NCBI RefSeq assembly: GCF_001661915.1
Contig: NZ_LYWY01000032.1
Location: 62,001 to 126,000, forward strand
Reading direction: 5' to 3'
Source of the DNA: Croceicoccus pelagius
GTDB lineage: Bacteria > Pseudomonadota > Alphaproteobacteria > Sphingomonadales > Sphingomonadaceae
Length of the DNA: 64,000 bases
The stretch's first letter is position 1, and the number at the start of each line of letters is the position of its first letter. A program made the position numbers and the translations under genes. Below are positions 1-64,000 of this stretch, one piece after another. A model generated the notes under the pieces. That model searched no databases, had not been told where the DNA came from, and saw nothing but the letters and a program-made list of their open reading frames with translations.

Positions 1-429
1 CAAATCGCCATCGCGCAGCAGTTCCAGATCGGTCAGAAGCGGCGCCAGTTCAGGAGCACCCGCCGCAGGGTCCGCCCCGCAGCGCCTGCGGAAATCCGCC
101 AGAACTTGCGCCGGAGACTGCGGCAGCCGCGCAATCATCCGGTCCAGCGGACGGCGGGCGGCGCCGGAAAAGCCGTCGCCTTCGCTAAACCTGTCGAACC
201 CGTTAACCGCCACCATGCCGCGGCACCGGTCAGGCAAGTCCGCCAGCCAATGCATCGCGCCCATACTGTGCCCCACGACCAGGCAGGGCCCATCGCTCTC
301 TACCGCGACCGGCGAGCCGAAATAGCCGCGATCGGCCAGACGGCATTCGAACCCGTCCAGATGCCGCACGACGCCCGACCAGATCGAGGCATCGAAGCCC
401 CAGCCGTGCATGAACAAAAGCACCGTCAC
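1..429 (-). CDS. BioH-like alpha/beta hydrolase, 3' end beyond window
   Basis: The frame opens with a GTG at 429 that overlaps the bioF stop codon (GTGA), so the two are translationally coupled. The first residues form a beta strand followed by HGWG (residues 8-11, the oxyanion-hole motif of alpha/beta hydrolases), and GHSMG follows at 53-57 with Ser55 as the probable nucleophile. Both fit pimeloyl-ACP methyl ester esterase BioH, which releases pimeloyl-ACP for biotin synthesis. Only about 143 residues lie in the window, so the catalytic Asp and His are not seen. The family assignment is firm; the BioH role is inferred from the bioF neighbour, and another small esterase remains possible. Confidence 0.75.
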   Translation of the reverse strand, partial: MTVLLFMHGWGFDASIWSGVVRHLDGFECRLADRGYFGSPVAVESDGPCLVVGHSMGAMHWLADLPDRCRGMVAVNGFDRFSEGDGFSGAARRPLDRMIARLPQSPAQVLADFRRRCGADPAAGAPELAPLLTDLELLRDGDL

Positions 430-1586
430 GCCCGATCACCGATCGCGGCAAGCAAGGCATCGACGTCCTCTTCCCCGTGCGTTGCGCGCAGGGCAAGGCG
501 CAGGCGGCTCGTGCCCTTGGGCACCGTTGGCGGGCGGATGGCGGAGGCGATCATGCCCGCCTCTTCCAGCCGAGCAGAAAGCGCCAGCGCGTCTTCGGCC
601 TCACCGATCACGGCAGGCACTATCTGCGTGCTTGATGGACCGACGTCGAACCCGCGTGCTGTCAAACCTTCGCGCAGCCGGTCCCCCAGAGCGGCAAGAT
701 GCGCGCGCTGCGCATCCATATCCGGCACGAGGTCGAGCGCAGCATCGATCGCGCCCAGAACGGCAGGCGGCGGCGCGGTGGTATAGATGAAGCCGCTGCT
801 CGCATTGACGAGGTAGTCGATCAGCACGCGCGAACCCGCGACATAGGCCCCGAACCCGCCCAGCGCCTTGCTGAACGTACCCATCGTCACGTCCACCGCG
901 CCCGGCACCGTCGCGGAAAGCCCCGCGCCTTTGGGCCCCAGAACGCCGGTCGCATGGGCCTCGTCGACATAGAGCACCGCGTCGTATTCGCGCGCCAGAC
1001 GGGCCAGTTCCGCCATGTCGGCGCGGTCCCCGTCCATGCTGAAGACGCTTTCGGTCAGGATCATGCGCGCAGGCGCTTCGGCGCTTTCGGCCAACAGCTT
1101 TTCGAGCGCCGCCATATCGTTGTGCGGGAACCGCGTCTGGCGAATGCCCGCGACATTGCAGCCCGCGTGCATGCTCGCGTGGTTCAACCGGTCTGTCAGC
1201 ACCACCGCCCCCGGCACCGCCGCGAGGAGCGCCGGTATTACCGCCGCGTTGGCCTGCCAGCCCGATGCGAAAATCAGTGCCGCCTCGGTCCCCTTGAACC
1301 GCGCGATCTTATGCTCGAGCTCGAGATGCGCATCGAGAGTGCCGGTTACCAACCGCGAAGCACCGCTGCCGCTGCCCATGCGCGCAGCCCATTCGCCGGC
1401 ACGTTCGGCAAGCAGCGGGTGGCGTGCAAGGCCAAGGTAGTCGTTGCTGGAGAAATCGAGCATTTCCCGCCCGCCCCGCACGATGCGCCCATCCCCTGCA
1501 AGCGCGGCAGGCCGTAGCGTCCGGCGCAGGCCTCGCGCGGCTTTCTGCGCCAGCAGATCCTCGAATAGGGGGTCGATCCGGGTCAT
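426..1586 (-). CDS. bioF: 8-amino-7-oxononanoate synthase BioF
   Basis: This is a 386-residue PLP-dependent enzyme of the alpha-oxoamine synthase family. It would condense pimeloyl-ACP with L-alanine in the first committed step of biotin ring assembly, in the cytoplasm. Visible motifs are SSNDYLGLA near the N terminus, the GSGSGASR glycine-rich loop, DEAHATG (cofactor ring contact) and TFSKALGG, with Lys240 as the Schiff-base lysine. The frame is open to 1640, but the start at 1586 (MTRIDPLF) fits the family's N terminus best. The close relative 2-amino-3-ketobutyrate CoA ligase is the main alternative. Overlap with a BioH-like esterase favours BioF. Confidence 0.88.
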   Translation of the reverse strand: MTRIDPLFEDLLAQKAARGLRRTLRPAALAGDGRIVRGGREMLDFSSNDYLGLARHPLLAERAGEWAARMGSGSGASRLVTGTLDAHLELEHKIARFKGTEAALIFASGWQANAAVIPALLAAVPGAVVLTDRLNHASMHAGCNVAGIRQTRFPHNDMAALEKLLAESAEAPARMILTESVFSMDGDRADMAELARLAREYDAVLYVDEAHATGVLGPKGAGLSATVPGAVDVTMGTFSKALGGFGAYVAGSRVLIDYLVNASSGFIYTTAPPPAVLGAIDAALDLVPDMDAQRAHLAALGDRLREGLTARGFDVGPSSTQIVPAVIGEAEDALALSARLEEAGMIASAIRPPTVPKGTSRLRLALRATHGEEDVDALLAAIGDRA

Positions 1587-1653
1587 TCGCGCGCTTCTTG
1601 GTCGAAGTCGGGCCGCGCGGCAAGTTTCACCGGCGATCATGGTCCGCAGCCCC

Positions 1654-1667
1654 CGTTAAACTTAACG
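1654..1667. promoter_or_regulatory. 14-bp palindrome between divergent genes
   Basis: CGTTAAACTTAACG is a CGTTAA inverted repeat with a 2-bp centre. It lies in the only gap between bioF (leftward) and the kinase-like gene (rightward). Read on the minus strand it sits just after TTGACC, which could be a -35 element. It is a candidate operator; the regulator is unknown. Confidence 0.35.
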
Positions 1668-1747
1668 TGAGGTCAATGGACTTGATGTTCGTATCGTGTT
1701 TCCGCTACCGACGCGTAAGACGTTGAGCGGGGACGAAGAATCAGGTC

Positions 1748-2638
1748 ATGACGGGCGCTGCGGCACCTCCATCCATTTCCGACGGGCTGTCTGCGATCGT
1801 GATTGACGCGCAGGGCAAGATCCTTGCCCGCACGACCGCGACGGTCGCGGGCTTTTCGGGACGCGATCTCGAGCCAGGCCGCTTTCTGGACGAGGCCGAT
1901 ACGCTCTTTGGCGAGGCCTTCTACGAATGCGTCAACACCGCCTCTCGCACTGGTGAACGGCAGTTCGAACGCAAGTTGGAGAGCGACAACGGGCACGTTG
2001 TCGACCTTTGGTTCCAGCCGTGCAGCGCCGGCCAGCCTGCTGCCGATGGTGCGGTTGTCGTCATCACCGATGAAGCGCCGGACGGGAACGATCAGAGTGG
2101 GCGGCACAACCTTCAGAACATCCTCGCGCAAGTGCGCGGGCTGGTGACGCTGGGCCAGAAGGAAGCGGGTTCGCTCGCCCATTTCGCCGGTCTCTTCTGC
2201 GACCGTGTCGACGTGCTGATTGCGGTCGATGCGCTCTATGCAGGCTCTGACACCGCTCCGCTGCGCACCGTTATCGAAAGGGCGGCGAGCGTCGTCGGCC
2301 TGTCCGGCATCGCGCTGGATGGCGCAGACTTCGCGACTGCGCGCGCGCTGGCCTTGCCGCTGGCGCTGATCCTGCATGAATGGAGCAGCCCGCTCGCCCG
2401 CCATGCCCATCCTACCCAAGTCGGCCCGGACCAGTCGCCGATCGCGGTGGCATGGCGGATGGAGGGTGCGGACCTCCTGATCGACTGGTCCGAAACCGGC
2501 GCGAACGAATATGCCGGGCGCGCCTCGGCTCTGGCCGACAGGATGGTAGAAGCGACCGTCTATCGCGCAGGCGGCATCGTGCACGAGCGCGAGACCCGCG
2601 ACGGCATGCGCCGCACCATTCGCCTTCCGGTCGCCTGA
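1748..2638 (+). CDS. Degenerate HWE/HisKA_2-type sensor histidine kinase
   Basis: The 296-residue protein has an N-terminal PAS-like sensory region (about 10-110) and then a segment that aligns by eye with HWE/HisKA_2 kinases: HNLQNILAQV (120-129) matches the phospho-acceptor HRVKNxLAxV box. The ATP-binding half is damaged. The N-box, normally LHELxTNA, reads LHEWSSPLARHA (209-220), so the Mg-binding Asn position is Pro215. No GFG glycine box is seen where the IRLPVA tail follows. It has no membrane segment. It may be a phosphotransfer or signal-binding pseudokinase. No response regulator lies beside it. The fold is likely; loss of kinase activity is inferred. Confidence 0.6.
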   Translation: MTGAAAPPSISDGLSAIVIDAQGKILARTTATVAGFSGRDLEPGRFLDEADTLFGEAFYECVNTASRTGERQFERKLESDNGHVVDLWFQPCSAGQPAADGAVVVITDEAPDGNDQSGRHNLQNILAQVRGLVTLGQKEAGSLAHFAGLFCDRVDVLIAVDALYAGSDTAPLRTVIERAASVVGLSGIALDGADFATARALALPLALILHEWSSPLARHAHPTQVGPDQSPIAVAWRMEGADLLIDWSETGANEYAGRASALADRMVEATVYRAGGIVHERETRDGMRRTIRLPVA

Positions 2639-2658
2639 TCTATCCGGGCCGGGCCAGC

Positions 2659-2904
2659 TTAGGAACGCCGGCGTTCCGGAGCGAGGTCGCTGCGCCATTC
2701 GGCAAGCGCCATCGCTTCGCAAAGACCGGAAATGACGAGCAGCAGGACTGCCACCGCAGGGTCGATACCCGCAGGCGTCTTCAGACCCTCGATAATGAAA
2801 CCGAGGGCGATCAGCCCGGCGGAGAACCAGCAGTAATAGCGCAACACGCGTGCGTGCTCATCGAACATCAAACAAACCTCGTCCAAGATCCCGCGTGTCT
2901 TCAT
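2659..2904 (-). CDS. Small two-helix membrane protein, unknown
   Basis: The 81-residue product has two hydrophobic segments (about 23-40 and 48-66) separated by a short polar turn, and a charged Arg-rich C terminus (PERRRS). It follows the frameshifted gene at 2942-3390 on the same strand with a 37-bp gap, so it may be the last gene of the long operon that starts at 11330. I do not recognise a family. The hydrophobic pattern and codon use look genuine, but no function can be proposed. Confidence 0.5.
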   Translation of the reverse strand: MKTRGILDEVCLMFDEHARVLRYYCWFSAGLIALGFIIEGLKTPAGIDPAVAVLLLVISGLCEAMALAEWRSDLAPERRRS

Positions 2905-2941
2905 AGACGCGGGTGATTAAGATCGGCTGAAGCCGGGCGCT

Positions 2942-3390
2942 TTATCTCTTGGCCTTTTCGATGAGGTCGATCAGTTCACCGAATTTCTCGCGCTGTTCGT
3001 CCTCGCTGCCGCTGGCGAAGGCCTCGGCAACGCAGCGCGCGGCGTGGTGGGGGGGGGGGGCGGTCGCCACTGCCGCGCTCTCGATGCCCGCACTGTTGAA
3101 AGCCGCAAGTGTACACGCAGCCGACAGCACGGCGCGCACATCCGCGAGGGCTTCGACCAGGTTTCTGGCCACCGCATAGACCTGACGCGAACAGCGCGGG
3201 GGCGATCCGTATCGGCCGATGCCCGACGCAACAGGCGGCCCGCGGCAGTCAAGCAGATAGCGTATGCGAAACCCATGACAGCCCACCCGCAAAGCAGGAT
3301 GACCCAGTCGATCTCGCCCGAATCCCGGGCCGCCCCTGCGCCAAAGGCAAACAATAGCGCTGTGAGTGCTGCAGCGCCCGGAATCGTCAC
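2942..3390 (-). pseudogene. Small membrane protein gene with an internal frameshift and a C12 tract
   Basis: Translation from the GTG at 3390, behind a good GAGAGG ribosome site, gives a membrane-like N terminus (residues 1-55, two hydrophobic stretches). The convincing C-terminal half (ARNLVEALADV onward, ending LIEKAKR at 2942) is in another frame. The switch must occur near 3195-3210, where a short C run lies, and corresponds to one missing base. Further on, a run of 12 identical bases (3049-3060, C12 in the coding strand) encodes a Pro stretch and is in frame with the C-terminal half. Either this is a decayed or phase-variable gene, or the assembly has homopolymer errors. Intact, it would be about 149 residues; the family is unknown. 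Confidence 0.5.
3049..3060. repeat. G12 homopolymer inside a gene
   Basis: There are twelve consecutive G on the plus strand, the longest homopolymer I noticed. It lies inside the gene at 2942-3390. Such tracts slip during replication and are also prone to sequencing error. Confidence 0.9.
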
Positions 3391-3409
3391 GGTCCTCTCG
3401 CTCAGTCTT

Positions 3410-3444
3410 TTCGCGGACAGGGTCTTAAGATCCCTGTCCGCGAA
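3410..3444. repeat. 13-bp perfect inverted repeat, terminator-like
   Basis: TTCGCGGACAGGG (3410-3422) is repeated inverted at 3432-3444 around a 9-nt loop. It lies between the anchor-protein gene (stop at 3453) and the ribosome site of the next gene. There is no T-run after it in the direction of transcription (AAAAG follows), so it may attenuate or stabilise the mRNA rather than act as a classical terminator. Confidence 0.5.
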
Positions 3445-3452
3445 CCGTTGCG

Positions 3453-4076
3453 TCAGAGCACTTTCTTGATGTCGCTGTAGGCGCCATCGGTGCGCAGCGT
3501 GACCGTAACAGTGCTGGCCGAACGGTTACGCCAGAACCATCCGTGGCTGCCATCGAAAGCCGCGGTAAGCGTGCCCTTCTCTCCGACCGAGTTACGACCC
3601 TTGTCGTAGCCATGGTAGTCGATGCCGGGTGCGTCGGCATGCGTGTCGAAATTGACCGCGCCACCCGCGACCGACCATTCGTATTCGAGGCTGGCGTCCT
3701 TCATCATGCTGGCCTTGATCTCTGCGGCCTGTCCGGGCTCGAGAGTGATCTCGGTGACATCGGAACGCGCGTTTGCGGTCTCGGCGGGAGGATCCGCTAC
3801 CTCTTGTGCAGCGGTTGCAACGGCAGGCGCGCCCGCCGCCTGCGTTTCGGCGAGCATGGCATCGGCGGCGGCTTCTTCGGCCAGTTGCGCCTTGACCTCA
3901 CCCATATCGGTCAGGCCCAGTGCGCGGCCTGCGCCGGTGGGGTCGATGGCATACTCGGCGGGCAGGACAACTGCCACGAGGATCGCGCCCGCTGAGACGA
4001 GAGCGAAAGCCGAAGCGCGCATGAGTTGGCCGGATGTCGGCAGGTCTTCCACCGAGGGACGTTGTGAATTGAACAT
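3453..4076 (-). CDS. Single-pass transmembrane anchor protein paired with HupE-like permease
   Basis: The 207-residue protein has a cytoplasmic N terminus, one membrane helix (about 19-41), an Ala/Glu-rich spacer (about 60-105) and a periplasmic beta-rich domain ending in a WFWRNRSASTVTVTL segment. Proteins of this layout, annotated only as transmembrane anchor protein, often sit beside HupE/UreJ-type genes. Here the gene starts 3 bp after the HupE-like stop codon, so the two are almost certainly co-translated. The likely role is an accessory subunit of that permease, which is inference from context. No catalytic motif is visible. Confidence 0.65.
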   Translation of the reverse strand: MFNSQRPSVEDLPTSGQLMRASAFALVSAGAILVAVVLPAEYAIDPTGAGRALGLTDMGEVKAQLAEEAAADAMLAETQAAGAPAVATAAQEVADPPAETANARSDVTEITLEPGQAAEIKASMMKDASLEYEWSVAGGAVNFDTHADAPGIDYHGYDKGRNSVGEKGTLTAAFDGSHGWFWRNRSASTVTVTLRTDGAYSDIKKVL

Positions 4077-4079
4077 CGT

Positions 4080-4826
4080 TTATTCTCCGAAAAGAGAATT
4101 GGATAAGGCGACGAAATAGCCGACCAGCTGGTATCCCACGAAGATGAAGCCGGCCGTCATCAGAAGCGTGTTGGCGGCAAAGGCGTGGCGCATGAAGCTG
4201 CCTGTCCTGCGCCAGAAACCCATGAGGATCAGGATCGCGCCAAGCGCGAGCAACTGGCCGATTTCCACGCCCACGTTGAAGGCCAGCAGATTTGGGATGA
4301 GACCGTCCTGCGCGATCTCGAATTCGACGATCTTCGTCGCAAGGCCGAACCCGTGGAAGAACCCGAAGATCAGCGTCGCGACCTTGGTATTGGGCTGTAC
4401 CCCGAACCAGCGCTGGAACGCGCCCAGGTTGTCGAGCGCCTTGTAGACGACCGACAGACCAATGATCGCATCGATCAGGTAGGCATCGGCCGTGATGCCC
4501 GTCAGCACGCCAAACAGCAGCGTCGTCGAGTGGCCGACCGCGAACAGGGTGACGTATATCCCGACGTCCTTCAGCCGGTAGAGAAAGAAGATCACACCGA
4601 ACAGGAACAACAGGTGATCGTAACCCGTCACCATGTGCTTTGCGCCGAGGTAGATGAACGGCATGATCAGGATGCCGCTCGATTCCTGGATGTAGCCCTT
4701 GTCGCCTTCGGCCACGTTATGGGCCCAGGCATCGACGCCGGTGCACAGCATCAGAAGGATCATCAATGCTGCAAAGCTGAGCCGCCGACTGCAGTCATGC
4801 AGGGTGGCTGTGGGTAGTAATGTCAT
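4080..4826 (-). CDS. HupE/UreJ-type membrane permease, probably for a divalent metal
   Basis: The 248-residue protein has a cleavable signal (ending near DAWA-HN) followed by about six hydrophobic helices. HMVTGYDHLLFLFG matches the HupE/UreJ signature of two His around a GxDH turn, and FGFFHGFGLA is a second His-containing membrane motif. Known family members move Ni2+ or Co2+ across the inner membrane. The metal here cannot be read from sequence. I chose the ATG at 4826 (GGAG ten bases upstream); an ATG at 4841 behind GAGAGG is possible. The 137-bp leader was inspected for a cobalamin riboswitch and none was recognised. Confidence 0.78.
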   Translation of the reverse strand: MTLLPTATLHDCSRRLSFAALMILLMLCTGVDAWAHNVAEGDKGYIQESSGILIMPFIYLGAKHMVTGYDHLLFLFGVIFFLYRLKDVGIYVTLFAVGHSTTLLFGVLTGITADAYLIDAIIGLSVVYKALDNLGAFQRWFGVQPNTKVATLIFGFFHGFGLATKIVEFEIAQDGLIPNLLAFNVGVEIGQLLALGAILILMGFWRRTGSFMRHAFAANTLLMTAGFIFVGYQLVGYFVALSNSLFGE

Positions 4827-4963
4827 AGATCGGAACTCCATAAAGGAGGCCTCTCGCCCGAAAGACGAGATGTGTTCCGGCCATGGGATAGCCGCTGGAC
4901 TATCGCTGGCCGACGTTTCCGGGGCGCAGACCGGCGCCAATGGATGGCCCGGCTCGCCAAGGA

Positions 4964-5332
4964 TCAGGCTGAAGGCGGCTCGATCAACGGGGGCGCTTCG
5001 GTCCCGATAAGGGGAACCGTAGCCAACGGAGCAGGCAGCAAGTGAGTCAGTCGCCTCGATTTCATGATCGCGCCTGCCTCCGGCATGCCAAGAACCGCGT
5101 GCCCGTGGGGGGCCGAATGTGATGAAGGCAGATCGCTGGTATTGCTTAGATCTGAACTCTCTTGCGACGGCGCGTCGTGTTCGTGATCACCGTGATAATC
5201 GCCCCCGAGATGGTGCCCGTTTTGTGAGTGCACATGCCCGTGCGCATGATCAAGATGCGGCGTCGCAGCAGCGAAACCGCCGTGTGACACGAGCAGCAGG
5301 ACAGCGACCATCAAGGCAATGACATTGCGCAT
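4964..5332 (-). CDS. Secreted His-rich protein, putative metal binder
   Basis: The 122-residue product has an N-terminal signal sequence (cleavage near GFAAA). Residues about 26-73 carry 13 of its 15 histidines in HxH and GHH clusters with Asp, for example HLDHAHGHVHSQNGHH. The C-terminal part is Pro/Leu-rich and low in complexity. Such a protein would act in the periplasm or outside the cell as a metal buffer or chaperone. It lies between the metzincin-like gene and the HupE-like gene in one operon, which supports a role in handling the transported metal. No enzyme motif is present. Confidence 0.65.
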   Translation of the reverse strand: MRNVIALMVAVLLLVSHGGFAAATPHLDHAHGHVHSQNGHHLGGDYHGDHEHDAPSQESSDLSNTSDLPSSHSAPHGHAVLGMPEAGAIMKSRRLTHLLPAPLATVPLIGTEAPPLIEPPSA

Positions 5333-5399
5333 CTGAGATCAGACTATTTGGGCCGGGACTGCCTGACAATTACCATGATGGCCCATCACGCGTCCGCCG

Positions 5400-6407
5400 T
5401 TACCAGTCCGGATCCATCCCCGAAACGCCAGGGAAATGCACGACCTTCTCGCCATAGAGTGGATCATAGTAATGGCCGCCTTCCTTGTAGTCGGCGTTCC
5501 ATTGCTTTTGACCATCTTTGTCCATGCGATAGACAAACGGAGACGTAAGCAAGCGTTCGAGGTGCCAGCGCCCCTCCTCGCCCGAGGGGATGTCCTCTCC
5601 CTCGCCGTAAAGCATCAGGCCGCCCTTGGCGTAGATTTCGTGCGCCGGGTTGGTGGTCTTGTACTCGTGACTGACGTTCATGACCTTGTGCCCGATTTCG
5701 TGGGCAATCGTGCGGCGACGGCGGTTCGGCGTCGACAGGTTGGTGATCGAAATGACCCCGCGCAGCCTTTCGGGGATCGTGTCGTGGTAGGAATAGGTCG
5801 GGAACGACAGCCCACCCGTACGTACCATCTTCACCGTCCAGTTCCGCCCTTCGGCGACTTCGAGGAACGGGAAGATCACGTCCTGCAGCGCGACAAGGTA
5901 AACCGTGCGCGAATTGGCAGCATCCGGTTCAATCATGCTTTCGAAAGCCGCCTTGGCCATGTCGCTCATTTGAGAGGGGTGGCGCTTCGAAGCGACGTAG
6001 GAATTGACATATTCCGTATCGGGAACGCGGGGGATTTCGTTCGACTGGATCGCGAGAAAACGCTCGTCGATCTCGCCCCGCTTCACGAATAGCAGGTTCA
6101 ACTGCACGCCGGCCGGCGCATAGATTTCCTTGGCTGCGCGAAATGCCTCGATCATCGAGGGCAGAGTCACTTTCTCGAAGCCGGGGTCGAAGTTCGACGG
6201 AATATAGATACCGACATCGACAGTCGGTTTGCCGGCGATGATGTCGGCATTGATCGCGGCGACGTCCACATCGCCGGATGCGGTCCATTCGACCGGCGCC
6301 GCACCAGTGCCAATTTCGGTATCGGTTTCGCCCGCCGATGCGGCTCCCGCGCTGCAAAGCGCGAGAGCCACGATCGCGGCGGAACGCAGGTTTCTGCCCT
6401 TGATCAT
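5400..6407 (-). CDS. Secreted metzincin-like zinc metalloprotease
   Basis: The 335-residue protein has a signal peptide (cleavage near ASAG at about 25). TIAHEIGHKVMNVSHEY places the zinc ligands at His236 and His240 with catalytic Glu237 and a third His at 247. In classical metzincins the third His follows HExxH by five intervening residues; here there are six. GGLMLYGEG downstream may be the Met-turn. It would act in the periplasm or outside. In this operon it may process a metal-binding protein or peptide, or may itself be a metal sensor. The protease fold is likely; the substrate is unknown. Confidence 0.65.
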   Translation of the reverse strand: MIKGRNLRSAAIVALALCSAGAASAGETDTEIGTGAAPVEWTASGDVDVAAINADIIAGKPTVDVGIYIPSNFDPGFEKVTLPSMIEAFRAAKEIYAPAGVQLNLLFVKRGEIDERFLAIQSNEIPRVPDTEYVNSYVASKRHPSQMSDMAKAAFESMIEPDAANSRTVYLVALQDVIFPFLEVAEGRNWTVKMVRTGGLSFPTYSYHDTIPERLRGVISITNLSTPNRRRRTIAHEIGHKVMNVSHEYKTTNPAHEIYAKGGLMLYGEGEDIPSGEEGRWHLERLLTSPFVYRMDKDGQKQWNADYKEGGHYYDPLYGEKVVHFPGVSGMDPDW

Positions 6408-6420
6408 CGTTGTTTCCCGA

Positions 6421-7143
6421 TCAGTCGATCTGGGCGAGGACGGCGTCGAAATCGGGGTTTACGCTGCGCGCGAACTTGATCGCCGGGTGATCCTCTTCGA
6501 GCACGTCGTAATAGTATGCGCCGCCCTTCTTGCGATCCGCATCGACGTTGGCCGCCATCTCCTTGATGCCTTCGTTGAACACCTTGTAGTCGGTGGATTC
6601 GCCCTTGGGCTTGACGATCAGAAGCAGAGCCGGTCCGTTGAACGGCGCTTCCCAACCGGTGGGCATGCCGTCGCCGAAGCGAAACAGCGAGCCCGCTTCC
6701 ATGACCTGGCGCTTGCCTTCGCTGGCCAGCACCCACTTGCCGCGAACGGTATAGACGATGGAACCGATGTCGTGGGGGTGTTCGGCAAGGAACATGCCGG
6801 GCTGGAGTTCGATGAAGAACGCGCGCGTTTCCTCTGCGAACAGGAGCGGGCCGAACAGGCCTTCATGCGTCATTACGGCGGACGACGACTTCACCGCCTT
6901 CTCGATATCGGGGACGATCTCGACGTTGGTGGCGAGCTGGAGATATTCCGGCGACACGTCGGTCGCGGCGATCATCTCGGGGTCCTTGATATCACCTTCG
7001 GCAACCGCGTCGACATCGTGAGTGTGCGTACCTTCACCGTGGGCGTGGGAAGCTTCCTCGGTCGCTTCCATTTCCGGTTCGGCACCGTTGCAGGCGGCAA
7101 GCGACAGGCTGGCGCCCAAAAGGCAAAGTGCTGAAAGTCTCAT
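6421..7143 (-). CDS. Cupin-domain lipoprotein with His-rich leader
   Basis: The start at 7143 has GGAGG eight bases upstream and gives a lipoprotein signal ending LAAC (Cys18). After the lipobox comes an acidic and His-rich linker (ASHAHGEGTHTHDVD). Residues about 100-180 look like a single cupin barrel: FFIELQPGMFLAEHPHD gives possible metal ligands, and GSLFRFGDGMPTGW is the second conserved strand pair. The product would sit on the periplasmic side of a membrane. The gene lies 13 bp before the metzincin-like gene. A metal-binding or sensing role fits the operon but is inferred. Confidence 0.65.
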   Translation of the reverse strand: MRLSALCLLGASLSLAACNGAEPEMEATEEASHAHGEGTHTHDVDAVAEGDIKDPEMIAATDVSPEYLQLATNVEIVPDIEKAVKSSSAVMTHEGLFGPLLFAEETRAFFIELQPGMFLAEHPHDIGSIVYTVRGKWVLASEGKRQVMEAGSLFRFGDGMPTGWEAPFNGPALLLIVKPKGESTDYKVFNEGIKEMAANVDADRKKGGAYYYDVLEEDHPAIKFARSVNPDFDAVLAQID

Positions 7144-7199
7144 CGAAAAACCCTCCATCTTATGGTCCCTAGGTCAGTGCTATTCGTCGTTGTGTGCTT

Positions 7200-7934
7200 T
7201 CAGGTTCGCTGGGCGGTTGCGGTCTTGTCGAAGGATGGCTTGCGGCGGACGAGCCACCGGAAATCACGTCGATTGAACGACTTGAACAGGAGATAGAAGC
7301 CCGTTCCCGACAGGAAGAGCACGCCGAAACCGACCACGATGATCAACGGGTGATTGAAGCTCGTCCTGTCCGCGTAGTCCATGTTGTGGAGCATCCAGAA
7401 GAAGTCCCACAGTCGCCAGTCATCGCCGCGTGCGACGAGGAAGCGACCGGTATCCGCGGCGAAATAGGCGCTGGTCCCTTCGGCATCATCGAAGTCGACA
7501 CGCCACATCGGGCCGGCAAACTCGCGCGCCTCGAGGTTCGGCTTGTTCATCAACGAGATCGAACGGATCGGCGCGTCGACGATAACAGCCGCGCGCTGGC
7601 GCACGAGGGCTTCGTCCACTACAACCGGATCACCGGTCAGGCCGTCGACGATGCGCACGGAACCGCTTTCGCCGATTTCGTAGATCGGCCGTCCGTCGGC
7701 CATGGAAAGCTTCAGGCTTTCGACTTTGCCGATGCCAATGTCCGTCGGTGCGAGCAGTCCCGGAACCGATACCGGATCAGCAGCGATCATCGGCTGGTCG
7801 CGAACGTCCTTCATGTCGATGAACGCCATCATCGCGCCGCTGACGGACCAGAGGATGAACTGGATGCCCAGCACCAGCCCGACCCATTTGTGGACCCGGC
7901 GGAAGAACAGGGGAGTGAACCGGATGCGTTTCAT
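7200..7934 (-). CDS. PepSY-associated transmembrane protein (second copy)
   Basis: The 244-residue protein has an N-terminal helix with RRVHKWVGLVLGIQFILW, the HKW motif typical of PepSY_TM proteins. A periplasmic PepSY-like region follows (about 60-190), then DFFWMLHNMDY and a C-terminal helix. The ATG at 7934 overlaps the stop of the preceding paralogue. PepSY_TM proteins often accompany TonB-dependent siderophore or metal receptors, and some are reductases of the imported ferric complex. The conserved His in the two membrane motifs could bind haem; that is inference. Confidence 0.75.
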   Translation of the reverse strand: MKRIRFTPLFFRRVHKWVGLVLGIQFILWSVSGAMMAFIDMKDVRDQPMIAADPVSVPGLLAPTDIGIGKVESLKLSMADGRPIYEIGESGSVRIVDGLTGDPVVVDEALVRQRAAVIVDAPIRSISLMNKPNLEAREFAGPMWRVDFDDAEGTSAYFAADTGRFLVARGDDWRLWDFFWMLHNMDYADRTSFNHPLIIVVGFGVLFLSGTGFYLLFKSFNRRDFRWLVRRKPSFDKTATAQRT

Positions 7935-8641
7935 GCTGTTTTCTTCTTTTTGCGGCGACGCGGAAAGGCCCAGACAAGAAGCCATGCCCCGCTCAGCGCC
8001 ATGGCCACAGAAAGCCACGTGCTTGTCCGCAGCAGCAGGTTGTTCACGTCGCTGCGATCATCGTAATCCATGATATGCAGCATCCACGCGAAGTCGAAGA
8101 TCCGCCAAAGCGAATGGCGCCGTGAAATAAGCTCACCGCTTTCGGGCGAGATGTAGAAAGTGGGGCTGTCCCAACGATCGAAAGTCACCTGCCAGTACGG
8201 CGGCTTCCTGCCCTGCATCTCCATCGGCGCTTCCTGCAACAGGCTTACCGAGGCTACTTCTTCGTCAGAGGTATAGATATTGCGGGCGATGGTTTCTGCC
8301 TGATCTGCACCGATCAGGCCTAACCGCTCGCCGGTGCCTGCATCGAACAGGGCGACACCTCCAGGTGATGTCACCCGCCAAACAGGCCGGTTCAGCAATG
8401 ACGATGAGCGAACCTCCGAAGCGTCCGGCACGGCCGCAAGGACCGTGCCGGGCGCGACGAGGGACGCCATGTCGACCGCAGGGCGTTCGACCGGCCTGAC
8501 GAGGTGATCGCCATGGATCCGGTCGATGTGGATGACGACCATGTAGAAACCGGTCGCCGTCCACAGCACGACCTGAAGCCCGATAACCAGCGCCAGCCAC
8601 TTGTGCAGGCGCCGGACGAACAGGGGCCATCTGATTTTCAT
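7931..8641 (-). CDS. PepSY-associated transmembrane protein (first copy)
   Basis: The 236-residue protein is a paralogue of its neighbour: RRLHKWLALVIGLQVVLW near the N terminus, a periplasmic domain, DFAWMLHIMDYDDRS, then a C-terminal helix and a Lys/Arg tail. The start at 8641 is 10 bp after the stop of the TonB-dependent receptor, so the two are one transcript. Together the pair may form a heterodimeric inner-membrane partner of the receptor, for example reducing a metal complex in the periplasm. The family call rests on the HKW and WMLH-MDY motifs; the biochemical role is inferred. Confidence 0.75.
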   Translation of the reverse strand: MKIRWPLFVRRLHKWLALVIGLQVVLWTATGFYMVVIHIDRIHGDHLVRPVERPAVDMASLVAPGTVLAAVPDASEVRSSSLLNRPVWRVTSPGGVALFDAGTGERLGLIGADQAETIARNIYTSDEEVASVSLLQEAPMEMQGRKPPYWQVTFDRWDSPTFYISPESGELISRRHSLWRIFDFAWMLHIMDYDDRSDVNNLLLRTSTWLSVAMALSGAWLLVWAFPRRRKKKKTA

Positions 8642-8651
8642 AGCGTGCCGC

Positions 8652-11330
8652 TCAGAACCCGGCACGGACACCGACATAGAACCTGCGGCCCATGAGGTCG
8701 TAAGTCATCGTGTCGGTATTCGCATCGGTCCAGCTGCGCACGAACGGCGCATCGCGGTCGAAGACATTGTCGACGCCGAAGGAGAAGCGATAGTTGTCCG
8801 CCACGTCGAACGCGATCTGGGCGTTGTGGTAGAAAACGTCCGGCATGGAATAGCCAAGATCGCCCGGAGCCGCGTTAAAGTCGGTGCCCGAACCGATCCA
8901 TTGGGTCGACCACGTGCCCGTAACAGCGCCCTTGGCGACTGAGAGCACACCGTACCCGCGCCATTCCGGATAACCGCCGTTGCCGCCGCCGATGTGACCG
9001 TCGAATTCGATCGGAGCACCGCCTTCGAAGGGGTAGACGACATATTCGTTGAGCCAGGTGACATTGAGGTTCAGCGTCACTTCGAAGTCGCCGATCATCC
9101 GGTCGTAGATCATGCCGAGATCGAGACCGCTCATCTTTTCGAGGCCGGTGTTGATCGACTGCGCCTGAAGGTAGGTGATCTCGCCGGTCAGCGAACTGCG
9201 CGTGAAGTCGTCGCAGAATGCACTGCTGAGATTTTCGCTGGCATAGCAGACCGCCAGCTTGGTCGAGCCCGGGATCGTGCGGATCGCGTCCTGGATCTCG
9301 ATGTCGAACCAGTCGGCGGTGAAGGTCAGGCCGCTGGTCGGCTCGATCACCGCGCCCAAAGTCCAGGTGGTCGAATCTTCCGGCTGCAGATCGGGATTGC
9401 CGCCACGGCTGGTCAAAACCGTGCCGCCAAGCTGGGTGTAGCCTGCAGGAACGCCCGATGCCTGGCAATTGGCAATCAGCGTCGCGTTGCCGCTGGTGCT
9501 GTAGCCGCTGCACGGATCGGTCGTCGTCAGATTGCCTTCGGACACGCCGCTGAACAGTTCGGGGACATTCGGCACGCGGAAACCGGTGCCGTGAGTCGCG
9601 CGCAGCCTCACGCCATCGACGATCGCCCAGTCTGCGCCAAGTTTGTAGTTCCAGTCAGTGCCGAACAGATCATAATCGGAAAAGCGCAACGCGCCGTCTA
9701 GCACGAAGGACTGCGCGAAAGGCGCGTCGCCGAACACGGGGACCGAGACTTCGGCGTAAGCTTCCTTGGCCGAGATCGAACCGGAGATCGGGTCTTGCTG
9801 GTTGGTGTTGGCGATGCCCGCGACCGTCAGCTCATCCGGCGTGCGCCAGCCCTTTTCCTTGCGATAGGTTGCGCCAGCGGCAAAGCCGACCGTGCCTGCC
9901 GGTAATTCGAAGAGGTCTCCGGTAACGTCGGCCGTCACGGAAAACAGCTCGTTGCCGCCTTTGTCGACGGCAGTGAAGAGCAAATAATCCAGCACTTCCG
10001 GAGTCAGATCGCCATAACCGAGCGGATCGGCGCAAGGGATGCCGTTGGCCCCGCAGGTATCCGGATCGAGTGCGTAACCGAGGTTCTGCAGATTGACGAC
10101 ATTGGTCTGGCCGTCATCGCCCGTGTTCTTGCCCCAGGTCGCCGCGACTTCCCAGTTCCACCCGCTCGGCAGCTGGCCGCGCAGGCCGCCGCTGGCCTGA
10201 TAGGTATCTGTGTCCTGGAAAAACCCGCGCGGTCCGGCCTCCTTCAGGCGCCGCTGGATCAGCAGGATATCCTCGCCCGTCGGGTTGATCGGATTGTCGG
10301 CTGCGATCGCGATGTTGCGCAGCGTACCGGGCGTCGCGATTTGGTTCGTCTTGCGCTTGGTGTACAGGAATTCGCCGAACAGCTCGACGGAATCGGTCAG
10401 CGCGTAGTCGCCGAAAGCAGCAATGTTATAACGCTCGATCGGGTTCACCGCGTTGAGATCACGGACGTAATTGTAGTTGTGAATGGCCGAGGAATAAGGC
10501 TCGTAGAAGTCGCCGTCGCCGCCCAGTTCCTGGTTGAAGTTGATCATGGTGCCGTCAGGCAGGGCCGCACGGCCGCCAATAGTCGCCGCGCTGTTGCTGC
10601 AGACGAGCGAGCCGGATGCGCCGCTATAGGCACAGGGAACCCTGTTGCCCATGTTGATCGGATCGGTGTTCTGATACGTCGCTGCGACCATCACGCCGCC
10701 GCGTTCACCACGAATGCCGCCCATGAAGTCGAGCGTGCGATCCTGGCCGTCGCCCTCTTCGGTGATGCCATAGCGTCCGCCGACCTCCAGACCTTCGAAA
10801 TCCTTGCGGGTAATGAGGTTGACCACACCTGCCACCGCATCGGCGCCGTAGACGGCCGATGCGCCGTCTTTCAGCACTTCGGTGCGGGCCAACATGTTTA
10901 CCGGGATCATGTTTAGGTCGGGCGAAGAGTTCGCGCCGGTACCGCCCGCGACGATGCGGCGGCCGTTCAAAAGGACCAGTGTGCGCTTGATCCCAAGGCC
11001 GCGGAGGTTGACCTGCGACGTTCCCCATCCGTTGCCCGTCCAGTAGGCCGCCGTCTGGTTGCCAGCCTGACCGGCGTTGGCGGGCAGACGCTGCAACAGG
11101 GTTTCCACATTGACGATGCCGGTATTGGCGATTTCTTCCTGCGTGACGATGGTCGTCGGCCCGACGCCTTCGATGTCGGCGCGGCGGATGCGTGAACCGG
11201 TCACGACGATTGGCGCGGCTTGGGTTTCGCCTGCGCCATCGGTTTCAGAACCCCCTTCCTGAGCATGTGCAGGTGCAGCGATTGCGGCCGCCATGGCGCC
11301 GCCGGCGAGAAGGAAAGTTCTGAAGTCCAT
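8652..11330 (-). CDS. TonB-dependent outer-membrane receptor, first gene of metal-type operon
   Basis: The 892-residue receptor has a signal peptide ending APAHAQ and the TonB-box region APIVVTGSRIRRADIEG. Its plug domain contains NLRGLGIKRTLVLLNGRR and TEVLKDGASAVYGADAVAGV, and a long beta-barrel ends with the C-terminal signature RRFYVGVRAGF. The start at 11330 has AGGGAGG upstream. It imports a ligand across the outer membrane with TonB energy. The plug type is common in sphingomonads and does not reveal the ligand. Downstream PepSY, His-rich and HupE-like genes suggest a metal or metal chelate. A HutC-type palindrome lies 73 bp upstream of the start. Confidence 0.9.
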   Translation of the reverse strand: MDFRTFLLAGGAMAAAIAAPAHAQEGGSETDGAGETQAAPIVVTGSRIRRADIEGVGPTTIVTQEEIANTGIVNVETLLQRLPANAGQAGNQTAAYWTGNGWGTSQVNLRGLGIKRTLVLLNGRRIVAGGTGANSSPDLNMIPVNMLARTEVLKDGASAVYGADAVAGVVNLITRKDFEGLEVGGRYGITEEGDGQDRTLDFMGGIRGERGGVMVAATYQNTDPINMGNRVPCAYSGASGSLVCSNSAATIGGRAALPDGTMINFNQELGGDGDFYEPYSSAIHNYNYVRDLNAVNPIERYNIAAFGDYALTDSVELFGEFLYTKRKTNQIATPGTLRNIAIAADNPINPTGEDILLIQRRLKEAGPRGFFQDTDTYQASGGLRGQLPSGWNWEVAATWGKNTGDDGQTNVVNLQNLGYALDPDTCGANGIPCADPLGYGDLTPEVLDYLLFTAVDKGGNELFSVTADVTGDLFELPAGTVGFAAGATYRKEKGWRTPDELTVAGIANTNQQDPISGSISAKEAYAEVSVPVFGDAPFAQSFVLDGALRFSDYDLFGTDWNYKLGADWAIVDGVRLRATHGTGFRVPNVPELFSGVSEGNLTTTDPCSGYSTSGNATLIANCQASGVPAGYTQLGGTVLTSRGGNPDLQPEDSTTWTLGAVIEPTSGLTFTADWFDIEIQDAIRTIPGSTKLAVCYASENLSSAFCDDFTRSSLTGEITYLQAQSINTGLEKMSGLDLGMIYDRMIGDFEVTLNLNVTWLNEYVVYPFEGGAPIEFDGHIGGGNGGYPEWRGYGVLSVAKGAVTGTWSTQWIGSGTDFNAAPGDLGYSMPDVFYHNAQIAFDVADNYRFSFGVDNVFDRDAPFVRSWTDANTDTMTYDLMGRRFYVGVRAGF

Positions 11331-11402
11331 GTGGATGCCTCCCTTGGCTTGATGTCCGGGCCGTAAGGAAACAGTCACACGAGCGGCGGTCAACAACTAT
11401 TT

Positions 11403-11412
11403 TGTATATACA
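11403..11412. promoter_or_regulatory. HutC-type operator upstream of TonB receptor operon
   Basis: TGTATATACA is a perfect 10-bp palindrome of the TGTA-N2-TACA form known for HutC repressors. It lies between hutC and the receptor gene, in the receptor's leader. A CTGACA element upstream on the minus strand could be a -35, which would put the palindrome over the -10 region. HutC repression is inferred. Confidence 0.55.
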
Positions 11413-11513
11413 TGAATTTTCTGTCAGATTGTTATTATGGAAGCGCTTTACGCACATAATCATGCCACCGGACGGCTGGTCCGATGATTAAAAGTTTCTT
11501 TTGCGTAATATTA

Positions 11514-12209
11514 TTATGCAGACGCACCGAAGCGAGCAACGAGCGTATACGAATCGCCAAGAAACAATTGCCGCACTGCGGTAATGTGCTCACCCGACCG
11601 CCAAGTGCGGCGGATCAGCGAAAGGCAGGCTGTATTGTCTGCGACACCAAGTGCGCGAGCCTCCCGATCCGAGACTGCGGTCGCAGAGATTGCGGTTTCT
11701 GCTTCGGTCCAGGGGACATGTTTCAGCAGCCACGTGCCGGGGCTGTCCGGATCGAATACCGCATCGTCGATCTCCGGCACTGCCGTCAGGCTCACCGCAC
11801 GGCTTTCATGCGCGAACGGTTTCCCGTCAGCTATGTGCACTCCAACAGTCCACAAGACGTCTCCCTCGATCTCGAGCGAACTGTCGACCTTGCCCGCATT
11901 GCATATCTCTCGGTGCAGAAGACGATAGCGATACTTCTGCCCGCTTTCCTGGATCTCGTGCGCGAGGTCGGGAATGTCGAGCACCATGGCGTGCGCTTTC
12001 GGCGCAGCGACAAACGTGCCAGCCTTGCGCTTGCGGTTGACCAAACCGGCTGCGGCGAGCGCAGAGATAGCCTTGTTCACCGTCATGCGGGAGCAGCCAT
12101 ATTCTGCCATCAAGTCGTGTTCGATAGGCAGACGGTCGCCCGGCATCATTTCGCCGGAGAGAATCCGGGACTCGATGTCCCGTCGGATGCGCTCGTGCAG
12201 AGCAGTCAT
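11514..12209 (-). CDS. hutC: Histidine utilisation repressor HutC
   Basis: The 231-residue GntR-family regulator has an N-terminal winged helix (GDRLPIEHDLMAEYGCSRMT, then VNKAISALAAAGLVNRKRKAGTFV) and a C-terminal UTRA effector domain (about 85-225). In known systems HutC binds urocanate and then releases the hut promoters. The ATG overlaps the hutF stop codon (ATGA), so repressor and HutF are made together. Two palindromes of the expected type lie nearby, at 11403 and 13602, consistent with autoregulation and control of hutIHGU. The subfamily call rests on the gene neighbourhood as well as the domains. Confidence 0.9.
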   Translation of the reverse strand: MTALHERIRRDIESRILSGEMMPGDRLPIEHDLMAEYGCSRMTVNKAISALAAAGLVNRKRKAGTFVAAPKAHAMVLDIPDLAHEIQESGQKYRYRLLHREICNAGKVDSSLEIEGDVLWTVGVHIADGKPFAHESRAVSLTAVPEIDDAVFDPDSPGTWLLKHVPWTEAETAISATAVSDREARALGVADNTACLSLIRRTWRSGEHITAVRQLFLGDSYTLVARFGASA

Positions 12210-13570
12210 GCGATGAGCGCTTTCAGCACTGCCCTGTATTCCCCCTCGACCTGATCACGCATCACATGACGCCCGCCGCTTACGACCAATCGACCCCGCC
12301 GCCACACGCTATCGATTGCGCGCGAGCCGGCTGAAAAGATCAAGTGGTCGATCAAGGCGTCATCCCTTTGCGCCCCGCATACCAAAACGTCCTCTCGCAG
12401 TGCAACGAGATCGGCTGACGCCCCCGGCCGGATGCCGCCGTCCAGGCCCAATGCATGCCAGCCACCGTGAAGCGCGCACTCCAGTAAAGATCGGCCGTTC
12501 GACATAAATTTCTTTGAAGTCATAATGTTGCGAGCCTGCAAATGAAGTCTCTGGCCGTATTCGAGTACCCGCAATTCCTCCGCCATATCGATCCGGACAT
12601 TAGAGTCGGAGCCAATTCCAAACCGCCCGCCTGCCTCCATGAAGGCCTGAGCGGGGAAAATCCCATCGCCGAGGTTAGCTTCAGTAACAGGGCACAATCC
12701 GACGACCGCTCCTGATCCTGCCATGTCCGACACCTCGCCAACATCGACGTGCGTGGCATGAACGAGGCACCATCGGGAGCCCACCCTTGCGTTGTCGAGC
12801 AACCAGCGAACGGGCGTCGTGCCGAGCGCTGCACGACAATCTGCGACCTCGCGCACCTGCTCGGCGATGTGGATGTGGATCGGCCCGTCACCTGCCAGTT
12901 CCTCCAATGCGCTCAGCTCCTGGGGTGTCACGGCGCGCAAAGAGTGCGGGGCAAGCCCGACTACCGCATCGGGCAGATCAGCCGCGCCTTCCCGACACCG
13001 CTCCAGCAAATGCGAAAACTCATCCAGATCGCAAACGAAACGGGCCTGCGCCTCGGTCGGAGGAGCGCCGTTAAAGCCGCCATGCGCGTAAAAAACGGGC
13101 AGGTGAGTGACCGCAATGCCGGTCTGCCATGCAGCAGCGAAAATCGCATTGGACATCTCGGCAAGATTTCCGAACCGTCCACCTGAAACATCATGGTGAA
13201 GGTAATGGAATTCTCCAACGCGGGTGAACCCGCTCTCTAGCATTTCGATTTGCGCCATCGCAGCGACCTTGCGCAACTGGTCCGGATCAATCGTGCCGGC
13301 AAGCCGATACATGAGATCGCGCCATGACCAAAAGTCATCGCCGTCTGAGCTTCTGTATTCAGCAAGGCCTGCCATCGCGCGTTGAAATGCGTGACTGTGC
13401 AGGTTGGGCATTCCGGGGATCGCCACGCCATAGTGCTCGGCACCTATCGGAAGCTGAGCGTCCGGTTCGACTGTCTTGATCAGGCCATCGGCAAGAGTGA
13501 TGCTGACTTGCGAACGCCATCCCTCGGGAAGAAGCGCCTTGGCAAAGTGCAAAACCCCATCTTGCCTCAT
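12206..13570 (-). CDS. hutF: Formimidoylglutamate deiminase HutF
   Basis: The 454-residue amidohydrolase would convert N-formimidoyl-L-glutamate to N-formyl-L-glutamate plus ammonia, the alternative fourth step of histidine breakdown. The metal-site motifs are NLHSHAFQRAMAG (the HxH of strand 1), a mid-chain HIHIAEQ, LVHATH, and GSDSNVRIDMAEELR with the metal-binding Asp. The frame is open upstream to 13837, but the start at 13570 (MRQDGVLHF) fits the family and leaves the palindrome at 13602 in the untranslated leader. It pairs logically with hutG on the divergent operon. Confidence 0.9.
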   Translation of the reverse strand: MRQDGVLHFAKALLPEGWRSQVSITLADGLIKTVEPDAQLPIGAEHYGVAIPGMPNLHSHAFQRAMAGLAEYRSSDGDDFWSWRDLMYRLAGTIDPDQLRKVAAMAQIEMLESGFTRVGEFHYLHHDVSGGRFGNLAEMSNAIFAAAWQTGIAVTHLPVFYAHGGFNGAPPTEAQARFVCDLDEFSHLLERCREGAADLPDAVVGLAPHSLRAVTPQELSALEELAGDGPIHIHIAEQVREVADCRAALGTTPVRWLLDNARVGSRWCLVHATHVDVGEVSDMAGSGAVVGLCPVTEANLGDGIFPAQAFMEAGGRFGIGSDSNVRIDMAEELRVLEYGQRLHLQARNIMTSKKFMSNGRSLLECALHGGWHALGLDGGIRPGASADLVALREDVLVCGAQRDDALIDHLIFSAGSRAIDSVWRRGRLVVSGGRHVMRDQVEGEYRAVLKALIA

Positions 13571-13601
13571 AACATGCAACGCCCCGTCGTTTTGAGATCT
13601 A

Positions 13602-13617
13602 TATTGTCTATACAATA
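13602..13617. promoter_or_regulatory. HutC-type operator between hutF and hutI
   Basis: TATTGTCTATACAATA has 6-bp inverted arms (TATTGT and ACAATA) and lies in the 90-bp gap between the divergent hutF and hutI starts. Its core TGTC-TA-TACA resembles the perfect TGTA-TA-TACA site at 11403. It is the natural control point for both hut transcripts. Confidence 0.65.
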
Positions 13618-13660
13618 AATGATAGCTATGCAACATACTGTCGGTGAGGAGGTAGCGGCA

Positions 13661-14863
13661 ATGACGCGATGCGAAACGATATGGACCGCAGCACGGTTGG
13701 CGACGATGGAAGGTGGCCGCCTGAAGGTCATCCCCGACGCCGTGATTGCCGCACAAAACGGGTGTATCACATATGTCGGATCGGCTAGCGAAGCGCCGGA
13801 GCTCACCGCCGATCGCACTGTCGATTGCGAAGGACACCTCGTCACACCCGGCCTAATCGATTGCCACACCCACCTCGTCTTTGCCGGAAATCGCGCTGCC
13901 GAGCACGAGATGCGCCGCACGGGCGCCACTTACGAAGAAATCTCCCGCGCCGGCGGCGGCATCCGTTCTACCGTCGCGGCTACGCGAGCCGCGAGCGAGG
14001 ATGAGCTCGTCGCATCTGCCCTGCCCCGCCTCGACGCGCTGATCGCCGAGGGGGCGACGACTGTCGAGGTGAAGTCTGGCTACGGCCTCGAGCTCGAAAC
14101 AGAAATGCGCATCCTGCGCGCCGCTCGCAGACTGGCTGACGAGCGCCCCGTCACGATCCGCACGACGTTCCTTGGCGCGCACGCATTGCCCGCTGAGTTC
14201 GCTGGTCACGCCGACGATTACATCGATCTCGTCACGCAGGATATGATCCCCGCCGTGGCCGCAGAAAACCTTGCCGACGCCGTCGATGCATTCTGCGAGA
14301 ACATCGGCTTTTCCCCTGCACAGACCGAACGGGTATTCGAAGCCGCCGCGGCACACGGCCTGCCGGTCAAACTTCACGCAGAGCAACTGTCCGACCAGAA
14401 GGGCGCAAGCCTTGCTGCCGTCCATGGCGCGCTTTCGGCGGACCATCTCGAATATCTTGACGATGCGGGCGTGGCTGCGATGGCGAAGGCAGGGACTGTC
14501 GCCACCCTGCTTCCCGGTGCGTTCTATTTCATGCGCGAAACCCGCAAGCCGCCCGTCGCCATATTGCGCGAGGCGGGTGTGCCGATGGCACTGGCGACCG
14601 ATTGCAACCCCGGAACGTCTCCTCTCACATCGCTGCTGCTCGCGATGAACATGGGTTCGGTGCTGTTCGGCTTGACGGTCGAGGAGTGCCTTGCCGGAGT
14701 GACCTGCAACGCGGCCCGCGCGCTCGGCATGGGCGAAAATACCGGCACGCTCACTGCCGGCAAGCAGTGCGACATGGCGATCTGGAACGTCGGCGATCCT
14801 GCCGAACTGGTCCACGCGATGGGCACGAACCCGCTTCACGCCCGCATCTGGAGAGGACGATGA
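13661..14863 (+). CDS. hutI: Imidazolonepropionase HutI
   Basis: The 400-residue metal-dependent amidohydrolase opens the imidazolone ring of 4-imidazolone-5-propionate to give formimidoylglutamate, the third step of histidine breakdown. Motifs seen are [19 protein letters not shown] (metal HxH and substrate contact), [25 protein letters not shown], and [10 protein letters not shown] with the metal Asp. The start at 13661 has GAGGAGG about ten bases upstream. An in-frame ATG at 13619 would begin beside the operator and is less likely. The stop overlaps the hutH start (ATGA). Confidence 0.93.
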
Positions 14864-16389
14864 CCGACCTGACCCTGCAGCCGGGGGCAGTCACACTGTC
14901 CCAGTGGCGCGCGATCTATCGCGGCGGGCGGCCCACGCTCGACCCCGCCTGTATGGACGGTGTGCGGGAAAGCGCCGCCTCGGTCGAGCGTATCCTTGCG
15001 CGCGGCGAGCCGGTCTATGGCATCAACACCGGCTTCGGAAAGCTGGCGAGCGTGCGGATCGACGACGCCGACCTCGCCACGCTTCAGCGCAATATCGTGC
15101 TGAGCCACGCAGCAGGCGTGGGCGAGGCTTCGCCCGAACCGGTTGTCCGCCTGATGATGGCGCTCAAAATGGTCAGCCTCGCGCGCGGGGCGTCGGGTAT
15201 CCGGCCCGGGACGCTGGACCTGCTGGCTGCGATGATTGAACGCGGACTGACGCCGATCATCCCCTGTCAGGGTTCGGTCGGCGCCAGCGGCGATCTTGCC
15301 CCGCTTTCGCATTTGGCGACAACGATGATCGGCGAAGGCGAGATTGTTCTCGATGGCGAGCGTCTACCCGCTGCCGAAGCACTGGAACGGGCAGGCCTTG
15401 CCGCGCTGACACTCGGACCCAAGGAAGGCCTCGCGCTGTTGAACGGTACGCAGTTCTCCTGCGCCAACGCGCTGGCCGGATTGTTCGAGGCCGAAACCCT
15501 GCTGCAAACCGCGCTCGTCACCGGTGCGCTTTCGACGGAAGCGGCCAAGGGTTCCGATACGCCTTTCGATCCGCGCATTCACGATCTTCGCGGCCATGCC
15601 GGCCAGATCGAAACCGCCGCCGCGCTCCGCAAATTGATGGACGGTTCCAACATCCGCGCCAGCCACCTCAAGGGCGACGAGCGCGTGCAGGATCCCTATT
15701 GCCTGCGCTGTCAGCCGCAAGTGATGGGCGCGGCGCTAGACATGATGCGCCAGGCGGCCACCACTTTGTCGGTCGAAGCAAACGGCGTTTCGGACAATCC
15801 GCTGATCTTCGCCGATACCGACGAGGCGCTTTCAGGCGGGAACTTCCATGCAGAACCGGTCGCCTTCGCCGCCGACATGCTGGCAATGGCCATCTGCGAG
15901 ATAGGCTCGTTGTCGGAGCGCCGCATCGCCATGCTGGTCGATCCGGCGCTGTCGGGCCTTCCCGCGTTCCTGACGCCAAAGCCGGGGCTCAATTCGGGCT
16001 TCATGATCCCGCAAGTCACCGCTGCCGCGCTCGTTTCGGAAAACAAGCAGCGCGCGTTCCCGGCCAGCGTCGATTCGATACCGACCTCGGCGAACCAGGA
16101 AGACCACGTTTCGATGGCAGCGCACGGTGCGCGGCGCCTTGCCGACATGGCCCGCAATGCCGGCGGTGTGATCGCGATCGAGGCGCTGGCCGCTGCTCAA
16201 GGAATCGATTTCCACGCCCCGCTTTCGTCCAGCAAATCGCTCGAGGCGGCGCGCGCCCTGATTCGCCAGCTGGTCCCCCCGCTGTCGGACGACCGCTATT
16301 TCCATCCCGACATGGAAAAGGCTGCTTCGCTCGTCCTTTCAGGAAAACTCGCCGCTGCGGCAGACACGGACCTTCCGGCGATCGGGTGA
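14860..16389 (+). CDS. hutH: Histidine ammonia-lyase HutH
   Basis: The 509-residue enzyme removes ammonia from L-histidine to give urocanate, the first step of the pathway. The [14 protein letters not shown] motif supplies Ala142-Ser143-Gly144, which cyclise autocatalytically to the MIO electrophile; this is the same numbering as the classical bacterial enzyme. [11 protein letters not shown] near the N terminus and the NQEDHVSM segment near the C terminus are further family signatures. The length matches the family. The start overlaps the hutI stop and the end overlaps the hutG start. Confidence 0.96.
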
Positions 16390-17216
16390 TGAACGACTGG
16401 CTGGAAATACACCGGGGCACGGTGCCGCTTGTCGTCGCCTTTCCGCATACCGGCTCTGACCTTGCCGATGTCGAATGCCAGTTCGCATCGCCATGGCTCG
16501 CCCGCCGCGATGCGGACTGGTGGGTGGACCGGCTCTACGCCTTTGTCCGCGAACTCGGCGCGACGACGATCCGCACCGCCATTTCGCGCAGCGTGATCGA
16601 CGTGAACCGCGATCCGTCGGGCATCTCGCTCTATCCGGGGCAGGCCACCACTGAACTGTGCCCGACGACCACATTCGACGGCGAGCCGCTCTATTCGGGC
16701 AGCGAACCCGACGAGGCCGAGATAGCCCGCCGCCGTGACAGATGGTTCCTGCCCTATCACGCCGAGATCAAGAGCGAATTGGCCCGCCTGCGCGCAGATC
16801 ACCCCTCGGTCGTCCTCTACGACGCCCATTCGATCCGCAGCCGCGTGCCCCGCCTGTTCGACGGCAAGCTTCCGCAGTTCAATATCGGCACCAACTGCGG
16901 CGAGACTTGCGACAAGGCACTGTCCAATGCCGTCTCCGCAATCTGTGCGGAAAGCGGACGCAGTCACGTCCTCGACGGCCGGTTCCGCGGGGGTTGGACG
17001 ACGCGCCACTATGGCCGCCCCGCCGACGGAATCCACGCCATCCAGATGGAACTCGCCATTCGCGGCTATGCGGCCGAGCCCGACCATCCCTCCTCCTCGA
17101 ACTGGCCGCCACCGTTCGAGCCCGACTACGCCGCCGCGCTTGCCGCGACGCTGTCCGACATCCTGAAGGCCTGCATCGCCTTCGCCCAAAACAAATCCGG
17201 GAAGAGTGACCAATGA
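16389..17216 (+). CDS. hutG: N-formylglutamate deformylase HutG
   Basis: The 275-residue protein belongs to the N-formylglutamate amidohydrolase family and would release formate and L-glutamate in the last step. [26 protein letters not shown] and [18 protein letters not shown] match the family. The last of these and [11 protein letters not shown] carry the likely metal-binding His and Asp residues. Together with HutF this defines the five-step formylglutamate route rather than the direct formiminoglutamase route. Translation is coupled on both sides by overlaps with hutH and hutU. Confidence 0.92.
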
Positions 17217-18874
17217 CCCGTATCGACAACACCCGCACGATCCGCCCCGCGACGGGCAGCGAGATCACGACAAAGAGCTGGCTGACCGAGGCCCCCATGC
17301 GGATGTTGATGAACAACCTGCATCCCGACGTTGCCGAACGTCCCGAGGAACTGGTCGTCTATGGCGGCATTGGCCGCGCCGCCCGCGACTGGGAAAGCTA
17401 TGACCGTATCGTCGAGACGCTGCAGCGCCTGGATGATGACGAAACGCTGCTGGTGCAGTCCGGCAAGCCTGTTGGCGTATTCCGTACGCATCCTGATGCT
17501 CCGCGTGTCCTTATCGCCAACAGCAACCTCGTTCCCAAGTGGGCGGACTGGGAGCATTTCGGCGAACTCGATAAGAAGGGTCTCGCCATGTACGGGCAGA
17601 TGACCGCCGGGTCGTGGATCTACATCGGCACGCAGGGCATCGTTCAGGGCACTTACGAGACTTTCGCCGAGATGGGCCGCCAGCATTACGGCGGCGATCT
17701 GGCGGGGCGCTGGTTGCTGACGGCAGGCCTTGGCGGCATGGGCGGTGCGCAACCTTTGGCGGCAGTCATGGCAGGCGCGTCGTGCCTTGCGATCGAGTGT
17801 CAGCCGAGCCGCATCGAAATGCGCCTTCGCACAGGCTATCTCGACCGCAGCGCGACGACGATCAAGGAGGCAATGGCTATCATCGAGAAGGCCAATGCCG
17901 CGAAAACCGCGGTTTCCGTCGGTCTGCTCGGCAATGCCGCCGAAATCCTGCCCGAAATGTATCGCCGCGGCATCCGCCCCGACCTCCTTACCGACCAGAC
18001 CAGCGCGCACGACCCCGTCAACGGCTACCTTCCCGCAGGCTGGACCGTCGCCGAATGGATCGAGCAGCGCGAGCGTGAACCCGAAGCCGTTGCCAAGGCG
18101 GCGAAAGCCTCGATGGCGATCCACGTGCGCGCGATGCTGGATTTCCAGTCGGCGGGCGTCCCCACAGTCGATTACGGCAACAACATTCGCCAGGTCGCCA
18201 AGGACGAAGGCGTCGAGAATGCTTTTGACTTCCCCGGCTTCGTTCCGGCCTACATCCGACCGTTGTTCTGTCGCGGGATCGGGCCGTTCCGCTGGGCCGC
18301 GCTTTCGGGAGATCCCGAGGACATCTATCGCACCGACCAGAAGGTGAAGGAACTGATGCCAGAGGACGAGCACTTGCACCGTTGGCTCGACATGGCGCGT
18401 GAGAAGATCCACTTCCAGGGCCTGCCCGCCCGGATCTGCTGGGTCGGCCTTGGCGATCGTCACCGGCTGGGCCTGGCCTTCAACGAGATGGTGGCGAACG
18501 GCGAGTTGAAAGCGCCTGTCGTCATCGGGCGCGACCACCTTGACAGCGGATCGGTCGCAAGCCCTAATCGCGAGACCGAGGCGATGAAGGACGGGTCCGA
18601 CGCTGTCAGCGACTGGCCGCTGCTCAACGCCCTGCTCAACACCGCCAGCGGCGCGACCTGGGTCTCGCTCCACCACGGCGGCGGCGTTGGCATGGGCTAT
18701 TCGCAGCACTCGGGCATGGTCATCGTCGCGGACGGCACCGACGCAGCGGCCAAGCGGCTGGAACGCGTGCTCTGGAACGATCCGGCGACCGGAGTGATGC
18801 GCCACGCCGATGCGGGTTACGACATCGCCATCGACTGCGCGCGCGAAAAGGGTCTCGACCTCCCCTCGCTCTGA
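17213..18874 (+). CDS. hutU: Urocanate hydratase HutU
   Basis: The 553-residue enzyme hydrates urocanate to 4-imidazolone-5-propionate using tightly bound NAD+ as an electrophile. Visible segments include [40 protein letters not shown] (the NAD-binding region), [34 protein letters not shown] and [15 protein letters not shown]. The length is typical. It is the last gene of the hutIHGU transcript. No hairpin terminator is obvious directly after the stop, and no histidine permease gene follows. Confidence 0.96.
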
Positions 18875-18921
18875 CGCTCGACCTCAGCACGTTTACAGAT
18901 ACCCGCGAAGTTGCAAAGCCG

Positions 18922-19119
18922 ATGTCCGATACGCCGGCTTCACGTCGCCGACTGTCAAGAGTTGGTGCTGCGGGTGCGGGCGCCCTGGCTCTGCCCGCTT
19001 GGCCCCGCGGTGCCGATATGGACGGTGGCCACATTCACCCCGGCCTTGACGAGGTCTCTGCCCTCGGCCTCGCGGAGGCTCTTTATGCGAACGACCTGTT
19101 GGCATCCTCAACGTGGTGA
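18922..19119 (+). pseudogene. Short ORF with twin-arginine-like leader, possible gene remnant
   Basis: The 65-residue frame starts with a Tat-like signal (SRRRLSRVGAAGAGALALPA) followed by about 30 residues that resemble the beginning of a mature secreted enzyme (DEVSALGLAEAL), then stops. This looks like the 5' end of a truncated Tat substrate; some Tat-exported amidases begin in a similar way. It lies in the sparse stretch between hutU and tRNA-Gln where another gene is also truncated. Translation is not certain. Confidence 0.3.
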
Positions 19120-19211
19120 CGCCCTGTGATCATCCGCTTTAAAAGGAAGCCAGCACCTGCCTCGATCATCAAGAGGCCGGAACCTAATATTGCAGTCAAT
19201 TCAGGCGTCAT
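19083..19211 (-). CDS. Possible 42-residue membrane peptide
   Basis: From the ATG at 19211, with GAAGGG about 9 bases upstream, a 42-residue frame encodes one hydrophobic helix (LTAILGSGLLMIEAGAGFLL) followed by a basic, His-containing tail. It overlaps the 3' end of the Tat-leader ORF on the other strand, so at most one of the two is likely to be functional. No family is recognised. Confidence 0.25.
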   Translation of the reverse strand: MTPELTAILGSGLLMIEAGAGFLLKRMITGRHHVEDANRSFA

Positions 19212-19257
19212 CTGACGATCCCTTCGACTCTTGCGCGCTCGCCTAGAAGGCCATCCT

Positions 19258-19884
19258 TCACCCTCCAAGTTCCTCAATGCGCTTCAGGATCGCCGCCTCG
19301 TGGCCGTAGATATCCAACGTGCCCGCTACGGAATGCCGCGTCTCGTCCTTGCTCTCGAATGTCCCGAAATACCTTGCCGTGGCACTGTTGAAGTGCAGGC
19401 GGGCAATGCTCTTCCGGTTGTTATCGTCGAGGAGGATGGCGCAGTAGGACTTCGCATCGCGCATCACGATCCGCGAAGGGTCCACCTTCCCGTGCCACAA
19501 TGGCCGCACGATATTGAACCCTTCAATCTCTTCAGGGGTCGTTTCGATATCCGAGGTCTCTTCCATGACCTCTGGCTCTGGCTCCTCTGCCCCGTTTCCC
19601 TGCAGGGCGTTGGTGAGCCTTTCGTTCACGCGATCACGGATCAGCGAAGACGCTGAGGCGACAATCAGGCCTTCGAAGGTTTCCTTCACGTGCGCCGTAA
19701 AGCGCCCCGACTGGACGCGCGAGGCGATCAGCCGCACGAACTCTCCCGAAGGCTCGGAGAGTTCCTTCTGCGGTTCCTTGTAGACCAGCGTCTGGAGCTT
19801 GTGCTTGCCAGCTTCCGCCACGATCCGGTCGATATCGGCCCCGAAAATGCCGATTATCCCCGAATATAAACGATTTTCCAGAAC
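19258..19884 (-). pseudogene. C-terminal half of a type I restriction (HSDR_N)-like endonuclease
   Basis: The open frame matches by eye the second half of short HsdR-N-type endonuclease proteins: DIDRIVAEAGKHKLQTLVYK, then LSEPSGEFVRLIASRVQSGR, and a C-terminal ILLDDNNRKSIARLHFNSA segment ending EAAILKRIEELGG. The N-terminal nuclease domain with its PD-(D/E)xK site is absent. The frame runs straight into the 3' end of tRNA-Gln on the same strand with no proper start codon; the first GTG is at 19821. The breakpoint at a tRNA end suggests an old integration or deletion. The remaining product should have no nuclease activity. Confidence 0.6.
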
Positions 19885-19959
19885 TGGCTGGGGCGGCAGG
19901 ATTCGAACCTGCGCATGGCGGTACCAAAAACCGCTGCCTTACCGCTTGGCTACGCCCCA
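19885..19959 (-). tRNA. tRNA-Gln (anticodon TTG)
   Basis: The minus strand folds as a 75-nt tRNA. The acceptor TGGGGCG pairs with CGCCCCA, the anticodon stem-loop is GCGGT-TTTTGGT-ACCGC with TTG in position, the T-loop GGTTCGAATCC is canonical, and CCA is encoded. A truncated gene abuts its 3' end. Confidence 0.95.
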
Positions 19960-20057
19960 TCAACCGTTCGGATGCGCCCATATAGCGCGGCGGGCGCGGA
20001 TGAAAAGGGGGCGGGTGCAGGAACCGGCCCGCCCCTTGCGCCGTTGCCCCTTCGATC

Positions 20058-21107
20058 ATGGCAAAGCATTCGAACAAGGCGGAAAAGGCGAACGGCGGCG
20101 GAGGGACCGGCGGGCTGGTCTTTGTCGACGATTCGCTGCCCGGCATCTCGCGCCGCCGCTGTGGGCGCGGGTGGTCCTATACCGATCCCAAGGGACGTCG
20201 GATCACCGATCGCGATGAAATCGACCGGCTGAACGCGATCGCGCTGCCCCCTGCCTATACCGATGCTTGGTTCTGCCCTGCCCCCAACGGCCACATCCTG
20301 GCCACGGGAATCGATGCGCGCGGGCGCAAGCAGTACCGTTATCACCCCCGTTTCCGGGCAGAGCGCGAGAGCGAGAAGTTCGACCGCACCGTCGCCTTTG
20401 GCAACGCCCTTCCCCTGATCCGCAAGCGGATAGAGGACGACTTGCGCACCGGCGGTCTGACGCGTCAGCACACCATCGCTTGCATCGTGCGCCTGCTCGA
20501 TCTGGGGCAGGTCCGCATCGGTAACGAGACTTACGCGAAAAAGAACAAGAGCTTCGGCGCGACGACGCTGCGCCAGCGCCATGCCCAAGTAAAAGGCCAG
20601 CGCCTGACGCTCAATTACAAGGGCAAGTCGGGCAAGGATCGCAAGGTCACGCTGACCGACCGCAGCCTCGCCAGGTTCGTGCGGCGCCTGCAGGAACTGC
20701 CCGGGCAGCACCTGTTCCAGTACATCGACGACGATGGCGATCCGCATCCGGTACGATCGTGCGACGTCAACGAATACCTGCGCGAAACCATGGGCGAGGA
20801 TTTCAGCGCCAAGGATTTCCGCACGTTCCACGCCAGTTGCCTCGCTTTCGCCACGCTAGCGCAGGCAAAGGAGAACATGACGATCAAGGCTCTGCTCGAA
20901 GTCGTGTCGGGCAGGCTCGGCAATACGCCTGCCGTCGCGCGGCGCAGCTATATCCACCCCGCGGTCATCGAGCTTGTCGACCGCCAGCAGTCGTGGCGGG
21001 AATCGCTTTCCTTGCCGCGCAAGACACAATGGTTAAGCCGCGAAGAACGCGGCCTTGTAGAACTATTGGATAATTGCGCAGAAGCGGGATTACCGGCGGC
21101 GGCTTGA
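20058..21107 (+). CDS. DNA topoisomerase IB (poxvirus/bacterial type)
   Basis: The 349-residue enzyme relaxes supercoils through a 3'-phosphotyrosyl intermediate. The N-terminal domain contains the family segment RGWSYTDPKGRRITD. The catalytic domain shows IGNETYAKKNKSFGATTLR, the Lys-bearing LNYKGKSGKDRKV, DFRTFHAS with a catalytic Arg, and ARRSYIHP where Tyr298 is the nucleophile. All parts of the catalytic set appear present. It stands alone between tRNA-Gln and a solute-binding protein gene. This family is common in alphaproteobacteria as an accessory, non-essential topoisomerase. Confidence 0.92.
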   Translation: MAKHSNKAEKANGGGGTGGLVFVDDSLPGISRRRCGRGWSYTDPKGRRITDRDEIDRLNAIALPPAYTDAWFCPAPNGHILATGIDARGRKQYRYHPRFRAERESEKFDRTVAFGNALPLIRKRIEDDLRTGGLTRQHTIACIVRLLDLGQVRIGNETYAKKNKSFGATTLRQRHAQVKGQRLTLNYKGKSGKDRKVTLTDRSLARFVRRLQELPGQHLFQYIDDDGDPHPVRSCDVNEYLRETMGEDFSAKDFRTFHASCLAFATLAQAKENMTIKALLEVVSGRLGNTPAVARRSYIHPAVIELVDRQQSWRESLSLPRKTQWLSREERGLVELLDNCAEAGLPAAA

Positions 21108-21200
21108 AGTTAAAAAAATATGAAAAAAGGTTTACCCCCAAAGTACTTGTAAGTATCGGGCGCTTGCGAGTATTCTTACGGGAACAGGGGGGCTGGTTCC

Positions 21201-22811
21201 ATAAAACGTATTTTCGCCATGGTGGCGTGCGCTCTGGTTATGGCCGGTTGCGGCGCGACGGAGACAGATGCCGATCGTGCAGCGCGCGACGGAATTCTGC
21301 TCGTCGGAAACGGCACCGACCCCAAGACGCTCGATCCGCACCTGCTCGTCGGCCTGCCCGAAGACAACATCGTCCGCGCGTTGAGCGAGGGGCTGGTCGT
21401 GCAGGACCCCGACGACAGCTTCAAGGTCCGCCCCGGCGTGGCCGAGAAATGGTCGCATGACGGCGCGTTCAAGCGCTGGACCTTCAAGCTGCGCAAGGGC
21501 GCGAAGTGGAGCAACGGGACACCCGTCACCGCGCAGGACTTCATCTTCAGCTGGAAACGCGCCCTTTCACCCGAACTGGAAGTCGAGGGCGCGGAACTGC
21601 TCCACGTCATCCGCGGCGGGCGTGCCTACAACCACGGCGAGATCAAGGATTTCGCCGATGTCGGTGTTTCCGCGCCCGATCCGCATACCCTGATCGTCGA
21701 GATGGAAGGCCCCACTCCATACTTTCTGCCGATGCTGGCAAGCACGAATTTCGTACCGGTAAACCGCTCTGCGGTGGAGGCCGGCGGCGCGGTCGACAGC
21801 CGCACGAACCGCTGGGCCGACGCGGGTTCATATGTCGGCAACGGCCCCTTCCTGCTGAGCGAGTGGAAGCTCCACGACTACGTCCTGGTCGAGCGTAACC
21901 CACAGTACTGGGACGCGCAGAATGTAAAATTGAACGCCATCCGCTTCATTCCGATCGAGGAGCCGAGGGCGGAAATGGATGACTTCATGAAGGGCAAGCT
22001 CCACGTCACCAGCACCGTCCCCGTCGATGCGATCCCCCAACTGCGCAAGACGCGGCCCGAAAGCCTCTATACCGACGAATTGCTTGGCACTTATGCCTAC
22101 GTCTTCAATGTCGAGAAAAAGCCGTTCAACGACCCGCGCGTGCGCCGCGCGCTGGCACTGGCGATCGACCGCGATGTCATGATCGAGGAAGTAATGGGCG
22201 GCGCGGAACGCCCGCTGGGCGGCATCATCCCGCCCGGAATGCCCGATTACGAGGCTATCGGCGCGCCGAAAACGGATCTGGAGGAAGCAAGACGCCTGCT
22301 TTCGGAAGCCGGTTTCGAAGATCCCGCCGACTTTCCGCAGATCGACCTCCTGATCAACCGCATGACCCGCCATCGCCGCATCGCCGAGATGATCTGTTCG
22401 ATGTGGAAGAAGGGTCTCGGGATCAATGCCGTGGTCCGCGAACAGAACTGGAAAGACTATCTCGACTCTATCGCGGATGGCGAATTCGAGGTGGCGCGAT
22501 CAGGCTGGGTCGCGAACTACAACGACCCGATGGCCTTGCTGGATTCGTTCGAGAGCGGCAGCCTCAGCAACGATATGAACTGGAGCGACGCAAGCTTCGA
22601 CGCGCTGATCAGGCGGGCGCGCAACACCGGCGACCGGACCAGGCGGCTTGCCATCCTGCAGGATGCCGAACGCCTGATGCTGAAACAGCAGCCGCTGATC
22701 CCGCTGTTCACCTATTCGCAGACCTACCTGGTCGATCCGCGGGTGAAAGGCTGGGGCCACTCGGTCAGCGGCAACCACGTCTACAAGTTCATGTCGCTCG
22801 CCTCTAACTGA
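21201..22811 (+). CDS. Peptide-type ABC substrate-binding lipoprotein (family 5, OppA-like), possible ATA start
   Basis: The protein belongs to extracellular solute-binding family 5: an ending VMAGC lipobox, DPKTLDPHLLVG, WTFKLRKGAKWSNGTPVTAQDF, the conserved GNGPFLLSEWKLHDY segment and NDPRVRRALALAIDRD. The first ATG (21219) gives a leader of only ten residues before the lipid Cys, with no basic residue. Starting 18 bp earlier at ATA (21201) gives a normal lipoprotein signal (M-KRIFAMVACALVMAGC), with a strong GGGGGG ribosome site nine bases upstream. The start may therefore be a rare AUA codon or a recent mutation. No permease genes are adjacent, so partners must lie elsewhere. Confidence 0.85.
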   Translation: MKRIFAMVACALVMAGCGATETDADRAARDGILLVGNGTDPKTLDPHLLVGLPEDNIVRALSEGLVVQDPDDSFKVRPGVAEKWSHDGAFKRWTFKLRKGAKWSNGTPVTAQDFIFSWKRALSPELEVEGAELLHVIRGGRAYNHGEIKDFADVGVSAPDPHTLIVEMEGPTPYFLPMLASTNFVPVNRSAVEAGGAVDSRTNRWADAGSYVGNGPFLLSEWKLHDYVLVERNPQYWDAQNVKLNAIRFIPIEEPRAEMDDFMKGKLHVTSTVPVDAIPQLRKTRPESLYTDELLGTYAYVFNVEKKPFNDPRVRRALALAIDRDVMIEEVMGGAERPLGGIIPPGMPDYEAIGAPKTDLEEARRLLSEAGFEDPADFPQIDLLINRMTRHRRIAEMICSMWKKGLGINAVVREQNWKDYLDSIADGEFEVARSGWVANYNDPMALLDSFESGSLSNDMNWSDASFDALIRRARNTGDRTRRLAILQDAERLMLKQQPLIPLFTYSQTYLVDPRVKGWGHSVSGNHVYKFMSLASN

Positions 22812-22823
22812 GGCGCTGCGCGA

Positions 22824-23921
22824 TCAGACGCGGCGCACCCAGTCGTGGGTGTCTTCGACTTCGCCGCGCTGGATACCGGTCAGCTTCGCCTTCAGCTTGC
22901 CGGTGATCTGGCCCGGACCGCCCGAACCGACGGTGAAGTCACGGTCGCGCCCGACGACGCGGCCCACCGGCGTGACGACGGCGGCGGTCCCGCAGGCGAA
23001 GCATTCCACCAGCTTCCCGCTTTCCGCATCGGCCTGCCACTGGTCGATCGAATAGCGTTCCTCGACGACGTTCAGGCCTTCCTCGCGCAGCAGGTCGATC
23101 AGGCTGTCGCGCGTGATCCCCGGCAGGATCGTGCCCGACAGCGGCGGAGTGACGACGCGCCCGTCGTCGAACACGAAGAACAGGTTCATCCCGCCCAGTT
23201 CCTCGATCCACTTGCGTTCCACCGCGTCGAGGAAGACGACCTGGTCGTACCCACGCTCGATCGCTTCGGCTTGCGGCACGAGGCTTGCGGCATAATTGCC
23301 GCCGCACTTGGCAGCGCCGGTGCCGCCGGGGGCAGCACGGGTATAGTCGCTCGACACCCAGATCGAGACCGCGGGCGCGCCCGACTTGAAGTAGTTGCCC
23401 GCAGGGCTGGCGATGACGATGAACTTGTAGCTCTTGGCCGGACGCACGCCGAGGAAAGCCTCGTCCGCGAACATGAACGGGCGCAAGTACAGCGATGCAC
23501 CCGCGCCGTCCGGGATCCAGTTTCCGTCAACTTCGAGCAGTGCGTCGATCGCGGCCAGGAACATGTCTTCGGGGATGTTCGGCATGGCAAGCCTGTCGGC
23601 CGAACGGTTGAAACGCTGCGCGTTCTGTTCGGGACGGAACAGCGCGGTGCTGCCGTCGGGGTGGCGATAGGCCTTCAGCCCTTCGAAGATTTCCTGCGCA
23701 TAGTGCAGGACAGAGGCCGCCGGATCGAGCGGGATCGGCTGGCGCGGGCCGACGGTGGCGTTGTGCCAGCCTTCGCCTTCCTTCCAGTCGACCGTCACCA
23801 TGTGATCGGTGAACTGCGTCCCGAAGCCGGGGTTCGCCAATACCGCAGCACGATCGGCATCCGAAGTCGGGGCCGGGTGCGGAATGTGTGCGAACTGGGG
23901 CTTCGCGGCGTTGTTCGCCAT
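22824..23921 (-). CDS. ilvE: Branched-chain amino acid aminotransferase IlvE
   Basis: The 365-residue class IV PLP aminotransferase interconverts Val, Leu and Ile with their 2-oxo acids, using 2-oxoglutarate. Features are QEIFEGLKAYRHPDGS, FRPEQNAQRFNRSADRL, AKCGGNYAASL (region of the PLP-binding Lys) and ELGGMNLFFVFDD, then GTILPGITRDS and the ACGTAAVVTPVG loop. The start at 23921 (MANNAAKPQ) is chosen over an upstream extension that overlaps the permease gene. It follows the permease on the same strand with an 80-bp gap. Confidence 0.93.
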   Translation of the reverse strand: MANNAAKPQFAHIPHPAPTSDADRAAVLANPGFGTQFTDHMVTVDWKEGEGWHNATVGPRQPIPLDPAASVLHYAQEIFEGLKAYRHPDGSTALFRPEQNAQRFNRSADRLAMPNIPEDMFLAAIDALLEVDGNWIPDGAGASLYLRPFMFADEAFLGVRPAKSYKFIVIASPAGNYFKSGAPAVSIWVSSDYTRAAPGGTGAAKCGGNYAASLVPQAEAIERGYDQVVFLDAVERKWIEELGGMNLFFVFDDGRVVTPPLSGTILPGITRDSLIDLLREEGLNVVEERYSIDQWQADAESGKLVECFACGTAAVVTPVGRVVGRDRDFTVGSGGPGQITGKLKAKLTGIQRGEVEDTHDWVRRV

Positions 23922-24001
23922 GGGGTTCGTCCTGATCACTGTGGTTTTTCGAATGGGCCGGTTAGGCCCTTGGCAGGCGCTGCGCAAGCCTTGGCGCGCG
24001 T

Positions 24002-25195
24002 TCAGGCCAGTCCCGCGACGTAGAGCACGAGCGCCACTGCCGCGAGGATCGAAGTTACCGCGCCCAGCCCGCTCAACCAGCGCATCCGCACCCTGCCCTG
24101 CCATGCCAGCACATTGACCAGCGCGAAGACGCCCAGGAACACGAAACTGGCCCCTTCGACCAGTTGCGCGATACCGCCCACGACGGCCAGAACCATAGCG
24201 ACGCCGGAGATGACCAGCACGCCTGCCCAGGGCACGTCGCGGGCGTTCCGCTTGCCGAAAACGGCGGGAAGCTCGCTGTCGCCAGCTGCCTCACCCGCAA
24301 GGCGCGCGGTGGCGAATACGGTCGCGTTGATGGCCGATGCGGTCGAGAAAGCCGCCGCGATGGACACCGCGACAAAACCGAAGGTGCCCAGCGCGGCGCG
24401 GCCTGCCTCGGCCAATGCGACTTCCTCCTTCGCCACGATCTCGGGCGCGCCGGCCAGCATCGTCGCACCCAGCGCCACTGCCACGTAAGTCGCGCAGGTG
24501 GCGATGATCGCAAGGCTCATCGCGCGGCGGATCGTGCGCTTTGCGTCCTTCATTTCGTCGTAGTCATAGGAGAGCAGCTGGAACCCTTCATAGGCCATGA
24601 ACACCACGCCCACACCGGCCAGCGCGCCCAAAGGCCCGACCGGATCGCCTGCCTCCAGCACCAGTTGCTCAGGCGCCCAGTGCCAGATACCCAGGGCCGC
24701 AAGACCGAGCAGGATCGCCAGCTTCACGAAAACCGCGACAAGCTCGACGATCGTCGCCTGCGTCGCGCCCAGCAGGTTCACACCCGCAAGGATCGCGATT
24801 GCCGCCACCGCCGCTGCCGATGCCGCCCATCCGGGCGCGCCCAATGCGTTGGCGGCGTACGCCCCGAAGGTAAAGCCATAGACTGCAACGGTCAGCGTAT
24901 AGCCCGCGATCAGCACCCACATCAGCCAGCGTGCAATTGTTGTCTGCCCAATGTCGCGCAAGAAGCCATACGAACCGCCCGGCTGGTCCCGGCGCACTGT
25001 CAGTTCGGCATAGGAGTGGCCCGAACACCACGCAATCAGTCCGCCGATGAGGAAACTCAGCGCAGCCCACTGGCCCGCGACCTGGATGACGACGCCCAGC
25101 GTGGAGAAGATGCCCCCGCCGATCATGCCGCCTACCGCCATGGCCCATGCTCCGGGCAGGCCCAAAGCTTTTTCCGCGCTTATTCCAGAGTCCAA
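24002..25195 (-). CDS. APC-family amino acid permease
   Basis: The 397-residue membrane protein has about 11-12 hydrophobic segments. GLPGAWAMAVGGMIGGGIFS is the unwound first helix with the GGGIF motif of amino acid-polyamine-organocation transporters, and YAELTVRRDQPGGSYGFLR is the conserved loop after helix 2. The substrate is probably a neutral or branched-chain amino acid, suggested only by co-orientation with ilvE. It is shorter than many APC members but looks complete. The start at 25195 diverges from the small unit at 25211. Confidence 0.82.
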   Translation of the reverse strand: MDSGISAEKALGLPGAWAMAVGGMIGGGIFSTLGVVIQVAGQWAALSFLIGGLIAWCSGHSYAELTVRRDQPGGSYGFLRDIGQTTIARWLMWVLIAGYTLTVAVYGFTFGAYAANALGAPGWAASAAAVAAIAILAGVNLLGATQATIVELVAVFVKLAILLGLAALGIWHWAPEQLVLEAGDPVGPLGALAGVGVVFMAYEGFQLLSYDYDEMKDAKRTIRRAMSLAIIATCATYVAVALGATMLAGAPEIVAKEEVALAEAGRAALGTFGFVAVSIAAAFSTASAINATVFATARLAGEAAGDSELPAVFGKRNARDVPWAGVLVISGVAMVLAVVGGIAQLVEGASFVFLGVFALVNVLAWQGRVRMRWLSGLGAVTSILAAVALVLYVAGLA

Positions 25196-25210
25196 TTCAG
25201 ACCTTAAACA

Positions 25211-25239
25211 TTGAAAATAAAGCGAAAAAGTGCTAGAAA
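25211..25239 (+). promoter_or_regulatory. Sigma70-like promoter for the 24-residue ORF
   Basis: TTGAAA at 25211-25216 and TAGAAA at 25234-25239 are separated by exactly 17 bp in an AT-rich stretch that stands out from the high-GC surroundings. They face the small ORF that begins at 25274. Confidence 0.5.
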
Positions 25240-25273
25240 CGACTCGACCGCAAAATAGTCAAGGAATGCACCA

Positions 25274-25348
25274 ATGAGCCTCATCAATGCCGCCAAAACT
25301 TTCGCTCGCAAGGTAAAAAGCGCAAAAGCTAACTTGCTGGGACAATAA
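25274..25348 (+). CDS. 24-residue cationic amphipathic peptide, candidate small protein
   Basis: The frame begins with ATG behind AAGGA (25261-25265) and encodes 24 residues: MSLINAAKTFARKVKSAK and then ANLLGQ. Leu3, Ile4, Ala7, Phe10/Ala11, Val14 and Leu22/23 would line one face of a helix, with five Lys and one Arg on the other. It lies between a 17-bp-spaced promoter and a hairpin terminator, so the short transcript looks complete. The function is unknown; a membrane-active peptide, or an RNA with a fortuitous frame, are both possible. Confidence 0.45.
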   Translation: MSLINAAKTFARKVKSAKANLLGQ

Positions 25349-25427
25349 CGTCGCGTTGCTCCGATTCTATCTGCCCGTCAATTCCCGTCAAGAACAAACC
25401 AGAAACAATCACCAGTGCAAATACGAA

Positions 25428-25455
25428 AAAGGCGGCTCCCGGGGGAACCGCCTTT
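25428..25455. terminator. Bidirectional hairpin terminator
   Basis: AAAGGCGG (25428-25435) pairs with CCGCCTTT (25448-25455) around a C/G-rich inner segment. T-rich sequence (TTTGTTCGTTTT) follows on the plus strand and A-rich sequence on the other side. It can end both the small plus-strand unit and the trmD-rplS transcript arriving on the minus strand. Confidence 0.75.
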
Positions 25456-25480
25456 GTTCGTTTTACCTGTCGCGTATCGC

Positions 25481-25849
25481 TTATGCGTCTTCGCGAACGG
25501 TCTTGCGCTCGGCAATGCGAGCGCGCTTGCCGGTGCGGCCGCGCAGGTAATAGAGCTTCGCACGACGAACGACACCGCGACGAACGACGGTGATCGAATC
25601 GATGTTGGGCGAATAGAGCGGGAAGACGCGCTCGACACCTTCGCCGAACGACATCTTGCGAACCGTGAAGTTCGAACCCATGCCGCGGTTCGAACGGGCG
25701 ATGACGACGCCTTCGTAGTTCTGGACACGCTCACGCGTGCCTTCAACGACGCGCACGCCGACGCGCACGGTATCACCCGCACGGAATTCCGGAATGTCCT
25801 TGCCGAGACCCTGGATTGCTTCGGCCTCGAGCTGCTGGATCAGGTTCAT
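25481..25849 (-). CDS. rplS: Ribosomal protein L19
   Basis: The 122-residue protein contains the L19 hallmarks [42 protein letters not shown] and [20 protein letters not shown]. It sits at the 30S-50S interface of the ribosome. The start at 25849 overlaps the trmD stop codon (ATGA). It is the last gene of its transcript, followed by the hairpin at 25428. Confidence 0.97.
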
Positions 25850-26592
25850 TTGCCTGTACCTTCGTCTTTTCGCCGCGCGCCAGAGGCAGACTGGTCCCGA
25901 ACGCCGATATGACGTTCCCAAAGGTCCGGCCTGCGTAACCGTGTATCGTCTTCGCTGCGTTGCTTTCGCCACGCCGCGATCTTCGCATGATCCCCCGATC
26001 GCAGCACTTCAGGGATCGTGCGCCCTTCCCATTCGACAGGTCGGGTAAAGTGCGGATATTCGAGGAGGCCGCTTTCGAACGATTCCTCGACTCCGCTTGA
26101 AGCCGCGCCCATTACTCCGGGAAGCAGGCGAATGCAAGCGTCGAGCAGAAGCAGCGCCCCCACCTCTCCGCCCGACAGGATCACGTCGCCGACAGATACT
26201 TCCTCGACGTCGCGGCCTTCGAAAATCCGTTCGTCGAAACCCTCGAACCGGCCGCACAGCACGGTCACGCCCGGCCCTGCCGCCAGTTGCCGCACGCGGG
26301 CCTGCGTCAGCGGCGTTCCGCGCGGGGTCATCGCGATCACCGGCGCGTCGGGTTGCTTGCCCCTCGCATGGTCGATTGCAGCGGCCAGTACGTCCGCCTT
26401 CAGCACCATGCCAGCGCCGCCGCCCGCGGGCGTATCGTCCACCGTGCGGTGCTTGTCGGTAGCGAAATCGCGGATCTGCACCGCGTCCATCGACCACGTC
26501 CCTGCATCGAGCGCGCGCCCGGCAAGGCTTACGCCCAGAGGCCCGGGAAACATCTCCGGGTAAAGGGTCAGGACGGTCGCGGCGAAAGTCAT
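25846..26592 (-). CDS. trmD: tRNA (guanine-37-N1)-methyltransferase TrmD
   Basis: The 248-residue SPOUT-fold enzyme uses S-adenosylmethionine to methylate G37 next to the anticodon and so prevents +1 frameshifting. [44 protein letters not shown] and [14 protein letters not shown] (the knot) are all present. The C-terminal basic tail is typical. It is coupled to rplS by a 4-bp overlap. The gene upstream in the usual operon, rimM, is separated here by four other genes. Confidence 0.96.
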
Positions 26593-26633
26593 GGCGCGCC
26601 GGTTAGTCGAAAAGGCGCGAACTGGCTAGGCCG

Positions 26634-27449
26634 CTAACCGCCGCAGCCGCCGCAGCCACCGCCCCCGCAGCCGCTGCCGCCATCAGAACCGCATCCGCCG
26701 CTGGAATCGCTCGACCGCATCCGGTGGAAGTCCGAAAGCATCGTGCCCGCCAGAACCGGCGTACCGAAAAGCGCGACCGCCATGCCGGTTTCTTCCGACA
26801 GCGGCGCACGGCGCAGGCGTTCGTTCGTGGCCCGCAGCGAGGCCAAATCGGCACGGCCCGCCTTGGTCGCACGGTCGACCCTGAAGGACAGCGCCATGCC
26901 GATCAGGGCAGCGATGATCATCGTGACGATGAGATTGCCGACCGCTTCGCCGCGCATCTCGCCCACCTGCACTCGTACCCAGCCGAAACCAAGCAGGAAG
27001 AGGAACGGCATCGCCTGCAGCAGGCGGACCTGCCAGACCTCTCCATCGCCCATCATCAACCCGCGGCTGACCAGCCGCTCCTCAAGCTGGAAAGCGTGGT
27101 CGCGCAGTGCCGACATCACTTTCGCCCACTTGATCCGCGACCCCATCGCAAAAACCGCGCGTTCCGCACCGGTCGGGTTGGCAGGGCGATGGGCCGGGGC
27201 GAACCGGCCCCTTTCGGGCATCGTCAACATGCCCGTCGCCAGCATCCGGGCGATCACCGCCTCGTTGAAACGTTGCCGCCCGCCCGCGACCATCGCGATC
27301 TCGTCAGCGTCCCTCAGCGTCCCGGCATAACCTTCGCCCCGCACGAAATTCGCGATGATCGTGCGCAAGACCAGCGCAACGACGATCAGGACGACATAGA
27401 GGATCAGAAACTCCGTCGCGTCCCAGTCCAGCGGATTGACCCCGTTCAC
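26634..27449 (-). CDS. TIGR04222-type membrane protein with Cys/Gly-rich tail
   Basis: The 271-residue protein has an N-terminal helix (LILYVVLIVVALVL), a cytoplasmic middle region with two more hydrophobic segments around 140-185, and a C-terminal tail (GGCGSDGGSGCGGGGCGGCGG region) with five or more Cys. This layout matches the TIGR04222 family of unknown function. The GTG at 27449 has AAGGGGG just upstream. It follows the glycine-rich-domain gene by 14 bp; the two families commonly occur together. The tail could coordinate metal, but that is only suggested by composition. Confidence 0.65.
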   Translation of the reverse strand: MNGVNPLDWDATEFLILYVVLIVVALVLRTIIANFVRGEGYAGTLRDADEIAMVAGGRQRFNEAVIARMLATGMLTMPERGRFAPAHRPANPTGAERAVFAMGSRIKWAKVMSALRDHAFQLEERLVSRGLMMGDGEVWQVRLLQAMPFLFLLGFGWVRVQVGEMRGEAVGNLIVTMIIAALIGMALSFRVDRATKAGRADLASLRATNERLRRAPLSEETGMAVALFGTPVLAGTMLSDFHRMRSSDSSGGCGSDGGSGCGGGGCGGCGG

Positions 27450-27463
27450 GCGTACCCCCTTGG

Positions 27464-28021
27464 CTAGCCGTCCAGTCCCCACACGATCATCGCGCTAATG
27501 CCGAGAAGTGCAACAATCATTACCGCCCACCCGATGCGCCGGGGCACCATCCAGTAGTTCCGGGTCTGAACGCGCCGGGCCAGCGGATCGACATAGAGCC
27601 GCCGGTTCGCATCGGGCCAGATATCGGCTGGCGAAGGGCCGAAGACCTTTTCGTAACTCGCCAGCGTCTGCGCATATTGCCGGTAATACCGGTCCCGCTC
27701 CGCCTTCCCGCCCGCGGTGGGGCCGTGGTGTAGCGGGGCTTCGAGAACTTCCGCGCAGAAGCGCTGCCAGTAATCGCGGCTGTAGGTGAGGTGCAGGTGC
27801 CAGGCCTGGTCGACCTGGTCCGACGGCGTAACCTCGTGCCCGGCGCGCATGGCGAGATAGCAGAAGCGGCGGTATTCCCCGACGACGCGTTCGGCATAGT
27901 CCGCGTCCCACCCGTTTTCGCGGGCGAGGCGCTGGGCAAAGGTGAACTCGGCATCGGGCGGGCCGATCCGGTAGGCCTCCAGCCGCTGCCAGAGCGGATC
28001 TTCGGGGACCAATGCGCTCAC
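27464..28021 (-). CDS. Glycine-rich-domain (GRDP)-like protein with C-terminal membrane helix
   Basis: The 185-residue product contains VDQAWHLHLTYSRDYWQRFC, the WHxHL signature of glycine-rich domain-containing proteins, within a helical region (about 10-130). One C-terminal membrane helix follows (WAVMIVALLGISAMIVWGL). The GTG start at 28021 overlaps the stop of the preceding gene (GTGA). The protein is probably cytoplasmic and tail-anchored. It forms a conserved-looking pair with the TIGR04222 protein. The function of the family in bacteria is not known to me. Confidence 0.65.
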   Translation of the reverse strand: MSALVPEDPLWQRLEAYRIGPPDAEFTFAQRLARENGWDADYAERVVGEYRRFCYLAMRAGHEVTPSDQVDQAWHLHLTYSRDYWQRFCAEVLEAPLHHGPTAGGKAERDRYYRQYAQTLASYEKVFGPSPADIWPDANRRLYVDPLARRVQTRNYWMVPRRIGWAVMIVALLGISAMIVWGLDG

Positions 28022-28386
28022 CCCTCTATGGCGAGCGTTTCCTCGTCGGTTTCGATCAGGTTCGGTGCGGCGCTGCGATCCAGCTTCTCTGTCACCCACC
28101 ACGCTGCCGGAAGCGCAAAGACGGCCCAGAGCACGACCTGAAACACGACGAGCGCGAGAAGGCCCAGCATGAACTCGTCATTCCCGTCCGCGCGCATTTC
28201 CGCCGCTTGCGAAAAAAAGCCGCCGAAAGCGATACTCATCGGCAGGAAGCCCGCAAGCCCGCCTGCCAACAGCGTGCGGACGCGCTTCGCCATGCCGGGC
28301 TTCAGGAGATGCAGGCACAGCGCAAGACCGCCTGAAAAAGCCGCGATCAGCATGAGACCGATCAACATCGGGATGACAAACCACAT
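28018..28386 (-). CDS. Three- to four-helix membrane protein, unknown
   Basis: The 122-residue protein has hydrophobic segments at about 3-28, 38-60 and 72-98 and an acidic C-terminal tail (LIETDEETLAIEG). It is the first gene of a three-gene minus-strand unit with the GRDP-like and TIGR04222-like genes, coupled by a GTGA overlap. No family is recognised. The context suggests a membrane partner of those two proteins. Confidence 0.6.
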   Translation of the reverse strand: MWFVIPMLIGLMLIAAFSGGLALCLHLLKPGMAKRVRTLLAGGLAGFLPMSIAFGGFFSQAAEMRADGNDEFMLGLLALVVFQVVLWAVFALPAAWWVTEKLDRSAAPNLIETDEETLAIEG

Positions 28387-28508
28387 TCTGCAAATACTCC
28401 GGTAAGTCCGAGGCGGTGTATTATATCAATAATACGGCATCCTCAAGACCTTGCGAAAAGCGGCCTTGCCTGCGGGCACCGATCGGCGTTCCTGCGCGTT
28501 GGGCGCAC

Positions 28509-29429
28509 ATGGACGAACATATCGACGACTGCATCATCATCGGCGCCGGGCCAGCGGGACTGACCGCGGCGATCTATCTGGCGCGCTATCACCTCTCGAT
28601 CCGCCTGTTCGATTGCGGCACCAGCCGCGCTGCCATGATCCCGTGCACGCGCAATCACGCGGGGTTTCCCGACGGCATCAAGGGCACCGAATTGCTCGAC
28701 AGGATGGGCGCGCAGGCGGCGAAATACGGCGCGCTGCGCGAGAACAGGAAAGTCGAAAGGCTGGAGCGGAAGGACGGCGTGTTCGTCGTCGATACCGACA
28801 GCGGTACGTGGCGCGCGCGGACCGTCCTGCTGGCGACGGGCGTGGTGAACCGCTATCCCGACACCCTGCCCCGCCCTCTGCATGACGAAGCGCTGTCGAA
28901 GGACCTGCTGCGCTATTGCCCGGTCTGCGACGGATACGAAGTGACCGACAAGCGCGTGGCGGTGATCGGCACCGGCGAACACGGCACGGCAGAGGCGCTG
29001 TTCCTGCGCGGCTTTACCGCCGACATCACGCTGATCAGCCCGCATGGCGATCATGACCTCGACGACCAATGCCGCGAGAAACTCGCCGATGCGGGCATTT
29101 CCCATGTCGCAGGCCCGTGCGGCGGGTTTGCCATGGAAGGTGGGCAACTGGCCTTCGACACCGCAAACGGCCGGATGGCGTTTGACAGCGTCTATCCCGC
29201 GATGGGCAGCGACGTGCGGTCAAGCCTCGCGCAGATGGCTGGCGCAGCAACAAGCGATGAAGGCTGCATCGCGGTAGGCGATCACTTGGAAACGAACGTG
29301 CCCGGCCTTTTCGCGGCAGGGGACGTCGTCATCGGCCTCGATCAGATCAGCCACGCGATGGGGCAGGCCGGCGTCGCCGCCACCCGCATCCGCAACCTGC
29401 TTGCCGAGGAAAGACCGCTGCGCCGCTGA
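28509..29429 (+). CDS. Thioredoxin-reductase-like FAD/NAD(P) oxidoreductase
   Basis: The 306-residue flavoprotein has IIIGAGPAGLTAAIYLARY (FAD-binding Rossmann motif), YCPVCDGYE with a Cys137-Pro-Val-Cys140 redox pair in the position of the TrxB active site, a second dinucleotide motif (VAVIGTGEHGTAEALF) and the C-terminal FAD motif GLFAAGDVV. The CPVC version belongs to TrxB-like proteins whose electron acceptor is often not thioredoxin. The start at 28509 gives a clean N terminus. It lies on the plus strand, opposite the operon that surrounds it, and has no partner gene nearby. Confidence 0.82.
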   Translation: MDEHIDDCIIIGAGPAGLTAAIYLARYHLSIRLFDCGTSRAAMIPCTRNHAGFPDGIKGTELLDRMGAQAAKYGALRENRKVERLERKDGVFVVDTDSGTWRARTVLLATGVVNRYPDTLPRPLHDEALSKDLLRYCPVCDGYEVTDKRVAVIGTGEHGTAEALFLRGFTADITLISPHGDHDLDDQCREKLADAGISHVAGPCGGFAMEGGQLAFDTANGRMAFDSVYPAMGSDVRSSLAQMAGAATSDEGCIAVGDHLETNVPGLFAAGDVVIGLDQISHAMGQAGVAATRIRNLLAEERPLRR

Positions 29430-29442
29430 CGGCGCGTCCGGG

Positions 29443-29952
29443 TCAGGGCTCGGCAAAGTCCTTGGTTACAACGAGGCGGGTCTCGTCCCACTCCCGCACC
29501 GCATCGGCGTGCATCGGCACCATGAAGGTGCGCGGTTTCGAACCTTCGGGCCGTTCGATCTCGATCACGTCGCCCGCGCCGTAGTTTTCGACCGCTATGA
29601 CGGTGCCGAGCGGGGTGCCGTCTTCGGCCACGGCGGCCAGACCGAGCAGGTCGGCGTGGTAATATTCACCCTCTGCCAGCGCAGGCAGGGCGTCGCGCGG
29701 CACGGTCAGCAGGCTGCCGCGCAGGGCCTCGGCCGCATTGCGGTCCGTCACTTCGGCAAAGCGGGCGATCGCCCCGCCCTTGCCGTCGTCGCGGACCTTT
29801 TTCGGGGTGAGCGTTTCGCTCTTCCCCGAAATGCCGAAGGCGCGGAACCCCTTGAGGGATTCCACGCCTTCACCGAAAAGTTTCAGCCGGACCTCGCCCG
29901 TCACGCCATGCGCGCCGGTAATAGCGGCAAGAGTGACGGTTCGGCCCGACAT
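29443..29952 (-). CDS. rimM: Ribosome maturation factor RimM
   Basis: The 169-residue protein has the N-terminal RimM barrel (VTLAAITGAHGVTGEVRLKL) and the C-terminal PRC-barrel (EYYHADLLGLAAV, VIEIERPEG, MVPMHADAVREWD). It binds S19 and helps mature the head of the 30S subunit. It lies 6 bp after rpsP on the same strand. trmD, its usual downstream neighbour, is about 2.9 kb away. Confidence 0.95.
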   Translation of the reverse strand: MSGRTVTLAAITGAHGVTGEVRLKLFGEGVESLKGFRAFGISGKSETLTPKKVRDDGKGGAIARFAEVTDRNAAEALRGSLLTVPRDALPALAEGEYYHADLLGLAAVAEDGTPLGTVIAVENYGAGDVIEIERPEGSKPRTFMVPMHADAVREWDETRLVVTKDFAEP

Positions 29953-29958
29953 GAAGGA

Positions 29959-30435
29959 TCAGCCTTCGGTCTTCTCTTCAGCAGCTTCCTCGGCCGGAGC
30001 TTCGGCAGCGGCTTCTTCGGTGGCTGCTTCTTCGGGTGCAGCTTCTTCAGCAGGTGCGTTGGCTTCTTCTTCAGCAGCCTTGGCAGCTTCCTCGGCTTCG
30101 CGGGCCTTCTCGGCCTTTTCCTCGGCGCGTTCCTTGGCCTTTTCGCCCGGTTCGGCCTTCTTCGGGTTGTTCTTGGCTGCACGCTCGAGGATGCCGGCGG
30201 CATCGAGGAAGCGGGCAACGCGGTCGGTCGGCTGCGCGCCGACGCCGAGCCAGTAGCGGACGCGGTCTTCGGTCAGCTGGATGCGCTTTTCGTCGTCCTT
30301 CGCGAGCAGCGGATTGTAGACGCCGACCTGCTCCAGATACTTGCCGTCGCGCGGGCTGCGGACATCCGAGACGACGATACGGTAGTAGGGACGCTTCTTC
30401 GCGCCACCACGGGCGAGACGGATTGCAATTGCCAT
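29959..30435 (-). CDS. rpsP: Ribosomal protein S16 with long Ala/Glu tail
   Basis: Residues 1-85 form a complete S16 ([49 protein letters not shown]). The remaining about 70 residues are a low-complexity Lys/Glu then Ala/Glu tail, making the protein 158 residues against about 80-90 in most bacteria. Extended S16 tails of this kind occur in sphingomonads. The tail is probably disordered and solvent-exposed on the 30S subunit. The gene lies 57 bp after ffh. Confidence 0.96.
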
Positions 30436-30492
30436 TGTTCGGTTACCTTTCGTTCAATTCGTATTCGTTCAAATTCAATGTGTTCGTAAAAA

Positions 30493-31974
30493 TCATTTCT
30501 TGTTCAGCAGGTTGGCGAGATCCGGCGGAAGACCGCCCGCACCGCCGCCAAGGCCGGGCATACCGCCACCGGCACCGCCCATGCCGCCGCCAAGTCCCGG
30601 CATGGCAGCGTCGAGACCGCCCTTGCCGAACAGGGCGCCAAGGCCCTTCAGCCCGCCCATCTTCTTGATCTGCTTCATCGCCTTGGACATTTCCTGGTGC
30701 ATCTTCAGCACCTTGTTCACGTCCTGAACCTGCGTGCCCGAACCTGCCGCGACGCGCTTTTTGCGCTTGGCGTTGAGCAGCGCGGGGTTGGCGCGTTCCT
30801 TGGGCGTCATCGAGGAGATGATCGCATCCATGCGCAGCAGCACGCGGTCGTCCATGCCCGACGATTGCATCGCCTGCTTGGCCTTCTTCATGCCCGGCAT
30901 CATCTGCGCGATCATGCCAAGGCCGCCCATCTTGGTCATCTGCTGCAGCTGCATGCGCAGATCGTCGAGGTCGAACTTGCCCGCCGCCATCTTCTTGGCG
31001 AGGCGTTCGGCGTCCTCTTCCTTGACCGACGCCGCCGCCTTTTCGACCATGGAGACGATATCGCCCATGCCGAGGATGCGGTTGGCAACGCGCGACGGCA
31101 CGAACGGTTCGATCGCATCGAGCTTTTCGCCCGTGCCCGCAAACTTGATCGGCTTGCCGGTAACGGCACGCATCGAAAGCGCCGCACCGCCGCGCGCGTC
31201 GCCGTCCATACGGGTCAGCACCACGCCGGTCAGCGGCACTTCGCCGGTGAACGACTGCGCGACGTTAACCGCGTCCTGACCGGTCAGCGAGTCGACGACA
31301 AGAAGCACTTCCTTCGGCGCGGACACTGAGGCGACGGCCTTCATCTCGGCCATCAGCGCTTCGTCCACGTGCAGGCGGCCCGCGGTGTCGAGCATCAGGA
31401 CATCGAAGCTCTGCAGCTTGGCGGCAGAGATCGCGCGGTTCGCGATGTCAACCGGCTGCTGTCCGGCGATGATCGGCAGCGTCGCGACACCGGCCTGTTC
31501 GCCCAGCACGGCAAGCTGTTCCTGCGCGGCGGGGCGATTGACGTCGAGCGAGGCCATCATGACCTTCTTGCCCTCGGTCTCCTTCAGCCGCTTTGCGATC
31601 TTGGCGGTGCTGGTCGTCTTGCCCGAACCCTGCAGGCCGACCATCATGATCACGACCGGCGGCTTGGCCTCCAGGTCCAGCTTGGCAGCGGCGGCACCAT
31701 CGCCGTCTTCGCCGCCGAGCATTTCGACCAGCGCGTCGTTGACGATCTTTACAACCTGCTGGCCCGGCGTGACCGAGCGCAGGACTTCGGTACCGATGGC
31801 AGCCTCGGTAACCTTGTCGATAAACCGTCTGACGACCGGCAGGGCCACGTCCGCTTCCAGCAGGGCGATGCGAACTTCGCGCATCGCGGCGCGGACATCG
31901 TCCTCCTTCAACGCTCCGCGGCCGCGCAGCGAATCGAAGACGTTACCGAGCCGGTCGGACAGGCTGTCGAACAT
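30493..31974 (-). CDS. ffh: Signal recognition particle protein Ffh
   Basis: The 493-residue protein has the N domain, the G domain with GLQGSGKTTSTAKIA (P-loop), DTAGRLHVDEALM, and TRMDGDARGG, and an M domain with Met-rich helices (QMTKMGGLGMIAQMMPGMKK). The C-terminal end is Gly/Met-rich (GGGMGGAGGGMPGLGGGAGG). It binds signal sequences at the ribosome and delivers them to FtsY, whose gene also lies in this window. AGAAGGAG precedes the ATG. Confidence 0.97.
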   Translation of the reverse strand: MFDSLSDRLGNVFDSLRGRGALKEDDVRAAMREVRIALLEADVALPVVRRFIDKVTEAAIGTEVLRSVTPGQQVVKIVNDALVEMLGGEDGDGAAAAKLDLEAKPPVVIMMVGLQGSGKTTSTAKIAKRLKETEGKKVMMASLDVNRPAAQEQLAVLGEQAGVATLPIIAGQQPVDIANRAISAAKLQSFDVLMLDTAGRLHVDEALMAEMKAVASVSAPKEVLLVVDSLTGQDAVNVAQSFTGEVPLTGVVLTRMDGDARGGAALSMRAVTGKPIKFAGTGEKLDAIEPFVPSRVANRILGMGDIVSMVEKAAASVKEEDAERLAKKMAAGKFDLDDLRMQLQQMTKMGGLGMIAQMMPGMKKAKQAMQSSGMDDRVLLRMDAIISSMTPKERANPALLNAKRKKRVAAGSGTQVQDVNKVLKMHQEMSKAMKQIKKMGGLKGLGALFGKGGLDAAMPGLGGGMGGAGGGMPGLGGGAGGLPPDLANLLNKK

Positions 31975-32282
31975 CGTTTTCTCCTTCTGCGGCCCGCGAA
32001 ATCGGCGCCAAAGACTTCAAAACCGGGCCAAACGCGAAAAACGCCGGTGGGCGAAACCTCGCCGACCAGCGTACCGCGTTACAGTCACGGAACATGATTT
32101 TGCGGGCCTGTCCGACGCAAATCGGGCCGGTCCGTGTGGCGCCACATACACAGGCACCCCCCCGCTGGCAAGATCCGGCGCAGAAGCCAGAGCGCTAGGG
32201 CGGGTTTAACGCGATGTTTAGAGGGCGTCGGTAACCGTAGCGGCAGGGCCTGTTTCGGCCCAACCAAGGAGTAAGGTCGCAG
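31975..32282. other. 308-bp intergenic region, nothing assignable
   Basis: This gap separates ffh (leftward) from the GGDEF/EAL gene (rightward) and should hold both promoters. I see no conserved RNA, tRNA, long inverted repeat or plausible small gene. The only local feature is the ribosome site AAGGAG at about 32266 before the GGDEF/EAL start. Confidence 0.6.
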
Positions 32283-33959
32283 ATGGACGAGTCCCCCCAA
32301 GGGCTTGAAGAAGACGAGGGAGGCAAAATGAAGCTTCCCGCAGAGCGCGATGTCGTTGCGCTCGGCATCATCGTTGCGGCTCTCATCATGTTCGTCGGCC
32401 ATGCAGGCGCGGTGCTTCCGGGCACGATTCGCGTCATGCTGGGCACCGGCGACGGCCCTGCCAACTACATGGTCAGCGCGTTTCTCCTCAATGCCGCGCT
32501 CGTGATCTTCGGATGGCGGCGCTACAACGAACTGATGAAGGAAATGCGCGAGCGGCGCGAGTCCGAGGAAGAGGCGCGCGAGCTTGCCTTTACCGATCCG
32601 CTGACCGGATCATTGAACCGCCGTTCGATGGTGCCCGAGGTCGACCGCCTTGTGAAGCAGGTCTGCCAGCCAGGCGCCAGGGACTGCGCGGTCGCGTTCA
32701 TCATGCTCGACCTCGATCATTTCAAGCAGATCAACGACCTCAACGGCCACCGCGCGGGCGACACGATGCTGATTACGATGGCAAGGCGCGTGCGCGCAGT
32801 CCTGCCCGATGACGCCAGGCTGGCGCGTCTGGGCGGAGACGAATTCGCCTGTGTCCTGTGCTACGACCCGAACAACCCGGCGGTCATCGACCGGATCGCG
32901 TCCGCCATCATTTCCGCCGGACGCCAGCCCTTCGAAGTCGCGGGCGGGGAACTTGCGATCAGCCTTTCGGTCGGCATCGCGTGCAGCACGGCTCTTCCCG
33001 ACCCTTGCGACAATCCGGCCGAAGAGATGCTGCACATGGCCGACATGGCCATGTACCACGCGAAAAAAAGCGGGCGGAACCGTTACGACTGGTTCGAGCC
33101 GAAGATGGAGCGCGAGTTGCGCCTGCGCGCAGATCTTGAAAACGGTATCCTTGCCGGCATCGCGCGCGGCGAATTCGTGCCCTTCTACGAACAGCAGGTC
33201 GACGTCGAAACCGGCGAGCTGACCGGTTTCGAGATGCTGGCCCGCTGGCAAAGCCCGCGGCTTGGCCTCGTCACGCCCGACCGGTTCATCCCGGTGGCCG
33301 AGGAACTGGGCGTCATTGCCGAACTGTCCGAAAGCGTGATCTCGCAGGCCCTGCGCGATGCGCGCGACTGGGACCCGCGCCTGACGCTGGCGGTCAACAT
33401 ATCGCCGGTGCAGATGCGCGACCCGTGGTTTGCGCAGCGCCTGTTGAAGTTTCTGGCAGAGGCCCGCTTTCCCGCCGAACGGCTTGAGATCGAGATCACC
33501 GAGATGTGTCTCAACGAGAACATCGGCCTCGTGCGTTCGATGGTGACCAGCCTCAAGAACCAGGGCGTGAAGATCAGCCTCGACGATTTCGGCGTGGGTT
33601 ATGCAACGCTGGCCCAGCTGCGCGCGTTACCGTTCGATCGCATCAAGATCGACCGCCAGTTCATCGGCCGTCTGTCGCGTGCAGAGGACACGGCCAACGT
33701 CATCTCGACTATCGCCTCGATCGGCCAAGGCATGAACCTGCCCGTCACGGCAGAGGGGATCGAGACCGAATCCTTACGCGATTCGCTGCGCCGGATCGGC
33801 ACGTTCAAGGGCCAGGGCTACTTCTACGGCAAGCCCGAAACCGCCGAACAGGTGCGCAACCGGTTGAAGAGCGAGGCCCGCCTTGCCGCCGACACGGCGG
33901 CCAACGACACGCCTGCAAGCGACATCGTGGCGGCCCGCGCTGCCGATCCGGCGGCCTGA
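32283..33959 (+). CDS. Membrane GGDEF-EAL cyclic-di-GMP protein
   Basis: The 558-residue protein has two N-terminal membrane helices (about 24-45 and 62-78), a short coiled linker, a GGDEF domain with an intact GGDEF motif at 184-188, and an EAL domain with EML at 317-319 in place of EAL, then EITEM, DDFGVGYA, KIDRQFIG and AEGIE. No RxxD inhibitory site precedes GGDEF. Both activities look possible: making and breaking cyclic-di-GMP. The short periplasmic loop is the likely input. An internal ATG at 32328 with AGGGAGG is an alternative start. Confidence 0.88.
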   Translation: MDESPQGLEEDEGGKMKLPAERDVVALGIIVAALIMFVGHAGAVLPGTIRVMLGTGDGPANYMVSAFLLNAALVIFGWRRYNELMKEMRERRESEEEARELAFTDPLTGSLNRRSMVPEVDRLVKQVCQPGARDCAVAFIMLDLDHFKQINDLNGHRAGDTMLITMARRVRAVLPDDARLARLGGDEFACVLCYDPNNPAVIDRIASAIISAGRQPFEVAGGELAISLSVGIACSTALPDPCDNPAEEMLHMADMAMYHAKKSGRNRYDWFEPKMERELRLRADLENGILAGIARGEFVPFYEQQVDVETGELTGFEMLARWQSPRLGLVTPDRFIPVAEELGVIAELSESVISQALRDARDWDPRLTLAVNISPVQMRDPWFAQRLLKFLAEARFPAERLEIEITEMCLNENIGLVRSMVTSLKNQGVKISLDDFGVGYATLAQLRALPFDRIKIDRQFIGRLSRAEDTANVISTIASIGQGMNLPVTAEGIETESLRDSLRRIGTFKGQGYFYGKPETAEQVRNRLKSEARLAADTAANDTPASDIVAARAADPAA

Positions 33960-34012
33960 TCGCCCCTATTTACCGGCCCGTGGCACTGGACGCATCGCGC
34001 GCGGGTGCATAG

Positions 34013-34843
34013 ATGCGGCCCATGCGGATCGCCTTCACCAAGATGCATGGCCTGGGCAACGACTTCGTCGTGCTGGACGCACGCGAGCATGCCTTGCCGC
34101 CACTGACCCGCGATGTCGTTGCCGCGCTGGCCGACAGGCACACCGGCATCGGGTGCGATCAGCTTGTCCTGATCGAGCCGAGCCAGAACGCCGACTGGCG
34201 GATGCGGATCTTCAATTCCGACGGCGGAGAGGTCGAGGCCTGCGGCAATGCGACCCGCGCGGTCGGCCTGCTGATCGGCGGCGAAGTCAGCCTTGAGACG
34301 CTGGGCGGCACGATCGTCGCGCGCCCCGACGAACGCGGCATCGCGGTCGACATGGGAGAGCCCCGCTTCGACTGGAACGCGATTCCCCTGGGCTATGCCA
34401 TGGACACGCTGGCCATGCCGGTCGGCTGGCCGATCGATGATGGCGAGCTGGAACATCCGGTGGCGGTCAATGTCGGCAATCCGCACGCGGTTTTCTTCGT
34501 CGACGATCCCTATGCCATCGACCTGGCCTCTATCGGTCCGGTGATCGAGCATGATCCGATCTTCCCCGAACGCGTGAACGTCAATGTCGCTGCCGTCACC
34601 GCGCGCGATGCGATCACCTTGCGCGTATGGGAACGCGGTGCGGGCATCACGCGGGCCTGCGGGACGGGTGCTTGCGCCACGGCAATCGCTGCCATGCGGC
34701 GCGGGCTGGTGGACCGCGAAGTTACCGTGACGCTGCCCGGCGGTTCGCTGGTGATCGCGTGGGGCTCCGACAATCGCATCACCATGACCGGCCCTGCCAC
34801 GGTCAGCTACACCGGATCGTTCGACTGGGGCGACTACGCTTGA
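34013..34843 (+). CDS. dapF: Diaminopimelate epimerase DapF
   Basis: The 276-residue enzyme converts LL- to meso-diaminopimelate for peptidoglycan and lysine. The two catalytic cysteines lie in EACGNATRAVG and TRACGTGACATAI. MRIAFTKMHGLGNDFVVLD and NVGNPHAVFFVDD are further signatures. An alternative start is the ATG at 34022. The stop overlaps the TTG start of mtaB, so the two are coupled. Confidence 0.95.
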   Translation: MRPMRIAFTKMHGLGNDFVVLDAREHALPPLTRDVVAALADRHTGIGCDQLVLIEPSQNADWRMRIFNSDGGEVEACGNATRAVGLLIGGEVSLETLGGTIVARPDERGIAVDMGEPRFDWNAIPLGYAMDTLAMPVGWPIDDGELEHPVAVNVGNPHAVFFVDDPYAIDLASIGPVIEHDPIFPERVNVNVAAVTARDAITLRVWERGAGITRACGTGACATAIAAMRRGLVDREVTVTLPGGSLVIAWGSDNRITMTGPATVSYTGSFDWGDYA

Positions 34844-36078
34844 GCGCGCCCGAGGTCATTACCCCCGAAGTCATAACGCTCGGTTGCCGCCTCAACGCGG
34901 CGGAAAGCGACCGCATCCGCGCCATGCTGGGCGAACGGAGCGACACCGTCGTCGTCAATTCCTGCGCCGTGACGGAAGAGGCCGTGCGCCAGACCCGCCG
35001 CGCCATCCGCCGCCTGCGCCGTCGCCGCCCAGATGCGCGCCTGCTGGTCACCGGATGCGCCGCCGACATCGAACGCGAGCAGTTTGCTGCCATGCCCGAA
35101 GTCGACGCGCTGGTGCCGAACACCGACAAGCTGGCCCCGCAAAGCTGGAACGCGGGCCACAACGCCGCAGCCCTGCCGCCGGTAAAGGTCCATCAGGGCG
35201 CCAGCACCGAGGCGACCGCCCGCACCCGCGCTTTCGTCGCGGTGCAGAACGGCTGCGACCATTCCTGCACCTTCTGCGTCATCCCGCAGGGTCGGGGCGA
35301 GAGCCGCTCGCTCACCATCCCACAGGTCCTGTCCGAGATCGAGATGCATCTGGATCAGGGCACCCGCGAAGTCGTGCTGACCGGCGTCGACGTGACAAGC
35401 TGGGGCCACGACCTGCCGGGATCGCCGAAGCTGGGCGCGCTCGTCGGGGACGTCCTGCGCGCCTTTCCGCAGCTTCACCGTATCCGGATGTCCTCCATCG
35501 ACGGGGCGGAGATCGACGGCGAGCTGGAAGAGCTTTTCGCAGGTGAAGCGCGGGTCATGCCGCACCTACACCTCTCGCTTCAGCACGGGCACGACCTGAT
35601 CCTGAAACGGATGAAGCGCCGCCATTCGCGGCAGGACGCGATCGACCTCGTCACCCGCCTCAAGGCCCGCCGCCCCGAAATCGCCATCGGAGCGGACCTC
35701 ATCGCCGGTTTCCCGACCGAGGACGAGGCGATGCATCAGGCGAACCTTTCGGTGATCCGCGAATGCGCGGTGGTCCACGGCCACGTCTTCCCCTTCAGCC
35801 CGCGCCCCGGCACGCCCGCTGCAAGGATGCCGCAGGTCGATGCCGCCACGATCAAGGCCCGCGCCGCGGACTTGCGCGCCGCCGTCACCAAGTCCCGCGC
35901 CGACTGGCTCGGCTCGCTTATCGGCACCACGCAGAACGTGCTGGGCGAGAACGACGGCACCGGACACGCCCCCAATTTTGCGCCCGTCCGCCTGCCCCAA
36001 GGCGTGCACGGTGGCGACCTCGTCCCCATGCGCATCGCGCGCATCGAGGACGGACTGCTAATCGGAGAGAGAGTATGA
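34840..36078 (+). CDS. mtaB: tRNA t6A37 methylthiotransferase MtaB
   Basis: The 412-residue radical SAM enzyme adds a methylthio group to N6-threonylcarbamoyladenosine in tRNA. The N-terminal domain has the three [4Fe-4S] cysteines (TLGCRLNAAES, VVNSCAVTEEA, LVTGCAAD) and the radical SAM cluster lies in CDHSCTFCVIPQGRG. SLQHGHDLILKRMKRRH is a family motif. I place the start at TTG 34840, overlapping the dapF stop (TTGA), because no ATG is available before the conserved N terminus. The end overlaps ftsY by 4 bp. A C-terminal TRAM-like segment is weak. Confidence 0.9.
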   Translation: MSAPEVITPEVITLGCRLNAAESDRIRAMLGERSDTVVVNSCAVTEEAVRQTRRAIRRLRRRRPDARLLVTGCAADIEREQFAAMPEVDALVPNTDKLAPQSWNAGHNAAALPPVKVHQGASTEATARTRAFVAVQNGCDHSCTFCVIPQGRGESRSLTIPQVLSEIEMHLDQGTREVVLTGVDVTSWGHDLPGSPKLGALVGDVLRAFPQLHRIRMSSIDGAEIDGELEELFAGEARVMPHLHLSLQHGHDLILKRMKRRHSRQDAIDLVTRLKARRPEIAIGADLIAGFPTEDEAMHQANLSVIRECAVVHGHVFPFSPRPGTPAARMPQVDAATIKARAADLRAAVTKSRADWLGSLIGTTQNVLGENDGTGHAPNFAPVRLPQGVHGGDLVPMRIARIEDGLLIGERV

Positions 36079-36995
36079 GCGAGAGCTGGTCAGACCGGCT
36101 TTTCGGAGGATTTCGCAAGACGAGCGAACGCTTGTCCGGCAATCTTGCGGGCATCGGGGGCGCGACGAAGCTGACCGATGACCAGCTGGACGAACTGGAA
36201 GACGCGCTCATCATGTCGGACCTCGGCCCGCGCGCGGCGATGCGTATCCGCGATGCCGTGGCAGAGCGTCGCTTCGAACGGGGTGCCGACGAACGCGCCA
36301 TTTCCGAAGCCGTGGCCGAGGAAATCGCCGAAATCCTACGCCCCGTGGCAAAGCCGCTTGAGGTCACCGCCTTCCCGCGCCCGCACGTCGTGCTGGTCAT
36401 CGGCGTCAACGGCAGCGGCAAGACGACGACGATCGCAAAGCTGGCGCACCTGTTCCAGGAAGACGACTACTCCGTCATGCTGGCCGCGGGCGACACTTTC
36501 CGCGCCGCCGCCACCGGGCAATTGAAGGTCTGGGCAGACAGGCTGGGCGTGCCGGTCGTCACCGGGCCGGAAGGCGGCGACCCGGCTTCCGTCGTGTTCG
36601 ACGGGGTGAAAGCCGCGACCGAAAGGGGCAGCGACGCGCTGATCGTCGACACCGCCGGACGCCTGCAGAACAAGCGCGAACTGATGGACGAGCTGACCAA
36701 GATCCGCAAAGTCCTGGGGCGTCTCAACCCCGAAGCGCCGCACGATGTCGTCCTCGTGCTCGACGCGACGAACGGGCAGAACGCGCTGCAGCAGATCGAC
36801 GTGTTCAAGGAAGTCGCGGGCGTCACCGGCCTTGTCATGACCAAGCTCGACGGCACGGCACGCGGCGGCGTGCTGGTCGCGGCGGCGGAACAGTACGGCC
36901 TCCCTATCCATGCCATCGGCGTGGGCGAAAAGATCGACGACCTGCGCCCCTTCGACCCCGACCTTGTCGCGCGCGTCATCGCGGGAGTGGCATGA
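36075..36995 (+). CDS. ftsY: SRP receptor FtsY
   Basis: The 306-residue GTPase has the NG domains only: VVLVIGVNGSGKTTTIAKLA (P-loop), AAGDTFRAAATGQLKVW, DTAGRLQNKRELM and TKLDGTARGGVLVAA. The long acidic A domain found in E. coli is absent; the N terminus is a short helix (SWSDRLFGGFRKTSERL) that could still reach the membrane. It docks ribosome-SRP complexes at the inner membrane. The gene overlaps mtaB and ispZ at either end. Confidence 0.96.
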   Translation: MSESWSDRLFGGFRKTSERLSGNLAGIGGATKLTDDQLDELEDALIMSDLGPRAAMRIRDAVAERRFERGADERAISEAVAEEIAEILRPVAKPLEVTAFPRPHVVLVIGVNGSGKTTTIAKLAHLFQEDDYSVMLAAGDTFRAAATGQLKVWADRLGVPVVTGPEGGDPASVVFDGVKAATERGSDALIVDTAGRLQNKRELMDELTKIRKVLGRLNPEAPHDVVLVLDATNGQNALQQIDVFKEVAGVTGLVMTKLDGTARGGVLVAAAEQYGLPIHAIGVGEKIDDLRPFDPDLVARVIAGVA

Positions 36996-37660
36996 TGAAC
37001 GATACGCCCGAAACGAAGCCCGCCGCCAAGCCCAAGCCGAAAAGCGGCTGGCTCAACATCGCGATCGACTACGGGCCACTGCTCGTTTTCTTCCTCGTCT
37101 ACAAGTGGTTCAGTCCTTCGGAAGAAGGCAACGCGGTGGGCGAGGTTCTGGCAATCGTCAAAGGCACCGGCGCCTTCATCGCCGCCGCCGTCGTCGCGGT
37201 GGCCGTGTCGAAGTGGAAGCTGGGCCACGTGACGCCCATGCTGATGCTGTCTACCGCGCTGATCGTGTTCTTCGGCGGGCTGACCATCCTGTTCCAGGAC
37301 CCGGTCTTCGTGCAGGTGAAGCCGACGATCATCTACGTCGTCTTTGCCGTGGCGCTGCTGGTCGGCGTGTGGCGCGGCAAGGCGCTGCTCAAATACCTGC
37401 TCGACGCCGCGTTCGAGGGGTTGTCGGATCGCGGCTGGATGAAGCTGTCGCGTAACTGGGGCTTCTACTTCATCGCGCTGGCCCTGCTGAACGAAGTCCT
37501 GCGCGCCATGCTCAGCTTCGATGCATGGCTTGCCGCCAAGCTCTGGGTCTTCCTGCCGCTGTCGTTCCTGTTCACCTTCACCCAGCTTCCGATGATGCTG
37601 CGCGAAGGGCTGGGTAAGGAAGAGGAAGAAGAAGCCGTGACCGAACATCCGCCGGTTTGA
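36992..37660 (+). CDS. ispZ: Septation protein A family (YciB/IspZ)
   Basis: The 222-residue inner-membrane protein has five to six helices. IDYGPLLVFFLVYKWFS, the central AVAVSKWKLGHVTPMLMLS segment, FGGLTILFQDPVFVQVKPTI and RNWGFYFIALALLNEVLRA match the family. The C terminus is acidic (EEEEEAVTEHPPV). Members are linked to septum formation and envelope integrity; the biochemical role is unclear. It overlaps the ftsY stop by 4 bp. Confidence 0.9.
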   Translation: MMNDTPETKPAAKPKPKSGWLNIAIDYGPLLVFFLVYKWFSPSEEGNAVGEVLAIVKGTGAFIAAAVVAVAVSKWKLGHVTPMLMLSTALIVFFGGLTILFQDPVFVQVKPTIIYVVFAVALLVGVWRGKALLKYLLDAAFEGLSDRGWMKLSRNWGFYFIALALLNEVLRAMLSFDAWLAAKLWVFLPLSFLFTFTQLPMMLREGLGKEEEEEAVTEHPPV

Positions 37661-37671
37661 GGGGGCGCGAA

Positions 37672-38676
37672 ATGATGAAATTCCTGAGTGCCGCCGGACT
37701 TCGCGCGGTCGCAGCAGGCGCATTGACGGGCGCGGCGCTGATGACGGGCGGCGGCGCATTCGCCTCTGCCGAACAAGCCGATCCCCTCGCCGACTTCCTT
37801 ACGAAATACGTCGCCTGGGCGGAAACGATCGAAGCCGAGGGGCAGGAACGCGGCACACCGCTCACTGCCGACCAGCTTGAGCTGGCAGAGGCGGTCGGCA
37901 TCCGCCATCCGGAAAAAGTCCGGCTGGTCTATGCCGACGCGGTGCCGTTTCCGGTGGAAGACCCCGAAATGCGGGCAGTTGGCGAAAGCATGGGCTTCAT
38001 CGGCCCCGGCGTAATCAACAATGCGCAGGCCTTCGGCTACACGATCTGGATACGCAACGGCTTTACCATGGACCGCCCCGCCCTCGCGCACGAACTGGTC
38101 CATGTCATGCAGATCGAACGCAGCGCCAGCTTCGGCGCCTATGCGCGCGAATACGTGCCGCAGCTCCTCGAACACGGCCATTCGAACATGCCGCTCGAGG
38201 TCGAGGCCTATGAGGCCAACCGGAAGTTCAATTTTTCACGATATTTCCGGCGCGGACTGCTGCATCTCGAAAGTATGCGGCTCGACGAGGCGATCGCAGA
38301 TTTCACGCGCGCCCATGAACTCGACCCCGATGACGAATGGACACTCGCCAATCGAGGGGGCGCCTATGCGGCGATGAACGAAAGAGACCTTGCCGAAAAG
38401 GATTTCGCGGCAGTCGAGAAACTCGACGCCGACAATCCCATTATGCTGGGCGGCCGGGCATTCTTGCACATGCAGGCAGAAGAATTTCCGCAGGCCGTCA
38501 CGATGCTGGACAGGTTATTGGAGATCGACCCGCAGGACTACTGGGCGCTGCGTGCCCGTTCCGACGCCTATTTGGAGTTGGGGGAAGAAGAGAAATCGTC
38601 GGCGGATAACGACCTGGCGTACAAGCTTGAAGAGCAAGACGGCAGCGATGTCGGGCAGGTGCTGCCGAGCAGATAG
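37672..38676 (+). CDS. Exported protein with HExxH-type motif and TPR repeats
   Basis: The 334-residue product has a signal peptide (cleavage near AFASA), an N-terminal domain with ALAHELVHVMQIERSAS, a zinc-peptidase-like HExxH, and at least three TPR units from about 185 to 320 (RGLLHLESMRLDEAIADFTR, NRGGAYAAMNERDLAEKDF, RSDAYLELGEEEKSSAD). HELVHVMQ resembles DUF4157-like or minimal gluzincin motifs; a third ligand may be Glu in the PLEVEAYEAN segment. GAGGGGG precedes the chosen ATG. It is the last gene of the dapF-ispZ series and probably periplasmic. Whether it cleaves anything is not shown. Confidence 0.65.
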   Translation: MMKFLSAAGLRAVAAGALTGAALMTGGGAFASAEQADPLADFLTKYVAWAETIEAEGQERGTPLTADQLELAEAVGIRHPEKVRLVYADAVPFPVEDPEMRAVGESMGFIGPGVINNAQAFGYTIWIRNGFTMDRPALAHELVHVMQIERSASFGAYAREYVPQLLEHGHSNMPLEVEAYEANRKFNFSRYFRRGLLHLESMRLDEAIADFTRAHELDPDDEWTLANRGGAYAAMNERDLAEKDFAAVEKLDADNPIMLGGRAFLHMQAEEFPQAVTMLDRLLEIDPQDYWALRARSDAYLELGEEEKSSADNDLAYKLEEQDGSDVGQVLPSR

Positions 38677-38909
38677 CCTCAAACCATTTTCCTACATCAC
38701 CGCGGCACGCCATCATGCAGGCCGCTCTTTGCCATCGTCGGTTCTGCGTTTCCAAGGCAACCTGTCACCCTACCTCGCGGCATTGCAAGGCCGCGCGGGC
38801 CCTTTGGTTTCGGCGCATTTGCACAGGGTGACACCCTGTCGCCTTTGTCACCCGCGGCAATCGGGCGGGCATACGTCTGATTCACCATTTAGGGGCTAAA
38901 CGCACCGTC

Positions 38910-39179
38910 ATGTTCGCAAAGATCGCGCTCTATCTTCTGGCGGTAAACATCTGGACCGTCGGCCAGTTCTGGCATGACAAGTCGCGCGCCATGAACGGCG
39001 GCTGGCGCGTGCCGGAAGGGCATCTGCTTGGTCTTGCCCTGATCGGCGGATCGCCGGGCGCGCTGCTGGCCCGCAAGGTCTTTCACCACAAGACGCGCAA
39101 GGAACCGTTCTCTACCTGGCTTCAGGTCATCGCGGTCTTGCAGGCTGGCGGCCTGATCGGCTGGTTCCTGCTGGGCTGA
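38910..39179 (+). CDS. DUF1294 small membrane protein
   Basis: The 89-residue protein has three hydrophobic stretches. WRVPEGHLLGLALIGGSPGALLA and KVFHHKTRKEPF are the conserved core of DUF1294. The family has no established function; some members are fused to cold-shock domains, which this one lacks. The gene stands alone after a 233-bp gap in which I see no other feature. Confidence 0.8.
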   Translation: MFAKIALYLLAVNIWTVGQFWHDKSRAMNGGWRVPEGHLLGLALIGGSPGALLARKVFHHKTRKEPFSTWLQVIAVLQAGGLIGWFLLG

Positions 39180-39209
39180 TCCATACGCGCCGCGACCCGG
39201 CCTGCGCGA

Positions 39210-39452
39210 TCACATGATGCCGAGTTCCACGTCGAGGCAGTGGACATAGGCAACCTGGTCCCACCGCTCGAACTGCCGATCGTTCCCTTCCTCGGCATAG
39301 AGTTTGGCGATCGCGGTCGCCTTTTCGCAAAGCTCCACGCTCGTCGCGTTGGAGCGGCGCATGACCGTGTATTCGTCCTCCTGCCGCTTAGCCTCGCTGG
39401 AACAGGCGGCCAGCGCCAAGGCGGCGGCTATCGCGAGAAGGGCCCTAACCAT
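39210..39452 (-). CDS. Small lipoprotein
   Basis: The 80-residue product has a lipoprotein signal (LLAIAAALALAACSS, Cys17) followed by a polar, largely helical domain with two further Cys (ELCEKATAIA and VHCLDVELG) that could form a disulfide. It overlaps the zinc-ribbon membrane gene by 8 bp. I do not recognise the family; an envelope location is likely. Confidence 0.6.
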   Translation of the reverse strand: MVRALLAIAAALALAACSSEAKRQEDEYTVMRRSNATSVELCEKATAIAKLYAEEGNDRQFERWDQVAYVHCLDVELGIM

Positions 39453-39771
39453 CGCGGTCCTTCACTCTCGCGGTGGTGAGATCCATGCCGCATCGCGTGC
39501 AGGTTTTCGCTGGCCAGAACACGCTCCAGATGCCGCGCTGGAAGATCGATTTCCCGCAGTTCGGGCAGACGATCATCAGGCTGCGAACGCCGAATATCAC
39601 CACCCACACGACAAGCAACGGCAAGACGATCCAGTCGAGCCAGCCGCTCCCCTCAAGCCCCGCCGCAACGGCCAGCATGGGGATGCCCCAGACGATGAAG
39701 ATGCCGCTGACGATGCCGCCCACCATGTGGGCCTTGCCGACTTCGTAGACCGTTGGCCTGCGCTCAGCCAT
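39445..39771 (-). CDS. Membrane protein with zinc-ribbon tail
   Basis: The 108-residue protein has two membrane helices (about 16-37 and 43-66) followed by a C-terminal CPNCGKSIFQRGIWSVFWPA and then KTCTRCGMDL, two CxxC knuckles that should bind one zinc. The ribbon is expected on the cytoplasmic side. It is translated with the following lipoprotein gene through an overlap and lies 21 bp after kup, so the three are probably co-transcribed. The function is unknown. Confidence 0.65.
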   Translation of the reverse strand: MAERRPTVYEVGKAHMVGGIVSGIFIVWGIPMLAVAAGLEGSGWLDWIVLPLLVVWVVIFGVRSLMIVCPNCGKSIFQRGIWSVFWPAKTCTRCGMDLTTARVKDRDG

Positions 39772-39792
39772 CAGGACGCTCTTCCCGGCAGG

Positions 39793-41694
39793 TCAGATCC
39801 TCACCTGAGAGCCCAGTTCGACGACGCGGTTTGTCGGCAGACGGAAGAATTCCATTGCGGTTGCCGCGTTACGCAGCATCCAGCTGAAGATCTTCTCGCG
39901 CCACAGCATCATCGCGGGCTTTTCGCTGGGCAACAGCGTCTGTCGCGACAGGAAGAAGCTGGTTTGCATCATGTCGAACATGCCACCGCAATCGTCGATC
40001 TGCTTCAATGCAGCCGGCACATCGGTCTCTTCCATGAATCCGTAACGCAGTACCATGCGGAAGAACCCGTCCCCAAGATCGGTGATGTTCACCCGCTTGG
40101 CCTGATCGACGTAAGGTTCCTCGGCAATGTCCACGGTCAGGATCACCACGCGGTCGTGCAGGACCTTGTTGTGCTTGATGTTGTGCAGCAACGCGGAGGG
40201 AACGCCCGCCGTGCTCGACGCCATGAAAATCGCCGTGCCAGGCACGCGCGTGGCCGAATTGGCCGCGCTCTTGGCGAAGATCTCGATCGGAAGCGCAACC
40301 TCGGTCATGCGCTCGCGCATCAACTTGCGGCCCTTGGCCCAGGTCGTCAGCAGGGTGAAGACGATTGCGCCCACCAGCAGGGGGAACCAGCCGCCGTCGG
40401 CCACCTTGGTCATGTTCGCCGCGAAGTAGGCGCCGTCCACGATCAGGAACAGCACCACCACGGGCGCCGCATACCACCAGCGCCACTTCCACACGCCCAC
40501 GAACAGCACCGCCATCAGCAGCGTGTCGATCGTAACCGCACCCGTCACCGCGATGCCGTAAGCGCTGGCAAGGTTCGACGAATTCTGGAACGTCAGCACG
40601 AGGATCAGCACCGCGACCAGCAGGGCCCAGTTGATCGCCGGAATGTAGATCTGGCCCGCCTCGCTCTCACTCGTATGGCGGATCGACAGGCGCGGAATGA
40701 AACCCAGCTGCATCGCCTGATGGGTGATCGAGAACGCGCCCGAGATCACGGCCTGGCTGGCAATGAAGGTCGCGCAAGTCGCCAGGATCACGAGCGGCAG
40801 GCGCAGCACTTCGGGCGCCATGATGAAGAAGGGGTTCTGGATGGCTTCGGCGGCCTCTGCCCCGGTCAGGCTGATGACCATTGCGCCCTGCCCGAAATAG
40901 TTGAGCAGCAAGCACGGCATGACGAAGGCGAACCACGACAGCCGCATCGGGCCGCGCCCGAAATGGCCCATGTCGGAATAGAGCGCTTCGGAACCCGTCA
41001 CGGCAAGGACGACTGAACCCAGCGCAAGGAACGCCAGCGTCTTGTCGACGAGGAAGAACTGCACCGCGTACCACGGGTTGAGCGCGTAGAGGATTTCGGG
41101 GTGAACGACGATCTGGATGATGCCCAGCGTCGCGATCGTCGTGAAATAGACGATCATGACAGGCCCGAACATCGCGCCCACTTTCGCCGTTCCGCGCTTC
41201 TGCAGAAAGAACAGCAGAACGAGCAGCACGATGGCGATCGGTATGACGAGCGGTTTCAGACCTGCCTCCACCACGGTCAGGCCCTCCACCGCGGACAAGA
41301 CCGAAATGGCCGGCGTGATCATGGAATCGCCGTAGAACAACGACGTCGCGAAAACGCCCAGCAGAACGGCCATCCAGCCGTATCGGGATCGCCCGATATG
41401 GCTCGAAATCAACGCGACGAGCGCAAGACTACCGCCCTGCCCCTTGTTGTCGGCGCGCATGAGAATAGTGACATACTGGATCGCGACGACCAGCGTCATC
41501 GACCAGAAGATCAGGCTAACGACGCCCAGCACGTGCAGCCGGTCCAGCGTCAGCGGGTGCGGGCCGACGAACGTCTCGCGAAACGCATAGAGCGGGCTGG
41601 TGCCGATGTCGCCGAAGACGATGCCGATCGCGCCGACGGCAAGCTTCGTCTTGGCGCTGAGGCGTCCGTCTTCTCCGGATGCGGAGTGGCTCAT
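39793..41694 (-). CDS. kup: Low-affinity potassium transporter Kup
   Basis: The 633-residue protein has about 12 membrane helices in the first 450 residues and a cytoplasmic C-terminal domain. [19 protein letters not shown] is the Kup selectivity-region signature, and [20 protein letters not shown] is also conserved. It couples K+ uptake to protons. The length is typical for the family. The gene ends 21 bp before the zinc-ribbon gene. Confidence 0.95.
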
Positions 41695-41800
41695 GCCCGG
41701 TTGTCGTCCCTTGTGGCGGCCACGGATAGAAACCGACAGGCCAACGGGGGCAGGCGATTAGCAGCGCTTTTTCGCACCTGCAAGAAAAGGACGCGACCCG

Positions 41801-42532
41801 TCACGAAGCGGGACCGTCGGACCCTACGGATTCCGACGTTTCCTGCTCTACCGGCACCGGTCCCGACGGCATTTCGCCGGTCGCGGCGGGCACGCCCTGC
41901 CCCGACTGCATGGCGATGATCGTGTCGAGTCGTTCGATGCGGGCGGCAAGATCGGCGCGCCAGCTTTCATCCGGGTTGCCGGGGCGATCCATCAATTCCT
42001 GCCAAATCGCGCGGGCATCCTCGAACTGGCCCGACTGGGCCAGCGCGAGACCGGTGAAGAACGGCGGGCCGGGGTGATTTGGCGCGATGTCGGCGGCGCG
42101 CTGGAAGGCATAGAGCGAGGCTGGCGTGATAATCCCGCCCGAATGCCCGACAAGCGCATTGCCCAGCGCCAGCCAGAGATCGGGATCATTCGGCGTCTTG
42201 CGCACCGCGCCTTTCAGGATGCCCGCCGCCGTCGCGAACTGTCCGCGCCGTGCAAGGGCATCGGCGGTGATGAGAAGATTGCGCCCCTCGCCGAATTCGT
42301 TGCCCATGGCCTGACGCGCCTCGATCAGCGCGGCCTGCCCCATCTCCTCGCTCTCGCGCGGCGGAGTCGGCGAACCGGCTTCGGACGGAGAGCCCTGTAG
42401 CGCATAACCCGACAGGCCGATCAGCAGCGCGGCTGCGGCGAATTCGCGTCCGCCGCGCGGCAGTTTCAGGACGAAAAGCAGAACGACGAACGTGACGACC
42501 GCAAGCCCGATGGCGATTGCCCAGCCCATCAT
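41801..42532 (-). CDS. ccmI: Cytochrome c maturation TPR protein CcmI-like
   Basis: The 243-residue protein has an N-terminal membrane helix (MMGWAIAIGLAVVTFVVLLF), a second short hydrophobic stretch and then TPR repeats (about 85-200: GQFATAAGILKGAVRKTPND, ASLYAFQRAADIAPNHPG, SGQFEDARAIWQEL). CcmI captures apocytochrome c for haem ligation with CcmF and CcmH. It is shorter than long CcmI forms and lies last in the ccm operon, overlapping ccmH by 4 bp. Confidence 0.85.
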   Translation of the reverse strand: MMGWAIAIGLAVVTFVVLLFVLKLPRGGREFAAAALLIGLSGYALQGSPSEAGSPTPPRESEEMGQAALIEARQAMGNEFGEGRNLLITADALARRGQFATAAGILKGAVRKTPNDPDLWLALGNALVGHSGGIITPASLYAFQRAADIAPNHPGPPFFTGLALAQSGQFEDARAIWQELMDRPGNPDESWRADLAARIERLDTIIAMQSGQGVPAATGEMPSGPVPVEQETSESVGSDGPAS

Positions 42533-42957
42533 TCCTCTCCTACCGGCAAGCGCCGCGTGAACCGCTTGCGCAGCAGCAGGAGCGCCAGCAGTAGCAGCAC
42601 CAGTGGCGCTGCGAAAAGCGGCCAGGTCAGCGCGGTCAGTTCAGGTTTGTAGCTGACATAGTCGCCATAACGCTCGACCAGCCATGCCCGGATCGCTTCG
42701 GGGTCTTCCCCCGCCTTGATGCGCAGGCGCACCTGGTTGCGCATGTCGCCCGCCATCGAGGCATCGGAATCGGCTATCGATTGGCTTTGGCACTTGAGAC
42801 AGCGCAGCGTTTCCATCAGGTCCTGCGCCTTCTGCTCCTGCGCCGGGTCTTCCAGCTGGCGGTAGGCGTAAGGCGCGGGCGGCAGCTGGTCCTGCGCGGC
42901 CGCAGGCACGGAGAGCATCGCGGCAAAAAGCGCGAGGCATGCGAGGATGCGGCTCAC
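42529..42957 (-). CDS. ccmH: Cytochrome c maturation thiol protein CcmH/CycL
   Basis: The 142-residue protein has a signal peptide, the LRCLKCQ redox motif that reduces apocytochrome CxxCH, the helical segment NQVRLRIKAGEDPEAIRAWL followed by RYGDYVSYKPEL, and a C-terminal membrane anchor. It acts in the periplasm. Both ends overlap neighbouring ccm genes. Confidence 0.95.
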   Translation of the reverse strand: MSRILACLALFAAMLSVPAAAQDQLPPAPYAYRQLEDPAQEQKAQDLMETLRCLKCQSQSIADSDASMAGDMRNQVRLRIKAGEDPEAIRAWLVERYGDYVSYKPELTALTWPLFAAPLVLLLLALLLLRKRFTRRLPVGEE

Positions 42958-43514
42958 AGCGGCGCCTCGGCTTTCTTAACTTCGGCAAGGATCGTCTGCA
43001 CGTCACGCTCCATGATCGGGCCGATATGCTGATAGCGGATCGTGCCGGTGCCATCGATCACGAAAGTCTCGGGCACGCCGGACGATCCGATGCCGAGTTG
43101 GACTTCGCTAATGTCGTCCTTTCCGATCGTGGCGAAAGGATTGCCATAGCGCGCGAGAAAGCGGGCAATGTCCTGCTCGCGGTCGCGGATGGCAACGCCG
43201 TCGATCGGAACGCCGGCACGGGCAATCTGGTCGAGCTGCGGCGCTTCTGCTGCACAAGGGACGCACCAGCTGGCAAAGATGTTGAGCAAGCGCACATCGC
43301 CCTTGCGGAAGTCGTCGGTGGCAAGGCCGGGTCGTTCCTGTGAGCCTGCGGCCAGTGTGAATTCGGGCAGCGTCTTGCCGACCATCGCACTTTCGATGTC
43401 GCGGTCGGCGGGGCGCACCAACCCGTTCATCACAAGCACGAAGAACCCGCCGAACAACACCAGCGGCAGCCAGATCGCCCAACGCTTGCCGGGCTTCTTG
43501 TCGGGCGCGCTCAC
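42954..43514 (-). CDS. ccmG: Thiol:disulfide interchange protein CcmG/DsbE
   Basis: The 186-residue membrane-anchored thioredoxin-fold protein has an N-terminal helix (LPLVLFGGFFVLVMNGL), the active site SWCVPCAAEAP and the cis-Pro loop SSGVPETFVIDGTG. It keeps apocytochrome c cysteines and CcmH reduced in the periplasm. It is coupled to ccmF and ccmH by 4-bp overlaps. Confidence 0.95.
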   Translation of the reverse strand: MSAPDKKPGKRWAIWLPLVLFGGFFVLVMNGLVRPADRDIESAMVGKTLPEFTLAAGSQERPGLATDDFRKGDVRLLNIFASWCVPCAAEAPQLDQIARAGVPIDGVAIRDREQDIARFLARYGNPFATIGKDDISEVQLGIGSSGVPETFVIDGTGTIRYQHIGPIMERDVQTILAEVKKAEAPL

Positions 43515-45493
43515 TCGGCAGGCTCCGGCATCGCGCCGCCCATCGGGCGTTCCTCACGCCTTTCGGCAATGCGGCGAACCTGGTGCGCCTTGCGCATGTC
43601 GCCCAGCAAGCGTCCGATCAGCGCCAGTGCGCCGCCGAGCGCGACGATCAGCCCGCCGATCCAGATCAGCGGAACGAACGGTTTCCACCACAGCCGAAGC
43701 TGCCAGCGCCCGTCGAGGCCTTCTTCGCCGACGACGGCGTAAAGCTGACCGTTCCAGCGCGTGGAAAGCGCCGATTCGCTGGTCGTCATCGGCGGCTGCG
43801 TGAAGTTGCGCGACTGCGGGTGGAGGCTGACCGGATCGCCGCCTTCATAACGCGCGATCATGTTCGCCTCGATCGCAGTCCAGTTCGGCCCTGCGACCGG
43901 TTCGATCCCCGCCAGTTCGATCGTCCACGGACCGACCTCGACGGTATCGCCAATGTCTGCCGCGACCAGTTTCTCCGTCGAGAATGCGCTCTCGCTCGCC
44001 ATGCCGAACAGCGCGACGGCAAGGCCGAAATGGCCCACGACCATGCCCCATGTCGCCAGCGGCGTGCGCAGCAGGTTGCGGCCCAGCAGCGGCAGGAGGC
44101 TGGCGATGCCGAGCCCGATGGATAGCGCAAGACCCAGCAGCGGCAGAACCCGGATACCCGGTGCCAGCACGACCGCGCCGACGATGACGGCCGCTGTCAA
44201 TACGGCAGGCAGGATCAGCGCCTTGGCAATGCGGTCAAAGCTGTCACGCCGCCAGCGCAGCAGCGGGCCGACCGCCATCACCACGATCATCGGGATCGCA
44301 AAGAAAGCACCTACCGGATTGAAGTAGGGCGGGCCGACAGAAACCTTGGTGTCGAACGCTTCGGTCAGCAGCGGGTAGAGCGTGCCGAGCAGGACGATGC
44401 CGAGAATCGCGGAGAGCGCGACGTTGTTGACGACCAATCCCGCCTCCCGGCTGACGAGGCTGAACTGCTTGCCCTCGTTCACCGTGCTGGCGCGCGCACC
44501 GAATAGGGCCAGCGCCCCGCCGATATAGATCGCCAGCAGGGCAAGGATGAAGCTGCCGCGTTCAGGATCGACCGCGAAGGCGTGGACCGAGGTGAGGATG
44601 CCCGAACGCACGAGGAAGGTGCCGACCATCGACATCGAGAATGCGATCACGCCCAGCATGATCGTCCATGTCCGCAGCGCATCGCGCGAGGCGAGCACCG
44701 AGGCCGAATGCAGCAGCGCGGTCGCGGCCAGCCAAGGCATGAGCGAGGCGTTCTCGACCGGGTCCCAGAACCACCAGCCACCCCAGCCCAGTTCGTAATA
44801 GGCCCAGTACGAACCCGCGGTGATGCCGATGGTAAGGAATATCCAGCTGCCCAGCACCCAGGGCCGCATCGCGCGGGCGAAGGCGGGGCCGACCTCGCGG
44901 GTCAGCAGCGCGCCGACCGCGAAGGAGAAAGCGACCGAAAGCCCGACATAGCCGATATAGAGCGTGGGCGGATGGAACGCGAGACCGATGTCCTGCAGCA
45001 GCGGATTGAGGCCGTTACCTTCGGGCACCGGGGTCGGCAGACGCTCGAACGGGTTGGAGGAGAACAGCAGGAAAGCATAGAAGCCGAGGGACACGAAAGC
45101 CTGCGCCGCCAGCGTCGCGATCATCGTGCGTTCGGGCAGCCGGCGTTCGACCAGCGCCACGAACGAGCCCGACAGCGCCATGACCGTGACCCACAGCAGC
45201 ATCGAGCCTTCATGATTGCCCCATGTGCCCGCCAGCTTGAAGATGAAGGGCTTGGCGCTGTGCGAGTTGCTGGCCACCAGCAGTACTGAAAGATCGGTGC
45301 GGATGAATAGCCACATCAACATCAGGAACGAGAGCGCGACCAGCGGGCCCTGCATGATCGCGGCGGGGCGAACGACGCCGCCCATTTCCGCCTCGCTCTG
45401 CCCGCCGACGAGCGTCATGACGCTGGCGAACAGCTGGAGCAGCGCCAGCGCTGCGGCGAACCACAGGAGCGCGAGGCCGGTCTCGGCGATCAT
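43511..45493 (-). CDS. ccmF: Haem lyase CcmF
   Basis: The 660-residue membrane protein has about 14-15 helices. The tryptophan-rich haem-handling motif WGGWWFWDPVENASLMPWL lies on the periplasmic side and conserved His residues flank it, as in other CcmF proteins. FHPPTLYIGYVGLSVAFSFA is another signature. It transfers haem from CcmE to apocytochrome c. The length is typical and the gene is fully intact. Confidence 0.96.
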   Translation of the reverse strand: MIAETGLALLWFAAALALLQLFASVMTLVGGQSEAEMGGVVRPAAIMQGPLVALSFLMLMWLFIRTDLSVLLVASNSHSAKPFIFKLAGTWGNHEGSMLLWVTVMALSGSFVALVERRLPERTMIATLAAQAFVSLGFYAFLLFSSNPFERLPTPVPEGNGLNPLLQDIGLAFHPPTLYIGYVGLSVAFSFAVGALLTREVGPAFARAMRPWVLGSWIFLTIGITAGSYWAYYELGWGGWWFWDPVENASLMPWLAATALLHSASVLASRDALRTWTIMLGVIAFSMSMVGTFLVRSGILTSVHAFAVDPERGSFILALLAIYIGGALALFGARASTVNEGKQFSLVSREAGLVVNNVALSAILGIVLLGTLYPLLTEAFDTKVSVGPPYFNPVGAFFAIPMIVVMAVGPLLRWRRDSFDRIAKALILPAVLTAAVIVGAVVLAPGIRVLPLLGLALSIGLGIASLLPLLGRNLLRTPLATWGMVVGHFGLAVALFGMASESAFSTEKLVAADIGDTVEVGPWTIELAGIEPVAGPNWTAIEANMIARYEGGDPVSLHPQSRNFTQPPMTTSESALSTRWNGQLYAVVGEEGLDGRWQLRLWWKPFVPLIWIGGLIVALGGALALIGRLLGDMRKAHQVRRIAERREERPMGGAMPEPAE

Positions 45494-45954
45494 TTCGCGG
45501 TCGTTTCCGCGACGACGGCCTTGGCCTGAGCCTCGCTCATGTCTTCAAGTTCGCGCGGCATATAGTTCTCGTCATGCTTGGCCAGAAGGCTGTCGGCCAC
45601 GAAAGTCCCGTCGGCGGCAAGGCGGCCGTCGGCAACGACGCCCGAGCCTTCGACGAAAAGATCGGGCGTGATGCCGGTATAGCGCACGGGCACGGTCGCC
45701 TCTCCGTCGCCGACGACGAAACTGACGGTCACCCCGTCGGCCAGCGTCTGGATCGAGCCTTCCTGCACCATGCCGCCAAGGCGCACCGCGCGGCCCGGTT
45801 CGGGCGGATCGGATGCGATATCGCTCGGCACGTAGAAATAGCTCGCCTGACCGCGCAGGCCCCAGATCGCGAGCAGCGCGGCACCGATCAGCACGACAAG
45901 CGCGAGGATGACCAGCACGAGGCGCTGGTGTTTTGGCTTCAAGGCTGTGCTCAT
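45490..45954 (-). CDS. ccmE: Haem chaperone CcmE
   Basis: The 154-residue protein has an N-terminal anchor (LVLVILALVVLIGAALLAIW) and an OB-fold periplasmic domain. LLAKHDENYMPREL contains the His that binds haem covalently and the nearby Tyr. It passes haem from CcmC to CcmF. The start at 45954 (MSTALKPKHQ) is preferred over an upstream extension that overlaps ccmD too far. It overlaps the ccmF start by 4 bp. Confidence 0.95.
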   Translation of the reverse strand: MSTALKPKHQRLVLVILALVVLIGAALLAIWGLRGQASYFYVPSDIASDPPEPGRAVRLGGMVQEGSIQTLADGVTVSFVVGDGEATVPVRYTGITPDLFVEGSGVVADGRLAADGTFVADSLLAKHDENYMPRELEDMSEAQAKAVVAETTAK

Positions 45955-46094
45955 TTGCGTCCCTTGGCTGCGTCCCTGCGGGCTTCGGCGCGGCGCATGG
46001 AGAGCCAACTCCACACTACCATCGCCAGCATGCCGCCGATGCCGATTGCATAGGCCGCGATTACGAAGGGCCAGTGGTCAAGACCCTCGTTCAT
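45951..46094 (-). CDS. ccmD: Haem exporter protein CcmD
   Basis: The 47-residue product (MNEGLDHWPFVIAAYAIG, a single helix, then WLSMRRAEARRDA) is the typical CcmD, a small membrane protein that helps release haem-CcmE from the CcmABC complex. It lies exactly between ccmC and ccmE, overlapping both by 4 bp. Confidence 0.9.
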   Translation of the reverse strand: MNEGLDHWPFVIAAYAIGIGGMLAMVVWSWLSMRRAEARRDAAKGRK

Positions 46095-46849
46095 ACCGTG
46101 GCTCCTTCGACCGATGCCATGGCCTCGCTCGCCATGGCTCGGCGGCGAAGGCGTGCCTCTGCCTGGAAATTTGCAAGGATTGCGCGCATCCGGGCCAGCA
46201 CGACACCGCCAAACAGCAGCGAGAAGCCCAGCGCGCAGATCAGCAGTGGCCACAGGAAGGCAGGATCGATCGCCGACTTGCCCATCGTGATGCTCGCCGG
46301 TTGGTGAAGCGAATTCCACCAGATGACCGAGCGATTGATGATCGGCACGTTGATCGCACCGACAAGGCCGAAAATCGCGGTCACGCGGCTCCCCGCGCCG
46401 ATGCCGTCCTTCTGCGCCGCATTGGCCAGCGCGAGGTAGGCGAAATAGAGGAACAGCAGGACAAGCATCGAGGTCAGCCGTCCGTCCCAGACCCACCAGG
46501 TGCCCCAAGTCGGGCGGCCCCAGATGGAGCCGGTGGCTAGACAGATAAAGGTAAAGACAGCCCCCGGAACGGCGGCGGCGCGGGCCGCGATGGTCGCCAG
46601 CGGGTGCCGCCAGACGAGTTCGACCAGCGAGGCGATCGCGATCGTCGTCCAGCCGCCCATGCCGAGCCATGCGCTGGGCACGTGGATATAGAGGATGCGC
46701 ACCGTCTCGCCCATCAGCCGGTCTGCCGGTGCGTAGAAAAGCCCCCAGGCAAGCGCGCCCGAGACGAGCACGAGCCCGGACACCAGCAGAAGCGGGGTCA
46801 TCCAGCGTGCTAGGCGCAGGAAACGGGCGGGATTGGCGAAACCGTGCAT
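46091..46849 (-). CDS. ccmC: Haem transporter/loader CcmC
   Basis: The 252-residue protein has six membrane helices, the tryptophan-rich WGRPTWGTWWVWDGRLTS motif and the conserved His in YIHVPSAWLGM and SLHQPASI. It loads haem onto CcmE. It is the first ccm gene on this strand: ccmA and ccmB, which encode the ATPase and its membrane partner, are not adjacent and must be elsewhere. Confidence 0.95.
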   Translation of the reverse strand: MHGFANPARFLRLARWMTPLLLVSGLVLVSGALAWGLFYAPADRLMGETVRILYIHVPSAWLGMGGWTTIAIASLVELVWRHPLATIAARAAAVPGAVFTFICLATGSIWGRPTWGTWWVWDGRLTSMLVLLFLYFAYLALANAAQKDGIGAGSRVTAIFGLVGAINVPIINRSVIWWNSLHQPASITMGKSAIDPAFLWPLLICALGFSLLFGGVVLARMRAILANFQAEARLRRRAMASEAMASVEGATV

Positions 46850-46957
46850 AGTTATTGGCTTTCGCCGACCGCTTTGGCAGCGGCGGCGGCTTGCTTCAAG
46901 AGCAAGAGTCGCCGCACTTGTCCTAATGGACGAGATTTCGTCGCAAAATGCGCGAGA

Positions 46958-48016
46958 TCAGCGTCCGATCGCCTTGCGCGCCATCGCGTCCGCGACCCGG
47001 TTGGAAGCAATGCCGGTGGCGTCGCTTTCCTGCCAGATCTGTTCGAGGCGGCCCGGAATCTGCGCGATGCGAGCATTCACTTCGTCGAACGTCGCGGGCA
47101 CCGCCCCGTCACGCGACAGGTATTCGACCGCGACCGAGATGATGCCGCCTGCGTTGATGACGTAGTCGGGCGCAAAAAGGATGCCGCGCTTGGCCAGCAG
47201 GTCGCCTTCGTTGGCGGTGGCAAGCTGGTTGTTCGCGCCGCCGGCAACGATCGGGCAGTCGAGCGCCGCGATGCTTTCCGGCGTCAGTATGGCGCCCAGC
47301 GCATTCGGGCTGAACACGTCGCAAGGGACGGTCATGATCTCGTCCGCGGCAACGCTGGTGCCGCCGAGTTCTGCGGCGAGCTGTGCCGCGCGGTCGACGT
47401 TCACGTCCGCCAGCGTCAGCTTTGCACCTTCGTCGGCGAGGTGGCGGGCAAGACCCGAACCCACGCTGCCAACGCCCTGAAGCGCGACGTGGACACCCGC
47501 GACGGTGTCCTTGCCCAGCTTGTGCTTCACGGCCTGCTTTACGCCCAGGAAGATGCCGTGCGACGTGAACGGGCCGGGGTCCGAACCGACGGTCGGCTCA
47601 TCACCCTTGGCCGGAAGGCCTGTCACGAAATTGGTGCGGCGGTTGACCAGCGCCATGTCGGCCTCGGTAATGCCGACGTCTTCTGCCGTCACGTACTGAC
47701 CGCCAAGCTGTTCGATGGCATCGCCGAAAGCGAACATCATGTCGTCGGTCTTGGTGCGATCGGCATCGGCGAGGATCACGGCCTTGCCGCCGCCCATGGG
47801 AAGCCCGGCCAGCGCGTTCTTGTAACTCATGCCCTGCGACAGGCGCAGCGCGTCGGTCAGGGCTGCTTCGCTGTTGGCATAGTGCCAGAACCGGGTGCCA
47901 CCGGCCGAGGGGCCGAGGTGGGTCGAGTGGGTCGCGATTATGGCGCGAAGCCCGCTCTTGCGGTCATGGACAAGGGTGATCTTTTCGTGATCGTCGAACG
48001 CCGGGTTATTCCACAT
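46958..48016 (-). CDS. Leucine/Phe/Val-type amino acid dehydrogenase
   Basis: The 352-residue NAD-dependent dehydrogenase has GPSAGGTRFWHYANS, GMSYKNALAGLPMGGGKAVI (catalytic Lys residues) and the Rossmann motif HVALQGVGSVGSGLARHLAD with VNVDRA after strand 2. It would deaminate a branched-chain or aromatic amino acid to its 2-oxo acid. Leucine dehydrogenase is the best single guess. It is monocistronic between ccmC and tRNA-His. The exact substrate cannot be fixed by eye. Confidence 0.85.
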   Translation of the reverse strand: MWNNPAFDDHEKITLVHDRKSGLRAIIATHSTHLGPSAGGTRFWHYANSEAALTDALRLSQGMSYKNALAGLPMGGGKAVILADADRTKTDDMMFAFGDAIEQLGGQYVTAEDVGITEADMALVNRRTNFVTGLPAKGDEPTVGSDPGPFTSHGIFLGVKQAVKHKLGKDTVAGVHVALQGVGSVGSGLARHLADEGAKLTLADVNVDRAAQLAAELGGTSVAADEIMTVPCDVFSPNALGAILTPESIAALDCPIVAGGANNQLATANEGDLLAKRGILFAPDYVINAGGIISVAVEYLSRDGAVPATFDEVNARIAQIPGRLEQIWQESDATGIASNRVADAMARKAIGR

Positions 48017-48086
48017 GCGAGAGTTCGCCGCCTTTTCGTACGGGAACGGATGATGTGGATTTCACCTCCGTTCCGGCAGTGAAGAC

Positions 48087-48164
48087 TGGGGCGACCGAGG
48101 GGTCTCGAACCCCCGACCTCCGGTACCACAAACCGGCGCTCTAACCAACTGAGCTACGGTCGCC
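48087..48164 (-). tRNA. tRNA-His (anticodon GTG)
   Basis: The minus strand gives a 78-nt tRNA with encoded CCA. The anticodon loop TTTGTGG carries GTG. The extra 5' G (G-1) is encoded and pairs with C73, and the acceptor GCGACCG pairs with CGGTCGC. The T-arm GGGGGTTCGAGACCCC is canonical. Confidence 0.95.
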
Positions 48165-48333
48165 ACGAGCCTTTCGAACGCCCGCCGGACGGCGAGCGGA
48201 AGAGGCCTGTTTTCACTGCTGCACGTCTGCGTCAAGCGCTATCGGCGGCGGGCTGCGCCTGTTGCACAAGCGGTTCGAGAAGGGAAGCAAAAAACGTATG
48301 ATCGAACGTGAAACGCAATAAAATTACGCGCGC

Positions 48334-49308
48334 CTAATTTGCCTCGCCCCAGCTGCGCGCAACGACACGCGACGGTTCGAGCCCCGCGTCGATAATCGCG
48401 CGTTCTTCGAGCACTATCGAATCGACGCGGACGACGAATCGCGCCTCGAACCAGCGCGAGGTCACGGCAAGCTGGCGAAGCTGCACCGGACCGAACGGCG
48501 CGCCCGCGTTGGCGAGCGGTCCGACCGCCTGGTTCACCGTGGCCCATCCAGTGGCGGGCCGCTGGTCGAGAAGCGCGCGAACCTGTTCCACGCCAAGCGT
48601 TCCGGGCGTAAGCGCAGCGACGAGGCGGGCCTGATCCGGGCGCAGGGTATTGAGGTTGATCTTCGCCCCCTCGCCCCCCGGCAAGGCGCAAAGCCACGGG
48701 CGTAGCCGCTGGTAAATAGGCTCTTCCATTCCGCGCATCGCGCGCAATTCGGACAAGTCCACGATGCGGCGGCCCGCGGTACGATAGGGGACTGCAAGCT
48801 GCTGATAATAGGCGTCTTCGGCCCCGTTCACTTGCGGGTCCTGGTCCGCGTCGATCCAGTCGGCGACCGAATCGGATATGACCACGGCGGCATCGGGCGG
48901 GACTTCGAGGCTGTCCATCAATCGGCGAAACTGTTCGAGCGCGGTGAGATTGAGACGCGTGCGCTCCCCCTCTCCCGAGACCAGCGAGTTCACGTTGAAA
49001 CAGTTGCCCGCATCGCGCACCCGCACCGTCACCATGCCGCGTGCCAACGGCAGCGGCGTTTCGCGGTCGAGCATTCCGCCCGGATCGATCGTGCGGCTGC
49101 GATCAATCGCGACCAGCTGGCCAAGCCGCGAGGCGACGATCGATTCCGCGCTGAAGGCATAGAGCCGCGCCTGCGCCATCGCCTGCGAATTGACGGCAAG
49201 CCGGGTGGCAAGGTTCAGCCGTTCGAGCATGACCGCCGCAATCACTGCCATGACCGCGACGAGCAGCAGGACCGACAAAAGCGCCGCCCCACGCTCCTTC
49301 GCGCGCAT
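48334..49308 (-). CDS. gspK: Type II secretion minor pseudopilin GspK
   Basis: The 324-residue protein begins RAKERGAALLSVLLLVAVMA, a class III signal without Glu at +5, as normal for GspK. It then has the large periplasmic domain with DWIDADQDPQVNGAEDAYYQ (calcium/helical region) and KINLNTLRPDQARLVAAL. GspK caps the pseudopilus tip. A GTG at 49332 overlapping the gspJ stop would add 8 residues and is an equally good start. It is the last gsp gene; gspL and gspM do not follow. Confidence 0.9.
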   Translation of the reverse strand: MRAKERGAALLSVLLLVAVMAVIAAVMLERLNLATRLAVNSQAMAQARLYAFSAESIVASRLGQLVAIDRSRTIDPGGMLDRETPLPLARGMVTVRVRDAGNCFNVNSLVSGEGERTRLNLTALEQFRRLMDSLEVPPDAAVVISDSVADWIDADQDPQVNGAEDAYYQQLAVPYRTAGRRIVDLSELRAMRGMEEPIYQRLRPWLCALPGGEGAKINLNTLRPDQARLVAALTPGTLGVEQVRALLDQRPATGWATVNQAVGPLANAGAPFGPVQLRQLAVTSRWFEARFVVRVDSIVLEERAIIDAGLEPSRVVARSWGEAN

Positions 49309-49328
49309 CCAGCGGTTCAGTCCCCGCC

Positions 49329-49913
49329 TCACTGGTAATTCGCCCCCACAAGCGCGACGACGCGCAAGGTCGTGCCGTCCTGTTGCGGCAGGAGCAGTTC
49401 GACCGCTGTCGGCAGGTCGGTCGCGCTTTCCGGCTCCCACCTGTCGAGCCAGTTGCCCTGCGGCGCGCGGAACCTCAGGCGCGGCACGCCCGATACGCGG
49501 GCCATCGGTGAGGCTTCAGGCGGCTGCGCGCCGTCAGGGAACGGCAGGCCGACGCGGACGAGCCGGTCGCCCTCGACGCGCCAGCTGACCCGCTGGATCG
49601 AGGGGCGCGGTTCACCTGCCGGATTGTCCCAGCCGCTGCGCGTCAGATCGAGCAATGCGCCGCTGCGCCCTTGCTCAATCGCGGGCACGATCGCGCCGCC
49701 TTCATCGCGTGCGGGGCGGGCGGCGGCTTGTGCGAGGTCGGCGGTCCAGACCGCGAGGAAGCGGCGCTGATCGGCGATGCGCTCGGTGGCGTTGCGGCCC
49801 GAAATCTCGGCATCGACCGAAAAGCGCAGCATGGCGAGCGCGCCGCCCGCGATCACCGCGAAAACGACGAGCGCGACGAGCATCTCGACCAGTGTGAAGC
49901 CGTTGCGCTTCAC
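49329..49913 (-). CDS. gspJ: Type II secretion minor pseudopilin GspJ
   Basis: From the GTG at 49913, which overlaps the gspI stop (GTGA), the 194-residue product begins KRNGFTLVEMLVALVVFAVI, a prepilin cleavage site with Glu5. It has a periplasmic beta domain with DLAQAAARPARDEGG and ending TLRVVALVGANYQ. It forms the tip complex with GspI and GspK. Confidence 0.9.
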   Translation of the reverse strand: MKRNGFTLVEMLVALVVFAVIAGGALAMLRFSVDAEISGRNATERIADQRRFLAVWTADLAQAAARPARDEGGAIVPAIEQGRSGALLDLTRSGWDNPAGEPRPSIQRVSWRVEGDRLVRVGLPFPDGAQPPEASPMARVSGVPRLRFRAPQGNWLDRWEPESATDLPTAVELLLPQQDGTTLRVVALVGANYQ

Positions 49914-50293
49914 GACGGGGCGACCCGCAGGAATTCGTAGGTCACCGCGCTCGATTCCCGGCCCGGCGTAACTTCGCGCAAGGACAGGACGATACGGATC
50001 GTGCCGGGAAACTCGGGCGGCGCCTCGACCATGCGCGACCACTGGAACTGGCGGCCCGCGTTCTCGATCACGCCGTCCTTGTTGCCCAGCGCGGGCGGCA
50101 TCGGGTCGGTCAGCCATTCGGCGGCAAGGTTCTGCGCGGTGACTTCGCGTAGCAGCCGCTGTTCAAGGTCGGCCGTCCGCGCGATCGAGGCGCCTTCCAT
50201 CCGCATCAGGGTCAGACCCGCAATCGCGAAGATCGCCAGCGCGACGAGCAGCTCGATCAGGGTGAAGCCGTTTGCGCGCCGTTTCATGCTCAT
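49910..50293 (-). CDS. gspI: Type II secretion minor pseudopilin GspI
   Basis: The 127-residue protein begins RRANGFTLIELLVALAIFAI (prepilin site with Glu5) and contains AQNLAAEWLTDPMP, a typical GspI stretch. Its ATG overlaps the gspH stop by 4 bp. It nucleates the pseudopilus tip with GspJ. Confidence 0.9.
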   Translation of the reverse strand: MSMKRRANGFTLIELLVALAIFAIAGLTLMRMEGASIARTADLEQRLLREVTAQNLAAEWLTDPMPPALGNKDGVIENAGRQFQWSRMVEAPPEFPGTIRIVLSLREVTPGRESSAVTYEFLRVAPS

Positions 50294-50781
50294 GTTCCGG
50301 AAACGGCGACCTCGCCGTTTCGGCGCACGATTACGACCATCGCGTTGCCGTCATGTGACAGCGTGACGCGCAAGTCCTCGCTCGCAAGGCCGAGCGGGTC
50401 GAAGATCACGCGGCGATTGGCCGGCGCGTTGTCGCCCTGCCCCGCGATGGCGGCCCGCGTGTCCTTGTCCCAGTCGGTCGCGGTCAGCGACTTGCCGTCG
50501 AGCGGGGTCCAGCGCCCGTCGACGCGGCGTTCGAAATAATAGCCTGCCGGGCCGACGACGGCAGAAACCGATGCGGACGTCGAGATCGCCTCGTTACGCG
50601 CGGCAATGGTGCGGGCGGCGAACTTTTCCGCCTCGCGCCGCAAGTCGCCTGCGCCGCTGGGCATGGCGAGAACGGCGGCCCCTGCCATCAGCGCGATGAC
50701 GAAAAGCACGACCATGAGCTCGACCAGCGAGAAACCGTTGGGTTTCGGGCGGCTTGCAGGAACGGTTTGGCGGCGCGTCAT
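50290..50781 (-). CDS. gspH: Type II secretion minor pseudopilin GspH
   Basis: The 163-residue protein begins with a short basic leader and PNGFSLVELMVVLFVIALMA (prepilin site). The RREAEKFAARTIAARNEAI helix and the C-terminal IFDPLGLASEDLRVTLS segment fit GspH. It joins the tip complex to the major pilin. No gspG or other gsp gene lies upstream; the next gene faces the other way. Confidence 0.88.
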   Translation of the reverse strand: MTRRQTVPASRPKPNGFSLVELMVVLFVIALMAGAAVLAMPSGAGDLRREAEKFAARTIAARNEAISTSASVSAVVGPAGYYFERRVDGRWTPLDGKSLTATDWDKDTRAAIAGQGDNAPANRRVIFDPLGLASEDLRVTLSHDGNAMVVIVRRNGEVAVSGT

Positions 50782-50859
50782 GACGGACCAAGCCTATGCG
50801 CCAGCCGCGATGCGCCTGCAAGCTTGGCGCGCGGGCGGCCATATTCTAGAGGCTGGGCC

Positions 50860-51492
50860 ATGCAGGATTTCGGTCAACCGGTCACCGCCCACGTCAGCAC
50901 CTGGCCCGGGATGCAACGCGTCCCATCTCCCAAAGTGGAGCTGTTCACCGTGCGCGACTTCGTGCCCGAGGACATGCGCGCCGAATTGATGGACCTGATC
51001 GATGCGAACCGCCGCCCCTCGACCATCGCGGACCCGAACGGCGACGACTATTTCCGGACCAGCGAGACATGCGACCTGCCGCCCGCAGCCGACGTCGTGC
51101 ACCGCCTGCGCGACCTGTTCACGCAAGTTTCCGGCATCGACCTTGCCTATGCCGAACCCTCGCAGGGACAGCGCTACGCCGTGGGGCAGGAGTTCAAGAA
51201 CCATACCGACTATTTCGAGCCGTCGGGTGCGGACTTTGAAAAGTACTGCGCGGTCGCCGGACAGCGTACCTGGACCTTCATGGTTTATCTTAACGAACCC
51301 GAAGCCGGCGGCGCGACGCGGTTCAAGGCAGTGAACAAGACGTTCCAGCCCGACGCCGGCCGACTGGTGTGCTGGAACAACATGCGACCCGACGGTCGCC
51401 CCAATCCAGCCACGCTCCATCACGGGATGAAGGTCCGCAAGGGAACCAAATACGTCATTACGCAGTGGTACCGTGAAAAGGAGTGGAAATGA
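50860..51492 (+). CDS. Prolyl 4-hydroxylase-like 2OG-Fe(II) oxygenase
   Basis: The 210-residue protein matches the P4Hc domain: KNHTDYFEPS supplies His and Asp iron ligands, ATLHHGMKVRKGTKYVITQW supplies the distal His and the 2-oxoglutarate-binding Lys/Arg, and GQRTWTFMVYLNEPEAGGAT lies between. It would hydroxylate proline or a related residue in an unknown protein. The start at 50860 follows GAGGCTGGGCC. The stop overlaps the start of the acetyltransferase gene, suggesting a functional pair acting on proteins. Confidence 0.88.
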   Translation: MQDFGQPVTAHVSTWPGMQRVPSPKVELFTVRDFVPEDMRAELMDLIDANRRPSTIADPNGDDYFRTSETCDLPPAADVVHRLRDLFTQVSGIDLAYAEPSQGQRYAVGQEFKNHTDYFEPSGADFEKYCAVAGQRTWTFMVYLNEPEAGGATRFKAVNKTFQPDAGRLVCWNNMRPDGRPNPATLHHGMKVRKGTKYVITQWYREKEWK

Positions 51493-52037
51493 GAAACCCG
51501 GGAAAACCGGTCCTTCACGGAGAGAGGATCACTTTAAGACCCGTCACAGCCGACGATGCGGACGTCATGTTCGCAGGGTTGGAGGACGAAGAATCGAATC
51601 GCCTGACCGGCACGCACGAGATTTTCACCGCCAAGCGCGTGGAAAAACATTGCGCGATGGTGGCCGCAGCCGAAGATCGCTGGGACTACGCCATCGAAAT
51701 CAATGGAAAGATGGTCGGCGAAGTTGTCTTGAACGAGATCGACTGGGACAACCAGTCCGCCAGCATCCGCATCGTCATTTGGGAGCCTGCATCGCGCAAT
51801 ACAGGCCTTGGCACCGAAGCGATGCGCCTTTTGACGAAGTTCGGGATCGAGGAAGTCGGCCTGCACCGCATCGAGCTTGGCGTCTATGCCTTCAATCCGC
51901 GCGCGATCCGGTCCTACGAAAAGGTCGGCTACAAGCTGGAAGGCACCCGTCGCGATGCCCTTTACTGGGATGGCGAGTGGATCGATTCCTTTACGATGGC
52001 AGTGCTCGCCCCCGAGTGGGAGGCGAGCGCAGCCTGA
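51489..52037 (+). CDS. GNAT acetyltransferase (RimJ/RimL type)
   Basis: The 182-residue protein has ERITLRPVTADDADVMF at the start, the acetyl-CoA loop around NTGLGTEAMRLLTKFG, and GLHRIELGVYAFNPRAIRSYEKVGYKLEGTRRDALYWDGEW, which is typical of protein N-terminal and small-molecule acetyltransferases of the RimJ/L class (shown here as one continuous region, residues about 120-160). ATG 51489 overlaps the oxygenase stop. The substrate is unknown. Confidence 0.85.
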   Translation: MRNPGKPVLHGERITLRPVTADDADVMFAGLEDEESNRLTGTHEIFTAKRVEKHCAMVAAAEDRWDYAIEINGKMVGEVVLNEIDWDNQSASIRIVIWEPASRNTGLGTEAMRLLTKFGIEEVGLHRIELGVYAFNPRAIRSYEKVGYKLEGTRRDALYWDGEWIDSFTMAVLAPEWEASAA

Positions 52038-52041
52038 TCGG

Positions 52042-52338
52042 TTAGCCGAGCGAGCGGAAGAAGCTCAGCTGCATGTCTTCCGCCAGGCAGTCCAGAATCG
52101 GCGGAACCAGCCGGTCGTGGAAGTCGATGGCCATGTGCTTTTCGAAGGCGGCGTCGTCCTTGAACGTGGCGACGACATTGAATGTATCGGGGTCGTCGTC
52201 CGATTGCAGGAGCTCATAGACCTGCGCATCGGGCTCGTGCTGGAAGACGAGACCCTTCAGTTCGGCCTGAAGCGCGATCATCTCCTCGCGCTTTTCGGGC
52301 TTCGTCTTCAGGACGGCGATAAAGCTTTTTGCAGACAT
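52042..52338 (-). CDS. ABM/YgiN-type small monooxygenase-like protein
   Basis: The 98-residue protein has the dimeric alpha-beta barrel pattern of antibiotic-biosynthesis monooxygenase domains: SFIAVLKTKPEKREEMIALQ, VYELLQSDDDPDTFNVVATF, KDDAAFEKHMAIDFHDRL. Such proteins act without cofactors on quinols or merely bind ligands. GGAGGG precedes the ATG. It is the last gene of a five-gene minus-strand unit reaching to 54422. Confidence 0.75.
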   Translation of the reverse strand: MSAKSFIAVLKTKPEKREEMIALQAELKGLVFQHEPDAQVYELLQSDDDPDTFNVVATFKDDAAFEKHMAIDFHDRLVPPILDCLAEDMQLSFFRSLG

Positions 52339-52340
52339 GC

Positions 52341-52643
52341 TCAGCCCTCCGGATGACGGCCCAGGTCGAACAGCAGTTCGCGTTCGTAACTGCCGTCCAT
52401 GCATGCGATCATGCCGTCGATCAGGGGCTTGTTCTGCGGGTATTCCATGTGCGCCTTGTCCGCCGCTTCGTCGACGAAGCTTTCCAGCACCGCGAACATG
52501 CCCGGATCGCCCAGCCGGAAGAACTGGAAGTGCAGCGTGCCCGGTTCATCCGGTGCCTGCTTTTCCATCTTGCGGGCAAGGTCGATGAACTCGTCCTGCT
52601 TGTCGTCCCGCACCTTAAAGCGGGACAGGAAAGAATATGCCAT
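52341..52643 (-). CDS. Second ABM-type small monooxygenase-like protein
   Basis: The 100-residue protein shares the ABM layout with its neighbour (FLSRFKVRDDKQDEFIDLAR, HFQFFRLGDPGMFAVLESF, AHMEYPQNKPLIDGM) but is clearly diverged. The tandem arrangement with a 2-bp gap suggests a hetero-oligomer or two steps in one pathway. A catalytic residue cannot be named with confidence. Confidence 0.72.
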   Translation of the reverse strand: MAYSFLSRFKVRDDKQDEFIDLARKMEKQAPDEPGTLHFQFFRLGDPGMFAVLESFVDEAADKAHMEYPQNKPLIDGMIACMDGSYERELLFDLGRHPEG

Positions 52644-52657
52644 TTACCAGGCTCTCC

Positions 52658-53206
52658 TCAGCCGTGTCTTCTGTTCTCGTGATAGGTCTGCCAGCTTTCC
52701 AGCTTTTCGGGAAAGTCGGCAGGTCCGGGCGTGTCATAAGCCATGTTGCGATCCTCGCGCAGAAGGATGTCGGGGTATTCGGACACCGGCACGTAATAGA
52801 GGAACTGGATCGTGCGTTCGGCAAACCTCCAGCCGTGGTCGGTCTTCCGGTACTTGTCGGCATAACGGATGGCGGTGACCATCATCATGCCCTTGCGTTT
52901 GAGTTCGGCATGGCCGGAAACGCGGCCCGTGGCCTCGGTCTCGCTGACGAAGTCGATCTGGACGTCGTGCATGAAGTGATGGCCGGGGCCCAGCACGTCG
53001 AAGCGGCCGTGATACTGGTCGATGATCGCATCGGGGCCCTGTGCGTGCATCACTCCGTCGGCGGACTGGATCACGCCGTCTTCGGTGAACAGGTCGCGCA
53101 CCGCCTCGATGTTCCGGTCGTCGATGTCGAAACAGTAGTGCGCGATCAGCTGGCGAATTTCCGATTCCGCCTCCAACCGCGCGAGGCGTTTCTCGATATC
53201 GCTCAT
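52658..53206 (-). CDS. NTF2/SnoaL-like protein A
   Basis: The 182-residue protein has the cone-shaped NTF2-like fold signature: EIRQLIAHYCFDIDDRNIEA, VRDLFTEDGVIQSADGV, then GHHFMHDVQIDFVSETEATG and KYRKTDHGWRFAERTIQFLY. Family members are isomerases, dehydratases or cyclases of hydrophobic ligands, or ring-hydroxylating oxygenase beta subunits. The Asp and His in the pocket are present, but a reaction cannot be assigned. It overlaps the next SnoaL-like gene by 4 bp. Confidence 0.78.
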   Translation of the reverse strand: MSDIEKRLARLEAESEIRQLIAHYCFDIDDRNIEAVRDLFTEDGVIQSADGVMHAQGPDAIIDQYHGRFDVLGPGHHFMHDVQIDFVSETEATGRVSGHAELKRKGMMMVTAIRYADKYRKTDHGWRFAERTIQFLYYVPVSEYPDILLREDRNMAYDTPGPADFPEKLESWQTYHENRRHG

Positions 53207-53817
53207 CCATGTGCTCCTTCAATATAGCGCGAGTTGGCATAGACCGGATCGCCCTTCCCCCATTCGCCGATGGGGCGAAGGGTCTGGTGCATGCCCTGTT
53301 CCAGGATCTGGTTCGACGGGTGGCTGGCGTTCCAGTCGCTGACGACCATGCGGCGCATGATGCGCCATTCGCCGTCGCGCTTCTCGAACCGGTCGAGATA
53401 ACGGCCTGCCATCACGAACATTTCATGACCGGCATCAAGGCCGCTGCCCGCCAGTTGTCCGAAATAGCTGGAGCCGAGCATTTCCTCGGCCATCCCGTTA
53501 CGAACCCGGCAGGCGGAATAGAGGTAGCTTTCGCTTGCCGCATGATCGCCGTCGATCTCGATATCGACGTTGAGCAAGCAATGCGTGCCCATCGTGAAAT
53601 ACTTGGTAATCTCGGAAATGATGAAAGGCACGAACTCGCTCGCCCGCCCCGAGTAGATGCCGTGGATGTCCTCTCCGTCCGGCCAATAGACGGTTTCCAT
53701 CATGGCGAGGTCTGCACGGTCGAGCGCGCGGCAATATCGCGTCAGGACATCGCCGACATCACGCACCGCGACCAGTTCGGCCAAGCGGTCGCGTGGCGAC
53801 AGGGTATTGGCAGTCAT
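53203..53817 (-). CDS. NTF2/SnoaL-like protein B
   Basis: The 204-residue protein contains VLTRYCRALDRADLAMMETV, YWPDGEDIHGIYSGRASEF and YLDRFEKRDGEWRIMRRMVV, which closely match SnoaL-like protein C directly upstream, so the two are recent paralogues. The shared YWPDGxDxHG motif contributes Asp and His to the pocket. It probably acts on the same or a closely related compound. Both ends overlap neighbouring genes (ATGA). Confidence 0.8.
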   Translation of the reverse strand: MTANTLSPRDRLAELVAVRDVGDVLTRYCRALDRADLAMMETVYWPDGEDIHGIYSGRASEFVPFIISEITKYFTMGTHCLLNVDIEIDGDHAASESYLYSACRVRNGMAEEMLGSSYFGQLAGSGLDAGHEMFVMAGRYLDRFEKRDGEWRIMRRMVVSDWNASHPSNQILEQGMHQTLRPIGEWGKGDPVYANSRYIEGAHG

Positions 53818-54422
53818 GGCCGGTTGCCCCAGACCGGATCTCCCGGCCCGCGCTCGCCCAGCGGGCGCAGCGTTGCGAACATGCCCTGGTCAAGGATTTC
53901 GTTGGACGGGCGGTTCTCGTTCCAGTCCATCACGACTTCACGGCGGAAGATGCGCCATTCGCCTTCCCGCCGCTCAAACTTGTCGAGATAGCGTCCGCCG
54001 AAAAAGAAGTGGTGGTGCGCAGGGTCCAACCCCTTGCCGGCAAAACGCTCCATGTAGCGCGAGCCGAAGATTTCCTCGGCCTTCTCCTCGCGCACCTTGT
54101 GATAGGCGAAAAGATAGGTCTCGGTCGCGGCTCGGTCGCCTTCCACCTCCATGTGCACGTTCATGATACCGTGCATCGTGACTTCGAACCATTCCTGGAT
54201 CTCGCGCACGATGAATTCGGAAAACTCGACCGCATTGCCGTCGAACACCCCGTGCGAATCCGACCCGTCGGGCCAGTAGACGCTTTTCATCAATTCGACG
54301 TCTGCGCGGTCCAGCGCGCGGCAATAGCGGGTAAGCACCGAATAGATGTCCCTGCGGGCAAGCAGGTCCTCGATCTCGGCGTCGGATATTGCGGGCGCAG
54401 GTGCTGTGGCGCTTTCGGTCAT
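53814..54422 (-). CDS. NTF2/SnoaL-like protein C
   Basis: The 202-residue protein has VLTRYCRALDRADVELMKSV, YWPDGSDSHGVFDGNAVEF and YLDKFERREGEWRIFRREVV and ends SNEILDQGMFATLRPLGERG, like protein B. It is the first gene of the five-gene minus-strand unit. The start at 54422 has GGAG nine bases upstream; an ATG at 54434 is an alternative. A candidate operator lies 70-86 bp upstream, in the region shared with the divergent TonB receptor. Confidence 0.8.
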   Translation of the reverse strand: MTESATAPAPAISDAEIEDLLARRDIYSVLTRYCRALDRADVELMKSVYWPDGSDSHGVFDGNAVEFSEFIVREIQEWFEVTMHGIMNVHMEVEGDRAATETYLFAYHKVREEKAEEIFGSRYMERFAGKGLDPAHHHFFFGGRYLDKFERREGEWRIFRREVVMDWNENRPSNEILDQGMFATLRPLGERGPGDPVWGNRP

Positions 54423-54490
54423 CCTCTTCTCCATCACGGCGTCCCGTTCGTGCGGGATCATTACGAAGGACGATACCGGACCAAAATAAA

Positions 54491-54508
54491 AAAACAATCA
54501 TGCATGTT
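54491..54508 (-). promoter_or_regulatory. Candidate TetR operator, copy 1
   Basis: On the minus strand this reads AACATGCATGATTGTTTT. It matches copies at 54564 and 62276 over AACAT-N-CATGATTG and forms an imperfect dyad (AACAT/ATGaTT). It lies upstream of the SnoaL-ABM unit. Confidence 0.6.
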
Positions 54509-54563
54509 CGTAACTGCGACGAGTTGCTCTTTGGCATCGCCTGAAAAAATTTCACAAGAAAAA

Positions 54564-54580
54564 AACATTCATGATTGATT
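54564..54580 (+). promoter_or_regulatory. Candidate TetR operator, copy 2
   Basis: AACATTCATGATTGATT, in the leader of the divergent TonB receptor gene that starts at 54655. It is the same motif in the opposite orientation to copy 1, so each divergent unit has one site. Confidence 0.6.
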
Positions 54581-54654
54581 GGAAGCTGGCAACGTGCTTC
54601 TATCCTCCCCGGCGTTACCCGCAAGATGGCGGGAACCAAGGAGAGGAGCAGGGG

Positions 54655-57159
54655 ATGAAAGCGAGTAATCTCTATCGTACGACGTGCGCCATTGCATTGG
54701 CCGCAAGCGTCGCAATGCCGGCCTATGCGCAAGATGCGGACAATCTTGACGGGCCAGAAACAGTACCGGCTGGCCCTGTCGACGAAAGTCCTTCGTCAAC
54801 TTCGAGCGGCCTTGGCGAAATCATCGTTACCGCAACCCGCCGCGCAACCGACTTGCAGACTACCCCGGTCGCGGTCTCGGCGGTCGATTCCAAGCTGATC
54901 CAGCAATCCAACCCGCGCGACGTGGGCGATCTGGCCGCTTTCGTCCCGAACTTCTCCGCAGCGACGATCGCTAACTTCAACGCGGCATCGTTCGCCATGC
55001 GCGGCGTCGGCCAGACGTCGATCATCATCTATTACGAACCGCCGGTTGCCGTCCTTGTCGACGACTTCGTGATGCCGTCGGTCCAGACCCAGCTTCTCGA
55101 CACGTTCGACGTGGAACAGGTCGAAGTGCTGCGCGGACCGCAAGGCACCCTGTTCGGCAAGAACACCACCGGCGGCGCGGTCACCATCCGCACCAAGCGC
55201 CCGGAACTGGGGTATGTCGGCATCGACGGACAATTCGAAGTCGGCAGCTGGAACACGATCAACGCCAAGGGCGCGGCCAATGTGCCGATCGGCGACGTGG
55301 CGGCCCTGCGCCTTGTCGCGGGCTACGAATCGAACGACGGCTACTACAGGAACGGCGCCTGTTATGGCCCGGTGACCGGTTTCGTGGACAGCAAGTTTCA
55401 AGGCGTTTCCGGCTGCCTCGGCGGCGAGAAGCTTGGCGGGCAGAGCGTCATCTCGGCGCGTGCCAAGCTGCTCGTCGAGCCCAGCGACCAGTTCTCGGCG
55501 CTGGTGCAGTACGAATATTTCCGTGACGATTCGGACGTCGTCCCCTCGGTCAACGTCAATGACGAGTATACCGGTGATGTTCCGTTCCTCACCGATATCC
55601 TCGGCACGATCCGCCCGAACCCGAACAGCAGCGATCCGCTCGACAACGCGGCCTATACGGGCCGCAACGCAGGCGGCCTGAACCTCGGCAAGGGTCAGCG
55701 CATCTATGTCGACGGCATCTACGCGAACCTCGAATTCAGCCCCGATTTCGGCACGTTCACGTCCGTGTCGGGCTATCGCTTCCAGCGTTCGCGTATTCCC
55801 AACTCATACGCCGGCGCCACCGCGGTCGCGCCTGACGGCACGTACCTTTCGTTCTTCGACGCAAGCCGCGACGACGATCGCAAGACTTGGCAGCAGGAAC
55901 TGCGCTTCGCCAGCGACCTTGGCGGTCCGTTCGACTTCGTGACCGGCGGTTTCTACCAGAAGGACAAGACCAGCTTCTGCGTCCCGCAGCTGCTCGGCTT
56001 CCTCGACCTGACCAGCGGTCCGCTGCCTTTCGGCAACTGGAACGACACGGTCTACACGCTCTGCAACGCGCAGAAGGCGGAATCGAAGGCGGTCTTCTTC
56101 GAAGGCACGCTGCAGGCGACCGATCGTCTCTCGATCACCCTCGGCGGTCGCTATACGTGGGAAGACAAGACCTGGTACGGCCGCCAGCAGGCTTTCTATG
56201 CTGCGCTGAACGGCGGTTTCGACCTGTCGATCGTCGACCAGATCCGCACCCCGCTCGACGCCAATGTCTTCGACTATCCGGCAAACGTCATTCGCGTGGA
56301 CGGCAGCTGGAAGGAGCCGACCTGGCGCGGCAGCATCAGCTACGAGATCAACCCGGACGTCTACGTGTACGGTACGTATTCGCGCGGCTTCAAGGGCGGC
56401 GGCTTCAACGACCAGGCTGGTAACTTCAACGCCTTCGGCGACGATCTCGACGCCTTCGCCGAGGCCGCGGCACCGACCGATCCCGAAACCGCAGACAGCT
56501 TCGAAGCGGGCATCAAGTCCGAGTTCTTCGACAACCGCCTGCGCTTCAACCTCACCGGCTTCTACGTGAAGTACAAGGACCTGCAAAAGCAGCTCAACGT
56601 GCCGATCGTAGTCAACGGCCAGCCGAACCAGGTTACCCTGTTCGTCAACGCCGCAGCCGCCGAAGTGAAGGGTATCGAGCTTGAAACCTCGGCCAATCCG
56701 TTCGAAGGCTTTACCCTTCGCGGCGTGCTTGGCTACCAGGATGGCAAGTACAAGGAATACGACACGACAGGGGCCGGTTACGACCTCTCCACCGCCCCGC
56801 TCGACCGTGCGCCGAAGTGGCAGTGGACTGTCAACGGCACTTATGAAACCGCCGTGTCGTCGGACTTCAACCTCGCCCTCAACGGCTCGGTTGCCTATGT
56901 CAGCCGAAACCTGAACACGCAGGCGATCACCGACCCGCAGGGCAATACCTACCTCAATGCCCGGACGCTGGTGAACGGTTCGATCACGCTGAGCGAGGCG
57001 GACGACAAGTACTATGTCCGCCTGATCGGCCAGAACCTGACCGACAAGCGTTACAAGGTCGCGATCCAGAACGTGGGCGGCCTGTGGCAGAACGCCCAGT
57101 ACGGCCCGCCGCGCTACTTCGGCGTGGAAGTCGGCTTCAGCTTCGGCGACCTCCTCTGA
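54655..57159 (+). CDS. TonB-dependent receptor of the catabolic island
   Basis: The 834-residue receptor has a signal peptide (ending PAYAQ), the TonB-box region LGEIIVTATRRATDLQ, plug motifs AVLVDDFVMPSV and QVEVLRGPQGTLFGKNT, and a beta-barrel ending FGVEVGFSFGDLL. The VDDF segment and the FNAASFAMRG phrase are shared with the receptor at 62406, so the two belong to one subfamily. It would import a hydrophobic or bulky substrate that the island degrades. GAGAGGAGCAGGGG precedes the ATG. A strong terminator follows directly. Confidence 0.92.
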   Translation: MKASNLYRTTCAIALAASVAMPAYAQDADNLDGPETVPAGPVDESPSSTSSGLGEIIVTATRRATDLQTTPVAVSAVDSKLIQQSNPRDVGDLAAFVPNFSAATIANFNAASFAMRGVGQTSIIIYYEPPVAVLVDDFVMPSVQTQLLDTFDVEQVEVLRGPQGTLFGKNTTGGAVTIRTKRPELGYVGIDGQFEVGSWNTINAKGAANVPIGDVAALRLVAGYESNDGYYRNGACYGPVTGFVDSKFQGVSGCLGGEKLGGQSVISARAKLLVEPSDQFSALVQYEYFRDDSDVVPSVNVNDEYTGDVPFLTDILGTIRPNPNSSDPLDNAAYTGRNAGGLNLGKGQRIYVDGIYANLEFSPDFGTFTSVSGYRFQRSRIPNSYAGATAVAPDGTYLSFFDASRDDDRKTWQQELRFASDLGGPFDFVTGGFYQKDKTSFCVPQLLGFLDLTSGPLPFGNWNDTVYTLCNAQKAESKAVFFEGTLQATDRLSITLGGRYTWEDKTWYGRQQAFYAALNGGFDLSIVDQIRTPLDANVFDYPANVIRVDGSWKEPTWRGSISYEINPDVYVYGTYSRGFKGGGFNDQAGNFNAFGDDLDAFAEAAAPTDPETADSFEAGIKSEFFDNRLRFNLTGFYVKYKDLQKQLNVPIVVNGQPNQVTLFVNAAAAEVKGIELETSANPFEGFTLRGVLGYQDGKYKEYDTTGAGYDLSTAPLDRAPKWQWTVNGTYETAVSSDFNLALNGSVAYVSRNLNTQAITDPQGNTYLNARTLVNGSITLSEADDKYYVRLIGQNLTDKRYKVAIQNVGGLWQNAQYGPPRYFGVEVGFSFGDLL

Positions 57160-57174
57160 GGCGACAGGGCTGAA

Positions 57175-57212
57175 GGGGCGCCGCAGCCTGCAGCGGCTGC
57201 GGCGCCCCTTTA
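57175..57212 (+). terminator. Strong intrinsic terminator after TonB receptor
   Basis: A perfect 14-bp stem (57175-57188 with 57195-57208, GGGGCGCCGCAGCC and its complement) with a 6-nt loop, flanked by AA and TTTA. It separates the receptor transcript from the Rieske gene, though read-through is possible. Confidence 0.85.
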
Positions 57213-57318
57213 ATGATCCAGGCGCTGCAACGATGCTTTCGCTTGCATCAGGACGCGTCGCCAGAAACACAGAACCGGGGTCACAGAACGGGGCAAAGGC
57301 ATCTTGGAAAGGACAGCC

Positions 57319-58701
57319 ATGACCGAATTGACACTCGACCAGTACCAGCGCGATTGCGTGATTGACCCTGCGCTGAAAGAGGGCGAGCACGGCGCGAAGG
57401 TCGACAACGTCGACAACGGCTGCGGCCCGATCTCTCCGGAACGCTATTATGCCGAGGAATGGGCTGAGCTGGAGCGGACGAGGCTCTGGAACCGGGTCTG
57501 GAACTGGGCCTGCCGCGAAGAAGACATTCCCGAGCCCGGCGACTATGTCACGTTCGAAATCGCCCGCGAAAGCTTTATTATTACGCGGGGCGACGACATG
57601 CGCATCCGCGCTTTCTACAACGTCTGTCCGCATCGCGGGAACCGCCTGGTCACCGACGAGGACGGCGCGCGCCCCGCGGGCTTTGCCTGCCGTTTCCACA
57701 ACTGGCGCTTTGCCCTTTCGGGCGAAAATATCGAGATCAAGGACCGCGAAACTTTCCGCGAGGAAGCGTTGTGTCGCAACGCCGATTTGCGACAAGCGCG
57801 TTGCGAGACGTGGGAAGGTTTCGTCTTCATCAACATGGACAAGGGCGCACCTCCGCTGCGCGAACACCTCGGCCCGCTTGTCGAACATGCAAAACCCTAT
57901 CGCCTTGCCGACATGCGGATCATGCGACGGGTGCAGGCAGTATGGGAATCGAACTGGAAGATCGGTGTCGACGGCTTCAACGAGGCCTATCATGTTCATT
58001 CGATCCATCCGCAGATCCTGCCAATCTTCAACGACTACCACGCACAGATCGACCTCTTCCCCAACGGAATGAGCCGGATGACGACGAAGTTCGCTTACCA
58101 GTCGCCCCGCACGCCATCGGGCGAGGATGCGCCTAGCCTCAACCCGGGGCTCAGGATGCTGATGGAGGAGGTCGGCCTCGATCCCGACAGTTTCAACGGC
58201 AGCATGGAGGAAGTGCGTCCGGCCATCCAGGCCGCGAAGCGCAAGCGCGCCGAGCGGCTGGGCATCGATTATTCCGGCTTCACCGACAACCAGCTGACCG
58301 ATGACTGGAATTACGACATCTTTCCCAACATCCAGATGGGGATGCACCCCGAGGGGGTCTCGATGTTATATTTCCGGCCCCACAAGTCGGACCCACGCAA
58401 GTTCATCCTCGATGTGATCACCATGATGCACCCGCAGGAAAAGGGCGAGATCAAGCCGCCCGCCTACATGGGTCTTCCCGAAGGATGGGACGTATCGGGC
58501 AGACATCCGGCCGAAATCGAAAGGATCGACTGGAAAAAGGGCGGCCTTGGCGAACTTTTCGACCAAGACGCCTCCCTGTTCGCGGACGTACAACTCGGCA
58601 TGGAAAGCGAAAGTTACGAAGGGGCGATCCTGTCCGAACAGGAACAGCGCATTGCCCACTTCCACGCCGAACTCGAACGCTACCTCGGAATGCGATCCTG
58701 A
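57319..58701 (+). CDS. Rieske aromatic-ring-hydroxylating-type oxygenase alpha subunit
   Basis: The 460-residue protein has a Rieske [2Fe-2S] centre (CPHRGNRL then CRFHNWRF) and the mononuclear iron site in FNEAYHVHSIHPQ, where two His and a distal acid bind iron; Glu precedes AYH where many members have Asp. The C-terminal domain is the usual SRPBCC-like helix-grip. It would hydroxylate or demethylate a ring compound with electrons from a ferredoxin reductase not encoded here. No classical beta subunit is adjacent, though the SnoaL-like proteins share that fold. The start at 57319 follows GAAAGGA. Confidence 0.9.
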   Translation: MTELTLDQYQRDCVIDPALKEGEHGAKVDNVDNGCGPISPERYYAEEWAELERTRLWNRVWNWACREEDIPEPGDYVTFEIARESFIITRGDDMRIRAFYNVCPHRGNRLVTDEDGARPAGFACRFHNWRFALSGENIEIKDRETFREEALCRNADLRQARCETWEGFVFINMDKGAPPLREHLGPLVEHAKPYRLADMRIMRRVQAVWESNWKIGVDGFNEAYHVHSIHPQILPIFNDYHAQIDLFPNGMSRMTTKFAYQSPRTPSGEDAPSLNPGLRMLMEEVGLDPDSFNGSMEEVRPAIQAAKRKRAERLGIDYSGFTDNQLTDDWNYDIFPNIQMGMHPEGVSMLYFRPHKSDPRKFILDVITMMHPQEKGEIKPPAYMGLPEGWDVSGRHPAEIERIDWKKGGLGELFDQDASLFADVQLGMESESYEGAILSEQEQRIAHFHAELERYLGMRS

Positions 58702-58730
58702 GAATAAAACCCACTGACGAGCGGACACCG

Positions 58731-60869
58731 ATGAACCGACGTTTCCAATGCGCGATACTGGCCTCGGCCGGGCTTTTTCTTGTTTCCGCCTGTGGCGGCT
58801 CTGGGGGAGAGGATGCCTCATCCGCCAGTAGCGCGCCCCAGTGGCTGGCCCAGCTTTCCGACAACAGTGACGGCAAGGACTGGCCCGCGTTCGGCCGCAC
58901 CTATGGCGAACAGCATTTCAGCCCGCTGAGCCAGATCAACGCGGACAATGTGGGCGAACTCGGGCTCGTCTGGGCGGTCGACCTGCCTGCGGGCAATCCC
59001 GCCACCGGCCCGATCGCCATCGATGGCACGGTCTATCTCGCCAGCGGCTATTCGGTGGTCCGCGCGATCGATGTCGAAACCGGCAAGGTCAAGTGGACCT
59101 ACGATCCCGAAGCTCCGCAGGCGTCGGGCGTGAAGCTGCGTCAGGGCTGGGGCAGCCGCGGCATTGCCTATTGGAATCACAAGGTCATCACCGCGACGCA
59201 GGACGGGCGGCTGATCGCATTGGACGAAAATACCGGAGAACCCGTCTGGACCACGCAGACCTTCGGCAAGGACGAACTGCGTTTCATCTCCGGCCCGCCG
59301 CGCGTGTTCGACGGCAAGGTCATCATCGGCAGCGGCGGTTCGGATTCGGGCCCTGTGCGCGGCCTTGTGATGACATACGACGCAGATACCGGCGAGAAGC
59401 TGTGGGAATTCTACACCGTCCCGGGCAATCCCGCCGACGGGTTCGAGAACGAGGCCATGGAAATGGCCGCGAAGACATGGGCTGGCGAGTGGTGGAAGTA
59501 CGGCGGCGGGGGCAGCGTGTGGAACGCGATGACCTATGATGCCGTGAACGACCAGATCCTGCTCGGCACCGGCAACGGCGCGCCATGGAACCACAAAATC
59601 CGCTCTGCCGGTGAAGGCGACAACCTGTTCCTGTGCTCGATCGTCGCGCTCGACGCGAAGACCGGCAAGTACAAGTGGCACTACCAGATCAACCCCGGCG
59701 AAAGCTGGGACTTCAACGCCTCGATGGACATGGAACTGGCCGACCTCGTCATCGACGGGGAGCCGCGCCAAGTGGTGATGACGGCCCCCAAAAACGGGTT
59801 CTACTACGTCATCGACCGCACCAACGGCAAACTGATCTCGGCAGAGCCATTCGTCGAAGTGACATGGGCCGAGGGCATCGATATCGAGACGGGCCGCCCG
59901 ATCGAGGCGAAGGGCGTTCGCTACGAAGGCGGCACGACCACCTTCCGCCCTACCCCGCTTGGCGCGCATAGCTGGATGCCGATGGCCTACAGTCCGCAAA
60001 CCGGCCTGACCTACATCCCCGCCATCGACCTTCAGGTCACGTTCGACGACACCGGCGTCACGGCAGAAAACTTCAAGTGGACGCCCAAAATGGGCCTGTC
60101 CCCGGGCGTCGGTTATGCGATCGGCGACGGCGGCAAGAAAGTGACCGGCTGGCTTATCGCGTGGGATCCGGTGAAGCAGGAACCGCGCTGGAAACTGCCG
60201 ATGGACAAGCATCTTAATGGCGGCATCATGGCGACCGGCGGCAACCTGATCTTCCAGGGCCGTCCCGATGGCGGTTTCAGCGCCTATAACGCGGCGACCG
60301 GCGACAGGCTGTGGAACTTCGATGCCAAGGCGGGCGTCGTCGCGCCGCCGATTTCGTACAGCGTGAACGGCAGGCAATACGTCACCGTGATTGCCGGTAT
60401 CGGCACCAGCGCCGGCCTGTTCGGTCCGATGTTCACCGAATACGGCATCGATTATCATACGCAGAAACGCCGCGTTCTGACTTTCGCACTCGGCGGCAAG
60501 ATGACGCTGCCCGATAACGAGCCTTACAAGGCAGTCGCCTTCGACGATGCGGACTACAAGGAAAACGCAGCGCTCGCATCCAAGGGCGAAGGCACGTTCA
60601 ACGCCCGCTGCGCGGTCTGCCACGGCACCGGCGCAATCGGCGGGGGCACGGCGCCCGATCTTCGCACTTCGGCAGCAGCAGCCGATGCCGAAACATTCAA
60701 GGCCGTCGTCCATGACGGGATCCTGGTGCCCAACGGAATGCCACAGTTCGAGGAACTGGACGACAAGAGCCTCAACGCACTGCGCCAGTACATCCGTTCG
60801 CGCGCAGCGGCCCTGCGCAGCGGGAAGAACGAAAACAACGTGGCTTCGACCATGAAGGCTACGGACTGA
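58731..60869 (+). CDS. Periplasmic PQQ-cytochrome c alcohol dehydrogenase
   Basis: The 712-residue protein has a lipoprotein-type signal (LFLVSACGG), an eight-bladed PQQ propeller with WDFNASMDM near the catalytic Asp and tryptophan-docking DGRLIALDENTGEPVW repeats, and a C-terminal cytochrome c domain (ARCAVCHGTGAIGGG, Met ligand in NGMPQFEEL). The vicinal Cys-Cys that normally contacts PQQ is missing: the matching segment reads KLRQGWGSRGIAYW. The residue two after the catalytic Asp is Asn, not the Asp of lanthanide enzymes, so Ca2+ is more likely. It would oxidise an alcohol group of the island's substrate and pass electrons to the respiratory chain. Confidence 0.9.
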   Translation: MNRRFQCAILASAGLFLVSACGGSGGEDASSASSAPQWLAQLSDNSDGKDWPAFGRTYGEQHFSPLSQINADNVGELGLVWAVDLPAGNPATGPIAIDGTVYLASGYSVVRAIDVETGKVKWTYDPEAPQASGVKLRQGWGSRGIAYWNHKVITATQDGRLIALDENTGEPVWTTQTFGKDELRFISGPPRVFDGKVIIGSGGSDSGPVRGLVMTYDADTGEKLWEFYTVPGNPADGFENEAMEMAAKTWAGEWWKYGGGGSVWNAMTYDAVNDQILLGTGNGAPWNHKIRSAGEGDNLFLCSIVALDAKTGKYKWHYQINPGESWDFNASMDMELADLVIDGEPRQVVMTAPKNGFYYVIDRTNGKLISAEPFVEVTWAEGIDIETGRPIEAKGVRYEGGTTTFRPTPLGAHSWMPMAYSPQTGLTYIPAIDLQVTFDDTGVTAENFKWTPKMGLSPGVGYAIGDGGKKVTGWLIAWDPVKQEPRWKLPMDKHLNGGIMATGGNLIFQGRPDGGFSAYNAATGDRLWNFDAKAGVVAPPISYSVNGRQYVTVIAGIGTSAGLFGPMFTEYGIDYHTQKRRVLTFALGGKMTLPDNEPYKAVAFDDADYKENAALASKGEGTFNARCAVCHGTGAIGGGTAPDLRTSAAAADAETFKAVVHDGILVPNGMPQFEELDDKSLNALRQYIRSRAAALRSGKNENNVASTMKATD

Positions 60870-60891
60870 GCGTAGAAGCCTTTATCGGTAG

Positions 60892-60925
60892 AACGGCGCG
60901 CCCCTCTCCCTTTGGGCGCGCCGTT
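60892..60925. terminator. Hairpin between convergent genes
   Basis: AACGGCGCGCCC (60892-60903) is repeated inverted at 60914-60925 around a 10-nt loop, between the convergent PQQ dehydrogenase and SnoaL-like genes. No long T-run follows, but the 12-bp stem should work in both directions. Confidence 0.7.
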
Positions 60926-60933
60926 CGAAACCC

Positions 60934-61395
60934 TTATTCCGCGCGCATCGGCCAGGCCGTCATCAGGCGGATCGTCTTGAACTTCCACTTGCCGTCGACG
61001 CGGACATATTCGTCGTCATAGCGCCCTATCAGCAGCATCGGATTGTCATGCCCGCCGCGTGTCGCGATCGGTGATCCTTCCTCCTGCCGCGTGACGAAGT
61101 CGAGCAGCAGGCAGTGCCCCTTGGCGGTATCGGGGCCGGTCAGTTCGATCGAGTGATTGCCGATGAAATGCACCGTGTCGAGCGGGGCCTTGCAATTCGC
61201 CCATGTGGCCCGGAACAGTTCCAGCACCGCCTCGATCCCCGTGATCGCCCCGCCGAAAGCGACGGGGTAATGGCACACGATATCGTCGGCGAAATTGGCG
61301 CGCACGGCTGTCTCGTCGATCGTGTCGAAGGCGGTCGAATAATCGCAGCGCAACTGACGGATCTCTTCGCGCGCGATCAGGTCTTCAAGGGTCAT
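60934..61395 (-). CDS. NTF2/SnoaL-like protein D
   Basis: The 153-residue protein has the same fold as the three at 52.7-54.4 kb (LIAREEIRQLRCDYSTAFDT, ANFADDIVCHYPVAFGG, GRYDDEYVRVDGKWKFKTIR) but is shorter and diverged. GGAGAGAGTG precedes the ATG at 61395. It lies 64 bp after the TetR gene on the same strand and is probably co-transcribed with it. The ligand is unknown. Confidence 0.78.
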   Translation of the reverse strand: MTLEDLIAREEIRQLRCDYSTAFDTIDETAVRANFADDIVCHYPVAFGGAITGIEAVLELFRATWANCKAPLDTVHFIGNHSIELTGPDTAKGHCLLLDFVTRQEEGSPIATRGGHDNPMLLIGRYDDEYVRVDGKWKFKTIRLMTAWPMRAE

Positions 61396-61459
61396 CACTC
61401 TCTCCATTGTCGTGTTTTTGTGGGATTTCAGGCGCACGCTGTGCAGCATGCGGGGCCGG

Positions 61460-62242
61460 TCAGACCGACGCGATCCGGTTCAGTTTCTTCTGGATGCCGG
61501 CCAGCTTCGCAAGGTAGTCCTCGCGGTGTTCCTCGCGCAGCATGAGCATTGCGCTGCGCAGGAAACAGGCGTGCAGTTCCAGCTTGCATTCCTCACTGCT
61601 GGACTGCCCCAGCACCCAGCGGCGATAGACGAGGAATTCGTGCATCACGTGGTCGCGCGCAACGCGTTCGACGTCGAGTTCGTCGCGCACATGGCCGGCC
61701 TCGCGCTGAAGTTCGTACCAGCCCATGAAGCGGGAATAGGCAACGCTGGTCAGTTCGCGCACTTCCAGTTGCCGCTGCTCGGTCTCGAACACGAAACCGA
61801 CGACGACGCGAGCGTAAAGCGTGTCGCGCTCCATCTCGCTGACCATCCAGTCGAGTTCTGAAAAGACCACCGGCAGCGTATAGGTCTGCCCGCGCCGCGC
61901 GATGTGTTCGCGCACTTCCTTCATGCGGTCGACGACGGTGGCGGAAATCACGCCGTCCTTGTCGCCGAACAATCGGTAGATCGTGCGCTGTGCGACCCCC
62001 GCCTCGTCAGACAACCTGCGGATGGTGAGCGCGGCGACTCCGCCCTCGCCCAGGATGCGGTGTGCGGTGTCGACGATGCGCGTACGGCGCTCCCGCATGG
62101 CCGGAGACGTGTAACGCCGGCGAGCGGGCTTCACTTTTTCGCCCTGAGTCTCCTGCACTGCAACATCGCCTGTCGGCACGATCGTCATTCCCCGTTTCAC
62201 GACGTTTCTAATCCCATCGGGAGCAGTCAGGCAAATCGACAT
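61460..62242 (-). CDS. TetR-family regulator of the catabolic island
   Basis: The 260-residue protein has a TetR helix-turn-helix at about 50-95 (TRIVDTAHRILGEGGVAALT, RRLSDEAGVAQRTIYRLFGD) and a C-terminal ligand domain. An N-terminal extension of about 45 residues precedes the DNA-binding domain. I chose the start at 62242 because of the strong GGGAG site; an ATG at 62188 would remove most of the extension. It is divergent from the receptor at 62406, and one copy of the AACAT-N-CATGATTG motif lies between them. It is the natural candidate for binding all three copies. Confidence 0.85.
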   Translation of the reverse strand: MSICLTAPDGIRNVVKRGMTIVPTGDVAVQETQGEKVKPARRRYTSPAMRERRTRIVDTAHRILGEGGVAALTIRRLSDEAGVAQRTIYRLFGDKDGVISATVVDRMKEVREHIARRGQTYTLPVVFSELDWMVSEMERDTLYARVVVGFVFETEQRQLEVRELTSVAYSRFMGWYELQREAGHVRDELDVERVARDHVMHEFLVYRRWVLGQSSSEECKLELHACFLRSAMLMLREEHREDYLAKLAGIQKKLNRIASV

Positions 62243-62275
62243 CACAACTCCCTTTCGCCATTGCGGCATAAACTA

Positions 62276-62293
62276 AACATACATGATTGTATT
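62276..62293 (+). promoter_or_regulatory. Candidate TetR operator, copy 3
   Basis: AACATACATGATTGTATT, 34 bp upstream of the TetR start and 113 bp before the receptor start, in the divergent promoter region. It matches the two copies near 54.5 kb over 13 positions. A weaker related sequence may lie at about 62310-62328. Confidence 0.6.
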
Positions 62294-62405
62294 TTTTATC
62301 TTCACAAAAATGATCACATGCGTTCATTTATTGGACAGGCGAACAGCGCCGCACTGATTCGAGCCGCCAGCGACAGACATGGTGGCCGGAATGGGAGAGG
62401 GTTTG

Positions 62406-64000
62406 ATGATCGGTAAGACACAGGCAAATTGCGCCCTGAAACTGTTGGCGACAGGGCTTCTGACCACGGCAAGCAGTCAGGTAATGGCCCAGACGGCCGC
62501 GACCCAGGACACTACGGACAACGAACAACCGCAGGTCCAGCAGGCGCCATCGCGCGATGCAGGGCTTGAGGAAATCATCGTCACCGCACGCCGCGTGACG
62601 GAATCACTGCAGGACACGCCAGTCGCGGTGACCGCGTTCACATCGGCGGCAATCGACGACAAGTTTGCGACCGACATTCGCGGCCTTGCAGGCGACGTGC
62701 CCAACGTCGTCATCACCAACGTGCCGGGCTTCAACGCGGCCTCGATCGGCATTCGCGGCCAGTCCACCGGCGACATCATTCTAACGTTCGAACCGGCGGT
62801 CGCCGTGGTCGTGGACGACTTCGTGCTCGCCCACGTGCAGACGCAGTTGTTCGATCTGTTCGACATCGACCGGATCGAAGTCCTGCGCGGTCCGCAGGGC
62901 ACTCTGTTCGGCAAGAACACCGTCGGCGGTGTCGTGAACGTCATCACGAAAAAGCCCGAAGCCGGCTTTAGCGGCGAGGTTCGCCTTGGGTATTCGAGCT
63001 TCAACACCAAGGACGTGAAGCTCGCGCTCAACATCCCGCTGGCGGACAATCTCTATTTCCGTACGGCAGGTTCGTTCCAGGAAAGCGATGGGTACTACCG
63101 CCTGACCAAGAACAACGACGTCGACGGTATCCAGGGCGTGCCTGGCAACGGCCAGCGTTGGGGCGGATCGCGTTACTTCAGCAACCGCGCCAAGCTGCTC
63201 TGGGAACCGGGCCCAGCGAGCGAGCTCATGCTGACATACGAAATGCTGCGCGATCGCGGCGATTCGCCGCCGTCGGTGAACGAAACGCCCGAAGGCTTCC
63301 TGTTCGATGTGGTCGGCTTCCCCGGCATCCAGACGACAGGGGCCAGCCCTTTCGACACCGGCACCACGCTTTGCGAAGGGTCTGCCACCGATGCGACATG
63401 CCCCGGCACGCTCAGTGGCCACAGGGTCGATGTCGACGGCGTGTTCCTTCGCGGTGAGCATGGCATGGACGCAGGCACCGTTACCGTCGTCGGCGGCTGG
63501 CGGCGCGTGAAATCGCAGCTGCCTTCCGACTACACCGGCGAGAACGCCTACCTGTTCGTGTCCACCCGCGATGACGTGCGCGAACAGTACAGCGTGGAGG
63601 CGCGCTTCTCCTCCGACTTCTCGGACGTGTTCAAATTTACCGCCGGCGGCATGTACTGGGGCCAGACGCTGGACGCGAACGCGACCAGCTTCCTAGGCTT
63701 CCTCCGCTTCCTCGGCAGCCCCGGTTCGCTGACCGATCCGAACCTGTCCACCGCCGACTACAAGGTCGATTCCTACGCCGTCTTCGGCGAGGCGGAGTAC
63801 CAGGTCGCCGACCCGCTCGCAGTGTTCTTCGGTGCCCGTTACACCAAGGAAGAAAAGACCTTCTCGGTCCGCCCGCAGGTGCCGCGCTCGGTCGTCGAAG
63901 GTGGGTTCTGGCCGGAATATGGCGACAGCGCCAAGTTCGACCGTCCGACCATTCGTGCCGGTTATCGGTGGGACATCGCGCCGGGCATCAACAACTACTT
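62406..64000 (+). CDS. Second TonB-dependent receptor of the island, 3' end beyond window
   Basis: The frame starts at 62406 behind GGGAGAGGG and stays open to the end of the window (531 codons seen). It has a signal peptide ending near QVMAQ, the TonB-box region LEEIIVTARRVTESLQDTP, plug motifs AVVVDDFVLAHV and RIEVLRGPQGTLFGKNT, and barrel strands such as VFFGARYTKEEKTFSV. The VDDF plug phrase and the GFNAASIGIRG segment match the receptor at 54655. Having two receptors of one subfamily around one TetR gene suggests two related substrates or two entry routes. Confidence 0.9.
   Translation, partial: MIGKTQANCALKLLATGLLTTASSQVMAQTAATQDTTDNEQPQVQQAPSRDAGLEEIIVTARRVTESLQDTPVAVTAFTSAAIDDKFATDIRGLAGDVPNVVITNVPGFNAASIGIRGQSTGDIILTFEPAVAVVVDDFVLAHVQTQLFDLFDIDRIEVLRGPQGTLFGKNTVGGVVNVITKKPEAGFSGEVRLGYSSFNTKDVKLALNIPLADNLYFRTAGSFQESDGYYRLTKNNDVDGIQGVPGNGQRWGGSRYFSNRAKLLWEPGPASELMLTYEMLRDRGDSPPSVNETPEGFLFDVVGFPGIQTTGASPFDTGTTLCEGSATDATCPGTLSGHRVDVDGVFLRGEHGMDAGTVTVVGGWRRVKSQLPSDYTGENAYLFVSTRDDVREQYSVEARFSSDFSDVFKFTAGGMYWGQTLDANATSFLGFLRFLGSPGSLTDPNLSTADYKVDSYAVFGEAEYQVADPLAVFFGARYTKEEKTFSVRPQVPRSVVEGGFWPEYGDSAKFDRPTIRAGYRWDIAPGINNY

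Follow-up and report, generated by a model that had tools for sequence, protein, structure and literature searches.

A run of eight genes in the window (the whole 64-kb stretch of DNA analysed) lies directly behind hutC, the gene for the histidine utilization repressor. It encodes a TonB-dependent receptor, two PepSY proteins, a cupin lipoprotein, a metzincin-like protein, a His-rich protein, a HupE-type permease and a small anchored protein. The question raised by this locus is what a cell would take up with such a set of proteins, and whether the histidine genes on one side and the apparent metal-handling genes on the other belong to a single system.

The gene run and its predicted HutC operator

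All eight collinear genes of the initial annotation are present as minus-strand ORFs in the ORF list of the window (3453-11396). The tight packing that it described is also seen, but not its range of gaps (3-137 bp). From the receptor ATG at 11330 down to 3453, neighbouring genes overlap or lie at most 67 bp apart; if the first possible starts are assumed, the receptor and PepSY1 overlap by 26 bp, PepSY1 and PepSY2 by 88 bp, and the remaining gaps are 41, 13, 67, 23, and 3 bp. The receptor (8652-11330, minus strand) was assigned from its Pfam plug and barrel domains, its orthologues and its place in a tree. It would have 892 aa from the ATG and 914 aa from a TTG at 11396, of which the ATG is the more likely start. 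The DNA from 5400 to 16385 is 88.7% identical to that of C. gelatinilyticus (L011).

The gene ahead of the run (hutC, 11514-12209, minus strand) matches the HutC profile TIGR02018 with 263.9 bits (cut-off 220), in agreement with the placement of the operon directly behind hutC. It is followed upstream by hutF (12206-13837, minus strand, start uncertain) and by the divergent genes hutI (13619-14863, plus strand), hutH (14602-16389, plus strand, given as the longest ORF with its true start further in), hutG and hutU (17213-18874, plus strand). The first three of these were recognized by similarity across loci and hutU by similarity in L085 and L134-L140. Only hutC is named by profile; hutF, hutI, hutH, hutG, and hutU are what we take these genes to be, in part from similarity. 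An amino-acid-permease-like protein, recognized by eye, is encoded about 5 kb past hutU (24002-25195, minus strand) without a HutC box.

The available text of a HutC footprinting study gives TGTA-N2-TACA as the consensus (PMC12977541). The sequence TGTATATACA at 11403-11412 is the sole occurrence of this pattern in the 64-kb window, where shuffled sequences lead one to expect 0.01, and the palindrome claimed ahead of the operon is thus found to match the footprint consensus. The predicted operator, TTGTATATACAT on the plus strand, spans 11402-11413 and lies 71 bp before the receptor ATG. A search with the 12-mer class WTGTMTATACAW returned two places in the 3.3-Mb genome, these being the receptor operon and the gap between hutF and hutI, where a second box lies at 13604-13615.

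The box was then followed across 28 receptor loci, comprising 14 metzincin loci (the window, 12 proteobacterial loci and L055), six loci with a receptor-PepSY1-PepSY2 unit, three extra receptor units of genomes G590 (two) and G580 (one), and five further loci (L056, L086-L089); L080-L082 share one and the same receptor sequence. A receptor of at least 51% identity was present in 12 of 147 genomes of the order, the window's included. In six of those 12 (four distinct receptors), receptor-PepSY1-PepSY2 stands beside a hutC-like gene, with no cupin, metzincin-like protein or HupE in the examined stretch. The hutC beside L080-L083 is 27-30% identical to the window's HutC, and those of G044 (L084) and G103 (L085) score over the curated cut-off. 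The extra units of G590 and G580 are receptor-PepSY1-PepSY2-hutC units with a box of their own, each additional to hut operons with their own hutC. It is worth mentioning that G590, a Phenylobacterium MAG (L026, L132, L133, L134), thus combines three receptor modules that have a HutC box with four repressors of the HutC family that score over the curated cut-off.

A HutC box, not always of perfect consensus, precedes the receptor operon at 25 of the 28 loci, and 22 of these boxes have at most two mismatches to TTGTATATACAA. With a weight matrix trained on neither locus, the boxes of L015 and L085 rank first among 20,918 and 12,938 positions, respectively; that of L016 is weak and ranks second. 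The run of L013 starts with PepSY1, and there the box stands before that gene; at L086 and L087 a small gene separates the box from the receptor. The exported product of this small gene (L086:6299-6721, L087:5963-6427) is rich in Met, Cys and His and has no Pfam match (L087) and no NCBIfam match (L086, L087). The box is absent at L056, L088, and L089, the last being a sequence that ends about 500 bases past the receptor. In L056 a FecR gene precedes the receptor according to Pfam, and L088 has a similar ORF together with one that by eye resembles a sigma factor; a swap of HutC for a FecR-type regulator is possible at these two loci. The same stretches (L056:472-11104, L088:1211-10000) place the receptor family beside a reductase, HupE and DUF4198, and the L056 run additionally holds a metzincin-like protein.

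Genes of the hut pathway lie near 23 of the 28 loci; none occur within the examined stretch of L056 and L086-L089. Five receptors outside the 28, which are more distant (31-35% identity), had neither box (0/5) nor hut genes (0/5). G015 has two copies of the 12-mer, one at the hut locus and one before a receptor operon that lies 1.0 Mb off on that contig; G027 has three, of which one is at the hut locus, another before a receptor operon 2.5 Mb further along its contig and the last elsewhere. Since these boxes precede receptor operons so far from hut, control by HutC is independent of proximity. None of the query genes lies near the exact boxes found in G104 (L141) and G075 (L142), nor near the third one of G027; the latter (L138:8842-8853) is a perfect TTGTATATACAA that neighbours neither a hut gene nor a receptor module. 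A wide occurrence of the operon without hut genes and palindrome had been named in the initial annotation as the pattern that would speak against histidine control, and the counts above show the opposite. Judged from comparative genomics, the histidine link is supported well beyond chance and is stronger than a reading of the window's letters could establish. For Sphingomonadales and Caulobacterales, Leyn et al. (2016; PMC5343134) had earlier predicted a TonB receptor under the control of HutC.

The receptor, the PepSY pair and their partners

The pair PepSY1 (7931-8677, minus strand) and PepSY2 (7200-8018, minus strand) matches PepSY_TM (PF03929) with 41.4 and 31.5 bits (cut-off 28.8), as expected from the initial description of two PepSY proteins behind a TonB receptor. 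Each protein has two His residues that are invariant in 16 of 16 sequences, giving four per pair. The model of PepSY1 (pLDDT 79) has two long membrane-type helices around the PepSY domain, with His25 near one end of helix 17-48 and His201 within the short helix 190-202 that precedes helix 214-237. In FoxB/CrpH-type PepSY_TM reductases, the accessible part of PMC13038864 describes four heme-ligand His at the membrane, two at each face, and the PepSY1-PepSY2 pair would supply the same number as FoxB and CrpH. At least four transmembrane segments per chain, on the other hand, were not found, there being two in the PepSY1 model and four only in the pair or in fused ORFs; in a direct comparison, structural likeness to FoxB was weak. 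A PDB sequence search with alignments A1-A4 (A2 cupin, A4 PepSY) gave nothing useful.

Informative here are the loci L056 and L086-L089, where a single ORF of 838-852 aa contains both PepSY regions and an FNR-like C-terminal part (L087:9581-12106, L056:4847-7378, L086:9634-12192, L088:2580-5108, L089:1363-3879). Fer2, FAD_binding_6, and NAD_binding_1 were detected in the ORFs of L087 and L056, the two that were scanned with Pfam, so that the added module combines a 2Fe-2S ferredoxin with an FAD/NAD reductase. This fusion to a reductase module implies that the PepSY pair would act together and move electrons across the membrane, and suggests that it is a transmembrane reductase. No report of PepSY together with histidine utilization was found in the open-access literature searched.

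A PepSY pair or fusion is present at 23 of the 28 receptor loci and HupE at 13, so the usual partner of the receptor is the PepSY pair and not HupE. The order receptor-PepSY-PepSY-cupin-metzincin-HupE was proposed as a unit to be sought elsewhere; it is kept in two Phenylobacterium loci (L023, L026), in which a DUF5666-like protein replaces the His-rich protein and a DUF4198-like protein follows the last gene, but these PepSY and HupE counts do not bear it out for the family. The DUF5666-like protein, scanned in L018, matches DUF5666 and CusF, both below the Pfam cut-offs. On gene content, the core of the module is the receptor with the PepSY pair, to which the cupin and the metzincin-like protein are add-ons.

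The metzincin-like protein was considered as a core marker and set aside. With it as query, a contig scan returned 25 loci. All 12 proteobacterial ones contain the receptor plus one or more hut genes in the examined stretch, with the cupin in 11, HupE in nine and the PepSY pair in seven. The other 13 (Bacteroidota, Balneolota) have no hut genes (0/13) and one cupin (1/13) in flanks of up to 10 kb. It is also rare, occurring in three of 196 genomes of the order (the window's included), five of 199 of the family of G590 and one of 385 in the class, the window's own. Because of this rarity and the missing hut link in Bacteroidota and Balneolota, it was judged not to be core.

The cupin lipoprotein (6421-7158, minus strand) has a Pfam match to AraC_binding over the cut-off and one to Cupin_2 just below it, and a lipobox was recognized by eye. 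Its His98, His127, and His129, which include an HxH motif, are invariant in an alignment of 13 rows, and several members share its His-rich N-terminal stretch. The exported metzincin-like protein (5400-6407, minus strand) carries HEIGHKVMNVSHE and Met265, matches Peptidase_M78 with 24.3 bits (cut-off 22) and is the query to which 23 relatives are 47-95% identical. The metzincin assignment holds in its fold, the model (pLDDT 66) resembling ulilysin and other metzincins in structure comparison, but not in its zinc site. The metzincin zinc motif is HExxHxxGxxH/D; here HEIGHKVMNVSH has the third His one residue later and the Gly replaced. His236, His240, Asn244, and His247 are invariant in 24 rows.

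The HupE tail and the metals nearby

The last three genes of the run encode the His-rich exported protein (4964-5332), the HupE_UreJ_2 permease (4080-4940; PF13795, 185 bits, cut-off 24.5) and a 207-aa single-anchor protein (3453-4076), all on the minus strand; the first and last of these match nothing in a Pfam scan. In C. gelatinilyticus, a CzcCBA-type heavy-metal RND efflux set follows the module, running from a His-rich protein (to which that of the window is 42% identical) through an outer-membrane factor, an adaptor, a CusA/CzcA-family RND protein (TIGR00914, 1536 bits) and HupE to the 207-aa protein and an MFS transporter. Unlike this operon, the window has neither the RND protein nor the outer-membrane factor in searches with the C. 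gelatinilyticus proteins (the queries did not include the adaptor), its His-rich gene and HupE are 23 bp apart, and the MFS transporter is cut to a remnant of 70 codons (3199-3408, minus strand) that shares 84% identity with its 444-aa counterpart in C. gelatinilyticus. The tail of the eight-gene run is accordingly a decayed efflux operon: comparative gene content shows its His-rich protein, HupE and last gene to be what is left of a CzcA-type operon for metal efflux that C. gelatinilyticus still has. The idea that efflux is copper-specific in the latter species was considered and rejected, the motif ALDFGLIVDGAVIIVEN of its RND protein being one that we take to be CzcA-like.

In a tree, the window's HupE falls within the clade of RND-linked HupE proteins (support 99/96 and 100/100), with the hut-linked HupE of Caulobacterales and that of L056/L088 as separate lineages. 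HupE was accordingly dropped as proof of metal import in the window; as part of a decayed RND efflux operon, it is as much a sign of metal removal as of import. The picture of a single eight-gene metal-uptake system with a HupE importer has thus given way to one of a receptor-PepSY core with an efflux-derived tail. Nevertheless, HupE of other lineages stands beside the module at least twice more, so a metal permease would be a recurrent partner. HupE and the 207-aa protein, its regular partner, also occur as a frequent stand-alone pair (L036-L054), sometimes beside heavy-metal RND pumps, and 28 of the 149 genomes from the family of G590 have the 207-aa protein. In the open-access literature searched, no report was found of HupE jointly with PepSY, a TonB-dependent receptor and a cupin, nor of HupE/UreJ with TonB-dependent uptake and zinc.

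At 10 of the 28 loci, a gene for CopC or for a copper-type P-type ATPase is found no more than 10 kb from the receptor, where uniform placement would give 0.61 (P about 1.6e-10, a value that assumes uniform placement, ignores shared ancestry and uses counts entered by hand). The match of G587, situated where a contig ends, is a weak fragment, and the ATPase of G579 barely passes its cut-off (397.4 vs 397); without G587 the count is 9/28 (P about 4e-9). The copper genes of G080, G097, and G119, at about 15 to 19 kb, are left out of the ten. In L086, a MerR-family regulator and a copper-type ATPase come directly after the reductase, and in the window's own genome (G000) there is no copper gene near the module among the matches listed. 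These copper genes, together with the His-rich N-terminal stretch of several cupins and the HupE and DUF4198-like proteins that adjoin modules of separate lineages, uphold the metal-handling character originally ascribed to the operon. PepSY_TM and DUF4198 genes are described beside iron-responsive TonB receptors in Alteromonas in the available text of PMC7190382, and in that of PMC4176598 such genes beside TonB receptors are also tied to Zur. With these iron and Zur ties weighed, the copper neighbourhood makes copper the most likely metal for the receptor family as a whole. No report of bacterial uptake of a copper-histidine complex was found in the parts of the open-access literature searched.

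Possible function of the module

Histidine is a tight metal binder, and the way in which bacteria acquire an amino acid held in a metal complex has, to our knowledge, been little explored. We consider that the operon encodes a histidine-induced outer-membrane uptake module, in which a receptor switched by HutC and a two-protein heme reductase serve to take up metal-bound histidine, and place the probability of this reading at about 0.55. HutC, whose control is seen in comparative genomics, would keep the operon repressed through the box at 11402 for as long as histidine and urocanate are absent. The receptor would then bring a histidine-containing ligand into the periplasm, most likely metal-histidine such as Cu(II)-histidine. 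PepSY1 and PepSY2, of which the architecture is seen, would form a membrane heme reductase drawing electrons from inside; the bound metal would be reduced and the histidine released to the Hut pathway. The cupin lipoprotein and the metzincin-like protein may act as periplasmic helpers that hold freed metal or trim ligands, and the remains of the efflux operon would handle the incoming metal. We infer the import of metal-histidine, and with it the substrate, the metal, the heme and the reductase activity. The switch being histidine and not metal, the system would serve the gain of histidine, with metal as a by-product. A more specific form, histidine-gated and redox-driven stripping in which the receptor takes Cu(II)-histidine and a di-heme PepSY pair powered from the cytoplasm reduces the metal and frees histidine as food, is put forward tentatively as somewhat doubtful in its full detail.

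Related systems share parts of this arrangement. The HutC regulon of Leyn et al. (PMC5343134) has in common a TonB receptor, predicted HutC control and the same taxa, with histidine uptake as the suggested role; its HutC section names no PepSY partner, reductase, cupin, metzincin-like protein or metal. In HiuABC, the ferrioxamine uptake system of Caulobacter, the available text of PMC12424826 describes a TonB receptor followed by a FoxB-like PepSY_TM protein. That is one longer chain under Fur, whereas here there are two 2-helix proteins under HutC and relatives with a fused NAD(P)H reductase. The CrtA-CrpH system of Bordetella, as given in the accessible parts of PMC12914433 and PMC13038864, resembles the module by arrangement in pairing a TonB receptor with a PepSY_TM partner for chelated copper; however, it is copper-responsive and the present operon is histidine-linked.

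The metzincin fold, with its invariant HExxH and Met, allows another view, in which His-rich peptides or proteins are scavenged: the metzincin-like protein and other peptidases would cut them, the receptor would import the products, histidine would enter Hut and metals would be incidental. In L020 the metzincin-like gene adjoins a TonB-receptor-like protein and an M14 carboxypeptidase. Peptide trimming stays a rival role of this protein because of the peptidase-like context of L029, one of the Balneolaceae loci (L027-L033, L035) in which it sits in a largely conserved run with S10 serine carboxypeptidase, beta-lactamase-fold, CBM9, and GHL10 proteins (families scanned in L029). Yet the metzincin-like protein is missing from the examined stretch of 13 of the 28 receptor loci, namely all nine of the receptor-PepSY-hutC type and four of the five that have a fused reductase; all 13 have the PepSY pair or fusion, and the fused NAD(P)H reductase would have no obvious place, which makes scavenging of peptides rather unlikely.

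Metal itself could be the goal, with histidine as a metallophore for Cu, Ni, Co, Zn or Fe and HutC sensing the carrier. The HupE permeases of separate lineages, the FecR-type neighbours in L056 and L088, the TonB-dependent copper import with a PepSY_TM protein in Bordetella and the iron-responsive Alteromonas loci, the last two as far as the cited texts describe them, are consistent with this. HutC would, however, switch such a system off in metal-starved cells without histidine, and the named metal genes nearby are mostly for efflux or resistance (CopA-like, CopC, CzcA-type RND); we regard acquisition of metal as unlikely. Ordinary iron or siderophore uptake that lies near hut by chance would account for a receptor followed by PepSY, the ferrisiderophore arrangement known from HiuABC, but is strongly disfavoured and very improbable in view of the frequency of box and hut genes and the unlinked boxes in two genomes.

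Should the uptake of metal-bound histidine hold, the module would be a nutrient-uptake system that uses the chemistry of metal uptake, and, with a catabolic repressor set over a likely metal reductase, feeding on an amino acid would be tied to metal chemistry. Orphan PepSY/TonB operons would gain a testable substrate, and the HutC box a use as a marker for finding such operons in other proteobacterial genomes. In line with an amino-acid substrate, the receptor and reductase of L087 are followed by an amino-acid permease with a C-terminal HHHH (12226-13575).
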